Of a stretch of DNA of 64,000 nt, positions 1-64,000 are shown piece by piece. The position numbers and the translations under genes were made by a program. How positions within the stretch are numbered: the first letter of the stretch is position 1; each line of letters starts with the position of its first letter. This DNA is from Corallium rubrum (Eukaryota > Cnidaria > Anthozoa > Scleralcyonacea > Coralliidae): positions 5,175,495 through 5,239,494 of the forward strand of contig OZ036014.1 of the NCBI GenBank assembly GCA_964035015.1, in the 5' to 3' direction. The notes beneath the pieces are model-generated. The model was given only the letters and a program-made list of their open reading frames with translations. It searched no databases and was not told the origin of the DNA.

Positions 1-445
1 AAGACATTGCGCTAGATTGTAAGACGTTGCGCTAGATTGTAAGACGTTGCGCTAGATTGTAAGACATTGCGCTACATTGTAAGACATTGCGCTACATTAT
101 AACCTATTGGATTCATCTAAGCCCGATATGGCAAAATGTTTAAGTCGAAAATTCAATATTGGGCGAGACCAAAGGTCGAGCCTAATATTAAAATTTGAGA
201 TTTAAATATTTTCCATATCGGGCGAAGATGAATCCAATTGGTGTTTTATTATATCGAACAAATAATCGTGCAATTGACAAGTAAATATACCTTGTGCACC
301 TGTCCAAAGGTTGCTGCCCAATATGCAGTTGTCCTACATCGTGAAATATTGGGCTGGCACGTGACGCTAATGTAGACATCTGATTGGACGATTATTTGTG
401 AGGGTATAATAATGTAAGACATTGCGCTACATTGTAAGACGTTAC
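1..445. repeat. 20-bp minisatellite interrupted by a palindromic element
   Basis: Units of about 20 bp (TAAGAC[A/G]TTGCGCTA..TTG) fill 1-97 and resume at 412-445. Between them, about 98-411, lies an inverted-repeat element: CCTATTGGATTCATC near 103 and GATGAATCCAATTGG near 227-241, and outer matching ends TTATAACC / GGTATAATAA. The element looks inserted into the minisatellite. Sequence 446-600 is the intron next to the Kazal exon, with nothing else recognised. Confidence 0.7.
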
Positions 446-600
446 TTCAGCTCCTTTGACTGTGCGCTATCCAAATTTTCATGGTATTCCGTCAGGACAC
501 TGAAGATTTCTAGTATTCTAGTGGATATTTTAATACCGCAAATTTCAAACCCTGAAATGCCCCAAGTTAAATTCGAGTAATGTTCGTAATATTAACTCAC

Positions 601-816
601 TACAATTTCCCTTTTTAACAACAGTGATGTTCTTCTGTGCGTTACAAATAGCTAATCGCAAATAACACTGGTTGGTGTAGTTCTTGCCGTCAGATCCACA
701 TACGGGGTTATATTCCTTCGTGCATGCGCTACCACAAACACATTTATAACCTGTATTTCCACTTTTCAAAACACATGTGGCTCCAAAGCCACAAGGTGCA
801 CTGCTGCATGCATCGG
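601..816 (-). CDS. Follistatin-type/Kazal domain exon 3
   Basis: Third, more divergent Kazal exon (CSSAPCGFGATC, CTKEYNPVCGSDGKNYTNQC). It begins with an extra Ala codon and ends in phase 1 at a GTGAGT donor, so the gene continues to the left of this window. Confidence 0.8.
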
Positions 817-859
817 CTAGAACGTTTAAAAAATGAAACTTAACTTCTTTCAAAAAAAC

Positions 860-1260
860 GTAGGTATCTCACCAAATTGATGTTGTAACACCATACAGAC
901 TTTTACATTGGTTAAAGAGATATTCACAAGTGTTGTAATAGGCAATAGGCATTTAATTTGATTTGGTTTGATTTACAGTCAAAATGGAAATACCTTCCCA
1001 CTTCTTCTTCTGTAGTTCGTTGCGTATTACTGTATTTCTGAGCGGAAGTGGAAAGGTTTTTCCATTTTGACGGTATTACCTTGGTCCTATTGCCTCACAA
1101 ATGCCCCATTTGGACATGACTACCATGATGTAGGTGTTGATTTTACGGAGGGAGGACAACCGGAGAACCCGGCGAAAAACCCTGGAAGCACAGGAGAGAT
1201 CAGCTACATTATCTCTACTCACATTAGTTCAAAGCTCAACAATGGGGTCATTCCATAGCC
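860..1260. repeat. Intronic segment duplicated at 2225-2570
   Basis: This intron sequence recurs with high identity at 2225-2570 as part of the tandem duplication of the Kazal-HYR pair. No coding potential is seen. Confidence 0.7.
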
Positions 1261-1308
1261 TCAAATGCCCCAAGTTAAATTCGAGTAATGTTCATAATAT
1301 TAACTTAC

Positions 1309-1518
1309 CACAATTTCCCTTTTTAGCAACAGTGATGTTCTTCTTTGCATTACAACTAGCTAATCGCAAATAACACTCGTTGGTGTAGTCCTTGCCGTCA
1401 GATCCACATACAGGGTTATTTACCGTCGGGCATGAACTACCACAAACACATTTATAGCTATTCACATTTTTCAAAACACATGTCGCTCCAAAACCACAGG
1501 GTGAACTACCGCATACAT
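1309..1518 (-). CDS. Follistatin-type/Kazal domain exon 2
   Basis: Tandem duplicate of 2987-3196: CGSSPCGFGATC then NPVCGSDGKDYTNECYL, KKGNC. One visible Gly/Val change. Phase 1 at both ends. Confidence 0.85.
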
Positions 1519-1614
1519 CTAAAACGTTTAAAAAATTAAAGTTAACTTCTTGCCAATTAAAAAGAATTTTACACAGAGATTTAATAAAGTTTTAAAATAT
1601 AATTTTAAAATTAA

Positions 1615-1620
1615 TTACTT

Positions 1621-1715
<95 letters not shown>
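1615..1715. repeat. (AATC)n microsatellite
   Basis: Pure tetranucleotide run in an intron; it recurs shorter at 3298-3362 in the duplicated unit. It is followed by 16-bp GAACGAACTTGCGAAC-type repeats (to about 1830; second copy 3400-3580), where the duplicates differ in copy number. Confidence 0.85.
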
Positions 1716-1888
1716 TGCTTGGTTCCTAGAAGCCAATCAAATGTGTAGCAGCTCAAAACGAACTTGCGAACTTCGGAACGAACTTGCGAACTTCGAAACG
1801 AACTTGCGAACTTCGGAACGAACTTGCGAAGATTTGGGTGAAAAGTGAGTTGCAAGTCACTCTTCAAATGAGCGATGTTTATACTTAC

Positions 1889-2128
1889 TAATAACTGCGA
1901 TCGTAAACGAGCAAGTTGCTGTGAGACCGGCAGCATCTCTAGCTATATAAGTAACGATTGTTACTCCAACAGGATACTTTGACTTTACGTTGTTCTTCTG
2001 CACCGTGTCTACCCCAACATTATCCGTTGCAGTCGGTTCTGTCCATGTGACAGTACCGTCATCTTTGCTATCCACATACTTGGTAATGTTCTGGGGACAG
2101 GTATTTCCAAATGTAGGAGGTTCCACAT
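1889..2128 (-). CDS. HYR domain exon 3
   Basis: Tandem duplicate of HYR exon 2: EPPTFGNTCPQNIT and WTEPTATDNVG. 240 bases, phase 1 at both ends. Confidence 0.85.
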
Positions 2129-2570
2129 CTATAAGAAATATTAATTTAACTTTTTTGAAAGTTTTCATGGCGATAATCTAATGTAGATTATTTTTGTGGA
2201 AACACCACGTCAGGCCGAAAGCTTTTCTCACCAAATTGATGTTGTAACACCATACAGACTTTTACATTATTTAAAGAGATATTCACAAGTGTTGTAATAG
2301 GCAATAGGCATTTAATTTGATTTGGTTTGATTTACAGTCAAAAGGGAAATACCTTCCCACTTCTTCTTCGGTAGTTCGTTGTGTGTTACTGTATTTCATG
2401 AGCGGAAGTGGAAAGGTTTTTCCATTTGGAAGGTAATACCTTGGTCCTATTGCCTCAAAAATGCCCCAATTGGACATGACTACCATGATGTAGGTGTTGA
2501 TTTTACGGAGGGAGGAAAACCGGAGAACCCGGCGAAAAACCCTCGAAGCACAAGAGAGATCAACTACATT

Positions 2571-2892
2571 AAAGTGCCGATATCATGCTTGGGGATTTTA
2601 CATATTTAGAATATTTGGAACCTTCTACGAAGTTTGTAATATATCTTCTTTCTACAATTTCATTTTCATGGACTTTTTTGCTGTTAAAGTTGACAGAAGC
2701 GACGTCAAAAGAGGAATTTGTCTATACAAAAATCGCTTTACAGATTCCTCCTTTGACATCACTTCCGTCAACTTTAACGGCAAAAAAATCCATGAAGATG
2801 AAATTTTAGAAAAGCAAGATATATTACAAATCTTCTCAGATGATTCCAAATATCCTAAATTTGTAAAATCACCAATCATGATATAGGCACTA
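2571..2892. mobile_element. Foldback/MITE insertion in an intron
   Basis: Arms of about 150 bp are inverted copies (left GTGCCGATATCATG, right CATGATATAGGCAC). The paralogous intron near 1209 lacks it and reads straight through ACATTA-CTCTACTCAC, giving a natural empty site. Non-coding. Confidence 0.8.
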
Positions 2893-2986
2893 ACTCTACT
2901 CACATTACAAGCTCGGCAACGGGGTCATTCCCAAGTTTCAAATGCCCCCAAGTTAAATTCGAGCGATGTTAGTAACATTAACTTAC

Positions 2987-3196
2987 CACAATTTCCCTTT
3001 TTAGCAACAGTGATGTTCTTCTTTGCATTACAACTAGCTAATCGCAAATAACACTCGTTGGTGTAGTCCTTGCCGTCAGATCCACATACAGGGTTATTTA
3101 CCGTCGGGCACGAACTACCACAAACACATTTATAGCTATTCCCATTTTTCAAAACACATGTCGCTCCAAAACCACAGGGTGAACTACCGCATACAT
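2987..3196 (-). CDS. Follistatin-type/Kazal domain exon 1
   Basis: 70 residues, phase 1 at both ends. An N-terminal short EGF-like follistatin part (CGSSPCGFGATC, YKCVCGSSC) leads into a Kazal core (NPVCGSDGKDYTNECYLRLASC, ending KKGNC). Kazal domains inhibit serine proteases or bind growth factors in the follistatin/agrin group. Confidence 0.85.
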
Positions 3197-3297
3197 CTAA
3201 AACGTTTAAAAAATTAAAGTAAACTTTTTGCCAATTAAAAAGAATTTTACACAGAGATTTAATAAAGTTTTAAAATATAATTTTAAAATTAATTACT

Positions 3298-3298
3298 T

Positions 3299-3361
<63 letters not shown>

Positions 3362-3362
3362 T
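3298..3362. repeat. (AATC)n microsatellite, second copy
   Basis: Same repeat as 1615-1715 in the duplicated Kazal-HYR unit, but shorter. Confidence 0.85.
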
Positions 3363-3631
3363 GCTTGGTTCCTAGAACCAATCAAATGTGTAGCAGCTCA
3401 AAACGAACTTGCGAACTTCGAAACAAACTTGCGAACTTTGGAACGAACTTGCGAACTTCGAAACGAACTTGCAAACTTCGAAACGAACTTGCAAACGTCA
3501 GAACGAACTTCGGAACGAACTTGTCAACTGGAATTTCGAAACGAACTTGCGAACTTCGGAACGAACTTGCGAAGACTTGGGTGAAAAGTGAGTTGCAAGT
3601 CACTGTACAAATGAGCGATGTTTATACTTAC

Positions 3632-3871
3632 TAATAACTGTGATCGTAAACGAGCAAGTTGCTGTGAGACCGGCAGCATCTCTAGCTATATAACTGACGC
3701 TTGTTACTCCAACAGGGTACTTTGACTTTATGTTCTTCTTCTGCACCGTGTCTACCCCAACATTATCCGTTGCAGTCGGTTCTGTCCATGTGACAATCCC
3801 GTCATCTTTGCTGTCCACATACTTGGTAATGTTCTGGGGACAGGTATTTCCAAATGTAGGAGGTTCCAGAT
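3632..3871 (-). CDS. HYR domain exon 2
   Basis: 80 residues: EPPTFGNTCPQNIT, the diagnostic WTEPTATDNVG motif, YPVGVT, then ARDAAGLTATCSFTITV. Phase 1 at both ends. Nearly identical to HYR exon 3 (1889-2128), showing a recent tandem duplication of the Kazal-HYR pair. Confidence 0.85.
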
Positions 3872-4850
3872 CTATAAGAAATATTAATTTAACTTTTTTG
3901 AAAGTTTTAATGGCGATAATGTAATATAGATTATGTTTGTGGAAACACCGCATCAGGCCGAAAGCTTAGCAAATAAATATTTTACGTGGTGTTTCCACAA
4001 AAATAATCTATATTATGACTTAACTTTCTTCTGTCCAAAATTGTCGTTTAAATAGTGCAGTTGAACCCCAGCTATTAACGGTCACAACTTTTAAGCGAAA
4101 ATCTCATTAACTCTTTCCTGTCTGAATTGGTCTTTAGTATTTTATTCTGGCTAACGCCAGACGATTTTCTACACCTCTGGGGAAGCCCTTGGACAGGAAT
4201 CAGTTATAAACTATCTCTCTAATTCTTTCCTGTCTGAATTGGTCTTTCTCTTCTGGGGACAGGAATGAACATGGTTAAGCAGTCGGACACCCCTCTTAAG
4301 TGGAAATGGACACCTATCATGGGTTTCAGTGAGCAAATTAACCTTTCTTAAGCGGACAAATCCATGTCAAAATTAACGTTTTCTTTAATAACAGTAATAA
4401 TCAACACTTGAGATCAACCGAGAGAGATCAACACTTTGAACTGTGAACCTGTTTAAGTCAGTTAGTGATGTGTTGATTGTTTTATAGAATTATAGTGAAA
4501 ACAAACTACGTACATAGAAACAAAAAGCTGGTCACCTCATGCGTACCTCTTGCTATGCAACCCATTTTAAGCAGACACTCTTCAGAGAGTGAGTGTAGTC
4601 TCATACTCAGTGGGACTGAGTGGAGACTCATTGAGTGTTGAGTTGCACTCATGGAGTGTGTGTGACTGGGAATGAGCTTTTAGAATACAGGCATTAATTA
4701 AACTAGTTTGGTCTAAGGAAACACACATGCCTCCCCCCCCCCCCCCACACACACACATGCTTGCTATGAGCAAAGTGCAATAGCCAAGCACCCATCAGCA
4801 CCCCAGTGACTCAAGTTAATCCCTGCTTTAACCGTCAATAAAAAACAAAC
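3872..4850. other. Intron between HYR exons 1 and 2
   Basis: No gene. It holds a split palindromic repeat with GTGGTGTTTCCAC (3935-4010, related to 2195-2215 and 63252-63337), a TTAACTCTTTCCTGTCTG-type small repeat (4105-4265) and poly-C/(AC)n at 4730-4757. Confidence 0.6.
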
Positions 4851-5105
4851 CTTTTATTGTAATGGAAAAACGACAAGTAGAGGTTCGGAAATCCTTGTCT
4901 TGTGTTTGGTATTCAATGTTAAAGACACCAACTCCAAGTTTCATTGGAGGCACAAAATGAGAAGGTTTCACAGTAACTGTAGTAGGATTTTTTTCATGAT
5001 CTAAAGCAGTTGGGACAATCCAGTTCACCAGTTGAGTAGCAACACCAGGATCTGTTCCATTGGTTATGTTGTGTGGACAGTGTGAGAAAACTGGATCAGA
5101 AGGCA
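4851..5105 (-). CDS. HYR (hyalin repeat) domain exon 1
   Basis: 85 residues, phase 1 at both ends: VPSDP.FSHCPHNIT at the start and STCRFSITI at the end, the two cysteines and closing strand of HYR domains (immunoglobulin-like adhesion/extracellular modules often next to sushi domains). More divergent than the two HYR exons downstream. The donor GTTTGT is weak. Confidence 0.75.
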
Positions 5106-5484
5106 CTGACAAGATAAAACAAAACAAATTCAGTACTCAGGTAATGTTACAGCTGGGTCCCCTTGGGCAATGGTAGTCTGGTAGTACAATTCAGTAAGCA
5201 GTATGGGGCTCACATCAAAATACGTATGGTTTGCCTTTGATCATGCGATGTGCGTTTATATGATAAAACCACATACATGTAAATACTGTATTCTAATTTG
5301 GCATTTCTTACAAAAGACTTTGCACTTTAAGTGCAGTTGACGTATAGCAGGTATTAAATAAACAACGAAAGATAAAGGTGAAGCAATAAAACGGTACACA
5401 GCAGCACCGTAGTTCTATGATACCTGCTCAGATTTAATTTAAAAATGTCAAAATGTAAAAATGTACAGTATGATCAGCACTACA

Positions 5485-6957
5485 GGGTTTGAAATTTTAC
5501 ATTTTCGGCAGTATCCAAGTGGATACCAAGGTTTCTGAATTTGGTATCCCTCCTTGAAATCTAGTATCCAATTTTTGAATACTAAACATCTCAACTTCCA
5601 ATATCTGAAATTAACTATAATAGTTTGTGACAGTACCTGCAGTTACGTTACGTTTTAAGACGTTACGCTAATTGTAAGATGTTACTCTACATTCTAAGAC
5701 ATCACGCTACATTCTAAGACGTTACGCTACATTCGAACATGCTCTGTATAAGACGTTACGCTACGTTATAGGATGTTACACTAGATTGGAAGACGTTACG
5801 TTACATTCTATAAAGATGTTACACTACAATATAAGACATTACATTACATTATAAGACAAGACGTTACATTATAAGACGTTACGTTACATTATAAGACGTT
5901 ACGTTACATTGTAAGACGTTACGTTACATTGTAAGACATTACGTTACATTATAAGACGTTACGTTACATTGTAAGACATTACGTTACATTATAAGACGTT
6001 ACGTTACATTATAAGACGTTACGTTACATTGTAAGACGTTACGTTACATTGTAAGACGTTACGTTACATTGTAAGACATTACGTTACATTCTAAGACGTT
6101 ACGTTACATTGTAAGACGTTACGTTACATTGTAAGACATTACGTTACATTGTAAGACATTACGTTACATTCTAAGACGTTACGTTACATTGTAAGACGTT
6201 ACGATACATTGTGAGATATTACGTTACATTATAAGACGTTACGTTACATTATAAGACGTTACGTTACATTGTAAGACGTTACGTTACATTGTAAGACATT
6301 ACGTTACATTGTAAGACGTTACGCTACATTGTAAGACGTTACGTTACATTATAAGACGTTACGTTACATTATAGGACGTTACGTTACATTCTAAGACGTC
6401 ACGTTACATTGTAAGACGTTACGTTACACTGTAAGACATTACGTTACATTGTAAGACATTACGTTACATTATAAGACGTTACGTTACATTCTAAGACGTT
6501 ACGTTACATTCTAAGACGTTACGTTACATTGTAAGACGTTACGTTACATTATAAGACGTTACGTTACATTATAAGACATTATGTTACATTGTAAGACGTT
6601 ACGTTACATTGTAAGACATTACGTTACATTATAAGACGTTACGTTACATTCTAAGACGTTGCGTTACATTCTAAGACGTTACGTTACATTGTAAGACGTT
6701 ACGTTATATTGTAAGACATTACGTTACATTATAAGACGCTACGTTACATTGTAAGACGTTACGTTACATTGTAAGACGTTACGTTACATTGTAAGACGTT
6801 ACGCTACATTGTAAGACGTTAGGTCAGATTCTGTGGTCGTGCGCGATCGAAATTTTTATTGTATCCCGTTGGATACTAAAATTAAGATTTCTAGGATCCA
6901 AAACGAAAATCTAGTATCCCGTCGATATTGGGATACCGCAAATCTCAAGTCCTGTTC
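5485..6957. repeat. TIR-bounded unit with a large 20-bp minisatellite
   Basis: About 60 copies of a 20-bp unit (ACGTTACATT.TAAGACGTT) occupy 5640-6827. The array is bracketed by inverted ends: CAGGGTTTGAAATTT at the left and AAATCTCAAGTCCTG at the right, each next to GGTATCC/GGATACC motifs. This suggests that the array grew inside a small terminal-inverted-repeat element. A flanking TCAGCA match on both sides may be a target duplication. A trimmed right end survives at 15181-15390. Confidence 0.65.
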
Positions 6958-6975
6958 AGCATGGCCAATACTTAC

Positions 6976-7096
6976 CAACACATTTTGGAATACTACCCCA
7001 ATACACATAAGGTAAACAAGTAAATAAAGCATGAGATCCTCCTTCTATTTTGTATCCTTTGTTACAAGTAACTGTACATTGTGAAGTGGTGGACAA
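6976..7096 (-). pseudogene. Broken sushi exon of module copy 2
   Basis: Aligned with the intact exon 15408-15596, this copy lacks 67 bp (the segment matching 15517-15583), so the frame is lost. The acceptor AG has also changed to AA at the aligned position. Using the next AG and the phase of the preceding exon, translation meets a stop within about a dozen codons. The 3' half still reads CNKGY and YWGSIPKC in another frame. The exon is probably skipped, because exons on both sides are phase 1. Confidence 0.75.
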
Positions 7097-7446
7097 CTTA
7101 AGAAGAGATTTATACTAAATGATAATTAATCCATTCCTCAGCCTTTAGAAGCTTGCCAAATACAATCCCAAGGTTTTATTTACTCTCTTTAATGAGTTAA
7201 CAATGAGTTCACAGTGAGTTAACAAGTGGTTGATTACCATAACCCACTCCTGCCTGAGCTGGCTAAAAACAAACCTTTTACAGTTTTACTGTCTAACACT
7301 GGATAAATTTACTCAGTCATCAAACTAGGGAAAGCCAAGTAGAGATCCTAGGTAGCAATAGGTTATAAAGCCAATCATGGTCATCAAAATGACATGATGC
7401 GTGCGAGCTGCTGATATTATGTTCATTGTGCTGGTGTTGCTCTTAC

Positions 7447-7575
7447 CCTCGCACTGTTGTTCGGTCTCATTATAAACTAGGTTGTTTCCACAATCGCATC
7501 GATAACCACCAGGTACTGCAAGACAAAGTTGCCCTGGTTTACAGCCTCCATTGTTCTTCTGACATGGATGAGTAG
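7447..7575 (-). CDS. Module copy 2, exon i: EGF-like domain
   Basis: Second copy of 16000-16128: HPCQKNNGGCKPGQLCL, YRCDCGN, six cysteines. Ends in phase 1, which would splice directly to the HYR exon at 5105 if the broken sushi exon is skipped. Confidence 0.8.
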
Positions 7576-7610
7576 CTATACAAGATAAAAAGAGAATATA
7601 GGTTGTATGT

Positions 7611-7770
7611 TTGCTTGCTTGCCTGCCTGCATGCCTGCCTGCATGCCTCCTTCCTTCCTTCCTTCCTTCCTTCCTTCCTTCCTTCCTTCCTTCCTTCCTT
7701 CCTTCCTTCCTTCCTTCCTTCCTTCCTTCCTTCCTTCCTTCCTTCCTCCCTTCCTTCCTTCCATGTATTT
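7611..7770. repeat. (TTCC)n microsatellite
   Basis: Short GCTT/GCCT start, then a long TTCC run, in the intron between the WAP and EGF exons. Partner tract at 16158-16530. Confidence 0.9.
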
Positions 7771-7819
7771 TTTCTACCCAAATTATGCAACCAGTGTAAT
7801 TACTAACTTACGTTCTTAC

Positions 7820-7942
7820 CTATAGATGCTATTTCTGTACATTTTGAGTCACAGCATTTTTCTGTTCCTGGACATGCTTCATCATTTATACAAGTATTAA
7901 GTGATCCTTTATGTTTGTACGGACATCTGCCACTTTTTACAA
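7820..7942 (-). CDS. Module copy 2, exon h: WAP-like domain
   Basis: Second copy of 16587-16709: KSGRCP and KCCDSKC, six cysteines, phase 1 at both ends. Confidence 0.75.
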
Positions 7943-8811
7943 CTGCGAAATAAAATAAAATATATTTAGTCTGGAACAGGGTAGGAGCTAGATGGTAGAG
8001 TTATACCATCTCTATTTTGATTGGAGAGTTTTAGGCAATTGGGACTGTCTTCAACGAGTTGGCATAGAAAGATGTTAAATATTGGGAGAACCAAAGGCTC
8101 AAAAAGACAAAAACTCGATAATTTGCGGTAAAGGAGCGTTTATAGAGCGATAAACTCATTTCAAATGACAACATAGTTATCCAGTTGTAAGAATAAAAAA
8201 AATTAGGGAAGAATTCCGGCAGAAAACCTCAGTAAAATAAGCTTCCTCACACTATTCGTTGAATCAATTCGTTAAATTAAGCCAATTAAAACGCAATTTA
8301 ACCAATCAAAGAGCTCAAAACACCCCACGTGACTCCTCCCCAGTCTTTTTTCTCAACCATAAATTCAGAGAAATTCAGAATTGAGACGAAGAAAGCTATT
8401 TTAATAAGAGGTAAGGTGATTTTTTTATTATATATCAAGCTATTAACTGAACCTTTCATTTCATTAATTCTGTATAATTCTATACATCTTTATTTTTCTA
8501 TTAAACTGTAATTTGAATTTATTGCTTGTCTTTGCACTTTGCCTAAATATGTTAGCAATCATAGGCGTAGCAGCCCAATTCAAGCGGGTTATTTTTGCCC
8601 GAAAATTTTGAAAATTTAAATACTCTAGGATGCCATTTCTGGCATTCTCGAGAAAGATCCTGGCACTCTGGTGAATTTATATATCATAATATATTGGTTT
8701 TATGGAAAGGTTTGGCAAATTTTGCCGTTCATGCCAGCCTAAACTAAAAGCCTCCATGGGTGACGGATTACAGCTAAGATGAATTTTCAACCTAGACTAT
8801 GGCCCACTTAC
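7943..8811. other. Intron, WAP to Cys-rich exon (copy 2); empty site for the gypsy element
   Basis: No gene. The sequence near 8469-8487 reads TATAATTC-TATACATC without interruption and is the undisturbed counterpart of the gypsy insertion site at 17279-33037. Confidence 0.8.
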
Positions 8812-9093
8812 CTTGCACACATTCTCGCACATTGTAACTTGCATAATACCCCAAAGCACATCCATAGAAGTACCGTTCCCTGACGGCGCACTCTTGCCAA
8901 TTTCGACAGGGACACCGCCATGTGTTTCCCACGATATTACGGCAATACAGACCACATGTTTGATTTACTCTTGAAGTTTTGTATCCTGACGGGCAGGGTG
9001 GTGCAGGGTCTATTGGTGGACATGTTCTGTCAAGTCTGCAAGTGAAGTTGCTTCCACTGTTTGGAAAGGAAAATGTGTAAATTTTTTTGTATT
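8812..9093 (-). CDS. Module copy 2, exon g: novel cysteine-rich domain
   Basis: Second copy of 33369-33650, with the same upstream acceptor and the same cysteine pattern (CPCRNWQEC, YGCALGYY). The donor is a strong GTAAGT. Confidence 0.7.
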
Positions 9094-9315
9094 CTAAAAT
9101 GGTAAAAAATATAATGTTAAGTGTTTAGGTATTAATTCCTACCTGAGCTCAGCCAAGAACACCTTTGGTGATTTTCAATCTCATACCCAGGGTCTTTACT
9201 CTGCTCATATTTTTCACCCACCCTTCACTTCTCAATCACACCTCGACTGGGAGGGAATGAGGTTGCCATGATAGTGCTTACTAGTTAAGTTATGCCTATT
9301 TAATTAGCTACTTAC

Positions 9316-9516
9316 GCTTTTTTGGGTTAACATTGTATGCATGAATATCCATTGGTTTGCCCAGTTTATTGGCTAGAAGAGTTATTTCAGCCCCAGTGTT
9401 AATTTGAGCTCGATAAATTGAATCTGATTGCCAATCAGTCCAGTAGATATAGTTGTGAAGCAAAGTTAAACCATATGGATGACTGACTTCGGTACTTTTT
9501 CTATACAATTGGCCCC
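9316..9516 (-). CDS. Module copy 2, exon f: YWTD beta-propeller 2, last part
   Basis: Second copy of 33873-34073: IYWTDW blade, phase 1 at both ends. Confidence 0.8.
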
Positions 9517-9617
9517 CTAGATAAATCAAACATAATTAAGTTAATATTGATCAACTAAAAGCTTCCATTAGCAATGTTGTTTCAACAAAAAACCAACAAA
9601 CAAAGGGAAAGAGTGAA

Positions 9618-10245
9618 GGAAGGAAGGAAGGAAGGAAGGAAGGAAGGAAGGAAGGAAGGAAGGAAGGAAGGAAGGAAGGAAGGAAGGAAGGCAGGCAGGC
9701 AGGCAGGCAGGCAGGCAAGCAGGCAAGGAGAGAGGGAAGGAGGGAGGGAGGGAGGAGGGAGGGAGGGAGGGAGGGAGGGAGGGAGGGAGGAAGGAAGGAA
9801 GGGAGGGAAGGAGGGAGGAAGGAAGGAAGGCAGGCAGGCAAGCAGGCAGGCAGGAAGGAAGGAAGGAAGGAAGGAAGGAAGGAAGGAAGGAAGGAAGGAA
9901 GGAAGGAAGGAAGGAAGGAAGGAAGGAAGGAAGGAAGGAAGGAAGGAAGGAAGGAAAAGAAGGAAGGAAGGAAGGAAGGAAGGAAAGAAGGAAGGAAGGA
10001 AGAAGGGAGGGAGGGTGGGAAGGAGAGAGAAGGGAGGGAGGGAGGGAGGAAGGAAGGAAGGAAGGAAGGAAGGAAGGAAGGAAGGAAGGAAGGAAGGAAG
10101 GAGAGACAAACAAACAAACAAACAAACAAACAAACAAACAAACAAACAAACAAACAAACAAACAAACAAACAAACAAACAAACAAACAAACAAACAAACA
10201 AACAAACAAACAAACAAACAAACAAACAAACAAACAAACAAACAA
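9618..10245. repeat. (GGAA)n, (GGCA)n, (GGGA)n and (CAAA)n tract
   Basis: Purine-rich tetranucleotide mosaic to 10104, then pure (CAAA)n to 10244, ending ten bases from the splice donor of the YWTD exon. Partner tract at 34174-34803 with different lengths. Confidence 0.95.
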
Positions 10246-10252
10246 TACTTAC

Positions 10253-10482
10253 GTAATATATACTTCTCATTTATAATCACATTACGCCGTCCAGTTTTCA
10301 ATTCAAGTATTTCGATGCTCTCTTCCCAAGCATCTGCCCAGTATAACTTGTCATGGACATGGTCAATTGTCAGTCCGTTGGGCCAGTGAATATCTGTGTT
10401 TATAAGCTCAGTTCTGTTACTACCATCCATGAATGCTCGTTCGATCTTTGCCGAGGTTCCCCAATCCGTCCAATACATATAG
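10253..10482 (-). CDS. Module copy 2, exon e: YWTD beta-propeller 2, middle
   Basis: Second copy of 34812-35041: MYWTDW and LYWADA blades. The donor abuts the (CAAA)n/(GGAA)n tract at 9618-10245. The long open frame running from this exon through the microsatellite is an artefact of repeat lengths. Confidence 0.8.
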
Positions 10483-10524
10483 CTGAAGGAAAAATAAATA
10501 TTTTGTCACTACAGTTGAATCTTT

Positions 10525-11150
10525 TTTAACGGACACCTCTCTTAGGCAGACATCTCTCAAGTGGACACCTCTTTTAAGCAGACACCTCTCTTAAGCAGAC
10601 ACCTCTCTGAAGCAGACACCTCTTTTAAACAGACACTTCTCTTAAGCAGACACCTCTTTTAAGCAGACATGCACCTCTCTTAAACAGACACCTCTCTTAA
10701 GCAGACACCTTTCTTAAGCAGACACCTCTCTTAAGCAGACACCTATCTTAAGCAGACACCTTTCTTAAGCAGACACCTCTCTTAAACAGGCACCTCTCTT
10801 AAACAGACACCTTTCTTAAGCAGACACCTTTCTTAAGCAGACACCTTTCTTAAGCAGACACTTCTCTTAAACACACACCTTTTAAGCAGACACCTCTCTT
10901 AAACAGACATCTCTCTTAAAGAGATACTGTACCTCTCTTAAACGGACATCTCTCTTAAACAGACACCTTTCTTAAGCAGACATCTCTCTTAAACAAACAC
11001 TTCTCTTAAACTGACATCTCTCTTAAGCAGGCACCTTTCTTAAGCAAATACCTCTCTTAAGCAGACATCTCTCTTAAACAGACACATTAGTTAAGCAGAC
11101 ACCTCTCTTAAGCAGACACATCTTTTAAGAAGACACCTCTCTTAAGCGAA
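10525..11150. repeat. Minisatellite of 17-18-bp units (CAGACACCTCTCTTAAG)
   Basis: About 35 imperfect copies fill the intron between two propeller exons. Repeated in the partner copy at 35085-35710. Confidence 0.9.
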
Positions 11151-11186
11151 GGACTTAAGGCTTCTGCGACTCGTGTAATAACCTAC

Positions 11187-11583
11187 CCTCCGATAGGATC
11201 AACAATAATATCTCTCGGTTCATCTAGAGTCGTATTAATCAGCTCTCGTCTCAATGAGCCATCGAACCTGGACACTTCAATAGTATTGTGTGTCGTACTT
11301 GTCCAGTACAGGTTACGACCGGCCAGATCAACCGTCAGACCATCAGCAACGCCGACGTTTTCGGTCACGATTTCTTCATAGCCTGATCCATTTCGAAACG
11401 CCCTACAGATTATTCTACGAGTGACGTCCGTCCAGTATACTCTGTCTTCGACTGGATCAAACTCCAGAGCAACTGGTCGGGTAAGGTTTGCAATAAACTT
11501 GATAGGAATCGGCTCAACGTTGATTTCATCGGTTTGAAGTTGGTAAATCTTAGCTGCATCAGCATCCGCAAACATCAAAAATT
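11187..11583 (-). CDS. Module copy 2, exon d: YWTD beta-propeller 2, first part
   Basis: Second copy of 35746-36142: EFLMFADAD start, VYWTDV and LYWTST blades. Confidence 0.85.
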
Positions 11584-11833
11584 CTAAAATGTTCAGAAAC
11601 CAATGCAAATATGAGTCTTTTTGTAAAAATAATCAACCCTCGTCGACTTTCATTTTGGTATGACTTGGAGCAATAGGAGTCGCGTAACAACTCGCATAGT
11701 AAACTTTTGTCAATCAACTCTCATCGACTTTCATTTTGGTTTGATCTGAAGCAACGAGAGTCGCACAACTCTCATACAACATGTCAATCAACTCCAATTC
11801 ATGATGTTTGCTGTTTAAATGTGGATAACTTAC

Positions 11834-11974
11834 CATCCTGAAAGGCATCTATGCACGATTTTTCATCTTGGTCCAGTTTCGTCCCAATCTCACACTCACA
11901 CTTAAAGCCTGCATTTGGCTCCAGTAAACAAAGATGTTGACAACCTCCATTATTTGAACCGCATGGGTTGGTCC
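11834..11974 (-). CDS. Module copy 2, exon c: EGF-like domain
   Basis: Second copy of 36393-36533: six-cysteine EGF of LRP type (NPCGSNNGGC), phase 1 at both ends. Confidence 0.85.
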
Positions 11975-12321
11975 CTAAAACGACAAGATATACTCCTTGT
12001 TTAGCATCGGCGTTAAATCAAAATTATTCATTGATGATCTGACGTTCCGGTTTTCCACCTGGAAACTATACACGTTAAGGTATTAGCAATAGGGGAAAAT
12101 GTCAAAAATCTCCTTTTTTTAAAAAAATTTTAAAATAGTGCAACATCTGCTGTTTTACGAAACGATACCGGATAACCCTATTGCTACCTAACAGCACTAT
12201 ACTTTTATTACTTTTTCCTTGTGATGGAACAAATTAGAACAATGAGAACGAAATACTGACGTCTTGAGTCAAAGTCCTTTATCGGAATTCAGAACACGTT
12301 ATTGAGTAATATAAAAGTAGA

Positions 12322-12775
12322 GTGAGATGCTCTAACCATTGAGTTACTGGAACTCAGATGATTTGAACGTAGATTGAATACGTGTACAACCCACAACCTT
12401 CTGATCACCAGTGAGATGCTCTAACCATTGAGCTACTGGAACTCAGATGATTTGAACGTAGATTGAATATGTGTACAACCCACAACCTTCTGATCACCAG
12501 TGAGATGCTCTAACCATTGAGTTACTGGGACTCAGATGATTTGGATTGAATATGTGTACAACCCACAACTTTCTGATCGCCAGTGAGATGCTCTAACCAT
12601 TGCGTTACTGAGACTCACATGATTTGAACGTAGATTGAATATGTGTACAACCCACAACCTTCTGATCACCAGTGAGATGCTCCAACCATTGAGTTACTGG
12701 AACTCAGATGATTTGAACGTAGCTTCAATATGTGTACAACCCACAACCTTCTGATCGCCAGTGAGACACTCTAAC
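12322..12775 (-). repeat. Tandem array of a tRNA-like 89-bp unit
   Basis: Units start near 12322, 12411, 12500, 12583, 12672 and 12761 (period 89, one of 83). On the minus strand each carries TAGCTCAATGGTTAGAGC, a good match to a polymerase III A box, and ACGTTCAAATC, a partial B box, suggesting a tRNA-derived SINE that became tandem. The partner array is at 36881-37334. Not a functional tRNA: no acceptor stem is evident. Confidence 0.65.
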
Positions 12776-13087
12776 CTAAATATATTAATCACTTGAAGAT
12801 CTACATGTTTAGTGTTGTGGGCGAAACACATCCACATGCTTCCTTCAAATGAATTTGGTTTGATAATAAAAAAGATATCTAACCTTCTCCGATAGCTCAT
12901 TATGCACCTACGACGTCAAAATGCTTAATTTGCATATCAAACAAACTAAAATATCTCGAGAACAAAGCAAGGAAACGAAAAGTTGCAAAAGATGTTACTC
13001 TATAATTTTAAGTGTTCTTTCAAATAAGACTAACTTAATTTTCGTTGCATGAAGGCACTTTAATAAATGCATTGAGTTAAAAATAAC

Positions 13088-13497
13088 CTGGTGGCTGTCG
13101 CGATGGGTCGACGATGACAACCCCCATAACTCCTTGAATGGATCTGGATGTCGGGATCGAAATATTTGCGATGATTTTTGGGATCGTTATATCCAGGGCA
13201 AAGATAGCGTTGGCTCTCCAGTCGGACCAGTAGATTGTATTTCCAATAAGATCCACATCAAACCCATGGGATTTTGAAGCATCTTCAAATATAGTTGTCC
13301 TCTGTCCACCATTGTAGTCGATGGAAGTAATGGTATCGTGGAAGGAATCGATCCAATACACTCGTTTGTTTGTATAATCCAGTGTTATTCCATGTGGCCA
13401 AGTGATGTTTGTATTCACCAGAACTACTCGGTCACCTCCAGATAGTGTACTGCGTTCTACTGCTGCTTCAAAACCCCAATCCGTCCAGAAAAGATAA
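13088..13497 (-). CDS. Module copy 2, exon b: YWTD beta-propeller 1, second part
   Basis: Second copy of 37647-38056: LFWTDW, VYWIDS and IYWSDW blades, ending PPG in phase 1. The same weak GTTATT donor is kept. Confidence 0.85.
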
Positions 13498-13529
13498 CTT
13501 TTATAAAAATAACGGAAGAGGGGAAAACA

Positions 13530-13900
13530 TGTCACATTACATCATACCTATCACGTTACATGTCATTACGTCATTTGTTACGTCACACCTGTCACATCCA
13601 CGTCACACATGTCACATCACGTCATACTTGCCACGTCACATCACGTCACACATTACGTCACATTACGTCACACATGCCACATTACGTCACACATGCCACA
13701 TTACGTCACACCTGTCACATCACGTCACACATGTCACGTCACATATGTCACATTACGTCACACACGTCACATTACGTCACACCTGTCACATCACGTCTCA
13801 CATAGCACATCACGTCACACTTGTCACGTCACAAAGGTCACATCACATTACGTCATGTCACATCACGTCACACAGCACATCACGTCACATTTGTCACGTC
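13530..13900. repeat. (GTCACATTAC / GTCACACCT)n minisatellite
   Basis: CACGTCACAT-type units immediately downstream of a splice acceptor region. The partner at 38090-38435 is shorter by a couple of units. Long open frames here are repeat artefacts. Confidence 0.85.
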
Positions 13901-14185
13901 AAAAATACAGAATATTATCATTATTATATTAATTATTTTATTATATTTTTCATAAGGTCTTAGTTCTGTCCCAGGTAATGGGGATTTCTATTTAAGAAGT
14001 CTTAACTGTAAGTTCACTTCTAATATTCCTATAGTGTTCCATTACATCGTCATCATAATATGATTGCGTTGTGTTGTATTGTGTTGTATTGCATTGTATT
14101 GTGTTGTATTATATTGTATTGTATCGGGTATATATTATTATTTTATATTTAAAAAGCATATCATATATTTCCAATCTAAACCTAC

Positions 14186-14579
14186 CCTGCACTTGGGTCT
14201 ACTGCCAGTCCTCGTGGATACTCCAAACCAGTATTAACCAAAATCTTTCGATGTTTACCATCGAGTGTTGCAACCATAATTTTTTCTGATGTGTACGATG
14301 TCCAGTAGATAGAACGTCCAACCCAATCGACTGCTACTCCTTCTATCAAGCCAACATCGCTCACAATGAGCTCCCTATTCGAGCCATCCATATCCGATCT
14401 AGAAATATTCCCATGAACGTACTCACCATAGTAGAGCTTATTGTCGACGCTATCCACATCTAGCGGTATGACCATGTGTAGGCCATCAATGACGTCAGTT
14501 CGTACATGGGTCGTCAAATCAATTGCACCAACGTCTGTTTGGTTTGAGTACAGTAGATACGGCTTATTGGGCAAAGCAT
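14186..14579 (-). CDS. Module copy 2, exon a: YWTD beta-propeller 1, first part
   Basis: Second copy of the exon at 38721-39114, almost identical. LYYGEY and IYWTSY blades; phase 1 start, phase 2 end. Confidence 0.85.
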
Positions 14580-15407
14580 CTGTGGAGAGAAAAAGTGAAA
14601 ATATTACCATCAAGAGACGTGTTTAACCCTTTCATTCACTCGCATTGTTGTTGTGGCACAACTTTATATAAAAAACCATGTATACTACGCGAGCCCTGAT
14701 TGGTCAATTGCCGTGTTTGGATCAGAGTATCCAAACATGGAAAATTCCCGCCAAAACGATTTTTTGAAAATGTCGGACAGTATATCATATGCACTTGTGA
14801 TTATTGCTCGACTTTCGAAAAGCTAAAAACACTCACCTACGGCTCGTGTTTTTTACGCTTTTCTCTAGTCTCGCAATTTCCCGCGTGTTTGGATCAAAGT
14901 ATCCAAACACGGAAAAACATTTGGTATTTCTTCAATCTTTTTACTCTGTCTAACGCCAGAGACGATTTAATCGTCAAGGAAAGCCATACATGAAAAGATT
15001 AACCGTTTTTGACTTGGAAACGAAAACGGTTTTTTGAGCTAAAAAGATCGGTGCTGACTAGCAATTATTAAGGGCATTTTTTTCTTTATATTCAACCTTT
15101 AATATGAACCAAAGATTAATTATCTTCTTCCTAGGTGGCCATTTTTTCGTTATTCGCGTTATCGTGCACTGATTTCTATCTGTCAGATTCTGTGGCTGCG
15201 CGCTATCGAAATTTTTATTGCATCCCATTGGATACTAAAATTAAGATTTCTAGGATCCAAAACGAAAATCTAGTATCCCGTCGATTTAATCGTCAAGGAA
15301 AGCCATACATGAAAAGATTAACCGTTTTTGACTTGGAAACGAAAAGTATCCTGTCGATATTGGGATACCGCAAATTTCAAGTCCTGCTCAGCATGGCCAA
15401 TACTTAC
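14580..15407. other. Duplication junction intron
   Basis: The intron joins the sushi exon of copy 1 to exon a of copy 2. It holds the duplication breakpoint (15151-15181), a TTTGGATCAGAGTATCCAAA palindromic repeat, and a 60-bp segment at 15286-15346 copied from 14967-15027. Confidence 0.7.
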
Positions 15408-15596
15408 CAACACACTTTGGAACACTACCCCAATAAACATGAGGTAAACAAGTAAACAAAGCATGAGATCCTTCTTCTATTTTGTATCCTTTGTTACAAA
15501 TAACTGTACATTGTGAATAATACGGTACTATTTCACCAGTGTTAGCACATTTGCCTGAGAGCAATCCATTGCCTGGAGGCTGAGGTGGTAGACAAC
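15408..15596 (-). CDS. Module copy 1, exon j: sushi/CCP domain (intact copy)
   Basis: 63 residues, phase 1 at both ends. It starts GCLPPQPPGNG and ends with the sushi signature W...PKC (YWGSVPKCVG). Six cysteines rather than four. This is the intact partner of the broken exon at 6976-7096, and it joins in phase to the first exon of module copy 2 at 14579. Confidence 0.8.
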
Positions 15597-15999
15597 CTAA
15601 GGAGAGATTTATACTAAATGACAATTAATCCATTCCTCAGACTTTAGAAGCTCGCCAAATACAATCCCAAGGTTTTATTTACTCTGTCTCACATCATATG
15701 ACTTTACTCATCAAAGAGAGAACCCTCAGACAACCTAGGCAGCAATGAGTTAACAATGAGTTCACAATGAGTTAACAAGTGGTTCATTACTATAACCCAC
15801 TCCTGCCTGAGCTGGCTAAAAACAAACCTTTTACAGTTTTACTGTCTAACACTGGATAAATTTACTCAGGCATCAAACTAGGGAAAGCCAAGTAGAGATC
15901 CTAGGCAGCAATAGGTTATAATGCCAATCATGGTCATCAAAATGACATGATGCGTGCGAGCTGCTGATATTATGTTCATTGTGCTGGTGTTGCTCTTAC

Positions 16000-16128
16000 C
16001 CTCGCACTGTTGTTTGGTCTCATTATAAACTAGGTTGTTTCCACAATCGCATCGATAACCACCAGGTACTGCAAGACAAAGTTGCCCTAGTTTACAGCCT
16101 CCATTGTTCTTGTGACATGGATGAGTAG
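16000..16128 (-). CDS. Module copy 1, exon i: EGF-like domain
   Basis: 43 residues with six cysteines (HPCHKNNGGCKLGQLCL, YRCDCGN, final QQC). Phase 1 at both ends. Copy 2 differs at His/Gln, Leu/Pro and Lys/Glu positions, more than the exons further upstream do. Confidence 0.8.
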
Positions 16129-16157
16129 CTATACAAGATAAAAATAGAGAATATAGG

Positions 16158-16530
<373 letters not shown>

Positions 16531-16586
16531 TGTATTTTTTCTACCCAAATTATGCAACCAGTGTAATTACTAACTTACGTTCTTAC

Positions 16587-16709
16587 CTATAGATGCTATT
16601 TCTGTACATTTTGAGTCACAGCATTTTTCTGTCCCTGGACATGCTTCATCATTTATACAAGTATTAAGTGATCCTTTATGTTTGTACGGACATCTGCCAC
16701 TTTTTACAA
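16587..16709 (-). CDS. Module copy 1, exon h: WAP-like four-disulfide-core domain (six cysteines)
   Basis: 41 residues with KSGRCP, an acidic CINDEAC and the hallmark KCCDSKC, as in whey-acidic-protein inhibitors. Only six of the usual eight cysteines are present, so it is either a two-disulfide-short variant or pairs with neighbouring exons. Phase 1 at both ends. It is separated from the preceding exon by the whole gypsy insertion. Confidence 0.75.
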
Positions 16710-17282
16710 CTGCGAAACAAAATAAAATATATTTAGTCTGGAACAGGGTAGGAGCTAGATGGTAGAAGTATAACATCTCTATTTTGATTAAAGAGTTTTA
16801 GGCAATTGGGACTGTCTTCAACGAGTGGCATAGAAAGATGTTAAATATTGGGAGAGCCAAAGGCTCAAAAAGACAAAAACTCGATAATTTGCGGTAAAGG
16901 AGCGTTTATAGAGCGATAAACTCATTTCAAATGACAACGTAGTTATCCAATTGTAAGAATAAAAAAAATTAGGGAAGAATTCCGGCAGAAAACCTCAGTA
17001 AAATAAGCTTCCTCACACTATTCGTTGAATCAAAATTTTCAACCATTTTGCAATACCGTGGCCATTTTGAAAAATTGAGTTAGCCAATTAAAACTCAATT
17101 TAACGAATCAAAGGGCTCAAAACACCCCACGTGACTCCTCCCCAGTCTTTTTTCTCAACCATAAATTCAGAGAAATTCAGAATTGAGACGAAGAAAGCTA
17201 TTTTAATAAGAGGTAAGGTGATTTTTTAATTATATATCAAGCTATTAACTGAACCTTTCATTTCATTAATTCTGTATAATTC

Positions 17283-17484
17283 TGTTATATATTTATTAAG
17301 GTATCTTAGCAATAGATTACAGAAAGATAAATTAAGCCTCTCAACACAGAGGTGCAACAACTCAAAACCACAAAACGGTTGAAAGACCGTGCCTACGACA
17401 GTTCGCGTCATTATACGCCATATACAATAGTTTAAATATCATAACAATCATAACTGAACCTCAACGAGTGCTAGCCACTCAACA
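17283..17484 (-). repeat. 3' LTR of the gypsy element (intact)
   Basis: 202 bp, TG...CA ends, adjacent to a polypurine tract. Confidence 0.95.
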
Positions 17485-17523
17485 CTATTCCCCCTTGTAA
17501 ATAGAGGGTGAATGTCCGTTCAG

Positions 17524-19020
17524 TTAAGTCTGAAGTTTTATCGATCGTGCATAGTCTTGCATCCACATCGGGGCTCTCCTTTCTCGATGTGGTCTCCTCG
17601 GGAGTGGACCTTCTCCCGCTTCCACATCTGTTTCTTCTGGAACGTCACCTTGGGACATTCCCAAGTTCCCTGGTTCGTCGTGGATTGTTTCTGGTGTTTC
17701 CGGTGTATCCCCTGTGGGTGACTCTGGAAAGTAGCTTGACCATGGAACATCACCTTGGGACATTCCCAAGTTTCCTGGTTCGTCGTGGGTTGTTTCTGGT
17801 GTTTCCGGTGTATCTCCTGTGGGTGACTCTGGAAAGTAGCTTAACCCTGGGTTAGTAATCCCTTGGGTTGGCTTTTTGCGCATGCAATGGTTCCTTGCCG
17901 GTAGTATCTCCACAACATCTTCGTCATCACTTGACTGATCACTGCAATCCGGTGCACGATTAGCCCTCGTTTTCTGATAAGTCTTCTTAACGTCCCTCTT
18001 GGGTGTTTCTGGAGTTGTCTTTTGACTGGTTTTGTCATCCTCTTTCCCAGGTAGCCGACAAGGTTTAAGCCTATTGAAGTGAACTACCATCCTCTTTCTC
18101 CCCCGACCGACTTTCTGGATACGGAAAACAACGTCCGACAGTTTCTTCACAATCGTGTAAGGGCCATGCCACGGTCTTGCCAGTTTTCTTGACAAGCCTC
18201 TCCTTACAAATGGTTGGTGTAACCACACTTTATCTCCAACCTTGTAACCAGACTCTGTTGACATGCTGTCGTAGTAGTCCTTGTATCGCTTGGACAATTT
18301 ACCGGTTCTTGTTCTTGCTAACTCATGTACTCGTTGTAGCGTCTCTTTCATTTTTTGGACAAATGTCGGTACATCTTGGATCAGTAAGCCCTGGTCGGTT
18401 GGTCCCTCCACCATTACATCGATCGGTATTCTTGCTTCCCTCGCGAACAACATCTTATGGGGGGTAAAACCAGTTGAAGATTGGACAGCCGTTCGGTAAG
18501 CCAAGAGCACATGCGGAATCCACTCGTCCCAGTCGTCATGATTGTCGTTAACCACTTTCGACAACATATCCTTGATAGTCCGGTTGTTTCTCTCCACCAG
18601 GCCGTCGCTCTGGGGATGATATGGTGTCGTTCTGGTTTTCTTGATCCCGAGAAGTTTGCATAATGCCTGGAAGACTTTACTTTCGAATTCCCTTCCTTGA
18701 TCGGTGTGTAAATACTGCATTACTCCAAATCTCGAAACCCATTCTTCCATCAGTTTCTTCGCTACCGTTTCAGCTTCGTGGTCGCTTATGGCGAACGCTT
18801 CCGGCCACTTAGTGAAGTAGTCATTCACTACAAGGATGAATCGGTTGCCTCGTTCGGTTGTTGGGAGTGGACCTACGATGTCCATTGCTACCCTCTCCAT
18901 AGGGTAACCGCAGCGACTGGTCACCAATGGCGCTCGTGGTTTCTTCCTGGGGGGTTTCTTTGTGCGCATTTCTGGCACCTTCGACAGTAGTTCTCGACGT
19001 CGTCGCGCCACCCTTTCCAA
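17524..19020 (-). pseudogene. Gypsy integrase (frameshifted from pol)
   Basis: In-frame integrase core: first catalytic Asp in AMDIVGPLP, second in HTDQGREF, Glu in DGLVERNNR, followed by the GPY/F module (WHGPYTIVKK) typical of many Ty3/gypsy elements. A single-base shift relative to the upstream pol frame lies between 18,921 and 19,020, near a run of six G. It could be a real lesion or a homopolymer sequencing error. The C-terminal tail has two 105-nt tandem repeats (17640-17845; SYFPESPTGDTPETPET). Confidence 0.85.
17640..17845 (-). repeat. Two 105-nt tandem repeats in the integrase tail
   Basis: A 35-codon unit repeated in frame, rich in Pro, Glu, Ser and Thr, with a few substitutions between the copies. 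Confidence 0.85.
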
Positions 19021-21758
19021 TAGAAACGTGACTTGATCCGTTCACACGTCTTGGTAGTCCCTAAGTGACCGGAGGTAGGTAGGGCGTGACTCAGTTCAAG
19101 TATCTCCTGGACCATCTTTTGGGGCAGGCATACTTGGAGAACTTTTGTGGTTTCATTTTCCAACTCGTACTCTCGACACAATACTCCGTTTACCAGCTTC
19201 AATCGTTTAAATTGACTCCAAAAGCTCCCCGTCTCTGGGCTAGCACCAGAAATCTCGTTTCTGCTGGGTCTGGCTCCGGATTCTACCCATCTTACCACTT
19301 CCTTGAGTATGGGGTCATCACGCTGCAGGAGAACCAACTCATCATTATCCCAGCGGCAGGCCCATCCATCGCCTTCAGTGACGGCACAAGTAGACAATTG
19401 ACTCGAACTCTGACTGTGATCCTCTACCATCTCGTCTGGCTCGGCATCTTCCTTAGTCGGTATCCGTGACAATCCGTCTGCATTCCCGTGTAGTCGTCCT
19501 GGACGGTGTTCGATTGAGAAGTGAAACTCTGCTAATCTTTCTAACCAGCGGGCGACCTGTCCTTTGGGTTGCTTGAAACTTCTCAACCATGTTAGCGCAC
19601 TATGGTCTGTTCGCACCGTAAATTCCCTCCCAAGAAGATATGGCTCGAAATGTTCCATGCCCCAGACTAACGCGAGCAGTTCCTTCCTTGTGGTGCTATA
19701 ATTGCGCTGTGGTTTCGATAGTGCCTTGGCGGCGTAGGCTATTACTCGCTCCTTCCCGTCTTCGACTTGCGACAGCACAGCTCCTAGACCAGTGTCGCTG
19801 GCGTCTGAATCCAGGATAAAAGGACGGTCGAAGTTGGGGTAGGCTAAGATTGGTGAACTTGTTAGTCGATCTTTTAGGATATCGAAAGCTGATTGGCATT
19901 CTGACGTCCACTTGAAGTTCGCTCCCTTCCTTTCAAGACCATAAAGTGGAGATGCGATGTCGGCGAAGTTGGGTACGAACTGTCTGTAGTATCCAGCACA
20001 CCCTAAGAAGGAACGTAGACTGGATACATCATGCGGCTGAGGGAACTCCTTGATAGCTTTCACCTTCTCTGGATCGGTCGCGATACCCTTCTGACTAACC
20101 ACATGTCCCAAAATCAGTGTCTCCGTCTTCAACAATTGACATTTCTTTGCATTCAGCTTCATTCCCGCGGCTTCGAGTCGTTCCAGTACAGCTTCTAATC
20201 TGCGGTTGTGTTCCTGGAAATCCTTTGCAAAGATGACAATGTCGTCAAGGTAAACTAGGCAATCTGTCCAGGTAAGGCCATTTAAAATGGTGTTCATAGC
20301 GCGTTGGAATGTCGCTGGAGCATTGGTTAATCCAAACGGCATTCGTTTGAATTGGAAATGTCCTTCTGGGGTCGAGAATGCTGTCTTTTCTCGGTCTTCT
20401 TCCCTCACTCCCAATTGCCAGTAGCCACGGACGAGGTCTAGATGGGTGAAGAAAACAGCACCAGAAAGAGCTTCCAATACGTCGTCACATCTGGGCAAGG
20501 GATATACATCCTTCTTTGTTACTTGGTTCAGCTTTCGATAGTCCACACAAAATCTTGGAGTGCCGTCTTTCTTTCTTACCATTACCACTGGTGCTGACCA
20601 AGGTGATTCGGACACTTCAATGACGTCGCTTTCGAGCATTGTCTCAATTTCTCTGCGTGCTTCTTCCCTCTGGTGATACGGTAGTCTACGCACTGTCGCT
20701 CTGATAGGCCTAGCTTCGCCTGTCTCGATGAAATGTTGGCTCGTTTTCAATTCTCCTAGGTCAGTCTTTCCTCTAGAAACTGCGCCACTGTGCTGACTTA
20801 GTATGTTGTATACCGTCTCCCTCTGATCTTTTGACAACGATGGGTTCTCTATCTTAAATAAATTAGCCATTTCTTCCATCGTCTCTTTGTTGCGTTCCCG
20901 ACGACTTGTCACGGATGCATATGTCTCCTTTACCTCCGAATTGCTGATACCTTGGCAAACGTGATAACATGATTGTTGATCCTCTGTCGTTTCTTCTTGT
21001 TCGGTTTCTACTAGTGGAAATAGCTTCCCAACTGTGCTACCTCTGAAGATCCTCACCGGCTTGGATAGGGGGTTGAATACTCGGACAGGGATTCCACCCT
21101 TGTTCACTGTTGCCACGACCTTGATGATACCTACCGAGTATCGGTTCTCAAATCTCGGTTCAGGTTCAAGTACTCCAGTTGTTTTACCAACGACACTGGC
21201 CTCTTCCACGTTACAACAAACGTTTACCATACATCTGGGTGGTATGGTAACTGAGGATGCTACCGCGACATGGCAAATCTTTCTAGCACTCGTCGAATCC
21301 ATCTTGCATTCTAGGGCTCCAATCTTAATGGTTTCCCTTTCAAAGTCAATAACACAATTCTTCTTCTTGAGGAAGTCAGCTCCTAGCAGCAACTCTTGGG
21401 CCAGGTCTTTGCACACGTAAACTCGATGGTGAATAACGGTATCTTCAATCTTTATATCGATTTCTGCGATTCCACAAATAGCTAAGGGATTGTTGTTTGC
21501 TCCTAGTATTGGTTGATGCGATGACCACATGCTGGTAGCTTTGCTCTTTGTTCTATAGAAGACGTCCGAATGTATTAGCGTGACCGCTGCACCGGAGTCC
21601 ACCAAGGCGTTGACGTGGTGTTGGTTTATTTCACACTTGATAAATATCGCATTCCCCATCGCCGCACTCGATACGCATTTTGGTGGATTCATAATCTCCG
21701 GGTTGACTGGCGCGGGCGGAGTCACCATCGGTAAGACCCCGCCCTGTTGGCGTTTCCC
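18921..21758 (-). CDS. pol: Gypsy pol: protease, reverse transcriptase, RNase H, start of integrase
   Basis: About 945 residues from the frameshift site. An aspartic protease motif (LVDSGAAVTLI) lies near residue 50 after the first Met. The RT region includes FCVDYRKLN, FTHLDL and the catalytic YLDDIVIF. RNase H has LDSDASDTGLGAVL and TDHSALTW. The integrase zinc-binding region (SGHLGTTKTCERIK, CRRCQKC) follows, and the frame is then lost near 18,950 in a G-run. Ty3/gypsy order (PR-RT-RH-IN) is clear. Pol is expressed with gag by -1 frameshifting. Apart from the integrase break, the frame is intact. Confidence 0.95.
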   Translation of the reverse strand, partial: GKRQQGGVLPMVTPPAPVNPEIMNPPKCVSSAAMGNAIFIKCEINQHHVNALVDSGAAVTLIHSDVFYRTKSKATSMWSSHQPILGANNNPLAICGIAEIDIKIEDTVIHHRVYVCKDLAQELLLGADFLKKKNCVIDFERETIKIGALECKMDSTSARKICHVAVASSVTIPPRCMVNVCCNVEEASVVGKTTGVLEPEPRFENRYSVGIIKVVATVNKGGIPVRVFNPLSKPVRIFRGSTVGKLFPLVETEQEETTEDQQSCYHVCQGISNSEVKETYASVTSRRERNKETMEEMANLFKIENPSLSKDQRETVYNILSQHSGAVSRGKTDLGELKTSQHFIETGEARPIRATVRRLPYHQREEARREIETMLESDVIEVSESPWSAPVVMVRKKDGTPRFCVDYRKLNQVTKKDVYPLPRCDDVLEALSGAVFFTHLDLVRGYWQLGVREEDREKTAFSTPEGHFQFKRMPFGLTNAPATFQRAMNTILNGLTWTDCLVYLDDIVIFAKDFQEHNRRLEAVLERLEAAGMKLNAKKCQLLKTETLILGHVVSQKGIATDPEKVKAIKEFPQPHDVSSLRSFLGCAGYYRQFVPNFADIASPLYGLERKGANFKWTSECQSAFDILKDRLTSSPILAYPNFDRPFILDSDASDTGLGAVLSQVEDGKERVIAYAAKALSKPQRNYSTTRKELLALVWGMEHFEPYLLGREFTVRTDHSALTWLRSFKQPKGQVARWLERLAEFHFSIEHRPGRLHGNADGLSRIPTKEDAEPDEMVEDHSQSSSQLSTCAVTEGDGWACRWDNDELVLLQRDDPILKEVVRWVESGARPSRNEISGASPETGSFWSQFKRLKLVNGVLCREYELENETTKVLQVCLPQKMVQEILELSHALPTSGHLGTTKTCERIKSRFYWKGWRDDVENYCRRCQKCAQRNPPGRNHERHW
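21714..21758 (-). promoter_or_regulatory. -1 ribosomal frameshift signal at the gag-pol junction
   Basis: On the minus strand the heptamer G GGA AAC (21758-21752) lies in the gag frame, then a 7-base spacer, then a 10-bp stem (21744-21735 with 21723-21714) with one G-U pair and an 11-base loop. The -1 frame opens one codon before the heptamer, after a TGA, and continues into pol. Heptamer, spacing and stem fit the textbook X XXY YYZ arrangement. Confidence 0.85.
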
Positions 21759-22006
21759 TGATCACTTCTGGATTGGTTGGTGTTTCTGTCATCAACTCTG
21801 GATCGGCATTCTCGTTGGTAATGACCTTGTTTCCCACACTTGTAGCAAATAACTGAACGCTTCCCTGGTGTTTTCGGAGCCGTCGTAGCTTCTAGTAATC
21901 TTTCCATCAACTTCGTCTGCTGGTCGAAATAATTCCTCGCCCATGCTGGGATATCGTCGTTTCTTGCGCCCGCCGTATTTACGCCAGCGGTTGACGTCAC
22001 ATCAAC
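21722..22006 (-). pseudogene. Gypsy gag, C-terminal part with zinc knuckle
   Basis: About 94 residues after the foldback insertion. Contains the CCHC zinc knuckle C-YKC-GKQGH-YQREC (CX2CX4HX4C) and ends SYRW at a stop at 21722. The frameshift signal for pol lies 28 bases before this stop. Confidence 0.85.
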
Positions 22007-22147
22007 GGTAGGTACTTCATGTTAGGGTCCATATAGTGGTTATATATATATTTAATAGTATACGCTTATGACATATAGTGGTACTTACATTATGACATAT
22101 AGTGCTACTGACATTATAGTTGTTACATACTTATACTTTATTCTTTA

Positions 22148-25100
22148 AATGCTTTACATGCTTTACATGCTTTATATGCTTTATATGCTTTATATGCTTT
22201 ACCTGCTTTACCTGCTTTACCTGCTTTACCTGCTTTACCTGCTTTATATGCTTTATATGCTTTACCTGCTTCATATGCTTTATATGCTTTATATGCTTTA
22301 CCTGCTTTATATGCTTTATATGCTTTACCTGCTTTACCTGCTTTACCTGCTTTATATGCTTTATATGCTTTACCTGCTTCATATGCTTTATATGCTTTAT
22401 ATGCTTTACCTGCTTTATATGCTTTATATGCTTTATGTGCTTTATATGCTTTACCTGCTTTATATGCTTTACCTGCTTCATATGCTTTATATGCTTTCTA
22501 TGCCTTACCTGCTTTATATGCTTTATATGCTTTATATGCTTTATATGCTTTACCTGCTTTATATGCTTTATATGCTTTATGTGCTTTATATGCTTTACCT
22601 GCTTTATATGCTTTACCTGCTTCATATGCTTTATATGCTTTATATGCTTTACCTGCTTTATATGCTTTATATGCTTCATATGCTTTACCTGCTTTATATG
22701 CTTTACCTGCTTTACCTGCTTTATATGCTTTCTATGCTTTCCATGCTTTCCATGCTTTCCATGCTTTCCATGCTTTCCATGCTTTCCATGCTTTATATGC
22801 TTTATATGCTTCATATGCTTTACCTGCTTCATATGCTTTATATGCTTTATATGCTTTATATGCTTCATATGCTTTATATGCTTTACCTGCTTTATATGCT
22901 TTATATGCTTTCCATGCTTTCCATGCTTTATATGCTTTATATGCTTTACCTGCTTTTTATGCTTTACCTGCTTTACCTGCTTCATATGCTTTACCTGCTT
23001 TACCTGCTTTATATGCTTTATATGCTTTATATCCTTTATATGCTTTACCTGCTTTACCTGCTTTACCTGTTTCATATGCTTTACCTGCTTTACCTGCTTT
23101 ACCTGCTTCATATGCTTTATATGCTTTACCTGCTTTATATGCTTTATATGCTTTCTATGCTTTATATGCTTTATATGCTTTATATGCTTTCCATGCTTTC
23201 CATGCTTTATATGCTTTATATGCTTTACCTGCTTTATATGCTTTATATGCTTTACCTGCTTTATATGCTTTACCTGCTTTATATGCTTTATATGCTTTAC
23301 CTGCTTTATATGCTTTATATGCTTTACCTGCTTTATATGCTTTATATGCTTTATATGCTTTACCTGCTTTATATGCTTTACCTGCTTTATATGCTTTATA
23401 TGCTTTACCTGCTTTATATGCTTTATATGCTTTACCTGCTTTATATGCTTTATATGCTTTATATGCTTTACCTGCTTTATATGCTTTATATGCTTTATAT
23501 GCTTTATATGCTTTATATGCTTTATATGCTTTATATGCTTTATATGCTTTACCTGCTTTATATGCTTTATATGCTTTACCTGCTTTATATGCTTTATATG
23601 CTTTATATGCTTTACCTGCTTTATATGCTTTATATGCTTTATATGCTTTATATGCTTTATATGCTTTACCTATGCTTTATATGCTTTATATGCTTTACCT
23701 GCTTTATATGCTTTACCTGCTTTACATGCTTTATATGCTTTATATGCTTTATATGCTTTACCTGCTTTATGTTTACCTGCTTTATATGCTTTATATGCTT
23801 TATATGCTTTACCTTTATATGCTTTATATGCTTTACCTGCTTTATATGCTTTACCTGCTTTATATGCTTTATGCTTTATATGCTTTATATGCTTTACCTG
23901 CTTTATATGCTTTATATGCTTTATATGCTTTACCTGCTTTATATGCTTTATATGCTTTATATGCTTTATATGCTTTATATGCTTTATATGCTTTACCTGC
24001 TTTATATGCTTTACCTGCTTTATATGCTTTATATGCTTTACCTGCTTTACCTGCTTTATATGCTTTATATGCTTTACCTGCTTTATATGCTTTATATGCT
24101 TTATATGCTTTATATGCTTTATATGCTTTACCTGCTTTATATGCTTTACCTGCTTTATATGCTTTACCTGCTTCATATGCTTTATATGCTTTATATGCTT
24201 TATATGCTTTACCTGCTTTATATGCTTTATATGCTTTACCTGCTTTATATGCTTTATATGCTTTACCTGCTTTATGCTTTACCTGCTTTATATGCTTTAT
24301 ATGCTTTTATGCTTTATATGCTTTATTTATATGCTTTATATGCTTTATATGATTTTATATGCTTTATATGTATATGCTTTATATGCTTTATATGCTTTAT
24401 ATGCTTTTATGTGCTTTACCTGCTTTATATGCTTTATATGCTTTATATGCTTTATATGCTTTATATGCTTTATATATATGCTTTATATGCTTTATATGCT
24501 TTATATGCTTTATATGCTTTATATGCTTTATATGCTTTATATGCTTTATATGCTTTACCTGCTTTATATGCTTTATATGCTTTATATGCTTTATATGCTT
24601 TATATGCTTTATGTGCTTTACCTGCTTTATATGCTTTATATGCTTTACCTGCTTTATATGCTTTATATGCTTTATATGCTTTACCTGCTTTATATGCTTT
24701 ATACGCTTTACCTGCTTTACATGCTTTATATGCTTTACCTGCTTTATATGCTTTATATGCTTTATATGCTTTACCTGCTTTACATGCTTTACCTGCTTTA
24801 CCTGCTTTATATGCTTTACCTGCTTTACCTGCTTTATATGCTTTATATGCTTTATATGCTTTATATGCTTTATATGCTTTATATGCTTTATATGCTTTAT
24901 ATGCTTTATATGCTTTATATGCTTTATATGCTTTACCTGCTTTATATGCTTTACCTGCTTTACCTGCTTTATATGATTTATATGCTTTATATGCTTTATA
25001 TGCTTTATATGCTTTATATGCTTTATATGCTTTATATGCTTTATATGCTTTATATGCTTTATATGCTTTATATGCTTTATATGCTTTATATGCTTTATAT

Positions 25101-25459
25101 GCTTTACCTGCTTTACCTGCTTTATATGCTTTATATGCTTTATATGCTTTATATGCTTTATATGCTTTATATGCTTTATATGCTTTACCTGCTTTATATG
25201 CTTTATATGCTTTACCTGCTTTATATGCTTTATATGCTTTATATGCTTTATATGCTTTATATGCTTTATATGCTTTATATGCTTTATATGCTTTATATGC
25301 TTTATATGCTTTATATGCTTTATATGCTTTATATGCTTTACCTGCTTTATATGCTTTATATGCTTTATATGCTTTATATGCTTTCCATGCTTTATATGCT
25401 TTATATGCTTTACCTGCTTTATATGCTTTATACGCTTTATACGCTTTATATGCTTTATA
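22148..25459. repeat. Left array of the 9-bp unit TTTATATGC / TTTACCTGC
   Basis: About 365 units. Nearly all are one of two variants that differ at two adjacent bases (AT or CC). Rare variants (TTTACATGC, TTTCCATGC, TTCATATGC) are clustered. Because 9 is a multiple of 3, all frames stay open for over a kilobase of codons without being genes. The CC variant is denser at the outer end; the AT variant dominates the inner end. Confidence 0.95.
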
Positions 25460-25465
25460 TATATG

Positions 25466-25528
<63 letters not shown>

Positions 25529-26560
25529 TTGTCAAGCTATAACATAAGGCCAAGCAATGACATTACCGGCATGACATTTTGTACTCCACACGGTCTAAGT
25601 ATAAAAGAAACTTCGGTGAAGACAGCACTAACAAATTAATATATTTTTTTGTCTAGTTAAATGTTATTGTAGCTAGCAGTTAATGGCTCATTTAAATGCT
25701 TATGAAAATGAACCCAGCACTCAAACTCAGTTTCAGACCGGGAATAAAACGTTGTGTAGTTTGCGCATTGATTTTTGCAATTAATATTGTATAAAAAACA
25801 ACTTAAAGTCTAAGATAAGTCGATGTAAATGTTTGGGTTTAATTATTGTGTTACTTTACATTTCGAGTTAAATTTAATAAATTGTTGAATTTGATCTTCA
25901 AACACATGGTGAAACTATTTTTTATGGTACATATACTCTACTTTCAACTTGGCCCGTTTTTTTGTTTGTCTATATAGCCAATTAAGTACAATGAATGCCC
26001 TGAATATACTATATCTGACTGCCTAGTACATTAAGGAAATTAAGTTTCAATTCTTATAATGACAACTGACAAGTTAAGAAAATTGCCACATGCGTGAATA
26101 TTCATGATAATCGCACGTGTCGATTATCATGAAACGCATTAGAGTTTACCGCTCTATTTTTGTGGGGAAAGAGGACTTTTATATAATAAACAGAGCATGC
26201 AATACATGAATGTTTGGAAATTTGAAATTATTTCTCGTGTTGAACAGGATATCTTACTCGTTCGCTTTGCTCACTCATGACATATCCTGTCAACACTCGA
26301 AATAAGTATCATATTTTCACACACCATACATTATTCTGTATACAACCTTCACCCTAACGCCCGTGGTTCTCGGTATAGACCCTTTTAATAAGTATAGAAT
26401 ACGTAATTTTCACCCTTTGACGTCAATTTCTTTTCAAATTTTATTTTGAATTCTTTTCAATTTCGTTTATTGTTCTAGCTTCTGTATATTTTCAGTATAA
26501 TGCAAAAGGTTGAAAATGACGTCACTAGCGGAAAATGACGTACTCTGCACTTATTAAAAG

Positions 26561-26629
<69 letters not shown>

Positions 26630-26841
26630 GTGTGGGTTTTTGGTCTACGAAACGCAAAGAGTGCTCGATAACATATAGTTAGAGCAAATATAGATTTTCG
26701 CTTACCTCAAAAGTCTGCAACAGGCTGTTTCATCTAAAAAAGAATTCTGAAGATTCTTTTTTAGATGAAACAGCAATCTATATTTGCTCTAACTATATGT
26801 TATCGAGCACTCTTTGCGTTTCGTAGACCAAAACCCACACG

Positions 26842-26921
<80 letters not shown>

Positions 26922-28164
26922 ATGAGGGTGGTAAAGGGGGGTACGGATCACGTTTCACGGGAAATAGAAAAGTCATTTCTCATTTCACGAAAAAGAAAAC
27001 TGCCATTTCACGTTTCACAAAAAATTGCGGGAACGTTTAATCAACTCTGTCAGAAAATTATTCGCAGGAGGCGAAGTAGATTGAAGCTGAGTAGATTGAA
27101 GCTCATCTATTCTTCAGAATCAGGAGCGGGTTTAGGATTTTGAAAAAATCAGTCAAAGTTGTGGTCCACAGTTGTAGGTCTCTAAAATGGCATTTCCCAC
27201 TATCTGACAGCAGAGTTGAGCAAAATTTTGAAACTTTTAAAACATATTTTTAATGGCACATTTTATCATTTTTACAAAAGACTTTGTCCAAATTGGCGTT
27301 TTCTAAACTTTTAATATTGAGAAAATTATGCAGCATTAAAATTATAAAATACGTAATGCTTAATCACAATTCACGACAACTTCAGTACTCTATCCTCATT
27401 TCACGGACAAGGATTTCACAAAGATTTTTTATCAGATATAAACGTATCATGAACATATACTACTGATTTCCTTTGTAATTCATAATTCTCAAACTCATTA
27501 GCAATTCATAACATAAAAACAAAGGAAATCAGTACCGAGACCGGAGGTTTGGATATCCCAGGAAGCAACATAATTACATACTGAATTAAGCCAACTTTCA
27601 CCTTGATTTTCTCTTTAAACACTGATTCGTCTGAGAAGCAACATATCAAACACTCGAAAGAGTGTTTCATCCGATAACCAAACCCAAGAAGTGGGTTGAA
27701 AAACGAGGCCTTAGGATATCGGATGAAATACTCCCTCGTGTATATCTATCACATATTGAACTATCATATAAAGCACAAGCATGATAAAGCCTGATATATA
27801 AAGCATACAAAGCATATAAAGCATATATAAAGCATATAAAGCGTATATAAAGCATATAAAGCATATGAAGTACTGTATAATAAAGTTTTTAAGGAGTGTT
27901 TTATCAGATATAAAGACACGAGGCGAAGCCGAGTGTTTTTATATCTGATAAAACACGAACTGCGAGTTTATTATACGGCTTCAAAAACGAACCACTTGGT
28001 AAGTTGATTGGCGGAGTTAGTTTGAAAAATAACCTTGTCTAAGCCGAGAAAATCAAAGCTAAAGTTTATGTAAATCAGGAGAAATCTTTATCACATATAA
28101 AGATACGATACGGTCATGATTTTCTTTTGTGTTTTCCTCATGAATTATTAATGAGTTTTTGAAG
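25460..28164. other. Core of the foldback element
   Basis: No gene. (TA)n at 25459-25522; a large nested palindrome 26562-26912, with (TA)n on both outer sides, arms 26629-26696 and 26774-26842 and an inner hairpin 26715-26774; several smaller palindromes (26100-26320, 27470-27530, 27630-27730, 27895-27950). A short remnant of the 9-bp array lies at 27780-27866. Confidence 0.75.
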
Positions 28165-30995
28165 CACATATAAAGCATATATAGCATACAAAGCATATAA
28201 AGCATATAAAGCATGGAAACATGGAAAGCATATAAAGCATATAAAGCAGGTAAAGTAGGTAAAGCATATAAAGCAGGTAAAGCAGGTAGAGCATATAAAG
28301 CATATAAAGCATATAAAGCATATAAAGCAGGTAAAGCATATAAAGCATATAAAGCAGGTAAAGCATATAAAGCAGGTAAAGCAGGTAAAGCAGGTAAAGC
28401 AGGTAAAGCAGGTAAAGCATATAAAGCAGGTAAAGCATATAAAGAATATAAAGCATATAAAGCAGGTAAAGCATATAAAGCATATAAAGCAGGTAAAGCA
28501 GGTAAAGCAGGTAAAGCAGGTAAAGCAGGTAAAGCAGGTAAAGCAGGTAAAGCATATAAAGCAGGTAAAGCAGGCAAAGCAGGTAAAGCAGGTAAAGCAA
28601 ATAAAGCATATAAAGCAGGTAAAGCAGGTAAAGCATATAAAGCAGGTAAAGCAGGTAAAGCATATAAAGCAGGTAAAGCAGGTAAAGCAGGTAAAGCATA
28701 TAAAGCAGGTAAAGCAGGTAAAGCAATTAAAGCATATAAAGCAGGTAAAGCAGGTAAAGCATATAAAGCATATAAAGCATATAAAGCATATAAAGCATAT
28801 AAAGCAGGTAAAGCACATATAAAGCATATAAAGCAGGTAAAGCATATAAAGCATATAAAGCATATAAAGCATCTAAAGCATATAAAGCAGGTAAAGCACA
28901 TATAAAGCATATAAAGCAGGTAAAGCATATAAAGCATATAAAGCAGCTAAAGCATATAAAGCATATAAAGCATATAAAGCAGGTAAAGCACATATAAAGC
29001 ATATAAAGCAGGTAAAGCATATGAAGCATATAAAGCAGGTAAAGCAGGTAAAGCAGGTAAAGCAGGTAAAGCAGGTAAAGCAGGTAAAGCAGGTAAAGCA
29101 GGTAAGGCAGGTAAAGCATATAAAGCATATAAAGCAGGTAAAGCAGGTAAAGCAGGTAAAGCATATAAAGCAGGTAAAGCATATAAAGCATATAAAGCAT
29201 ATAAAGCAGGTAAAGCAGGTAAAGCAGGTAAAGCATATAAAGCAGTTAAAGCAGGTAAAGCATATAAAGCAGGTAAAGCAGCTAAAGCATTTAAAGCATA
29301 TAAAGCAGGTATAGCATATAAAGCATATAAAGCAGGTAAAGCAGGTAAAGCAGGTAAAGCATATAAAGCAAATAAAGCAGGTAAAGCATATAAAGCAGTT
29401 AAAGCAGGTAAAGCAGCTAAAGCATTTAAAGCATATAAAGCAGGTATAGCATATAAAACATATAAAGCATATAAAGCAGGTAAAGCAGGTAAAGCATATA
29501 AAGCAAATAAAGCAGGTAAAGCATATAAAGCAGTTAAAGCAGGTAAAGCATATAAAGCATATAAAGCAGGTAAAGCACATAAAGCATATAAAGCATATAA
29601 AGCATATAAAGCAGGTAAAGCACATATAAAGCAGGTAAAGCATATAAAGCATATAAAGCAGGTAAAGCATATAAAGCATATAAAGTATATAAAGCAGGTA
29701 AAGCACATATATATATAAAGCATATAAAGCAGGTAAAGCATATAAAGCATATAAAGCAGGTAAAGCAGGTAAAGCAGGTAAAGCAGGTAAGGCAGGTAAA
29801 GCATATAAAGCAGGTAAAGCAGGTAAAGCAGGTAAAGCAGGTAAAGCATATAAAGCATATAAAGCATTTAAAGCATATAAAGCATATAAAGCAGGTAAAG
29901 CAGGTAAAGCAGGTAAAGCAGGTAAAGCAGGTAAAGCATATAAAGCAGTTAAAGCAGGTAAAGCATATAAAGCATATAAAGCATATAAAGCAGGTAAAGC
30001 ATGTAAAGCATATAAAGCAGGTAAAGCATATAAAGCATATAAAGCATATAAAGCAGGTAAAGCAGGTAAAGCAGGTAAAGCATATAAAGCAGGTAAAGCA
30101 GGTAAAGCATATAAAGCATATAAAGCTGGTAAAGCAGGTAAAGCATATAAAGCATATAAAGCAGGTAAAGCATATAAAGCATATAAAGCAGGTAAAGCAT
30201 ATAAAGCATATAAAGCAGGTAAAGCAGGTAAAGCAGGTAAAGCATATAAAGCATATAAAGCATATAAAGCATATAAAGCAGGTAAAGCATGTAAAGCAGG
30301 TAAAGCATATGAAGCATATAAAGCAGGTAAAGCATATAAAGCAGGTAAAGCATATAAAGCATATAAAGCATATAAAGCAGGTAAAGCAGGTAAAGCATTT
30401 AAAGCAAATAAAGCAGGTAAAGCAGGTAAAGCATATAAAGCATATAAAGCAGGTAAAGCAGGTAAAGCATATAAAGCATATAAAGCAGGTAAAGCATATA
30501 AAGCATATAAAGCATGTAAAGCATATAAAGCATATAAAGCAGGTAAAGCACATATAAAGCATATAAAGCAGGTAAAGCAGGTAAAGCAGGTAAAGCAGGT
30601 AAAGCATATAAAGCATATAAAGCAGGTAAAGCATATAAAGCATATAAAACATATAAAGCAGGTAAAGCAGGTAAAGCAGGTAAAGCAGCTAAAGCAGGTA
30701 AAGCAGGTAAAGCAGCTAAAGCAGGTAAAGCATATAAAGCAGGTAAAGCAGGTAAAGCATATAAAGCATATAAAGCAGGTAAAGCATATAAAGCATATAA
30801 AGCAGGTAAAGCACATATAAAGCATATAAAGCATATAAAGCAGGTAAAGCAGGTAAAGCAGGTAAAGCATATAAAGCATATAAAGCAGGTAAAGCATATA
30901 AAGCATATAAAGCATATAAAGCATATAAATCATATAAAGCATATAAAGCATGTAAAGCATGTAAAGCATGTAAAGCATGTAAAGCATTTAAAGAA
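28165..30995. repeat. Right array of the 9-bp unit (GCATATAAA / GCAGGTAAA), inverted
   Basis: About 310 units in opposite orientation to the left array. The same two variants occur, but their order is not the mirror image of the left array. Rare variants here (GCAGCTAAA, GCAATTAAA, GCACATATAAA) differ from those on the left, so the arrays have diverged independently. Confidence 0.95.
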
Positions 30996-31129
30996 TAAAG
31001 TATAAGTATGTAACAACTATAATGTCAGTAGCACTATATGTCATAATGTAAGTACCACTATATGTCATAAGCGTATACTATTAAATATATATATAACCAC
31101 TATATGGACCCTAACATGAAGTACCTACC

Positions 31130-31797
31130 ACATCAACAATGTCGGCCATATTGATTCTTGCATCTCGGTGTTTGTTTTCTATGGCGTGAAGGCTCTCCAG
31201 TCTCAGGCCCGTAGAAAGTGCTTCGTCCAAACTTGTGGGACTTGTTTGACTTACTCCGATGCGTAATTCCCTCGAGTCGAGCGCACTGATAAACTGGTCA
31301 ACGATCTCGTCCTCGATAAACGACGAATCTTTTCCCGGATACGCTCTTGCTGCCAATCTCCGCAAGTTAGTCGCCAAATCCACGAGTTTTTCTCCTTTTT
31401 CCCGTTTCCTCTGACGAAATGCTAATTTGTGAACGACTCTTTCTTGCGGCGGTGTCATCTTTTTGTTCAGGGCTGCCAGTAATTCTTTGTAGCTCGACTT
31501 TTCCTCGGTGCTTAACGTGATGTAAACCGTTTGGGCTCGACCTCTCAAGGAAACTGCTAGTTGCTGACAGCGTTGGTCTTCATTCCACTGGTTTATCTCT
31601 GCGCACAACTGGAAGTGGTTCAGCCATTCCTCCCAAGGCCCGTCTTTGTAGACATCTGGTTTCGCCCTGGAGTTTACCACTTGCTTTGCCACTGACTCAA
31701 CGGACGGCGTCCGACCTCGCATTTCTTCCTCCATTTCTTTAAGACGTTGGGTAAGTTCCTCTACTTCTATTTCGAGGTTTCTTTCTTTCTCAGCCAT
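31130..31797 (-). pseudogene. Gypsy gag, N-terminal part (interrupted)
   Basis: Starts MAEKERNLEIEVEEL, a coiled-coil-like N-terminus, only 18 bases inside the LTR, so the leader must itself serve as primer-binding site. It then shows capsid features (WEEWLNHFQLCAEINQW, LRGRAQTVY, KKMTPPQERVVHKLAF). The frame is cut by the 9.1-kb foldback insertion after about 222 residues and continues at 22006. The 8-bp target duplication lies in the gag sequence. Confidence 0.85.
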
Positions 31798-31884
31798 CCC
31801 ACCGCTGCCACCAAATGTTATATATTTATTAAGGTATCTTAGCAATAGATTACAGAAAGATAAATTAAGCCTCTCGACACAGAG

Positions 31885-32894
31885 AGATGGAGCCCCAGGA
31901 GTACAAGTCTTATAAAAAAGATCGAAGGTGTTCAGAGGAGAGCGACATTGTGGATTTTAAAAAAAAAGTGCGGGGAATTGTCCTATGTAGAACGTTTGAG
32001 GCTTCTAAACATCATCCCACTTGTGTACGACAGAGAAATCAAAGACCTAGTTTTTTATTATAAATGCAAGCATAATATTACAAATCTAGACATTTCAAAG
32101 TATGCTCCAATTACTGTAAGCAGGACACGTGCAGGCTCCTCCTCTCTTCTAAAAACGCATTACTGTAAAACTAGCACTTTTCATGGCTCATATTTTGGAA
32201 GAATTGTAAAACTGTGGAATTACGTACTTAACTCTGCTTCTTCTAACTCCTTTGATACTCTTTCCACCTTCAAAACGTACCTGCATAAAACCTATTTTAA
32301 TTTAACCATTACTAACTTTAATCCTGACATATTAAGTTCACAGTCATTAACTACAGTTGAATGTATTGTATAACCTTTTTCTATTTATTTTTTTTTGTTC
32401 TATTTTTCTTTTTTATTGTATTTGGTGTGTTTTCGTTTTGTTGTTTTGTTTTGTTTTGTTTTGTACTTGTATATGTTGTGTTTTTGTTGTTTTGTTTGTT
32501 GTTTGTTGTTGTTTGTTTTCTTGTTGTTTTTCTTATTTTTTATTTATTCTCTTTTCTGTTCTACTTTTAATCTTCCTTCTCCCATTCTATTATATTTATT
32601 TGTCTACTTTCCTTGTTTCTCCGTTTTAAAACTAGATTTAAGATTAGATGGTGAGCACCTTGCATGGGACTCAGTCCCGTTTGTGCTTTACCAGATTTTG
32701 GCACATATTTTATTTATAATTCGTTTTTATGTCACTTCGTATCAGTCATCTTTCAATTTTAATTTTTATACATGTATAATTAGCCTGTCTACTTCTTGTC
32801 TGTACAAATGTATGTATGTAAATCTAAATTTATTTATTGCCAAAATAAAGCTGTTAAATTAAAAAAAAAAAAAAATTAAAAAAAATAAAAAAAA
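31885..32894 (+). mobile_element. 5'-truncated LINE (non-LTR) inserted in the gypsy LTR
   Basis: Flanked by a 6-bp repeat ACAGAG (31879-31884 and 32895-32900) and ending in an A-rich tail after an AATAAA signal. The coding part is the C-terminal end of a reverse transcriptase protein (about 31911-32373), with the typical IEGVQRRATLWIL and LWNYV segments. Only the last kilobase is present, as expected from truncated reverse transcription. Confidence 0.85.
31911..32373 (+). pseudogene. LINE reverse transcriptase C-terminus (fragment)
   Basis: About 150 residues, open to a stop at 32373. It contains VQRRAT, LRLLNIIPLVYDRE and a conserved tail ending FNLTI. Lacks all catalytic RT motifs because of 5' truncation. 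Consistent with CR1/L2/RTE-like families, not assignable further here. Confidence 0.75.
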
Positions 32895-33033
32895 ACAGAG
32901 GTGCAACAACTCAAAACCACAAAACGGTTGAAAGACCGTGCCTACGACAGTTCGCGTCATTATACGCCATATACAATAGTTTAAATATCATAACAATCAT
33001 AACTGAACCTCAACGAGTGCTAGCCACTCAACA

Positions 33034-33368
33034 ATTCTATACATCTTTATTTTTCTATTAAACTGTAATTTGAATTTATTGCTTGTCTTTGCACTTTGCC
33101 TAAATATGTTAGCAATCATAGGCGTAGCAGCCCAATTCAAGCGGGTTATTTTTGCCCGAAAATTTTGAAAATTTAAATACTCTAGGATGCCATTTCTGGC
33201 ATTCTCGAGAAAGATCCTGGCACTCTGGTGAATTTATATATCATAATATATTGGTTTTATGGAAAGGTTTGGCAAATTTTGCCGTTCATGCCAGCCTAAA
33301 CTAAAAGCCTCCATGGGTGACGGATTACAGCTAAGATGAATTTTCAACCTAGACTATGGCCCACTTAC
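33034..33368. other. Intron segment right of the gypsy insertion
   Basis: No gene. Nearly identical to 8478-8811 of module copy 2. Confidence 0.8.
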
Positions 33369-33650
33369 CTTGCACACATTCTCGCACATTGTAACTTGCA
33401 TAATACCCCAAAGCACATCCATAGAAGTACCGTTCCCTGACGGCGCACTCTTGCCAATTTCGACAGGGACACCGCCATGTGTTTCCCACGATATTACGGC
33501 AATACAGACCACATGTTTGATTTACTCTTGAAGTTTTGTATCCTGACGGGCAGGGTGGTGCAGGGTCTATTGGTGGACATGTTCTGTCAAGTCTGCAAGT
33601 GAAGTTGCTTCCACTGTTTGGAAAGGAAAATGTGTAAATTTTTTTGTATT
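33369..33650 (-). CDS. Module copy 1, exon g: novel cysteine-rich domain
   Basis: 94 residues. The acceptor was chosen upstream (AG before Gln-Tyr-Lys-Lys) because the nearer AG would give a stop. There are ten or more cysteines, with CPPIDPAPPCPSGY, CGLYCRN, CPCRNWQEC and a final REC. Where an EGF domain would normally close a propeller, this replaces it. I do not recognise the fold; it could be a divergent EGF/laminin-type or CTCK-like unit. Identical in copy 2 as far as I compared. Confidence 0.7.
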
Positions 33651-33872
33651 CTAAAATGGTAAAAAATATAATGTTAAGTGTTTAGGTATTAATTCCTACC
33701 TGAGCTCAGCCAAGAACACCTTTGGTGATTTTCAATCTCATACCCAGGGTCTTTACTCTGCTCATATTTTTCACCCACCCTTCACTTCTCAATCACACCT
33801 CGACTGGGAGGGAATGAGGTTGCCATGATAGTGCTTACTAGTTAAGTTATGCCTATTTAATTAGCTACTTAC

Positions 33873-34073
33873 GCTTTTTTGGGTTAACATTGTATGCATG
33901 AATATCCATTGGTTTGCCCAGTTTATTGGCTAGAAGAGTTATTTCAGCCCCAGTGTTAATTTGAGCTCGATAAATTGAATCTGATTGCCAATCAGTCCAG
34001 TAGATATAGTTGTGAAGCAAAGTTAAACCATATGGATGACTGACTTCGGTTCTTTTTCTATGCAATTGGCCCC
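33873..34073 (-). CDS. Module copy 1, exon f: YWTD beta-propeller 2, last part
   Basis: One blade (IYWTDW) and the closing strand of propeller 2, 67 residues. It differs from copy 2 at 9316-9516 by His/Tyr and Arg/Ser substitutions near the start (LHRKRTEV versus LYRKSTEV). Phase 1 at both ends. Confidence 0.8.
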
Positions 34074-34173
34074 CTAGATAAATCAAACATAATTAAGTTA
34101 ATATTGATCAACTAAAAGCTTCCATTAGCAATGTTGTTTCAACAAAAAACCAACAAACAAAGGGAAAGAGTGA

Positions 34174-34803
34174 AGGAAGGAAGGAAGGAAGGAAGGAAGG
34201 AAGGAAGGAAGGAAGGAAGGAAGGAAGGAAGGAAGGAAGGAAGGCAGGCAGGCAGGCAGGCAAGCAGGCAAGGAGAGAGGGAAGGAGGGAGGGAGGGAGG
34301 ACGGAGGGAGGGAGGGAGGGAGGGAGGGAGGGAGGGAGGGAGGGACGGAAGGAAGGGAGGGAGGGAGGGAGGAAGGAAGGAAGGAAGGCAGGCAGGCAGG
34401 CAGGCAGGAAGGAAGGAAGGAAGGAAGGAAGGAAGGAAGGAAGGAAGGAAGGAAGGAAGGAAGGAAGGAAGGAAGGAAGGAAGGAAAAAAAGAAGGAAGG
34501 AAGGAAGGAAGGAAGGAAAGAAGGAAGGAAGGAAGAAGGGAGGGAGGGTGGGAAGGAGAGAGAAGGGAGGGAGGGAGGGAGGAAGGAAGGAAGGAAGGAA
34601 GGAAGGAAGGAAGGAAGGAAGGAAGGAAGGAAGGAAGGAGACAAACAAACAAACAAACAAACAAACAAACAAACAAACAAACAAACAAACAAACAAACAA
34701 ACAAACAAACAAACAAACAAACAAACAAACAAACAAACAAACAAACAAACAAACAAACAAACAAACAAACAAACAAACAAACAAACAAACAAACAAACAA
34801 ACA
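34174..34803. repeat. (GGAA)n mosaic and (CAAA)n tract, copy 1
   Basis: Partner of 9618-10245. The CAAA run is longer and the purine part shorter than in copy 2. Confidence 0.95.
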
Positions 34804-34811
34804 ATACTTAC

Positions 34812-35041
34812 GTAATATATACTTCTCATTTATAATCACATTACGCCGTCCAGTTTTCAATTCAAGTATTTCGATGCTCTCTTCCCAAGCATCTGCCCAG
34901 TATAACTTGTCATGGACATGGTCAATTGTCAGTCCGTTGGGCCAGTGAATATCTGTGTTTATAAGCTCAGTTCTGTTACTACCATCCATGAATGCTCGTT
35001 CGATCTTTGCCGAGGTTCCCCAATCCGTCCAATACATATAG
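34812..35041 (-). CDS. Module copy 1, exon e: YWTD beta-propeller 2, middle
   Basis: Two blades (MYWTDW, LYWADA) in about 76 residues. The donor GTAAGT is followed within about ten bases by a long (TTTG)n and (TTCC)n tract on the transcribed strand, so the splice site sits directly against a microsatellite. Confidence 0.8.
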
Positions 35042-35084
35042 CTGAAGGAAAAATAAATATTTTGTCACTACAGTTGAATCTTTT

Positions 35085-35710
35085 TTAACGGACACCTCTC
35101 TTAGGCAGACATCTCTCAAGTGGACACCTCTTTTAAGCAGACACCTCTCTTAAGCAGACACCTCTCTGAAGCAGACACCTCTTTTAAACAGACACTTCTC
35201 TTAAGCAGACACCTCTTTTAAGCAGACATGCACCTCTCTTAAACAGACACCTCTCTTAAGCAGACACCTTTCTTAAGCAGACACCTCTCTTAAGCAGACA
35301 CCTATCTTAAGCAGACACCTTTCTTAAGCAGACACCTCTCTTAAACAGGCACCTCTCTTAAACAGACACCTTTCTTAAGCAGACACCTTTCTTAAGCAGA
35401 CACCTTTCTTAAGCAGACACTTCTCTTAAACACACACCTTTTAAGCAGACACCTCTCTTAAACAGACATCTCTCTTAAAGAGATACTGTACCTCTCTTAA
35501 ACGGACATCTCTCTTAAACAGACACCTTTCTTAAGCAGACATCTCTCTTAAACAAACACTTCTCTTAAACTGACATCTCTCTTAAGCAGGCACCTTTCTT
35601 AAGCAAATACCTCTCTTAAGCAGACATCTCTCTTAAACAGACACATTAGTTAAGCAGACACCTCTCTTAAGCAGACACATCTTTTAAGAAGACACCTCTC
35701 TTAAGCGAAG
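35085..35710. repeat. Minisatellite of CAGACACCTCTCTTAAG units, copy 1
   Basis: Near-identical partner of 10525-11150. Confidence 0.9.
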
Positions 35711-35745
35711 GACTTAAGGCTTCTGCGACTCGTGTAATAACCTAC

Positions 35746-36142
35746 CCTCCGATAGGATCAACAATAATATCTCTCGGTTCATCTAGAGTCGTATTAATCA
35801 GCTCTCGTCTCAATGAGCCATCGAACCTGGACACTTCAATAGTATTGTGTGTCGTACTTGTCCAGTACAGGTTACGACCGGCCAGATCAACCGTCAGACC
35901 ATCAGCAACGCCGACGTTTTCGGTCACGATTTCTTCATAGCCTGATCCATTTCGAAACGCCCTACAGATTATTCTACGAGTGACGTCCGTCCAGTATACT
36001 CTGTCTTCGACTGGATCAAACTCCAGAGCAACTGGTCGGGTAAGGTTTGCAATAAACTTGATAGGAATCGGCTCAACGTTGATTTCATCGGTTTGAAGTT
36101 GGTAAATCTTAGCTGCATCAGCATCCGCAAACATCAAAAATT
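35746..36142 (-). CDS. Module copy 1, exon d: YWTD beta-propeller 2, first part
   Basis: Opens with EFLMFADADAAKIYQL, the typical strand that follows an EGF in LRP-type propellers, then two blades (VYWTDV, LYWTST). The acceptor used here is the AG just upstream of the Glu-Phe codons, which keeps the phase with the preceding EGF exon. Ends in phase 2 (PIGG). Confidence 0.85.
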
Positions 36143-36392
36143 CTAAAATGTTCAGAAACCAATGCAAATATGAGTCTTTTTGTAAAAATAATCAACCCTC
36201 GTCGACTTTCATTTTGGTATGACTTGGAGCAATAGGAGTCGCGTAACAACTCGCATAGTAAACTTTTGTCAATCAACTCTCATCGACTTTCATTTTGGTT
36301 TGATCTGAAGCAACGAGAGTCGCACAACTCTCATACAACATGTCAATCAACTCCAATTCATGATGTTTGCTGTTTAAATGTGGATAACTTAC

Positions 36393-36533
36393 CATCCTGA
36401 AAGGCATCTATGCACGATTTTTCATCTTGGTCCAGTTTCGTCCCAATCTCACACTCACACTTAAAGCCTGCATTTGGCTCCAGTAAACAAAGATGTTGAC
36501 AACCTCCATTATTTGAACCGCATGGGTTGGTCC
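36393..36533 (-). CDS. Module copy 1, exon c: EGF-like domain
   Basis: A single EGF domain of 47 residues with all six cysteines in LRP style (NPCGSNNGGCQHLCL, then FKCECEIG, final C before IDAFQD). Phase 1 at both ends. It links propellers 1 and 2 exactly as EGF domains do in LDL-receptor-related proteins. Confidence 0.85.
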
Positions 36534-36880
36534 CTAAAACGACAAGATATACTCCTTGTTTAGCATCGGCGTTAAATCAAAATTATTCATTGATGATCTG
36601 ACGTTCCGGTTTTCCACCTGGAAACTATACACGTTAAGGTATTAGCAATAGGGGAAAATGTCAAAAATCTCCTTTTTTTAAAAAAATTTTAAAATAGTGC
36701 AACATCTGCTGTTTTACGAAACGATACCGGATAACCCTATTGCTACCTAACAGCACTATACTTTTATTACTTTTTCCTTGTGATGGAACAAATTAGAACA
36801 ATGAGAACGAAATACTGACGTCTTGAGTCAAAGTCCTTTATCGGAATTCAGAACACGTTATTGAGTAATATAAAAGTAGA

Positions 36881-37334
36881 GTGAGATGCTCTAACCATTG
36901 AGTTACTGGAACTCAGATGATTTGAACGTAGATTGAATACGTGTACAACCCACAACCTTCTGATCACCAGTGAGATGCTCTAACCATTGAGCTACTGGAA
37001 CTCAGATGATTTGAACGTAGATTGAATATGTGTACAACCCACAACCTTCTGATCACCAGTGAGATGCTCTAACCATTGAGTTACTGGGACTCAGATGATT
37101 TGGATTGAATATGTGTACAACCCACAACTTTCTGATCGCCAGTGAGATGCTCTAACCATTGCGTTACTGAGACTCACATGATTTGAACGTAGATTGAATA
37201 TGTGTACAACCCACAACCTTCTGATCACCAGTGAGATGCTCCAACCATTGAGTTACTGGAACTCAGATGATTTGAACGTAGCTTCAATATGTGTACAACC
37301 CACAACCTTCTGATCGCCAGTGAGACACTCTAAC
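36881..37334 (-). repeat. tRNA-like 89-bp tandem array, copy 1
   Basis: Partner of 12322-12775 with the same six units and the same single 83-bp unit. Confidence 0.65.
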
Positions 37335-37646
37335 CTAAATATATTAATCACTTGAAGATCTACATGTTTAGTGTTGTGGGCGAAACACATCCACATGCTT
37401 CCTTCAAATGAATTTGGTTTGATAATAAAAAAGATATCTAACCTTCTCCGATAGCTCATTATGCACCTACGACGTCAAAATGCTTAATTTGCATATCAAA
37501 CAAACTAAAATATCTCGAGAACAAAGCAAGGAAACGAAAAGTTGCAAAAGATGTTACTCTATAATTTTAAGTGTTCTTTCAAATAAGACTAACTTAATTT
37601 TCGTTGCATGAAGGCACTTTAATAAATGCATTGAGTTAAAAATAAC

Positions 37647-38056
37647 CTGGTGGCTGTCGCGATGGGTCGACGATGACAACCCCCATAACTCCTTGAATGG
37701 ATCTGGATGTCGGGATCGAAATATTTGCGATGATTTTTGGGATCGTTATATCCAGGGCAAAGATAGCGTTGGCTCTCCAGTCGGACCAGTAGATTGTATT
37801 TCCAATAAGATCCACATCAAACCCATGGGATTTTGAAGCATCTTCAAATATAGTTGTCCTCTGTCCACCATTGTAGTCGATGGAAGTAATGGTATCGTGG
37901 AAGGAATCGATCCAATACACTCGTTTGTTTGTATAATCCAGTGTTATTCCATGTGGCCAAGTGATGTTTGTATTCACCAGAACTACTCGGTCACCTCCAG
38001 ATAGTGTACTGCGTTCTACTGCTGCTTCAAAACCCCAATCCGTCCAGAAAAGATAA
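37647..38056 (-). CDS. Module copy 1, exon b: YWTD beta-propeller 1, second part
   Basis: About 136 residues with three blade motifs (LFWTDW, VYWIDS, IYWSDW), completing propeller 1. It starts in phase 2, ends in phase 1 after PPG, and has a weak donor, GTTATT. It is identical in sequence to copy 2 as far as I compared. Confidence 0.85.
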
Positions 38057-38089
38057 CTTTTATAAAAATAACGGAAGAGGGGAAAACAT

Positions 38090-38435
38090 GTCACATTACA
38101 TCATACCTATCACGTTACATGTCATTACGTCATTTGTTACGTCACACCTGTCACATCCACGTCACACATGTCACATCACGTCATACTTGCCACGTCACAT
38201 CACGTCACACATTACGTCACATTACGTCACACATGCCACATTACGTCACACCTGTCACATCACGTCACACATGTCACATCACATATGTCACATTACGTCA
38301 CACACGTCACATTACGTCACACCTGTCACATCACGTCTCACATAGCACATCACGTCACACTTGTCACGTCACAAAGGTCACATCACATTACGTCATGTCA
38401 CATCACGTCACACAGCACGTCACATTTGTCACGTC
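38090..38435. repeat. (GTCACATTAC)n minisatellite, copy 1
   Basis: Partner of 13530-13900, shorter by a few units. Differs in local variants (ATCACATATG versus GTCACATATG). Confidence 0.85.
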
Positions 38436-38720
38436 AAAAATACAGAATATTATCATTATTATATTGATTATTTTATTATATTTTTCATAAGGTCTTAGTT
38501 CTGTCCCAGGTAATGGGGATTTCTATTTAAGAAGTCTTAACTGTAAGTTCACTTCTAATATTCCTATAGTGTTCCATTACATCGTCATCATAATATGATT
38601 GCGTTGTGTTGTATTGTGTTGTATTGCATTGTATTGTGTTGTATTATATTGTATTGTATCGGGTATATATTATTATTTTATATTTAAAAAGCATATCATA
38701 TATTTCCAATCTAAACCTAC

Positions 38721-39114
38721 CCTGCACTTGGGTCTACTGCCAGTCCTCGTGGATACTCCAAACCAGTATTAACCAAAATCTTTCGATGTTTACCATCGAG
38801 TGTTGCAACCATAATTTTTTCTGATGTGTACGATGTCCAGTAGATAGAACGTCCAACCCAATCGACTGCTACTCCTTCTATCAAGCCAACATCGCTCACA
38901 ATGAGCTCCCTATTCGAGCCATCCATATCCGATCTAGAAATATTCCCATGAACGTACTCACCATAGTAGAGCTTATTGTCGACGCTATCCACATCTAGCG
39001 GTATGACCCTGTGTAGGCCATCAATGACGTCAGTTCGTACATGGGTCGTCAAATCAATTGCACCAACGTCTGTTTGGTTTGAGTACAGTAGATATGGCTT
39101 ATTGGGCAAAGCAT
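38721..39114 (-). CDS. Module copy 1, exon a: YWTD beta-propeller 1, first part
   Basis: Encodes about 131 residues with LDL-receptor class B (YWTD) blades: LYYGEY and IYWTSY mark two blades, with the usual DMDGSNR and LDGKHRK segments between them. It starts in phase 1 and ends in phase 2 (PSAG|), and is continued by the exon at 38056. Compared with copy 2 at 14186-14579, I saw one amino-acid change (LHR versus LHM). Confidence 0.85.
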
Positions 39115-39874
39115 CTGTGGAGAGAAAAAGTGGAAACATTACCATTAAGAGACGTATTTAACCCTTTCACTCACTCGCATTGTTGTTGTGGCACAACTTT
39201 ATATAAAATAACATGTATACTACGCGAGCCCTGATTGGTCAATTGCCGTGTTTGGATCAGAGTATCCAAACATGGAAAATTCCCGCCAAAACGATTTTTT
39301 GAAAATGTCGGACAGTATATCATACTCACTTGTGATTATTTTATAAAAGAAATACCAAATGATTTTTTTCTGTGTTTGGAGACTCTTATCCAAACACTTG
39401 GGAAATTGCTCGACTTTCGGAAAGCTAAAAACACTCGCCTACGGCTCGTGTTTTTTACGCTTTTCTCCAGTCTCTCAATTTCCCGCGTGTTTGGATCAGA
39501 GTATCCAAACACGGAAAAACATTTGGTATTTCTTCAATCTTTTTACTCTGTCTAACGCCAGAGACGATTTAATCGTCATGAAAGCCATACATGAAAAGAT
39601 TAACCGTTTTTGACTTGGAAACGAAAACGGTTTTTTGAGCTAAAAAGATCGGTGCTGACTAGCAATTATTAAGGGCATTTTTTTCTTTATATTCAACCTT
39701 TAATATGAACCAAAGATTAATTATCTTCTTCCTAGGTGGCCATTTTTTCGTCTTTGCTATTTGACCATCTGACCCATGCAGAACATTCGGGCATTGCTAA
39801 AATGTATATTGACTGGTTGAACTGATAATACAGCCGGGTATTCTTATTAGGAGTTTGATGTGAGAAATAGGGAG
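39115..39874. other. Start of intron 1 side, end of the segmental duplication
   Basis: No gene. Contains TTTGGATCAGAGTATCC palindromic repeats (39240-39515) and the right limit of the duplication near 39750. Confidence 0.7.
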
Positions 39875-40565
39875 CAGTGGCGGATACAGGATTTTTGCAA
39901 GGGGGTGACTATAAGGTGCTCAGTTGTTTCTTTCAGAATATTTAACAAGGGCGCGGGGGGGGGGGGGGGGGGAACAGGCAATACTTACTACGTGGGGGCA
40001 GGGTGGCGCCGAAGATGCGACAAACATCCAGGGGGGGGTCCAGGGGCATGGTACCCCGGAAAAATTTTGAATTTTAGAGTCTCTGAAATAGCATTTCCTG
40101 CATTTTGAGGGGGATTGAAAGAGTTTTGAAGGATACAAATTACCAAACAAAATACCCAAATATATTAATGCAGTTGCACCATATGTCGTCATTGTCGTGG
40201 ACTCATGGGGATATGTTTTATACGTTTATGTTCCAAAATTACTATGTATATTCAGATTTCAGATTGAGATTGTATACAATACGTCTATATAATCGTGATT
40301 CTTACTTGTTAAAATTGGGGTTTCAAATTTACAAGATATTAGCGTATCATGATGTCCAATCTTATTTCAAAGGAGAGGCCATAGCTACGGCCTGTATCAA
40401 TAAGCATTGTTATACAATATAATTTATGCACGTTTTACACACGAGTAACTGTTGTGATTTGTATAAACAGCTGCTAGTGTATCGCTGTATAATCCTGTAT
40501 TGGTTGGTCAGGGAAGGGGGGTGACTGGTCACCCAGTCAACCCCCCCCCCCTGTATCCGCCCCTG
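39875..40565. mobile_element. hAT-like non-autonomous element
   Basis: Left end CAGTGGCGGATACAGG and right end CCTGTATCCGCCCCTG are inverted copies and match the ends of the element at 50268-52573. GGGAG flanks both ends (39870-39874, 40566-40570), which is shorter than the usual 8-bp hAT duplication. It includes a G-run (39956-39972) and no coding sequence. Confidence 0.7.
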
Positions 40566-41029
40566 GGGAGACTGCTTGATCGTTTTATTGGTCAAATATG
40601 ACTATTCGGTTGAAAAACGTGGAACACATCCGCCATTTTAGTTTCAATTTGTCACATGCAGGCACATTTAACCAGTTTTCAAAACTGGTTAAACCGGTAT
40701 AGGAATGAGTAATACGAATTACGGTCCTCTAAGAAACGAGTCACAAGTTGGCAGCGTTTTATATTCAGTTTACATGCGAGTTCGTTTGTTCGTTTGTTTG
40801 TTTGTTTGTTCGTTTTGTTTTGTATCTGCGCAGCAGATATATTGCTATCGTGTTGTGTAGTGTGTGCTGTTGTGTAACTCTAACCAATGCGCGACGATTA
40901 CATCAGGGCCAATCAAAGCTCAGAATTTTTTGGTGTCACCTACGAGCTGTCAGTTTGAACGATGGAAACAAGTATTTTTAATCCGATCGTGTTTACAATA
41001 TTTCGTCCGCCATATATCACGAAGTCCTC

Positions 41030-41830
41030 CGAAGCGACAAAGTTTTGGATTAAAATACTACGATTTTCAGGGTTCTATTCTATACGATTTTTTCAAATTC
41101 ACATATCTTGTACATAATTTAACGTTCTATCTAACTGTACGAGTTTCGTGAATTCAGAATTTAACGCTTTATCTAACCGTGCAAGTTTCTCAAATGGCAC
41201 AAACCTACAGACGATTCAGGGATTTACTTTAAATATGACCGCGTTTGACCGTATGTATGTCAAGTGAATAGCGTAATAATGCAATTTGATATTTGCGCTA
41301 ATGTCACTTCAAATAGCCTTTTCTTCGTTGCTATTCTATACCATGTTTCACATATGTTGTACAGAATTTAACGCTCTACCTGTAGAAGTTTCGTGAATGG
41401 CACAAACCTACAGACGATCCAGGGGTATACTTTAAAAACGCGGTATTTGGTGGCTCAACCTAGCCATTAAATTCTATATTTCCGACAAAGTTTTTGACTA
41501 AAACACTATGATTTCTCAGGGTTCTATTCTATACGATTTTTTCTAAGTCACATATGTTATAGAGTATTTAACGCTCTGTCTAACTGTACAAGTTTCGTGA
41601 ATGGCACAAACCTACACACGATTCAGGGATACTTTAAATATGATTGCGTTTGACCCGATAATTGCCAGCTCATCTCAGTTCAAATAGATTTTTCTCCGTT
41701 GCTATTCTACGATTTTTTCCAATTCATATTTGTTATACAGAATTAACGCTCCATCTAGCGGTATAAGTGTCCAAAATGGCACAAACCTACAGACGATTCA
41801 GGAGTATACTTTAGACCCGCGGTGTCCGAC
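41030..41830. repeat. Degenerate tandem repeat of about 200 bp
   Basis: A block containing AATTTAACGCTCTATCTAAC, then GGCACAAACCTACAGACGAT and a TTTAAATATGA stretch recurs four to five times with substitutions and gaps. Non-coding. Confidence 0.65.
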
Positions 41831-41837
41831 CTGCATT

Positions 41838-42438
41838 TCATAAGCTTTCATTTGATGTATATTTTAAGCTTCTGTGTTGTGTGTAACTTTTTAAAATGTC
41901 CAACATGTTCGCACCATATATTGCTCGTCAAGTAATAATAAATGGACTTCTCACAACTGTTGTAGAATTCAGTCGTATATTGTTTTTAAAATACATAACG
42001 CACAACTTTGAAACATATATCAAACAGAAGATACTGTAAAATGCTATTTGCGGTAAAACTTTCAAGTTTCTAGCTTAAGGGGAAGTATTTTAAAAATGGG
42101 AAAACGAACTATTATCTTGTCTGAGTTGTAAACAAAACAAACTTAACAAATACCGTCAGACCAAGATAATAGTACGTTTTCCCATTTTTAAAATACTTCC
42201 CCTTAAGCTAGAAAAAGTTCTACCACAAATAGCATTTTACAGTATCTTCTGTTTGATATATGTTTCAAAGTTGTGCGTTATGTATTTTAAAAACAATATC
42301 CGAAATTCTACAACAGTTGTGAGAAGTCCATTTAATATTACTTGATGAGCAATATATGGTGCGAACATTTTGGACATTTTAAAAAGTTACACACAACACG
42401 GAAGCTCAAAATATACATCAAATGAAAGCTTATGAAAT
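41838..42438. repeat. 600-bp foldback with about 275-bp arms
   Basis: Left arm from 41838 (TAAGCTTTCATTTGATGTAT) and right arm to 42438 are inverted copies with only scattered differences, separated by about 50 bp. No coding potential. Confidence 0.85.
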
Positions 42439-43447
42439 GCCTAACAACATACGTACACGATGTATTTCTACCATATATAGTTTGGACGTTAATAGCCATC
42501 TTCTTCCATAAACAAATATGTTGCTAGCTGTTGCGTGCTTTTTGCTTTTGGTATATGCCGACACTGTTTCGTGTTTGAACATGTTGCCATGGTACGAGTA
42601 TTTTCTCTTTGCCAATAAGAGACCGATTACACATGAGACGAGTTAGCACAGTCAACCTTCGTTTGATTGGTGAAACTAAATTTGAAGACATAATAAACTT
42701 AGTTTCGATGCAAAAGAATTTAAATCACTTCTTGCGGTTGAGGAAATAATTTCGTGGCACAACTTATAGTCGGGGCTCAAACAATTAACCATTTTAATAG
42801 GTGTTTTGTCTTTTGAAGACGTTGTCGCCTTTGGCAGACGTTCGCTTTTAGTCGTTTAAATCCGGTTGGCCTTCTCTCTCTGACTATATAGCTTTCTCTC
42901 TTTGATCGTTGTCCATGTACCGCCATTTTTAAGAGTGTTATATAACTTTTACTCAAACGACTAATTTTACGAGTTGTATGTTATGATCACATTTGGAAAA
43001 TTCTATCGTGTCCATGCATACATGCACTTAAGAATCTAACAGGTTATCAACAAGATGTTGGAACCACAGGTTTGTATAATCCCTTGAAGCAGTTCTATAA
43101 CAATGGTATATTATTTCACGAAGCTGCTTTTTACATCCAATATTTTAAACCAATATTTATTTATTTCATCACAAGACAATATACATATTAAAAATAGATA
43201 TGAAAGAAAATAATAATTTTACAGCGATGGGGAATCTACAGGGAAGCAAAATTTGCTTGTTTGGCGTAGATCTCTTTTATAGAATATAGAACTAGCATAT
43301 ATATATAAAAATTAACAAACTATAGACTTCAGCTTGTTGTCGAAGACTCAACAGGTTTGTTGATCGTTTGAACAAACGTTTAACAAACCTTCGACGAACC
43401 TATACTTGTTTTAAGAAACTTATATAAAGACATATTTTGGGGGGACA
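42439..43447. other. Intron 1 segment left of the CACTA element
   Basis: No gene recognised. 43150-43330 is an inverted relative of 51540-51720 (shared GATGGGGAATCTAC and GATCTC.TTTTATAGAATA stretches). Confidence 0.6.
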
Positions 43448-43450
43448 TAT

Positions 43451-43860
43451 CACAGGACGAAATAAGAAAATTAAGTTACCTTAAATGCCCATTAAAGCTA
43501 ACGTATTGAACCAATTAATGTGCCTTTAAGGTACACTTAAATTTATTAAATACAACTTTAAGTGACATTTAAGTGCTCATTTAAAGCCGATTTATGAACC
43601 ATTTATGGGTACCCTTAAATGCTCATTAATTCTCCGTAATTTTACATTTAGTTAAGCTTTAATTGACTACCTAAATGTAAAGGAAATAGAGATTTAAGTT
43701 CCCTTAAAGCTCATTAAAAACCATTAAATCTTTACAATTACTGATTTATGATACATATAACCCACCTTAAAGGTTCACTAAATCCACTTAAATGTATATT
43801 TAATATATATTTAAGACTTGCGTAAATGTCAAGAAATACAGATATAAGTGAACTTTACTG
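43451..43860. repeat. Left terminal and subterminal repeats of the CACTA element
   Basis: TIR plus at least ten short variants of ACTTAAAT, CATTAAAG and CCTTAAAG in both directions. The likely role, from plant CACTA elements, is binding of an element-encoded protein. Confidence 0.75.
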
Positions 43861-44194
43861 AATGATAAATTCCTAATTATTTGTTTTGGAATACTGTCGT
43901 CATATTATTCTTTTTTTTTTTAAAAAAAAAAAATCTTTTAAATTTCTACTTTACGCGCCGGTGAGATATAGAGATTTCAGTTATTTGGATGCGCAAATGA
44001 AAACTTTCTGTAAATGATCAATACAACAACATTGATTAAAATCACCAGACCAAGTAGTTTTAAATGATATTTATTGAAATTAAAACATTCTACAACACAC
44101 ACTAACATTAATTCCATTGGCATTATATAAAATAAAGGAGAAGGAAATTCGAAAGTTTATGACATTTATGTGAACCCAAGCTGTACTTATAGTA

Positions 44195-44480
44195 GCTTAT
44201 TGCCATGTTACACGAGGCAACTTTCCTTGCAACTTGCAACACAATGGCGTTGTATTGCAAGTTGCAAGAAAGATTTCCTCGTGTGACACCCCATGTTTAC
44301 AACTAGTCTCGCAGCGAAAAATTGCGTTGCCAGTCGCAGAGAAAGTAGAAGCAGCTTCTACTTTTCGCAACGCTACGAGACAAGTTGCAGCGTGTGACAC
44401 CCCCACTGCAACTTGCAATATTTTTTCGACAAAAATTGCGTTGCAAGTTGCAAGGAAAATTGCCTAGTGGGACATGCCTT
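44195..44480. mobile_element. MITE with TTGCAACTTGCAA-rich ends
   Basis: Inverted ends (CGAGGCAACTTTCCTTGCAA at left; its near complement ends at about 44478) are flanked by TTA, which would suit a PIF/Harbinger-type target. Non-coding, nested in the CACTA element. Confidence 0.55.
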
Positions 44481-44671
44481 AGTTATTCAAAGTAATTTTG
44501 AACTACTCTAAACTCACTCGATCGATCGTGCGTTGTACCAGCTGATTATATAAACCTTAGGACACCAAGCTATAGCCGAACAAGTCAACCAACTATAGGT
44601 ATTAATATTTATATTCAAAAGAGAGAAAATAAGTTAAAAATGTGCATATATATATATATATATATAAAAGT

Positions 44672-45013
44672 TTATGCACGAATGAGTGCCCACTCAGGAA
44701 AATCATTTGGTTCTGGACGAGTTGATGGCTGACTAACATTTTCACGGCGTGGGAGAATTCTGCTTTTTGCCCTTTCAGTTAAATGTTTATTATATGCTGA
44801 ATCCAGATCTTTTTTCGCCTTTTTGAAGCGTTCACTTTCCCAGGCAAGGCGCCTTATATTGTATGCCACAACTTTTGAATTTCCGTCACTGTTGGTCTCG
44901 GTGCAACTTTCCTCACTCGACATGGCGTCATCTACTAGAACTTCAGCAACTCTGCCTCGTTTTTTGACACTCCAATTAGCCTTCTCCAATGCAAGAGTTC
45001 TTCTGGTCAGTTT
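44672..45013 (-). CDS. CACTA accessory gene, exon 5 (last)
   Basis: 113 residues and a stop. Begins KLTRRTLALEKANW after a clear AG acceptor, then a basic KKRGRVAEV, an acidic-serine stretch (SSEESCTETNSD) and an Arg-rich C-terminal part ending EWALIRA. With the four upstream exons it makes a protein of about 297 residues. No domain recognised. Confidence 0.75.
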   Translation of the reverse strand, partial: KLTRRTLALEKANWSVKKRGRVAEVLVDDAMSSEESCTETNSDGNSKVVAYNIRRLAWESERFKKAKKDLDSAYNKHLTERAKSRILPRRENVSQPSTRPEPNDFPEWALIRA

Positions 45014-45068
45014 CTGGAAATAATTAAGATATCAAATGGTTAAAAAAGAATCAAAAGAAATGTGAGCA

Positions 45069-45120
<52 letters not shown>

Positions 45121-45301
45121 TGTATCAAAAAAAGGCTGAACCCTTAGAAAACAACCAATTGTAGTAGTTTGAGAGCCCTAAAAGCGCTGCAAAAAAATTA
45201 ACTAAAGATATGTCGTTAATTAACAACAGCTAGCAGCTAACTCTTACCAATAGATAAACAAAAAATACCTACGGGCCTAGTGAATTCCTTCTTTCTATTT
45301 T

Positions 45302-45401
45302 AACCCTTTCACCACCAGACCTTCTCCCTTGACGAGTAAAATCGTATGGCGTTAGCAAGAGTAAAATAGTAATGGGCCACCACGGTGGTGAAAGGGTTAA
45401 T
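45302..45401. mobile_element. Small MITE with TTAACCCTTTCACCACC ends
   Basis: About 100 bp, near-palindromic ends, flanked by TTAA-like sequence, as for Kolobok or piggyBac-type targets. The end motif resembles TTAACCCTTTCA at 14622 and 39160. Confidence 0.55.
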
Positions 45402-45544
45402 TTGTTCCTTTTATTGAAAAATTAAAAGGTGTTCAAGTAATAATTATTTGTGAAAAGGTCCGATAATAATTTCTGATGTGACTTTTTAAGTGAGCATGCT
45501 CAATTACTATATTGAATAAATTATCATCCAAATTCTAAACATAC

Positions 45545-45654
45545 ATCTCTTTTCCGACAGTTCCTTCTACAGTTCTTTTTATGGGCCTGATACTTTCCCT
45601 CAATGGTTTTCTTTTCCTTTTCATACAAAGAGATGAAATATCTTTTCAGCACAG
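45545..45654 (-). CDS. CACTA accessory gene, exon 4
   Basis: 36 residues, phase 1 in and phase 0 out: VLKRYFISLYEKEKKTIEG then a Cys/Arg cluster (KKNCRRNCRKRD). Looks like a DNA-contacting basic segment; inferred only. Confidence 0.7.
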
Positions 45655-46376
45655 CTGTAAAGTAAGAAGAATTTGTCATTAATATTAATCATGGCATTTT
45701 ATAACACTATAAATAAGCAGTTGTAGAAGCATTGTGGTATTATGAAACTGACTTTTATATGTACTGTACATAGCCTCTGTGCACATTTAGAAAACCTGCC
45801 AGAATTTCTGGATGTGCACATGCAGGCTACATTGTATTTTATACGCAGTACTCTTTGCCATTAATTAAATCTTGGTTTTCCTTTCTGGGCAATATAACCT
45901 ATACAGTAGTCCAATACTTTGTTTTAAAACAAAACTTGATTCCCAAATTTCATTGATATTTTGTCACATTAGAAATACTCCTGTTTGAATTAATTGACTA
46001 GCCACTTATATATCAAGGCTATTCACCCATACAAAAATCCAATAGGTCCGAATTCCTATTAGATTTTGATCATCAAATTCATACAGAAAACTATAAGAGC
46101 TCCTATGATACGAATTTGTTCGCATAGGTTAGGAAATTTCTTATTGCACTTCCTAGAAGTATAAGAAATTAATTGCTATTAGATTTTCATATAGAAACTG
46201 TTTATGTTGAACATACAAATCTTGAAATTTCTGTTGGGCAGCTGCAATTACCCACTTACATCCATGGGCAACCATTGGTTTTCCTGTGGCTTTAAATGCA
46301 AAAGGTGACCACTGCCTGGAAAATTTCAAGAGCCAGCTGAGACAGTATAATTATATCACTTTAACACAGTACATAC

Positions 46377-46480
46377 TTTCAATTTGCAACTGAGACCATC
46401 CACCATTCTCCTGCCCTTGATATTGCTGTACTTCTCTAACAACACCCTCAATTATTTCCTTGTTGCTATTAGATAGAACA
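46377..46480 (-). CDS. CACTA accessory gene, exon 3
   Basis: About 34 residues (SNKEIIEGVVREVQQY, WSQLQIE); phases fit exons 2 and 4. Confidence 0.7.
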
Positions 46481-46637
46481 CTATAAAAAAATAAATAGGA
46501 CAGATGATATTTTATTTCAAAATGATCATTAGAAAATGCCCTGACATCTTCTTTCTGATCTTCGCACTGCTAGCTGGTATCCAGGGTATCAAAATGTATA
46601 CCAAGCAAATTATATACAGTAAGTATTATAAGTATTA

Positions 46638-46950
46638 TACCATGACTTGAGGGAAATTACAGTGATTAAATTTTCCCTCAGCTGTTTTACAAATCTTCCC
46701 GAGGCTAAGGCAAAATTTAATCATTAATTTCCCTCAAGTCATGGTATGAGTTTGTAATACCATGATATTCATGCTTAATGTCCCTTGTGAGGAGTAAAAT
46801 TGAATGAACATTTGATGTTCACTCATGCATGTGAATGAGGAGAAAATTAGAAATTTTCCCCAAAGCAGGGAAATTAGAGATTAAATTACCCAGTGAGAAC
46901 AAAAGAAATCAAGTCAATCATGGTATTACCTTATAAATTACCAGGTGAGC
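46638..46950. repeat. Inverted-repeat element in the accessory gene intron
   Basis: ACCATGACTTGAGGGAAATT and its complement (to 46745) form arms around a short spacer, with further related sequence to 46950. Non-coding. Confidence 0.6.
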
Positions 46951-47057
46951 TTCCAATGCCCCTTTATCATTTGACATTTTATCTATCTGAACTCTGTAAG
47001 TGGTCTATACTATAATAATTATTAAGAATTAAATATATTCAAATATACTCGATGTAC

Positions 47058-47128
47058 CTTTCTGTGAGAGTGAAACCAAGGAAATCATCTCGTTGCAACA
47101 AAGTTTTGTAGACTTGTTTTGTAATTCT
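47058..47128 (-). CDS. CACTA accessory gene, exon 2
   Basis: 23 residues (RITKQVYKTLLQRDDFLGF), phase 0 in, phase 2 out, with good splice sites. Confidence 0.7.
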
Positions 47129-47646
47129 CTAGAAAAAATTAATATATAATAACTAGAGGATATTACATGATGTGATGATGGCACAAAGATATGAATTCTA
47201 TCTTCCAATGGTGAAAACAATATTTTTTTAAGTAAGTGTAGCAAATGAGTAAAATATAGAAAATAGCATATTTTCTAGCAAAACTTGGAATTTACCGTAA
47301 AAGCTCTATCTCCCCCCCCCCCCCCCACACACACACACCCCCCGCCATCGGCCCTCACCCTGCCGTATGTAAATGCTCTTTCTCATTCTGACGTATGTGA
47401 TTGAGTTGATGACTTACGAAAGTATTGATTTACGCACGGTGCCCGTTTTAGTAGATCAGTACTTTCGTAACAAGTGTATCCATTCAATCGCATACGTCAG
47501 GTTGAAAAAAAAATCGAAAAAATCGCGCGCGTGTAAACAGAACATGTATTAAATCTGAAGTGGCTTTATAAACTGTGTATTTCATTCATTAATCGAGGAA
47601 CATCAACCGACAAACAAAAATATTTCAAAAATATAAAGTGAATTAC

Positions 47647-47913
47647 CCGACATTGCGTAGGCACTCGCACTTCTTGCACTCTTCGTCTTTTTCTTTTGGT
47701 TTCGGGAGGAGATTGATTTGTCGCTTCACCCAGCTTTTGTTCCAAACTCGCAAATGCCTGACGATTTTTCTCATCTCTCTGCTTCAACTCTTCCCGCAGG
47801 ACACGATTCTCCTCATTCAACTTCTGATTTGTGCGCGCAATTTCCTCAAGGAAAATCAGCACTTGATCTTGACCTCCTTGCCTCTCTGTATCACGGGCAT
47901 TCGTTGTAGCCAT
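47647..47913 (-). CDS. CACTA accessory gene, exon 1: coiled coil with basic end
   Basis: 89 residues from ATG. Residues 15-60 are a heptad-like Leu/Glu/Lys/Gln coiled coil (LIFLEEIARTNQKLNEENR). They are followed by TKRKRRRVQEVRVP, a likely nuclear localisation and DNA-binding segment. Donor GTAATT in phase 0. The five exons together would encode about 297 residues, possibly the counterpart of the small DNA-binding protein (TNPA type) of plant CACTA elements; that role is inference. It is transcribed away from the kinase gene, sharing about 390 bp of upstream sequence. Confidence 0.75.
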
Positions 47914-48304
47914 TTAACGCAGTTGGTGCGAGATCAAAGTAAAAAAATTCGCTGTTCAACAACCTAACACCACGAAGCAAACCTGCAACTGGCTGTTGGA
48001 AAATGAGCGCAATTTTGAATAATTGGCGCGCAATGACTTGATTTTATATATGGTCGGTACATAAGACCCCCTAAATTAGATATCGATATACCTATTAGCC
48101 GGTGGTGATGCCATTGACTCGCTTATTTTTAAAACCTTTTAGAATACCATAGCCTTTCAGAAAATATGTTTGTAACTTATGTAGCTATGCCAGTTACATA
48201 TGGAATCAGATAGGATTCTAAATCTTGCAATTTTATAAATATCCACTGAACAGATTTTATAGTAGAGGGCCAACTTCCCGCTCATCTGTTAATATCCGGT
48301 TAAA
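47914..48304. promoter_or_regulatory. Shared upstream region between accessory gene and kinase gene
   Basis: 391 bp between two divergent start codons, so probably a bidirectional promoter. No clear TATA box was identified. Confidence 0.45.
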
Positions 48305-48806
48305 ATGCACTTTGAACCTTTTGTCATCTGGCTTTGGCGCCAGAAATCATTCGAAATGGAGGGAAAGAACTCGAAGATGTCTCACTGCAATGCTGTCGGG
48401 TTCGCTGTTAGTAAGTATGGTCAAGCTAATGCGCCTTTACCGTGCTTATTAGCAGATCGTGCGAGCGGTTTTTCGCTTGCTGACGATCGGCCATACCAAA
48501 ATCAGCATCTTGAAAGCCAAGCAGTTAACGTCGCCACCTCCACTTCTGGCAAGTCAACTAGAAGAAACATAGAATTGCTACGAAAGAAAAGGAGTCGCAG
48601 AAACAAACAGAAGCGTGAGTCGTTTAGAAATCTAAGTCGAAAGGAAAGAAGAACGAAATATTCTCGAGGAGCAAATCAAGCAATAATCAAAGGACTCGAA
48701 GATAAATTGCACAAGGCAGAACAGGATTATATTCAAGAGAGAAGGCTCTCGAAACTCTGTCGGACCAGTTACCAGAAGGAGAAAGATAGAAAACTCAAAA
48801 TCTTAG
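48305..48806 (+). CDS. Transposon-borne kinase gene, exon 1: basic/coiled-coil N-terminus
   Basis: Open from ATG 48305 (a second ATG at 48356 is equally plausible) to a GTGAGA donor, ending in phase 1. Residues about 80-125 are strongly basic (RKKRSRRNKQKRESFRN, SRKERRTKYSRG), a likely nuclear signal or DNA-binding part. They are followed by a short helical segment (IIKGLEDKLHKAEQDY). No family recognised for this exon on its own. Confidence 0.7.
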
Positions 48807-49810
48807 GTGAGATTTTTGTTGTGCATGTATTTCTGGATTTGTGCCCTTCAGTCTGAATATAAAACTTACATTTTGATTCATGCTTGATAGTAAAGCATTT
48901 ATAAATCAATATTTAAATGATACATGTATGAGTTTATTAGCCTTTAAAGGACTAAAAAATAATGGTTTATCTAGATTGTGATTAGCTTGTTCAGGTCTGT
49001 ACCGCCTGTTGAGGAACTAATTCTTCAGAGCATGCCTCGATGCCTACTGTATTAGCTGCCTTCTGAAGGAACAGTGCTATCCATGCTTTGAACAACTTAA
49101 CTTAAATTTTATTTGGAGAATTGAGCTATCAGATAAATGACTCCCTATTTGGAAGATAAAATATTAATTTGGATGTTCAAAACATGAGTTTATGCAAGGA
49201 TTTATCCACCAGATACTGTAGGAGTTAATTACTTGTGGAATTATGTGTTGGAAATTCGTCAGGAGTTTACTGCAATTTTTAATAATAAGAATTCTTAGGG
49301 TGCAGGCATATTGGTGGTTTTCAATCAATCCCTTGAGAATTGCAGGGCAAAGGCCAAGTGGGCATGTTAATTGGAAGGTACAATAACATTGAATATAATA
49401 TTCTTTTGTATTAACCAACCAACATGCAACCCAGCAATACATATCAATAACATTGATGTAATTGCAATCTCATACTGCAATTACCCAGTTTCCTGAACAA
49501 ATCCAAAATGGGAAATACATGTAGAGGGAATAATTATATGGTTTTTGAATAAAATAGCCCAACACTAGGTTGGGTGGTAAATTATCAAGGAAAGTAGGAT
49601 ATGCTGTAAAATGTAATACATGTACAGTAGTTATGAATATTTATTTTAAAACCAATGGGTTTTTATCCTCAGTACTCAACCTTGCCTTTCTCTTTTTTCA
49701 TGGCTATCCTAGACTGTACAGTACAGTATGTGCTTTTGGTCTTGAAACACTTCTTCCTTAGTATTACTGTACTAATCTTTAAAAAACTCTTGCTTTCAAA
49801 ATTTGTAGAG

Positions 49811-50008
49811 GTCCTAAAATTCTGGAATGTAAAAATTTAAAAGAAGAAAATGCAGGTGATTCAATAACCCTTGGAAAGGGAGCTTTTGGAAATTGTAAGA
49901 AGATGGTGTATAGAGGAATTATTGTCGCTGTAAAAGCATACCATGATTATGTTGATGTAAATTTTGTTCAGTTGGAAGCTGATGCTATCAGTCAGTTTGA
50001 TCACCCAG
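49811..50008 (+). CDS. Transposon-borne kinase gene, exon 2: kinase N-lobe
   Basis: 66 residues, phase 1 at both ends. Glycine-rich loop LGKGAFGNCKK, VAVKAY with the ATP-binding lysine, and a helix-C glutamate in FVQLEADAI, ending QFDHP just as N-lobes end before strand 4. The acceptor is TAGAG|GT; the AG three bases earlier would give a stop. Confidence 0.85.
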
Positions 50009-50267
50009 GTAATAAATATTTATAATACATTTATTTATTTCACAAATGCCCAATGTGTCTATAGTGTCTGATGAATTTTAACAATTATTAGATGAGTTGG
50101 AGCATATCAAGAATTATCAAAACTGAAAAGGATAACACAAACCAAGGTGTTAATATTCTTGATATCAGAGGAAACTCCAATTCTATCTCTATTCACACCT
50201 GCCGGCCATGTGCAGTGTCCAGATATTAAAATAATGCAACATAATATAAGATTATGTTATGTTACAG

Positions 50268-51720
50268 CAGGGGCGGATTTAGGGTACGTCAAACACGTCA
50301 CGCGACGTAGACAAAAATCCCAGACTAATTTATTCATGAATTAATTAGTTGGAAACATTTGAAATTTGAAAATTTCAAGTTTTAAAAATATTCAAATTTT
50401 TAAAAATTTTATATGAATTTATGAATTTTTGAAATATTCAAAAATTTCATTTTTGCACGTATTTAGCGCTGCTATATCGAGAAAAAAATTAATAATTCTC
50501 TGACCCAGTCCTCGGCTGGAGGACACTTAGTCTACTTCATGTAGCCTGAACGAAACTGTTCATACGGTAGGGATAGAGAGGGATGCCATTTACAAATGTG
50601 GATAATTAAACTACGTCAAAATGGCCGACTACGTCAAGATAACGAGCACTGATTGGACAAAGACAATAGAGATACGTCGGAAGTAGTGGGACTACGTCGG
50701 AAGTAAAATATTTTGACGTTCTTGGCTTTTGATTGGCTAGCAAAGGATATTTCGACGTACACGGACTACGGCAAGAGTGACAGACTACGGCATAACCAAG
50801 CTGCCTGAGCCAGCAGTCAATCTTCTGCTTGAGTTCGATTATGGCGTTCTAAGAGACACAGAATGAAAACGATGAATTGTCGAAGACGATCTGTTGCGAT
50901 TTGACAAAGAAACTCCAATCGTGTGGATTCCTCGTGGGTCAAGAGTTTTCGGCGCAGATTGGCAAGCCATTTATACATCGGGTGATCGGGATATCGACGC
51001 AGGCATATATTCCTCAGTATGCTAAAGCTGTTTCTTGAAAGAAAGTTAAGAAACGTTGTATTGCTTTAAGGTGAGTGGATACTATTTTATCTTTAGTTCC
51101 TCAGACTTGTGCAACCATAAAAAGCGTAAATTATTTAAATTAGATGGGATATGTAGAGCTCTCAAGTATATTTATGAATAATTCATCATATTATTAAGAT
51201 AATGAGATGTGTTACAAATATAAGTAATCCATCACTGAATATTATAATTAAATAATCTTAGCTACTGTAGCCGAAAGTTTGGAACAATTTTAGATCAATA
51301 GCAACAGAATGTAAATTTAAAAAAAGGTAAACATTAATTTATTAAAAAAAGGCAGAAATTAGGCTTATATACTATTTCATCATCATTATTATTATATATA
51401 CAATATATGTGAAGTAGCAATTTTCTAGGCTATACCAACAATGTTATATTATTAAGTTACTTAATATGACAGTAAATACCTTCTTGGGCTGATTATGGAA
51501 CATCGATAACTTAGATGCTGTGTAGTGGGCTTGAGGGGGTATATATTGTCCATAGTTTGTTAATTATTAATGTATATACTAGTTCTATTTTCAATAAAAG
51601 GGATCTACACCAAACAAGCAAATTTTGCTTTCTTGTAGATTCCCCATCACTGTAAATTATTATTTTCTTCTTTCATATCTATTTGTACTATCTATATTAT
51701 CTTGTGATGAAATAAAGTAC

Positions 51721-51806
<86 letters not shown>

Positions 51807-52573
51807 TTGGGGGGGGGGGGGAAGAGAAAAAAAATACTTGGTAGTTACTAGTTAGTATGAGTATGACTTGGGATGATGTAGAGAGATGAGCTTCTCTATG
51901 TCCATGAAATGTCCCATGTGGTCTATTGATACTAAAACTTCTTCTAATCAGACAGTGTTTGGCTGGATAGAGGTATTAAGGCGAGTATCTGGTGCCTCAA
52001 AACCAGACAACTCAGAGTAAATAAGGGGTAAATATTAGGTACTTAAGAATTAAGATGACTAGGATGCCCATGAAATGTGGCATACAGTATGGTCTATTCA
52101 TATTGCTTCTTCTAATCAGACAGTGACTGGCTGGATAGAGGTATGTGTTAAGGCGAGTATCTGGTGCCTCAAAACCAGACAGCTTGGCAGCTAAGGGATT
52201 GCAGCAAGTGGCTGCGATTGACCTTACAAAATATTTTGGAGCCTTGGCTGTCCATGTCAAATTCACTGTAGAACAGTGATTCGTAGGCATGCTGATGATG
52301 AGCTCTGATATGGAGCAAAACAGTCCTAAAAAGTTGTCTCCAATAATGATAAAAAAAATGCAAAAACCAAGTCCTTAAGAAATCATAAAACGTTGTATAA
52401 AAAACACAAGTTAAAACTGTAAGATTTTTCTAAATAGTCTTGTCAGAATGCAGGAAATGCCATTTCAGGGAACCAAATTTTAAAAAATTTCCGGGGGGGC
52501 ATGCCCCCGGACCCCCCTAGAAATAATATTTCCGGGTTTGACGTACTCTGAAAAATTCCTGTATCCGCCCCTG
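50268..52573. mobile_element. hAT-like element nested in the kinase intron
   Basis: Inverted ends CAGGGGCGGATTTAGG and CCTGTATCCGCCCCTG are flanked by a perfect 8-bp target duplication TGTTACAG (50260-50267, 52574-52581). 2.3 kb, with no convincing transposase frame. Internal features are a (TA)n run at 51722-51801 followed by poly-G and a tandemly duplicated block (about 51896-52015 and 52068-52190). Confidence 0.9.
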
Positions 52574-52619
52574 TGTTACAGTACAGTAGATGCTAATGTA
52601 CCCACCATACAGGAACCAG

Positions 52620-52710
52620 TTGCAAAAATGCAATGTTAGACCTGACTGGAAACGCACACACAACCCTGTGATACTAGTGCAGTGCTCTGACCACTGAGAA
52701 AATGTATTAA
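52620..52710 (-). repeat. tRNA-SINE-like fragment
   Basis: On the minus strand CTCAGTGGTCAGAGCACTGC resembles a polymerase III A box, and CACAGGGTTGTGTG sits where a B box would be. It is a fragment within the kinase intron. Confidence 0.5.
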
Positions 52711-53279
52711 TACAAAGATTTTGTTGTGGTGAAAAATTTAAATATAGCATGGGAAAACATTTTTACCAAGGTACATTTTTATACTGGATAGTTCTGAAAA
52801 GAACTGTTCAAAAAATTCATTTTTAACCTGATGTTGTCATAACGTTTCACATAAATATAGACTCAAGTTCTTATTTTAGTTAGCAGATATTGCATCTGAA
52901 GAGTATAGTAAAAAAAGAGCAGTCACAAAATACATAGTGTTTCTTTCTAGAATTAAATGTACGGTACTATGCTCCAGATCTTTTATTCTTCTTCTGCTAA
53001 GTCTCAAACAGTTCTCTTCAGAACTATCTAGGATAAAAATTTACCATGGTTAATATGTTTTCCCATGTTATGTCTTAAAATGTGAAAATTCTTCACTCAA
53101 AATTTTCCTTCACCATACATGTGAACACATACAGTGTAGTTTAATCAAATGAAATGTCAAATGTTACTTACAGTACATGTATACTGTAATAGCCATTTGA
53201 TCTGTCACCCTCCAACTTTTGTGGGATTGATTAATTGCAACCAATCATTAGATTTACTTACACAAAATAATTCTTATAG

Positions 53280-53851
53280 GATTACCATTGTTATTTGGAG
53301 TCTGTCTGAATGAGAAGCCCTACCTGATGGTAACACAATTTCATGGGATTAATGGCAATTGCATGACATTTCAAAATGCTATGCAATCATCTGTGGTTAC
53401 ATCATTGGCCAAGTGGATTAGACTATTCAGAAAAACTGGAGAAGCTTTGCTCTATGTCCATGAAAAAGGTTTTCTTCACAATGACATCAAAGGTGATAAT
53501 ATCTTGCTGTCAGCCCAAGGCTCTGGTTTAAATCCAGTCCTCACTGACTTTGGTAAGTGCCGTACAACAAAAAATCCTAAGAAGTATAACCTAACCCTAG
53601 ATGAGCAATGGAAATATCGAAAATATCACTGTCATATTGCCCCAGAACTTATTAAAGGGACACATAGTCAGTCATTTAAGTCAGATATTTATGCGTATGG
53701 TCTCCTTCTATCTCAGACGTGTAAGTTAATTGCACAGTGTAAGCAATCTAGAATTCTTAACGACATACATATAGCTTGCATGCGCAGGAAAATTGAGGAC
53801 AGGCCAACAATGCATGAAATTGTACCCAAATTAAAATTTCACTCAGTCTAA
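53280..53851 (+). CDS. Transposon-borne kinase gene, exon 3: kinase core and C-lobe
   Basis: 190 codons including stop. LPLLFGVCL (strand 4) and a hydrophobic hinge (YLMVTQF), then the catalytic loop HNDIKGDN with Asp, Lys and Asn in place. The magnesium-binding DFG, an activation segment ending in APELIKG, SDIYAYGLLL (helix F Asp) and the RPTMHEIVPKL helix-I arginine follow. All canonical catalytic residues are present (HRD is HND). Exons total 1,272 nt and 423 residues. Nearest type appears to be the tyrosine-kinase-like/Ser-Thr group; exact family uncertain. A possible AATAAA lies at 54324. Confidence 0.88.
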
Positions 53852-54719
53852 GTTAACTCCCAATTTATTGATTAATCGATTTTTCTCCATTCCATTCCCT
53901 TTTTGGCAATCGATAATTTTGAATACATCACATTATCCACAACAACAGTGCACAGCGACATACAGTACTGCTCAGAAATAACCTAACAAAAACCGAGGTC
54001 AAACCTAGGTTTAACCTCAGCTTAATCGTAATAATAATAACTCTGTTCAGTGTCAGTTAAACTGTCTCTAAATCACTATGAATCAAAATATGGACTGTTT
54101 TCTGTATTACTAGATAATTTTATTGTGCTTTACTAAAGTTTATTAGCATTTCTGTCATTGTTTAACTTAACCTCAACCACACTGTTAGGTTATTTCTGAG
54201 CAGTACTGTACCAAAACAAAATGTAGACATTTTATATACAGTGTACTGTATATAATTTATTCCCTATTTTACATAATATTCTATAAATATGTTAATTTTT
54301 TTAGTTTTCATTCTTATTGTGTAAATAAATTTCAATGGGAAAAATTAGTAAAATGGACAGTTAATCGATTATATCTATTTGAACCGATGGTTGCACCTCT
54401 GAGTTTACTCTCTACTACAGTTCAATTTTTTTACTTGTCAAAGGAAGAGCCCTTGGTCATGCTAGACATTAATGGGAGAATTAGTTTTAATATAATACAC
54501 ACCATACAGTACAATATACTGTACCAGTAAAGTAACTGAAATGTTACCTGACCTACTGTAATATAAATATGTACAATTGGATTTTTGGTCAATATTGCAT
54601 GTAGATGTACTTTAAAGTGAAAGGCAAAGTAGATTACAGCTACAGAACTGTATATGTTTTGAGGATTCATGTACCGGTACATTTTTGGCAGTTTCAAGTA
54701 TGTACTTACTTGTTACCAG

Positions 54720-55045
54720 CATATAATTTTAAAAAGCCCCATATTGAAAGAGACATGAGTTATTTCAAATTTTTTATTAAAACTAACGTTTCGTTGCTAA
54801 TCCTGCAACATCTTCAGAGTGAATAATTATTTACAAGGTTATCTCGACTTATATGCTAATATATAAGATAACCTTGTAAATAATTATTCACTCTGAAGAT
54901 GTTGCAGGATTAGCAACGAAATGTTAGTTTTAATAAAAAATTTGAAATAACTCATGTCTCTTTCAATATGGGGCTTTTTAAAATTATATGCTGGGCTTTA
55001 ATATTCCTGACAAGATTACGCTTTCCGCCTGGTTCGTCTATTGCT
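54720..55045. mobile_element. Inverted-repeat element with 12-bp target duplication
   Basis: ACTTGTTACCAG occurs at 54708-54719 and 55046-55057. The body has arms to 54850 and 54862-54993 around a short loop, plus a 50-bp unpaired tail. Each arm contains CTGAAGA, a 5-bp stem GTTGC/GCAAC and GAAA, resembling a hammerhead core. A Penelope-like origin is possible. Confidence 0.6.
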
Positions 55046-55455
55046 ACTTGTTACCAGTCTCCAAAATGAAAGTAATGAAATCTATACAATGGCAAAGCTT
55101 ATACAAGTTTGTGTCACACTTTGTCAGCAAACCTTGCTTGATGTGACAAATTGTCCTCTTTCTCTTCTACCAAAGCGAGGTTTGATGTAAAAAAGAATGT
55201 GATGAACAGTAAACTTGCATAGTGCCATACAAGTTCTAAACTTGTATGTAAGTTTTAAACTAGTTTCAGCTTGCTGACAATGACAAAAGTATGTAGTCTT
55301 CACACAGTATAGTAATATAATCTTGACACAGTATTGTATATTCAGCAAAGTATAGAGCTGTTACAGAGCATTTACTACAGTGCTGTACATACTGTACAGT
55401 GTAGCATGTTTGTCATTCTCATTTTTTGAGAAGATACATGTAGGAGAACAAATTG

Positions 55456-58156
55456 TCATAAGAAAGTTCTTCTAATGATAGGAGATACAGCTACACCATT
55501 ACTGCCATTAAATTTTGATAGTTTTGCACTTGCATATTTGGAGTGAATTCTCTGTACAGGAATAAATGATGAAGGGCCCCCTTCTTGACAATCAGATAAC
55601 CATACCTGTACAGGACTGCCAATTATTGTACTATCTTCGTCTGGTTTGTACCATTTTACACAGGCAAAGGTGTGAGAAACATATTCTCCATCTAAGACTA
55701 GCACATGTGTAAAATAATAGTTGACTGTTCCTGGTGACAGGAAAAATGATGTCTTATTGACAACCCCACAATTTGCTGGCCACGAGGCAAGAATTTTTGC
55801 AGATCGTATTCCTCGAGGTTCAATTTTTGAACCATACATTGTTGTTGCAATAGTTACTGACCCATACTTGTGGATTAACATGCTCATATCATTCTCTGAT
55901 ATTGAAGCTGCAGGATAGAGCATCTTGTAAACTTCAAAAGAAGTTTGGCATCATCTGAATCCAAAGAGCTTAATTTGTAATTGGATGGAAGGAACACAGC
56001 TGATTGATTTTTCCACACAGCCCCAATAGGCATGGGTGATGCTATACTGAGGTTATGAACTGCCCAACGATCAGCCCAATTTGAATTGTGGATCCAATTT
56101 CTACTTCTATCTTCTGCAACATCAGTACACAGGTGAAGAAGGTCTTCTTTGAACAGGCTAGGAAATGACTTTTCTTCAAAGAAGTGTGACAACTTAAACT
56201 TTCTCATCAGCTGTAACTCGACTGATCTCTTGTTTGTGGGAATACTTCCTAATATTCCATTGAACCTCTCAAAGCTAAAACACCAAAAGCTTGCTACTGG
56301 TCCATGGTCCAACACAATGTCCTTTAGGTGACAGTGAAGGTGAATGTTAGGAGTAATTACCTCCTTTCCATACAATTCCTCAACTCGTTTGCCAAACTTG
56401 GTAAACAATCCATCTGCAATGTCCATATCTGCTCGTGATATGACTGGTTGGCAAATGTACCTGCATGCAAGTACAAATGTCTGCCAGCACTTGAAATGAT
56501 CATCTTGTATAATATTCTTTAAACAATACAATGAATAAGTCAGGGTCCAGTTTTTCCACTGTTCAGCAGTGTAACAACCAGAATTTGATGATATTTTGGC
56601 AGGGAGTCTGCCAATGTCACTTGGGACTTCCATTGTACCAATACGCTGCTCGATATTCTGTACATCTTTCTTCGACAGGATACTATTATTCCACAAGTGA
56701 AACATCATTTTGGCTGTGCCAAGAAATAAATTATGCATAGGATCAACTGTGAAGAAGCGGATAGCATCAAAATATGGAAGATCAAGTAGAATACTATAGT
56801 GTGTTATACCATTGTCCCTGCAAAATTTAACTTGTTTTGACTGTGTTTTTATCTTGTCTACTTTTTTGGACAATTGTCGATGCCGCTGATTGGTTCTGGG
56901 CACCCAATTTTCTTTGTCAAAACCAGAGTAGTCCCTTTTGACTCCAAAACCTCCAGGAAACGCCTTCAGACAATGCAAGCAACCGTGAATTGCCGAATGA
57001 CTTTTAAATCCACCCAACTTTCTAATTGCAGGAACATCTGCTGAAACTGACATCACAGCTGCCCTAAATGTTATGGGAAACCGACATAGGGTAGATTCCA
57101 ACTTCATGCCTTTCCACAAACACTGCAACTCTTCCACAGCTGGTTTAAGAAATTCATTCAAGTTTTTAGGTTCTTTATTCATTGACGGTACAATGCCAAT
57201 GACAATGACGTTCTCCCATTTGAACCTTTCAGCCCTTGGCAGATTCAATAAAACCAGATAGAATACTCCAACTGAATAATCTTTTCTTCGGTTCAAAGGC
57301 TGGAAGAAGTCAAAGTTTAGCATAAAACCATAATTCCGGGGTGCTTTCAAAAAATCCGTTCCATTAACTGTCAGGAATTCTTTCCAAATTTTTCCATCAT
57401 AAAAGTCTGCCATTTCATCATTGTTCATTGACCTGTTTCTCCAGTGTTCACATTTTTCAGCAAAACCTTCTTTTTTAAGAAGTCTTTCCAAGGCATTAAT
57501 TATGCTGTTGTAACAATAATATTTAATGGGATAGAAACAACTCTTTCCATTCTTCAGCTGCACTTTATAGACAAGGGCTTCACCACATGTTACTTTTTTC
57601 CTCGTGAGTAATGGAATCCAGAACATAATTTTCCAACTTGTTTATTATTCACAATTGTCAGACACTCATTATACTTATACAGTTTACAACACTTTGGACA
57701 GACAACATACTTATCAAAGTCATCCCTGTCAAAGTGAAAAAACTGCCTAAGCATAAAAAGTGTTCCAGGAAAGACTGTTATAAGCTGGGTGAGTGTGTCA
57801 TTTGGAATTGCCACCCCCAATACTTTCAACCAAGCACCCAAAAAACGTAGGAGCCATGCCATTCCATTGTCACTAATATGGCATGAGAGTTGCCACATTA
57901 AAAGAAAATATACAAGCCAAAATACCAATGAATGTACCATACCCTTTTGTTGTTTTCTTTGATGATCAGGAAGCGGTGAAGGTTCTCCATTCAAATCTCG
58001 TTGAAGATCACTTGGGAGAACATTATCCCAAACCTCTTCACTATCCTCATCATCGGTCGATGAGTCTGTCACATGACTTTCACATTCTGAACAGTCAGAG
58101 TCTTGTTCATTTTCAGTGCAACCAGTACCAGGGTTGTTGTCATGGTCAGGCAAATC
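55456..58156 (-). pseudogene. CACTA transposase, exon 3 (Tnp2-like), with two frame breaks
   Basis: About 900 codons in three frames. The first segment (58156 to about 57620) has an acidic start, a hydrophobic region and a CPKC zinc motif. The middle segment (about 57626-55884) has the Tnp2 core: GVFYLVLLNLPR, SADVPAIRKLGGFKSH, HGCLHCLKAFPGG, then a DUF4218-like part (HLHCHLKDI, GPVASFWCFSFERFNG). The last segment (about 55923-55456) has the C-terminal HTFACVKWY and SFIPVQRI. Each switch needs one missing base, so the copy is either inactive or has sequence errors. It would cut and paste the element by recognising its ends. Confidence 0.85.
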
Positions 58157-58748
58157 CTAATTGCAAACAATGTTAAAATAAGTTGTAGTCTACACAAAAC
58201 AGGAAAAAAGTACAGTGTATTTTTTCTCTATGTACTGTACCAACTACTCAGTGTACTAAATGTTCAACCTATTCTACATCAATACAAACAATTACATGTA
58301 CATGTAAATCCAATCTAGTGTAGAATAGAGACTATAATTATTATAATATTATACTCTAATTATCTCCAGGTAATTTGCAGTTTCCTGAATTGCTCTCTGA
58401 GTCATATGCAATAATTCGCAACATGTTCTCAATTTATTCTAAAATTTTGCAATGGCTGGATACATGTGAATTTCATGATGCATGTGAAATTGTGGCATGT
58501 GACTTTTTGTGTCACAAAATCATGGACATCAGTACTGATTGAATCAGAAAAAGATGAAATAAGGGCTTTAATGCTGACTGAATAGCAAATATTTAAGCGA
58601 TATGGCAATGCAATCCATAGGTGGTGAATACGATCACAAAGTAAGTTATAATATATAATATAGTATTTTTTAAAACTAATCTTGACTGCAAATATTTCCA
58701 TTCTGGTTGTGCAATATTAATGCTGCAATAAATCTATACAGTACTCAC

Positions 58749-58813
58749 CAAGTCTGAGTCTGGCATCCTGTCTGAATGAGAATGGGCATCTTCATTTACT
58801 GCGTTGTTGGAAT
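58749..58813 (-). CDS. CACTA transposase, exon 2
   Basis: 22 residues (DSNNAVNEDAHSHSDRMPD), acidic and linker-like. Phase 1 in and phase 0 out, GTGAGT donor. Fits exons 1 and 3. Confidence 0.65.
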
Positions 58814-58997
58814 CTATTAGAACGAAAAAGGTTAAATGTTAAATTAATGTTATAATGTACAGTACACATACAAAGTTGTGGCAACTTCATTGTACTGTTG
58901 CAATTACACTGTTAGTACAATTCCAATTTCAATGTACTGTATTGTACAGGTAAGGAGGTACAGTGTATTTCTATATTGGTTCTTATAATAATTTATG

Positions 58998-59033
<36 letters not shown>

Positions 59034-60304
59034 TATTCAGTAATTATAATGACTAGTTTGCCACTTGAAGAAAATATGAATTTTGAGACTATGCAGAGAA
59101 TTTAGGATGGACAATTTTTTGTGTTTGATTGATTTTTCTATAAATTGACCTTCACACTTCACAATGTATAAATTTGCTCATTACGAGAGACTAATTCCTT
59201 TGTAGCCATGGCACATTAGGCATTGTTTACCACGAAGTAAAAAAAACAAAAAACGAACAAAACTCTCCAGTGAATCTGGTCAGAAAATTACTTCTTTTGT
59301 GATATACAACAGCCATTTGAAGTATTATTTTTACCTAGCAAAATAAAACGTACACTGTATGTAATTGTTGTATGTAATTGCCAATTTATTAAAAGCATAT
59401 TTTGCCAACTGGAAAATTACTTTTTACAAATTTTTGACCAAGAAAATAATAAGAAAATTCCTTATACACAAAAAAATTGGCATTATTTCTATTCATTATA
59501 CTCTGGAAAAGAATAGGTGCTCGACAAATCAAATGCCTTGTTATGACAAATCTGTTTTATAAAATAGAATGAAATATGCTAAAACTTTGGGTATTTGCAT
59601 CTTACATCATTATTATTTGCGTCTTACATTATTGATATCATGTTGGATGACTTAAAAGGTTTCTCTGCATTTACAATTAAAATTCCAACATGGCAAAAAT
59701 ATTATTATTTCTTGAATCTCTGGGGATTGGTTGCACCGATAGAAATATAGAGAAAAAGAATCGAAAAATTATAAAATAGAGCTTCCAACAACCCTTGACA
59801 CATGTATGCCCCCCTGCAATTGACCCCCCCCCCCCCGATTAAGGGCAAACACAATAGAAGGCACAGTTTTCGGATGCTGCTGAAATAAGCGTCTAATGAG
59901 AACTTTCAAAGTCAAGTGTAAAACCCTCTTTACTTTGCCCATACCCGCTACTCCGAGCAACGATGTATTAAAATTTATTTGATTTCGTTGTTCGGAGTGG
60001 CATCTACAGTGTGTCCTTTAAAGTAAGCATTTCAACGACCAAAGTTTGCGTAAACCAAATATTTTTAGTTTGCGTATTAATAATTTCTAAAACTATGCCT
60101 CTTGTTCTGCGCCTTGTATGGATGAGTAATGAGTTTTCCAGCGTCTTTATATTTTGTGGGGTCTTACTCTTATTTCGAAATATCCCATAAACGATTTTTA
60201 CGAACGATGTCAATAGGCTGAATGAACATCGATCGGTTGCGGTTTTTATCAAAAAAATTGGTCATACGTCTAAACGTAGGCTAGCACAAAATGTTCCATC
60301 TTAC
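58814..60304. other. Transposase intron 1
   Basis: No gene. (AT)n at 59000-59030, a poly-C stretch at 59826-59838 and general AT-rich sequence. Confidence 0.6.
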
Positions 60305-60479
60305 CTGAACTTGTAACACTTTCACTATCCAATTCTTCACTATCCGATTCTTCCAAGACAAGCTGGGTATGCTGTCCTAGCAACTCACGTTGTCTCTTCC
60401 TTTCGTGTCTCTCTAACGTTGATCTTGAAACTAGTTGATCACAATGGCCACACATGTGAAGATCTTGTAATCCATCCAT
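60305..60479 (-). CDS. CACTA transposase, exon 1: zinc-finger-like N-terminus
   Basis: 58 codons from ATG at 60479: MDGLQDLHMCGHCDQLVSRS, then a helix with HERKRQREL. CX2C followed by His resembles the N-terminal zinc motif of animal EnSpm transposases. It continues with an acidic Ser/Glu stretch and ends in phase 1 at GTAAGA. Confidence 0.7.
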
Positions 60480-60839
60480 ATTGTAGTAGTATTTTCCCAA
60501 ATTCTATTCAAACCAACCTTATAGTTATATACGCAAATAGTCGCAACCACACAGATCGAAGCAGAGATCAAATCAGGTGTATTTTACTCACATTTCAAGG
60601 AATAAGATTGACAGGAAATTGTGGTTTGTTGTTGCTAGGTTATGAGTAAACAAAGATCAACAAATAGTTTAAACGTCCAGTTTTGTTGACTCAGTTCTCC
60701 ATCGTAAGTTAAAATTACTTCTATAGACAATTTGACTCATAAAGCAGAAAAATAAGTCAACAAAGCCATTCTCTCTAGCGCGGCATCAATTAATTAACAA
60801 CGGGATATTAAGTTATTCTGGATCTATTGTCAAGCCAGC

Positions 60840-61198
60840 TGTCAACATTTAAGTGAACTTACTAAACTCTTGAAAGTGTATTTAAAGGTACGCTGAGCTT
60901 TAATGGTAATTAAAGGTGCAACTAAAGCCATAGTAAAGGATTTCTCTAACTTTACTGAGATTTAAGTGTAACTTAATTACATTTAAAGTTCCACGTCAAC
61001 TTTAATGACACTTTATGATATATATTAAAGGTCCTTAAAGTCTTTGGTCCTTATATCTTAATTAAATGTAACTTAAAATGACATTTTAACGTTTAATGGC
61101 TTTAAGGTAAACTTAAATACTCCTTAAAGTTAATGGATTAACTTTAAGGAGATTTAAGTGCCCATTAAAGGTAATTAAATCTCAAATTTCGTCCTGTG
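60840..61198. repeat. Right terminal and subterminal repeats of the CACTA element
   Basis: Many copies of TTTAAGTG, CTTTAATG and TTTAAAG-type motifs, mirror-like to 43451-43860, ending in the 13-bp TIR. Confidence 0.75.
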
Positions 61199-61201
61199 TA
61201 T

Positions 61202-61737
61202 TCTGGGGAGGATAAATTTACTGGGACACCGGCTGTATGAGGAGTCGTTTATAGCGACGCCGCGATTGCAGATTTGAGTTTTTGATTGCGTGCATGTATA
61301 AATTAAGAAACGAGACATAGGCCTAACCGGTGTTAGCAATAGTATTTTTTGAATCCGGTTAGCCTAAGTGTGTTCCTGATTAGTGTTGACAAGGGAAAAA
61401 GCTACTTACAGTAGTAGTATAGCATTGATGAATATATATGGCAGAACATGCGAAATTCCTAGGAGACTTTTCCTGTACAAAGCTACATTGAATATACCTT
61501 CCTGTTATTATTATGTAATTAAAAAATAAAACTATAGAGATCTGTTAGTGTATTTGTTCAAAGAAATTAAACACTATTAAGACTCCATATACTATATAGC
61601 TTCCTCTTCGGAGTACATTTATTTTGACGTACCGGATACTTTTTGTAAGAGTACTTCCCTGTTGTTGTTTCGGGAAATATGAACCGATAAAGGGGTATAC
61701 TCCTCATTGATATCAGGAGATATATAATCATGCAACA

Positions 61738-61813
<76 letters not shown>

Positions 61814-61835
61814 GTATGAAAACGCTCAGAATTAC
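61202..61835. other. Intron 1 between the CACTA element and exon 1
   Basis: No gene. A long (TA)n run at 61740-61812 lies 24 bases inside the splice donor of exon 1. Confidence 0.7.
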
Positions 61836-61878
61836 CTGTCAAAACGACAAATGCAGTCCAGAGAAACAGGAACCTCAT
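61836..61878 (-). CDS. Exon 1: start codon and signal peptide of the modular extracellular gene
   Basis: The ATG opens a 14-residue hydrophobic stretch (MRFLFLWTAFVVLT), followed by a donor CAG|GTAATT. The exon ends in phase 1 with a G. The exon at 39114 begins with AT, so the joined codon is GAT (Asp) and the reading frame continues LT-D-ALPN. No other candidate signal exon was seen between 39.1 and 61.8 kb. The 22.7-kb intron is mostly the CACTA element. An alternative is that this exon belongs to a different secreted gene, since the exon at 14579 would also accept it in phase. Confidence 0.6.
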
Positions 61879-62377
61879 ACTTTATTTCGATGACACCAAC
61901 AAGTTTGAGAGATTAAAGGCTTCAAAATTAAAACTAAAACCAAAATGAAAGGGATTAATTATTAGCTTCCATCTGGACATCTTTTGTTGCGTTTCCCAGC
62001 TATACGAAAGAATAGCGAGCAAGCTCTTGATTTGCATAAGTTTTTAGATTGCTGTTTTGATACGCTAGCAAGTATATATTGCATGTTATTATAACCCTTG
62101 CATGTACACTCACTATTTCCTCCTTGCTTTAATAAAGAAACTAACTAAAGTAGCAGAAGGAATATTGGAGTGTCCATATCTATCTTTCTACGTCTTTTTG
62201 CTGTGTGGCACGATCTGTACTCTCTGCGTGTGTTCCTATTAAAGGAAGCGAATCGGAAATATACTTAAACTAACAGTACACCTATTCATACCAAAAAATC
62301 GTCTACTCTATTCTGAAGTCCAAAGAGCTTAACTTCAGTTTCGCATACACTGTTAAAACAATAGTATACAGTGTAAA

Positions 62378-62530
62378 TATAGTAAGGTTAGATATACTGC
62401 CGAAACAGAGAACGTAGGAGTCTAACGTTTCGAGCGAAGGCCCTTCGGTTCTCTCTGACGAAGGGCCTTCGCTCGAAACGTTAGACTCCTACGTTCTCTG
62501 TTTCGGCAGTATATCTAACCTTACTATATT
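62378..62530. repeat. Inverted repeat with CTGACGA...CGAAACG motif
   Basis: Arms of about 72 bp (AATATAGTAAGGTTAGATAT at the left, its complement at the right) around an 8-base loop. Each arm carries CTCGAAACGTTAG. Similar in design to 54720-55045. Confidence 0.8.
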
Positions 62531-63251
62531 TCGATTGTTGTTTCAACACTGCCTACGCAGCACGCTACTTTTCTGTAACCCGGTTAAAACAGCCGGATAA
62601 AGCCAAATTACGATTGGACTAGCTTAGCCCGGACAGGTGACTAGCTTTAGTGTGAATTATTGCGCAATATTTTCTCCCTGCTATATTCGACGGTACAAGC
62701 ATGGACATACTTATTGCATAAATTTTAGGAATTTTTGTCACAAACGTGGAGCAAGATTAAATTTGTGTTTAGTTTTTTTCGATTTTGCATATACCCCCAC
62801 GAAGTTGTAACGAGACGCTATAGTTTCCAGTTGTATATATGTTAGGGTAGTTGACTAACCTGGCTAATTCTGACGTGTCTTCCGTCGTTTGTTGAGTGAA
62901 ATTCGATCTGACCTAAATGAAAGCAAATATGCTACTTTTAATGCCTCAACTCCCGCTGGTTAAGATTGACATGTCAAGAAATATTCGTCATAGTTTAGCC
63001 GTTTAGGTCGCTGGAAGCCAGCCAGCTTTGTCTTAATGGATTTGCCCCCACAACACCATCGAGCAAGCGATTTGCAATTCTCTTCAACTCACGCTGCATG
63101 CACTTTACTTTTTGGGTTAGACTCTTGTGTTTTATATAATCCAGAACAGCTGAACTTACTAACTTGACCTGCCCTAACCCGTAGAATACTTTGCATTATT
63201 ATATTCGAGCTAATGAATAATTATGTTTTTTCTATAGAAGGAATAGAATAT

Positions 63252-63337
63252 TATAAATAAGTTTTGTGGAAACACCACGTAAAATATTTCTTTGCAAAGA
63301 AATATTTTGCGTGGTGTTTCCACAAAACTTATTTATA
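63252..63337. repeat. 86-bp near-perfect palindrome
   Basis: TATAAATAAGTTTTGTGGAA and its complement with no spacer; only one or two mispairs. It shares GTGGTGTTTCCAC with 2195-2215 and 3935-4010. Confidence 0.85.
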
Positions 63338-63641
63338 TTACTTTATCGCCATGAAAACGTTCAAAGAATGAATAGAATATTCTTAAAAAAATGAGACCAT
63401 ACAATTTGAATGTGAGGTAATAAGGGCGACATTTTTCTTCAACTTGCGTTGCGTTGCAAGTTGAAAAGCGTTGGTCCGTTCTGCGCATGTACGAAACTAA
63501 TGTTTACATCTCTATTTAGAAAAAATTTACTGATACCTTATTCAAGATTGTAAGATTTTCTTGCTAATCCTCTTCATTACTTGTACCCAAAACAAAACAT
63601 TTTCAGAAGACCACACGCATCCCCGCTATGTCGATAAAATC

Positions 63642-63800
63642 CAGTGCTGTGAGTAACTTCGTTACAAGTAACTAGTTACATGTAATCGTTACTTTTTTGA
63701 GTAACTTTACTGGTAACTAGTTACTTTTTTCAGAAGGTAACTGTAACTAGTTATAAAAAATAGGAATAAAAAGTAACGATAACTAGTTACATCTGCCGTC
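63642..63800. mobile_element. Fragment of a hAT-like GTAAC-rich repeat
   Basis: Starts CAGTGCTGTGAGTAAC and contains many GTTAC/GTAAC and ACTAGTTAC motifs in both directions, typical of non-autonomous hAT ends. The right end was not found in the window. Confidence 0.4.
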
Positions 63801-64000
63801 GAGAGCGCCGTTACTTTTTGCGATATCCATAATACTCCCAACCTCGCCGAGTCGTCTTTCAACGTCGTACTCAGGCTCGAATCTTCGTCACACGCCGCTG
63901 CAATGCATTCTGGACAATCTATATGCAAATGCGATATTAATACATGTGCATTTATTCATTCATTCGTCGACGTGAGCGAATACACACGCAGTAGCGCATC

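Follow-up and report, generated by a model that had tools for sequence, protein, structure and literature searches.

Plant CACTA (En/Spm) elements have CAC-type ends, a 3-bp duplication, a Tnp2 transposase and a second small gene, and the element described here shares all of these; in specific families of the plant elements, ORF2 aids both excision and transposition (PMC4158355). The present element differs in adding a third gene, a protein kinase gene convergent with that of the transposase, and its helper gene is likened to plant ORF2 by position only. Because the named relatives of its proteins are animal, the comparison with plant elements is the more remote one. In the IS3EU elements of rust fungi, a DNA transposon likewise has a kinase gene oriented opposite to the transposase (PMC12730594), whereas the superfamily (Tnp2 here), the kinase family (PF00069 here, alpha-kinase there) and the host (fungi there) are different, and the present element is thus not an IS3EU with alpha-kinase. 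In KolobokP and other animal DNA transposons, the transposase is likewise accompanied by a gene for a second enzyme, but the extra enzyme of KolobokP is a nuclease and its superfamily is different (PMC9587614).

Control of cut-and-paste transposition through phosphorylation is known from host kinases. The host cAMP-dependent kinase phosphorylates the Mos1 transposase with an inhibitory effect (PMC3902898); phosphorylation as transposase control would be common to both systems, whereas the kinase is the host's there and element-borne here, and the effect on Mos1 is inhibitory, while any effect here might have either sign. In the fungus Rhizophagus irregularis, expanded signalling genes including kinases are reported to lie near Mutator-like elements, and EnSpm elements to be under-represented beside most signalling-gene subgroups (PMC8647823). 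Our literature search, which covered titles and the beginnings of abstracts, found no kinase borne by a CACTA/EnSpm element; the word kinase is absent from PMC8978399, on capture by plant CACTA elements, and passages of PMC12220107, on Hydra, gave nothing relevant.

Boundaries and gene content of the element

In the window (the whole analysed stretch of 64,000 nt from Corallium rubrum), one CACTA/EnSpm element spans positions 43451-61198, corresponding to 17,748 bp (Table 1). The first-pass annotation had described a 17.7-kb element with perfect 13-bp inverted ends, a TAT duplication, subterminal repeats and a Tnp2-type transposase, and all of these were recovered. The terminal sequence CACAGGACGAAAT is present exactly at both ends in inverted orientation, and a third similar site in the window carries 2 mismatches, where 1.08 sites with at most 2 mismatches are expected by chance. 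The ends start with CAC and not with CACTA itself, as in other EnSpm elements, which are likewise of the CAC...GTG type without a literal CACTA (PMC12730594). A 3-bp target-site duplication, as in this superfamily, was read from the flanks of the occupied site. The short subterminal repeats TTAAG/CTTAA, which occur in both orientations as in CACTA/EnSpm elements, were counted 13 times between 43451 and 43900 and 12 times between 60800 and 61198. In the interior (44000-60700), 450-bp windows average 0.85 such repeats and never exceed 7, and when each end was shuffled 2000 times (first-order Markov), its observed count was never attained.

Table 1. Features of the element and its flanks (positions in the window)
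Feature	Position	Strand	Remarks
Left target-site duplication	43448..43450		TAT
Left terminal inverted repeat	43451..43463	+	CACAGGACGAAAT
Left subterminal zone	43464..43900		TTAAG/CTTAA-rich
Helper gene	44672..47913	-	5 exons: 47913-47647, 47128-47058, 46480-46377, 45654-45545, 45013-44672
Kinase exon 1	48356..48806	+	Basic N-terminal region, K/R run, motif common to P0002, P0004, P0010, P0017
Kinase exon 2	49811..50008	+	G-loop, VAVK lysine, helix-C Glu
hAT-like insert in kinase intron 2	50268..52573		2,306 bp; ends CAGGGGCGGAT...ATCCGCCCCTG
Kinase exon 3 and stop	53280..53851	+	HNDIKGDN, DFG, APE, helix-F Asp, helix-I Arg
Fold-back repeat	54716..54994		Arms 129 nt; separates kinase and transposase 3' ends
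Transposase body, Tnp2-type	55459..58156	-	Frame shifts near 57596 and 55934
Transposase N-terminal exon	60321..60479	-	CxxC...H...H pattern; 51% identity to P0075 residues 1-53
Right subterminal zone	60800..61185		TTAAG/CTTAA-rich
Right terminal inverted repeat	61186..61198	-	
Right target-site duplication	61199..61201		TAT

Three genes are contained within the exact ends, and the kinase gene, on the plus strand and convergent with the transposase, is flanked by two element-type genes, transposase and helper, both on the minus strand. A search of Rfam at gathering scores gave no match. The transposase matches Transposase_21 of Pfam (tnp2, PF02992) at 2.8e-14, and a protein of Paramuricea clavata is 71% identical to its main ORF over 95% of the ORF. 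This ORF contains NFDFFQP, DVPAIRKL, GCLHC, VDPMHNLFLG, NIHLHCHLKD and FSFERFNG, among which we take the catalytic D, D and E to lie; a Tnp2-type DDE transposase with CxxC and H..H motifs is characteristic of CACTA/EnSpm elements. Its N-terminal exon had no Pfam match above the cut-off. The broken transposase frame reported in the first-pass annotation was found as two frame shifts, and because its own transposase is broken, the present copy is probably non-autonomous now.

The helper gene is intact, with all four of its junctions of the GT-AG type and a reading frame open from end to end, and encodes a basic protein (297 aa, pI 9.8) with a leucine-zipper-like stretch near its start; a crude heptad count for the helper gave 6 of 8 core positions. 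Its relative P0195 shows 47% identity across 95% of the query. A six-exon model was dropped, since P0195 excludes the putative exon at about 46316-46258 and the five remaining exons join without a frame break. No Pfam match above the cut-off was found for the relatives of the helper protein, and by its position the gene may correspond to ORF2 of plant CACTA elements.

Structure of the kinase gene

The kinase gene had been described as having three exons, no frame break and the full set of catalytic motifs, and this description holds. The exons (451, 198 and 572 bp) join in frame into a stop-free protein of 406 aa, or of 423 aa when a further in-frame ATG upstream at 48305 is used, and the exon-3 ORF alone matches Pkinase (PF00069) at 1.9e-18. 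All hallmarks of PF00069 are present, namely the G-loop, VAxK Lys, helix-C Glu, HxD Asp, catalytic Asn, DFG, APE, helix-F Asp and helix-I Arg. The catalytic loop reads HND and not HRD, and by these residues we class the protein as a non-RD kinase, still inside the eukaryotic protein kinase superfamily. A coiled coil in its N terminus is unsupported, with 4 of 8 core positions in a crude heptad count.

Intron 2 contains an insert flanked by an 8-bp duplication, TGTTACAG, at 50260-50267 and 52574-52581, which is a separate, later insertion; presumably it is hAT-like, judging from the form of its ends and the size of its duplication. No transposase was found within it.

Relatives of the kinase

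Of 318 scored sequences, 74 were relatives of the kinase, and the comparisons were made with relatives as protein sequences. HND replaces the usual HRD in 71 of the 74, and where the letter is present, conservation is 45/46 for the G-loop Gly, 50/54 for the Lys, 53/56 for the Glu, 73/74 for the Asp, 72/73 for the Asn, 70/71 for the DFG Asp and 67/67 for the APE Glu; the 74 form a family of their own. Named relatives are found in corals and sea anemones, and those sharing the exon-1 motif (Table 1) that are named come from sea anemones or octocorals. In six of the 74 (P0005, P0007, P0011, P0012, P0014 and P0015), homology begins exactly at the first residue of exon 3 and is preceded by unrelated residues, a pattern to be expected if these are genomic ORFs with intron 2 in common.

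More distant sources were also searched. Scans of viral contigs confirmed no match either with the kinase profile (35 of the 74 relatives used) or with the transposase profile (15 of 120 used), and phage records queried with the kinase exon-3 ORF gave no match. The kinase profile detected 97 loci in contigs of prokaryote genomes, of which 80 were retained. By far the best of these (L001, E 7e-41), on a 3.7-kb contig filed as bacterium, is probably a eukaryotic contaminant, and none of the 120 listed transposases matched it; five transposases tried against the 80 retained loci likewise gave no match. The other 79 loci, with 23-38% identity, were rejected as evidence for the present element.

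Probable association of kinase and transposase in other genomes

The top-scoring kinase (P0001) and the top-scoring transposase (P0075) both belong to P. clavata, and for each the reported contig size is 23,220 bp; from these equal sizes, the kinase and a related transposase apparently adjoin in this species. A weaker pair, P0025 (kinase) and P0098 (transposase), both from JGI, are each on a contig of 4,371 bp. Among the listed P. clavata sequences, 1 of the 3 x 3 kinase-transposase pairs is identical in contig size; two of the three kinases have no size-matched contig among the 120 listed transposases, and P0196, a relative of the helper in P. clavata, is on a contig of a different size, 9,514 bp. 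The contig sizes of 72 of the 74 kinases equal none of those of the 120 listed transposases, which are the best 120 of at least 1370. By a rough resampling that ignored species, two or more size matches would occur with a chance of 0.04 and one or more with a chance of 0.28; the case for shared contigs therefore rests mainly on the P. clavata pair. Transposase relatives (at least 1370 among 8000 scored) far outnumber kinase relatives (74 among 318), and therefore many related elements may be without a kinase.

The first-pass annotation had proposed a kinase tree, and in the tree we built the window kinase groups with P. clavata, matching the placement in the transposase tree. Three pairs are placed alike in the two trees, the window beside the P. 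clavata sequences and P0025/P0098 in a neighbouring group; the set of 22 kinases holding the window, P0001 and P0025 has a support of only 90/91.

Origin and possible role of the kinase

Capture of host sequence and a standing element component had both been offered as origins of the kinase, and we favour the latter, limited to a sublineage, because the N-terminal region is shared with relatives, the contig sizes in P. clavata are equal and the trees are concordant. Judging from these comparisons, the kinase has most likely belonged to one sublineage of animal EnSpm elements for a long time; it appears to be one of the element's working components and no stray host gene. Our main reading, to which we give a probability of roughly 0.6, is a three-gene animal CACTA/EnSpm transposon with a transposase, a basic leucine-zipper-like helper and a non-RD kinase of the Ser/Thr type that has long travelled with a transposase sublineage, the element's own kinase presumably setting its activity.

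The kinase does not look like a recent acquisition. Plant CACTA elements pick up host gene fragments (PMC8978399), and the retained introns are possible for a captured gene; a recent single capture of a host kinase gene in a Pack-type event, with the kinase as a passenger, is nevertheless unlikely in view of the P. clavata contigs of equal size, the completeness of the kinase and its N-terminal region common to relatives, and the remoteness of ordinary kinases with solved structures (BTK/ABL/RAF; best phmmer E 1e-12). Pack-CACTA elements are non-autonomous, lack a transposase gene of their own and contain host gene fragments; the present element, with a broken transposase gene and a complete kinase gene, is not of this type.

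We consider it quite improbable that the kinase comes from a multigene host family and came to lie between the ends here, and on a transposase contig in P. clavata, through chance or nested insertion. Relatives do bear host-style names (e.g., gdt4 and STY13-like), co-location is known only via equal contig sizes, and the kinase is on the strand opposite to both other genes; against these points, the kinase has an element-type gene on either side, within exact ends and a 3-bp duplication, inspection by eye found ends and a duplication for the hAT-like intron insert but none around the kinase itself, and one of the nine listed P. clavata pairs is size-identical.

The intact kinase frame beside a broken transposase frame had also been taken to suggest selection. 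This argument is weak: given 2 breaks per 2.7 kb of transposase, an unbroken kinase is expected with a chance of 0.40, and we rejected it as a sign of selection on the present copy. In simulations that let the kinase drift neutrally down to 75% or 56% protein identity, 0 of 300 copies remained stop-free in each case, and by this measure purifying selection has acted on the kinase family.

On the standing-component reading, it is plausible that the kinase regulates transposition, and we predict from its sequence a nuclear Ser/Thr kinase modulating transposition or host control. The element itself would make the kinase, its basic N terminus would take it into the nucleus, and it would be active without an activation-loop switch; its targets may be another protein of the element (transposase or helper) or host factors by which transposition is restrained or repaired. 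Having its own kinase would let the element set its activity independently of host kinases. A possible alternative, well short of an even chance, is a standing element gene that acts on the host (silencing, DNA-damage response or cell cycle) and not on transposition proteins. TET/JBP genes on fungal DNA transposons, which likely aid escape from methylation-based silencing, offer a parallel, and IS3EU elements with TET/JBP also hold an alpha-kinase gene (PMC12730594); the basic N terminus, suggestive of a nuclear protein, would fit this alternative too, but sequence does not separate it from the main reading, which also admits host targets.

If the main reading is true, the kinase-carrying lineage would offer a simple system in which self-regulation of transposition, or evasion of host control, can be tested, and coral and anemone kinase genes without a clear host counterpart would be explained as part of the mobilome and not of the host kinome. 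It is doubtful, at about one chance in a few, that the entire HND family, comprising the 74 relatives with its distant groups, is transposon-borne, which would make it a large and old animal family serving EnSpm self-regulation or the disarming of host control; clusters in the distant kinase groups reach 100 member sequences.

Element boundaries and coding content

We assigned the element in Table form below to CACTA/EnSpm on the basis of its ends, its flanks and its subterminal composition: CACAGGACGAAAT (13 bases) is present exactly at both ends in inverted orientation, TAT flanks each side, and the first 450 bp contain 13 copies of TTAAG/CTTAA and the last 399 bp contain 12, the interior 450-bp windows having a mean of 0.85 and a maximum of 7. 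When each end was subjected to Markov shuffling, none of 2000 shuffles attained the count of that end. Upstream of the element, 41833-42440 is palindromic, with 91% identity to its own reverse complement.

Features of the element (window coordinates)
Feature	Position	Strand	Remarks
CACTA/EnSpm element	43451-61198		17,748 bp; about 15.4 kb without the later insert
Helper gene, five exons	47913-47647, 47128-47058, 46480-46377, 45654-45545, 45013-44672	minus	297 aa
Kinase gene, three exons	48356-48806, 49811-50008, 53280-53851	plus	406 aa, open throughout
hAT-like insert in kinase intron 2	50268-52573		2,306 bp; 8-bp duplications; exons intact
Transposase body	58156-55459	minus	Pfam Transposase_21, 2.8e-14
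Transposase N-terminal exon	60479-60321	minus

The kinase start adopted here is consistent with that of the relative P0004, and counting from an upstream ATG gives 423 aa. The exon-2 acceptor was picked for frame agreement with relatives; an alternative AG 2 bases upstream would break the frame. All catalytic residues are in place, and the catalytic loop reads HNDIKGDN. Since Asn replaces the Arg of the usual HRD, the predicted protein is classed as a non-RD kinase, a type for which activation-loop phosphorylation is often not needed. Lys in the catalytic loop of kinases suggests Ser/Thr specificity, and the loop Lys of the window kinase suggests the same here. Over its first 150 residues the kinase is strongly basic (pI 10.4, 24% K+R). 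Blocks of the hAT-like insert recur outside the element: 51548-51716 at 43160-43327, just beyond the left end (88%), and 52443-52517 at 40033-40108 (82%).

A probably separate kinase family, maintained by selection

The protein search gave 74 kinase relatives among 318 candidates, the named sources being Paramuricea clavata (3), Actinia tenebrosa (1) and Exaiptasia diaphana (1). These named relatives suggest that the element's host is an anthozoan or another cnidarian. HND is found in 71 of the 74 (HRD, HQD and HSD once each), and the catalytic Asp is kept in 73. A conserved stretch near QANAPLPCLLADRASGFSLADDR in the exon-1 region is common to the window kinase, P0002, P0004, P0010 and P0017; P0001 is without the first part of this region. 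In six of the 74, unrelated residues give way to homology precisely at GLPLLFG, with which window exon 3 opens, which indicates that intron 2 is probably shared with relatives. Among solved kinases, the single sequence comes closest to BTK and ABL (E 1e-12) and the family profile to tyrosine kinases, BTK and B-raf; within this comparison with solved kinases, the remote similarity points to a distinct family and away from recent copying of a well-known kinase.

When the kinase coding sequence was allowed to drift at random and neutrally in simulation to 75% or 56% protein identity, none of 300 copies was stop-free in either case; selection has therefore maintained the family across the time separating its members. 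The intact frame of the window copy does not by itself indicate selection on that copy, because at the break rate of the transposase the chance of an unbroken kinase is 0.40, and that of an unbroken kinase and helper together 0.21.

One of the prokaryote-filed contigs matching the kinase profile, L001 (3.7 kb, assigned to a Lentisphaeria genome), encodes within 660-2370 an HND kinase whose N terminus is basic (1345-2370, plus) together with a divergent C2H2-finger frame (660-956, minus), a layout resembling the helper and kinase arrangement of the window element; this contig is probably a eukaryotic contaminant. The bacterial and archaeal contigs L002-L080, retrieved via patterns including HND, have kinases matching the profile at 23-38% identity.

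Transposase and its possible linkage with the kinase elsewhere

The main transposase ORF has 71% identity to P0075 of the octocoral P. clavata, with 95% of the ORF covered. P0076 (916 aa) is a single continuous frame, whereas the matching window stretch is split among three frames that join near 57596 and 55934; because they abut without room for introns, the transposase as assembled appears to carry two frame shifts.

The top-scoring kinase (P0001) and top-scoring transposase (P0075) are both from P. clavata, each on a contig of 23,220 bp, and another kinase (P0025) and transposase (P0098), both from JGI, are each on a contig of 4,371 bp. The other 72 kinases, including two of the three from P. 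clavata, had no contig-size match to the 120 listed of 1370 above-threshold transposases. Rough resampling that ignores species gives a mean of 0.33 chance matches, with probabilities of 0.28 for at least one and 0.04 for at least two; for P0001 and P0075, two proteins of one species, coincidence is less likely than these figures, because only 3 x 3 pairs are possible.

In the kinase tree (69 of the 74 relatives, at least 160 aa, plus the window), the window pairs with P0006 (100/96), and the two then join seven rows including P0001 and P0003 (98/94); P0025 falls in a different group within the same 22-row set as the window, with support (90/91) below the usual mark. In transposase trees built with 60 and with 28 of the 120 listed relatives, the window clusters with P0075, P0076, P0081, P0109 and P0111 (100), and P0098 lies in the adjoining group. 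The kinase and transposase trees are concordant for the three pairs (window, P0001 with P0075, P0025 with P0098), a modest test.

Helper gene and possible role of the kinase

The helper gene has GT-AG at all four junctions and an unbroken frame, and it encodes a basic protein (pI 9.8) in which a leucine-zipper-like stretch lies close to the N-terminal start. Two relatives were found among 1483 candidates. One is P0195 (47% identity, 95% of the query covered), whose 288 aa form an uninterrupted frame in a contig of 1,762 bp, as might be expected of a spliced transcript or an intronless copy. The other is P0196 from P. clavata, on a 9,514-bp contig, a size that differs from the 23,220 bp given for P0001 and P0075. 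The helper relatives gave no Pfam match above the cut-off. Judging by position alone, the helper may be a counterpart of ORF2, the second gene of plant CACTA elements. In the plant elements, as the cited passages describe them, the transposase drives movement and a second protein assists in specific families (PMC4158355).

The kinase is probably nuclear, because it is basic, and it could set a phosphorylation switch belonging to the element, with transposase, helper or host proteins as targets. Mos1 transposase, according to one study, can be turned off via phosphorylation by a host kinase (PMC3902898). As precedent for an element-borne kinase, the nearest case found is in fungal IS3EU elements, whose alpha-kinase gene is placed opposite to the transposase and is assigned no role in the cited passages (PMC12730594).

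Other features of the window

A direct duplication of about 6.3 kb (8476-14805 and 33033-39340, 98.5% identity) contains LDL-receptor class B repeat exons. In the Gypsy-type retroelement pol at 17524-21761, protease, RT, RNase H and integrase are encoded by two long frames that overlap. On that strand a PNMA-like gag frame (31111-31956) is found about 9 kb off, past long minisatellite-like tracts (22112-25639 and 28059-31005) in which several frames are open on both strands.
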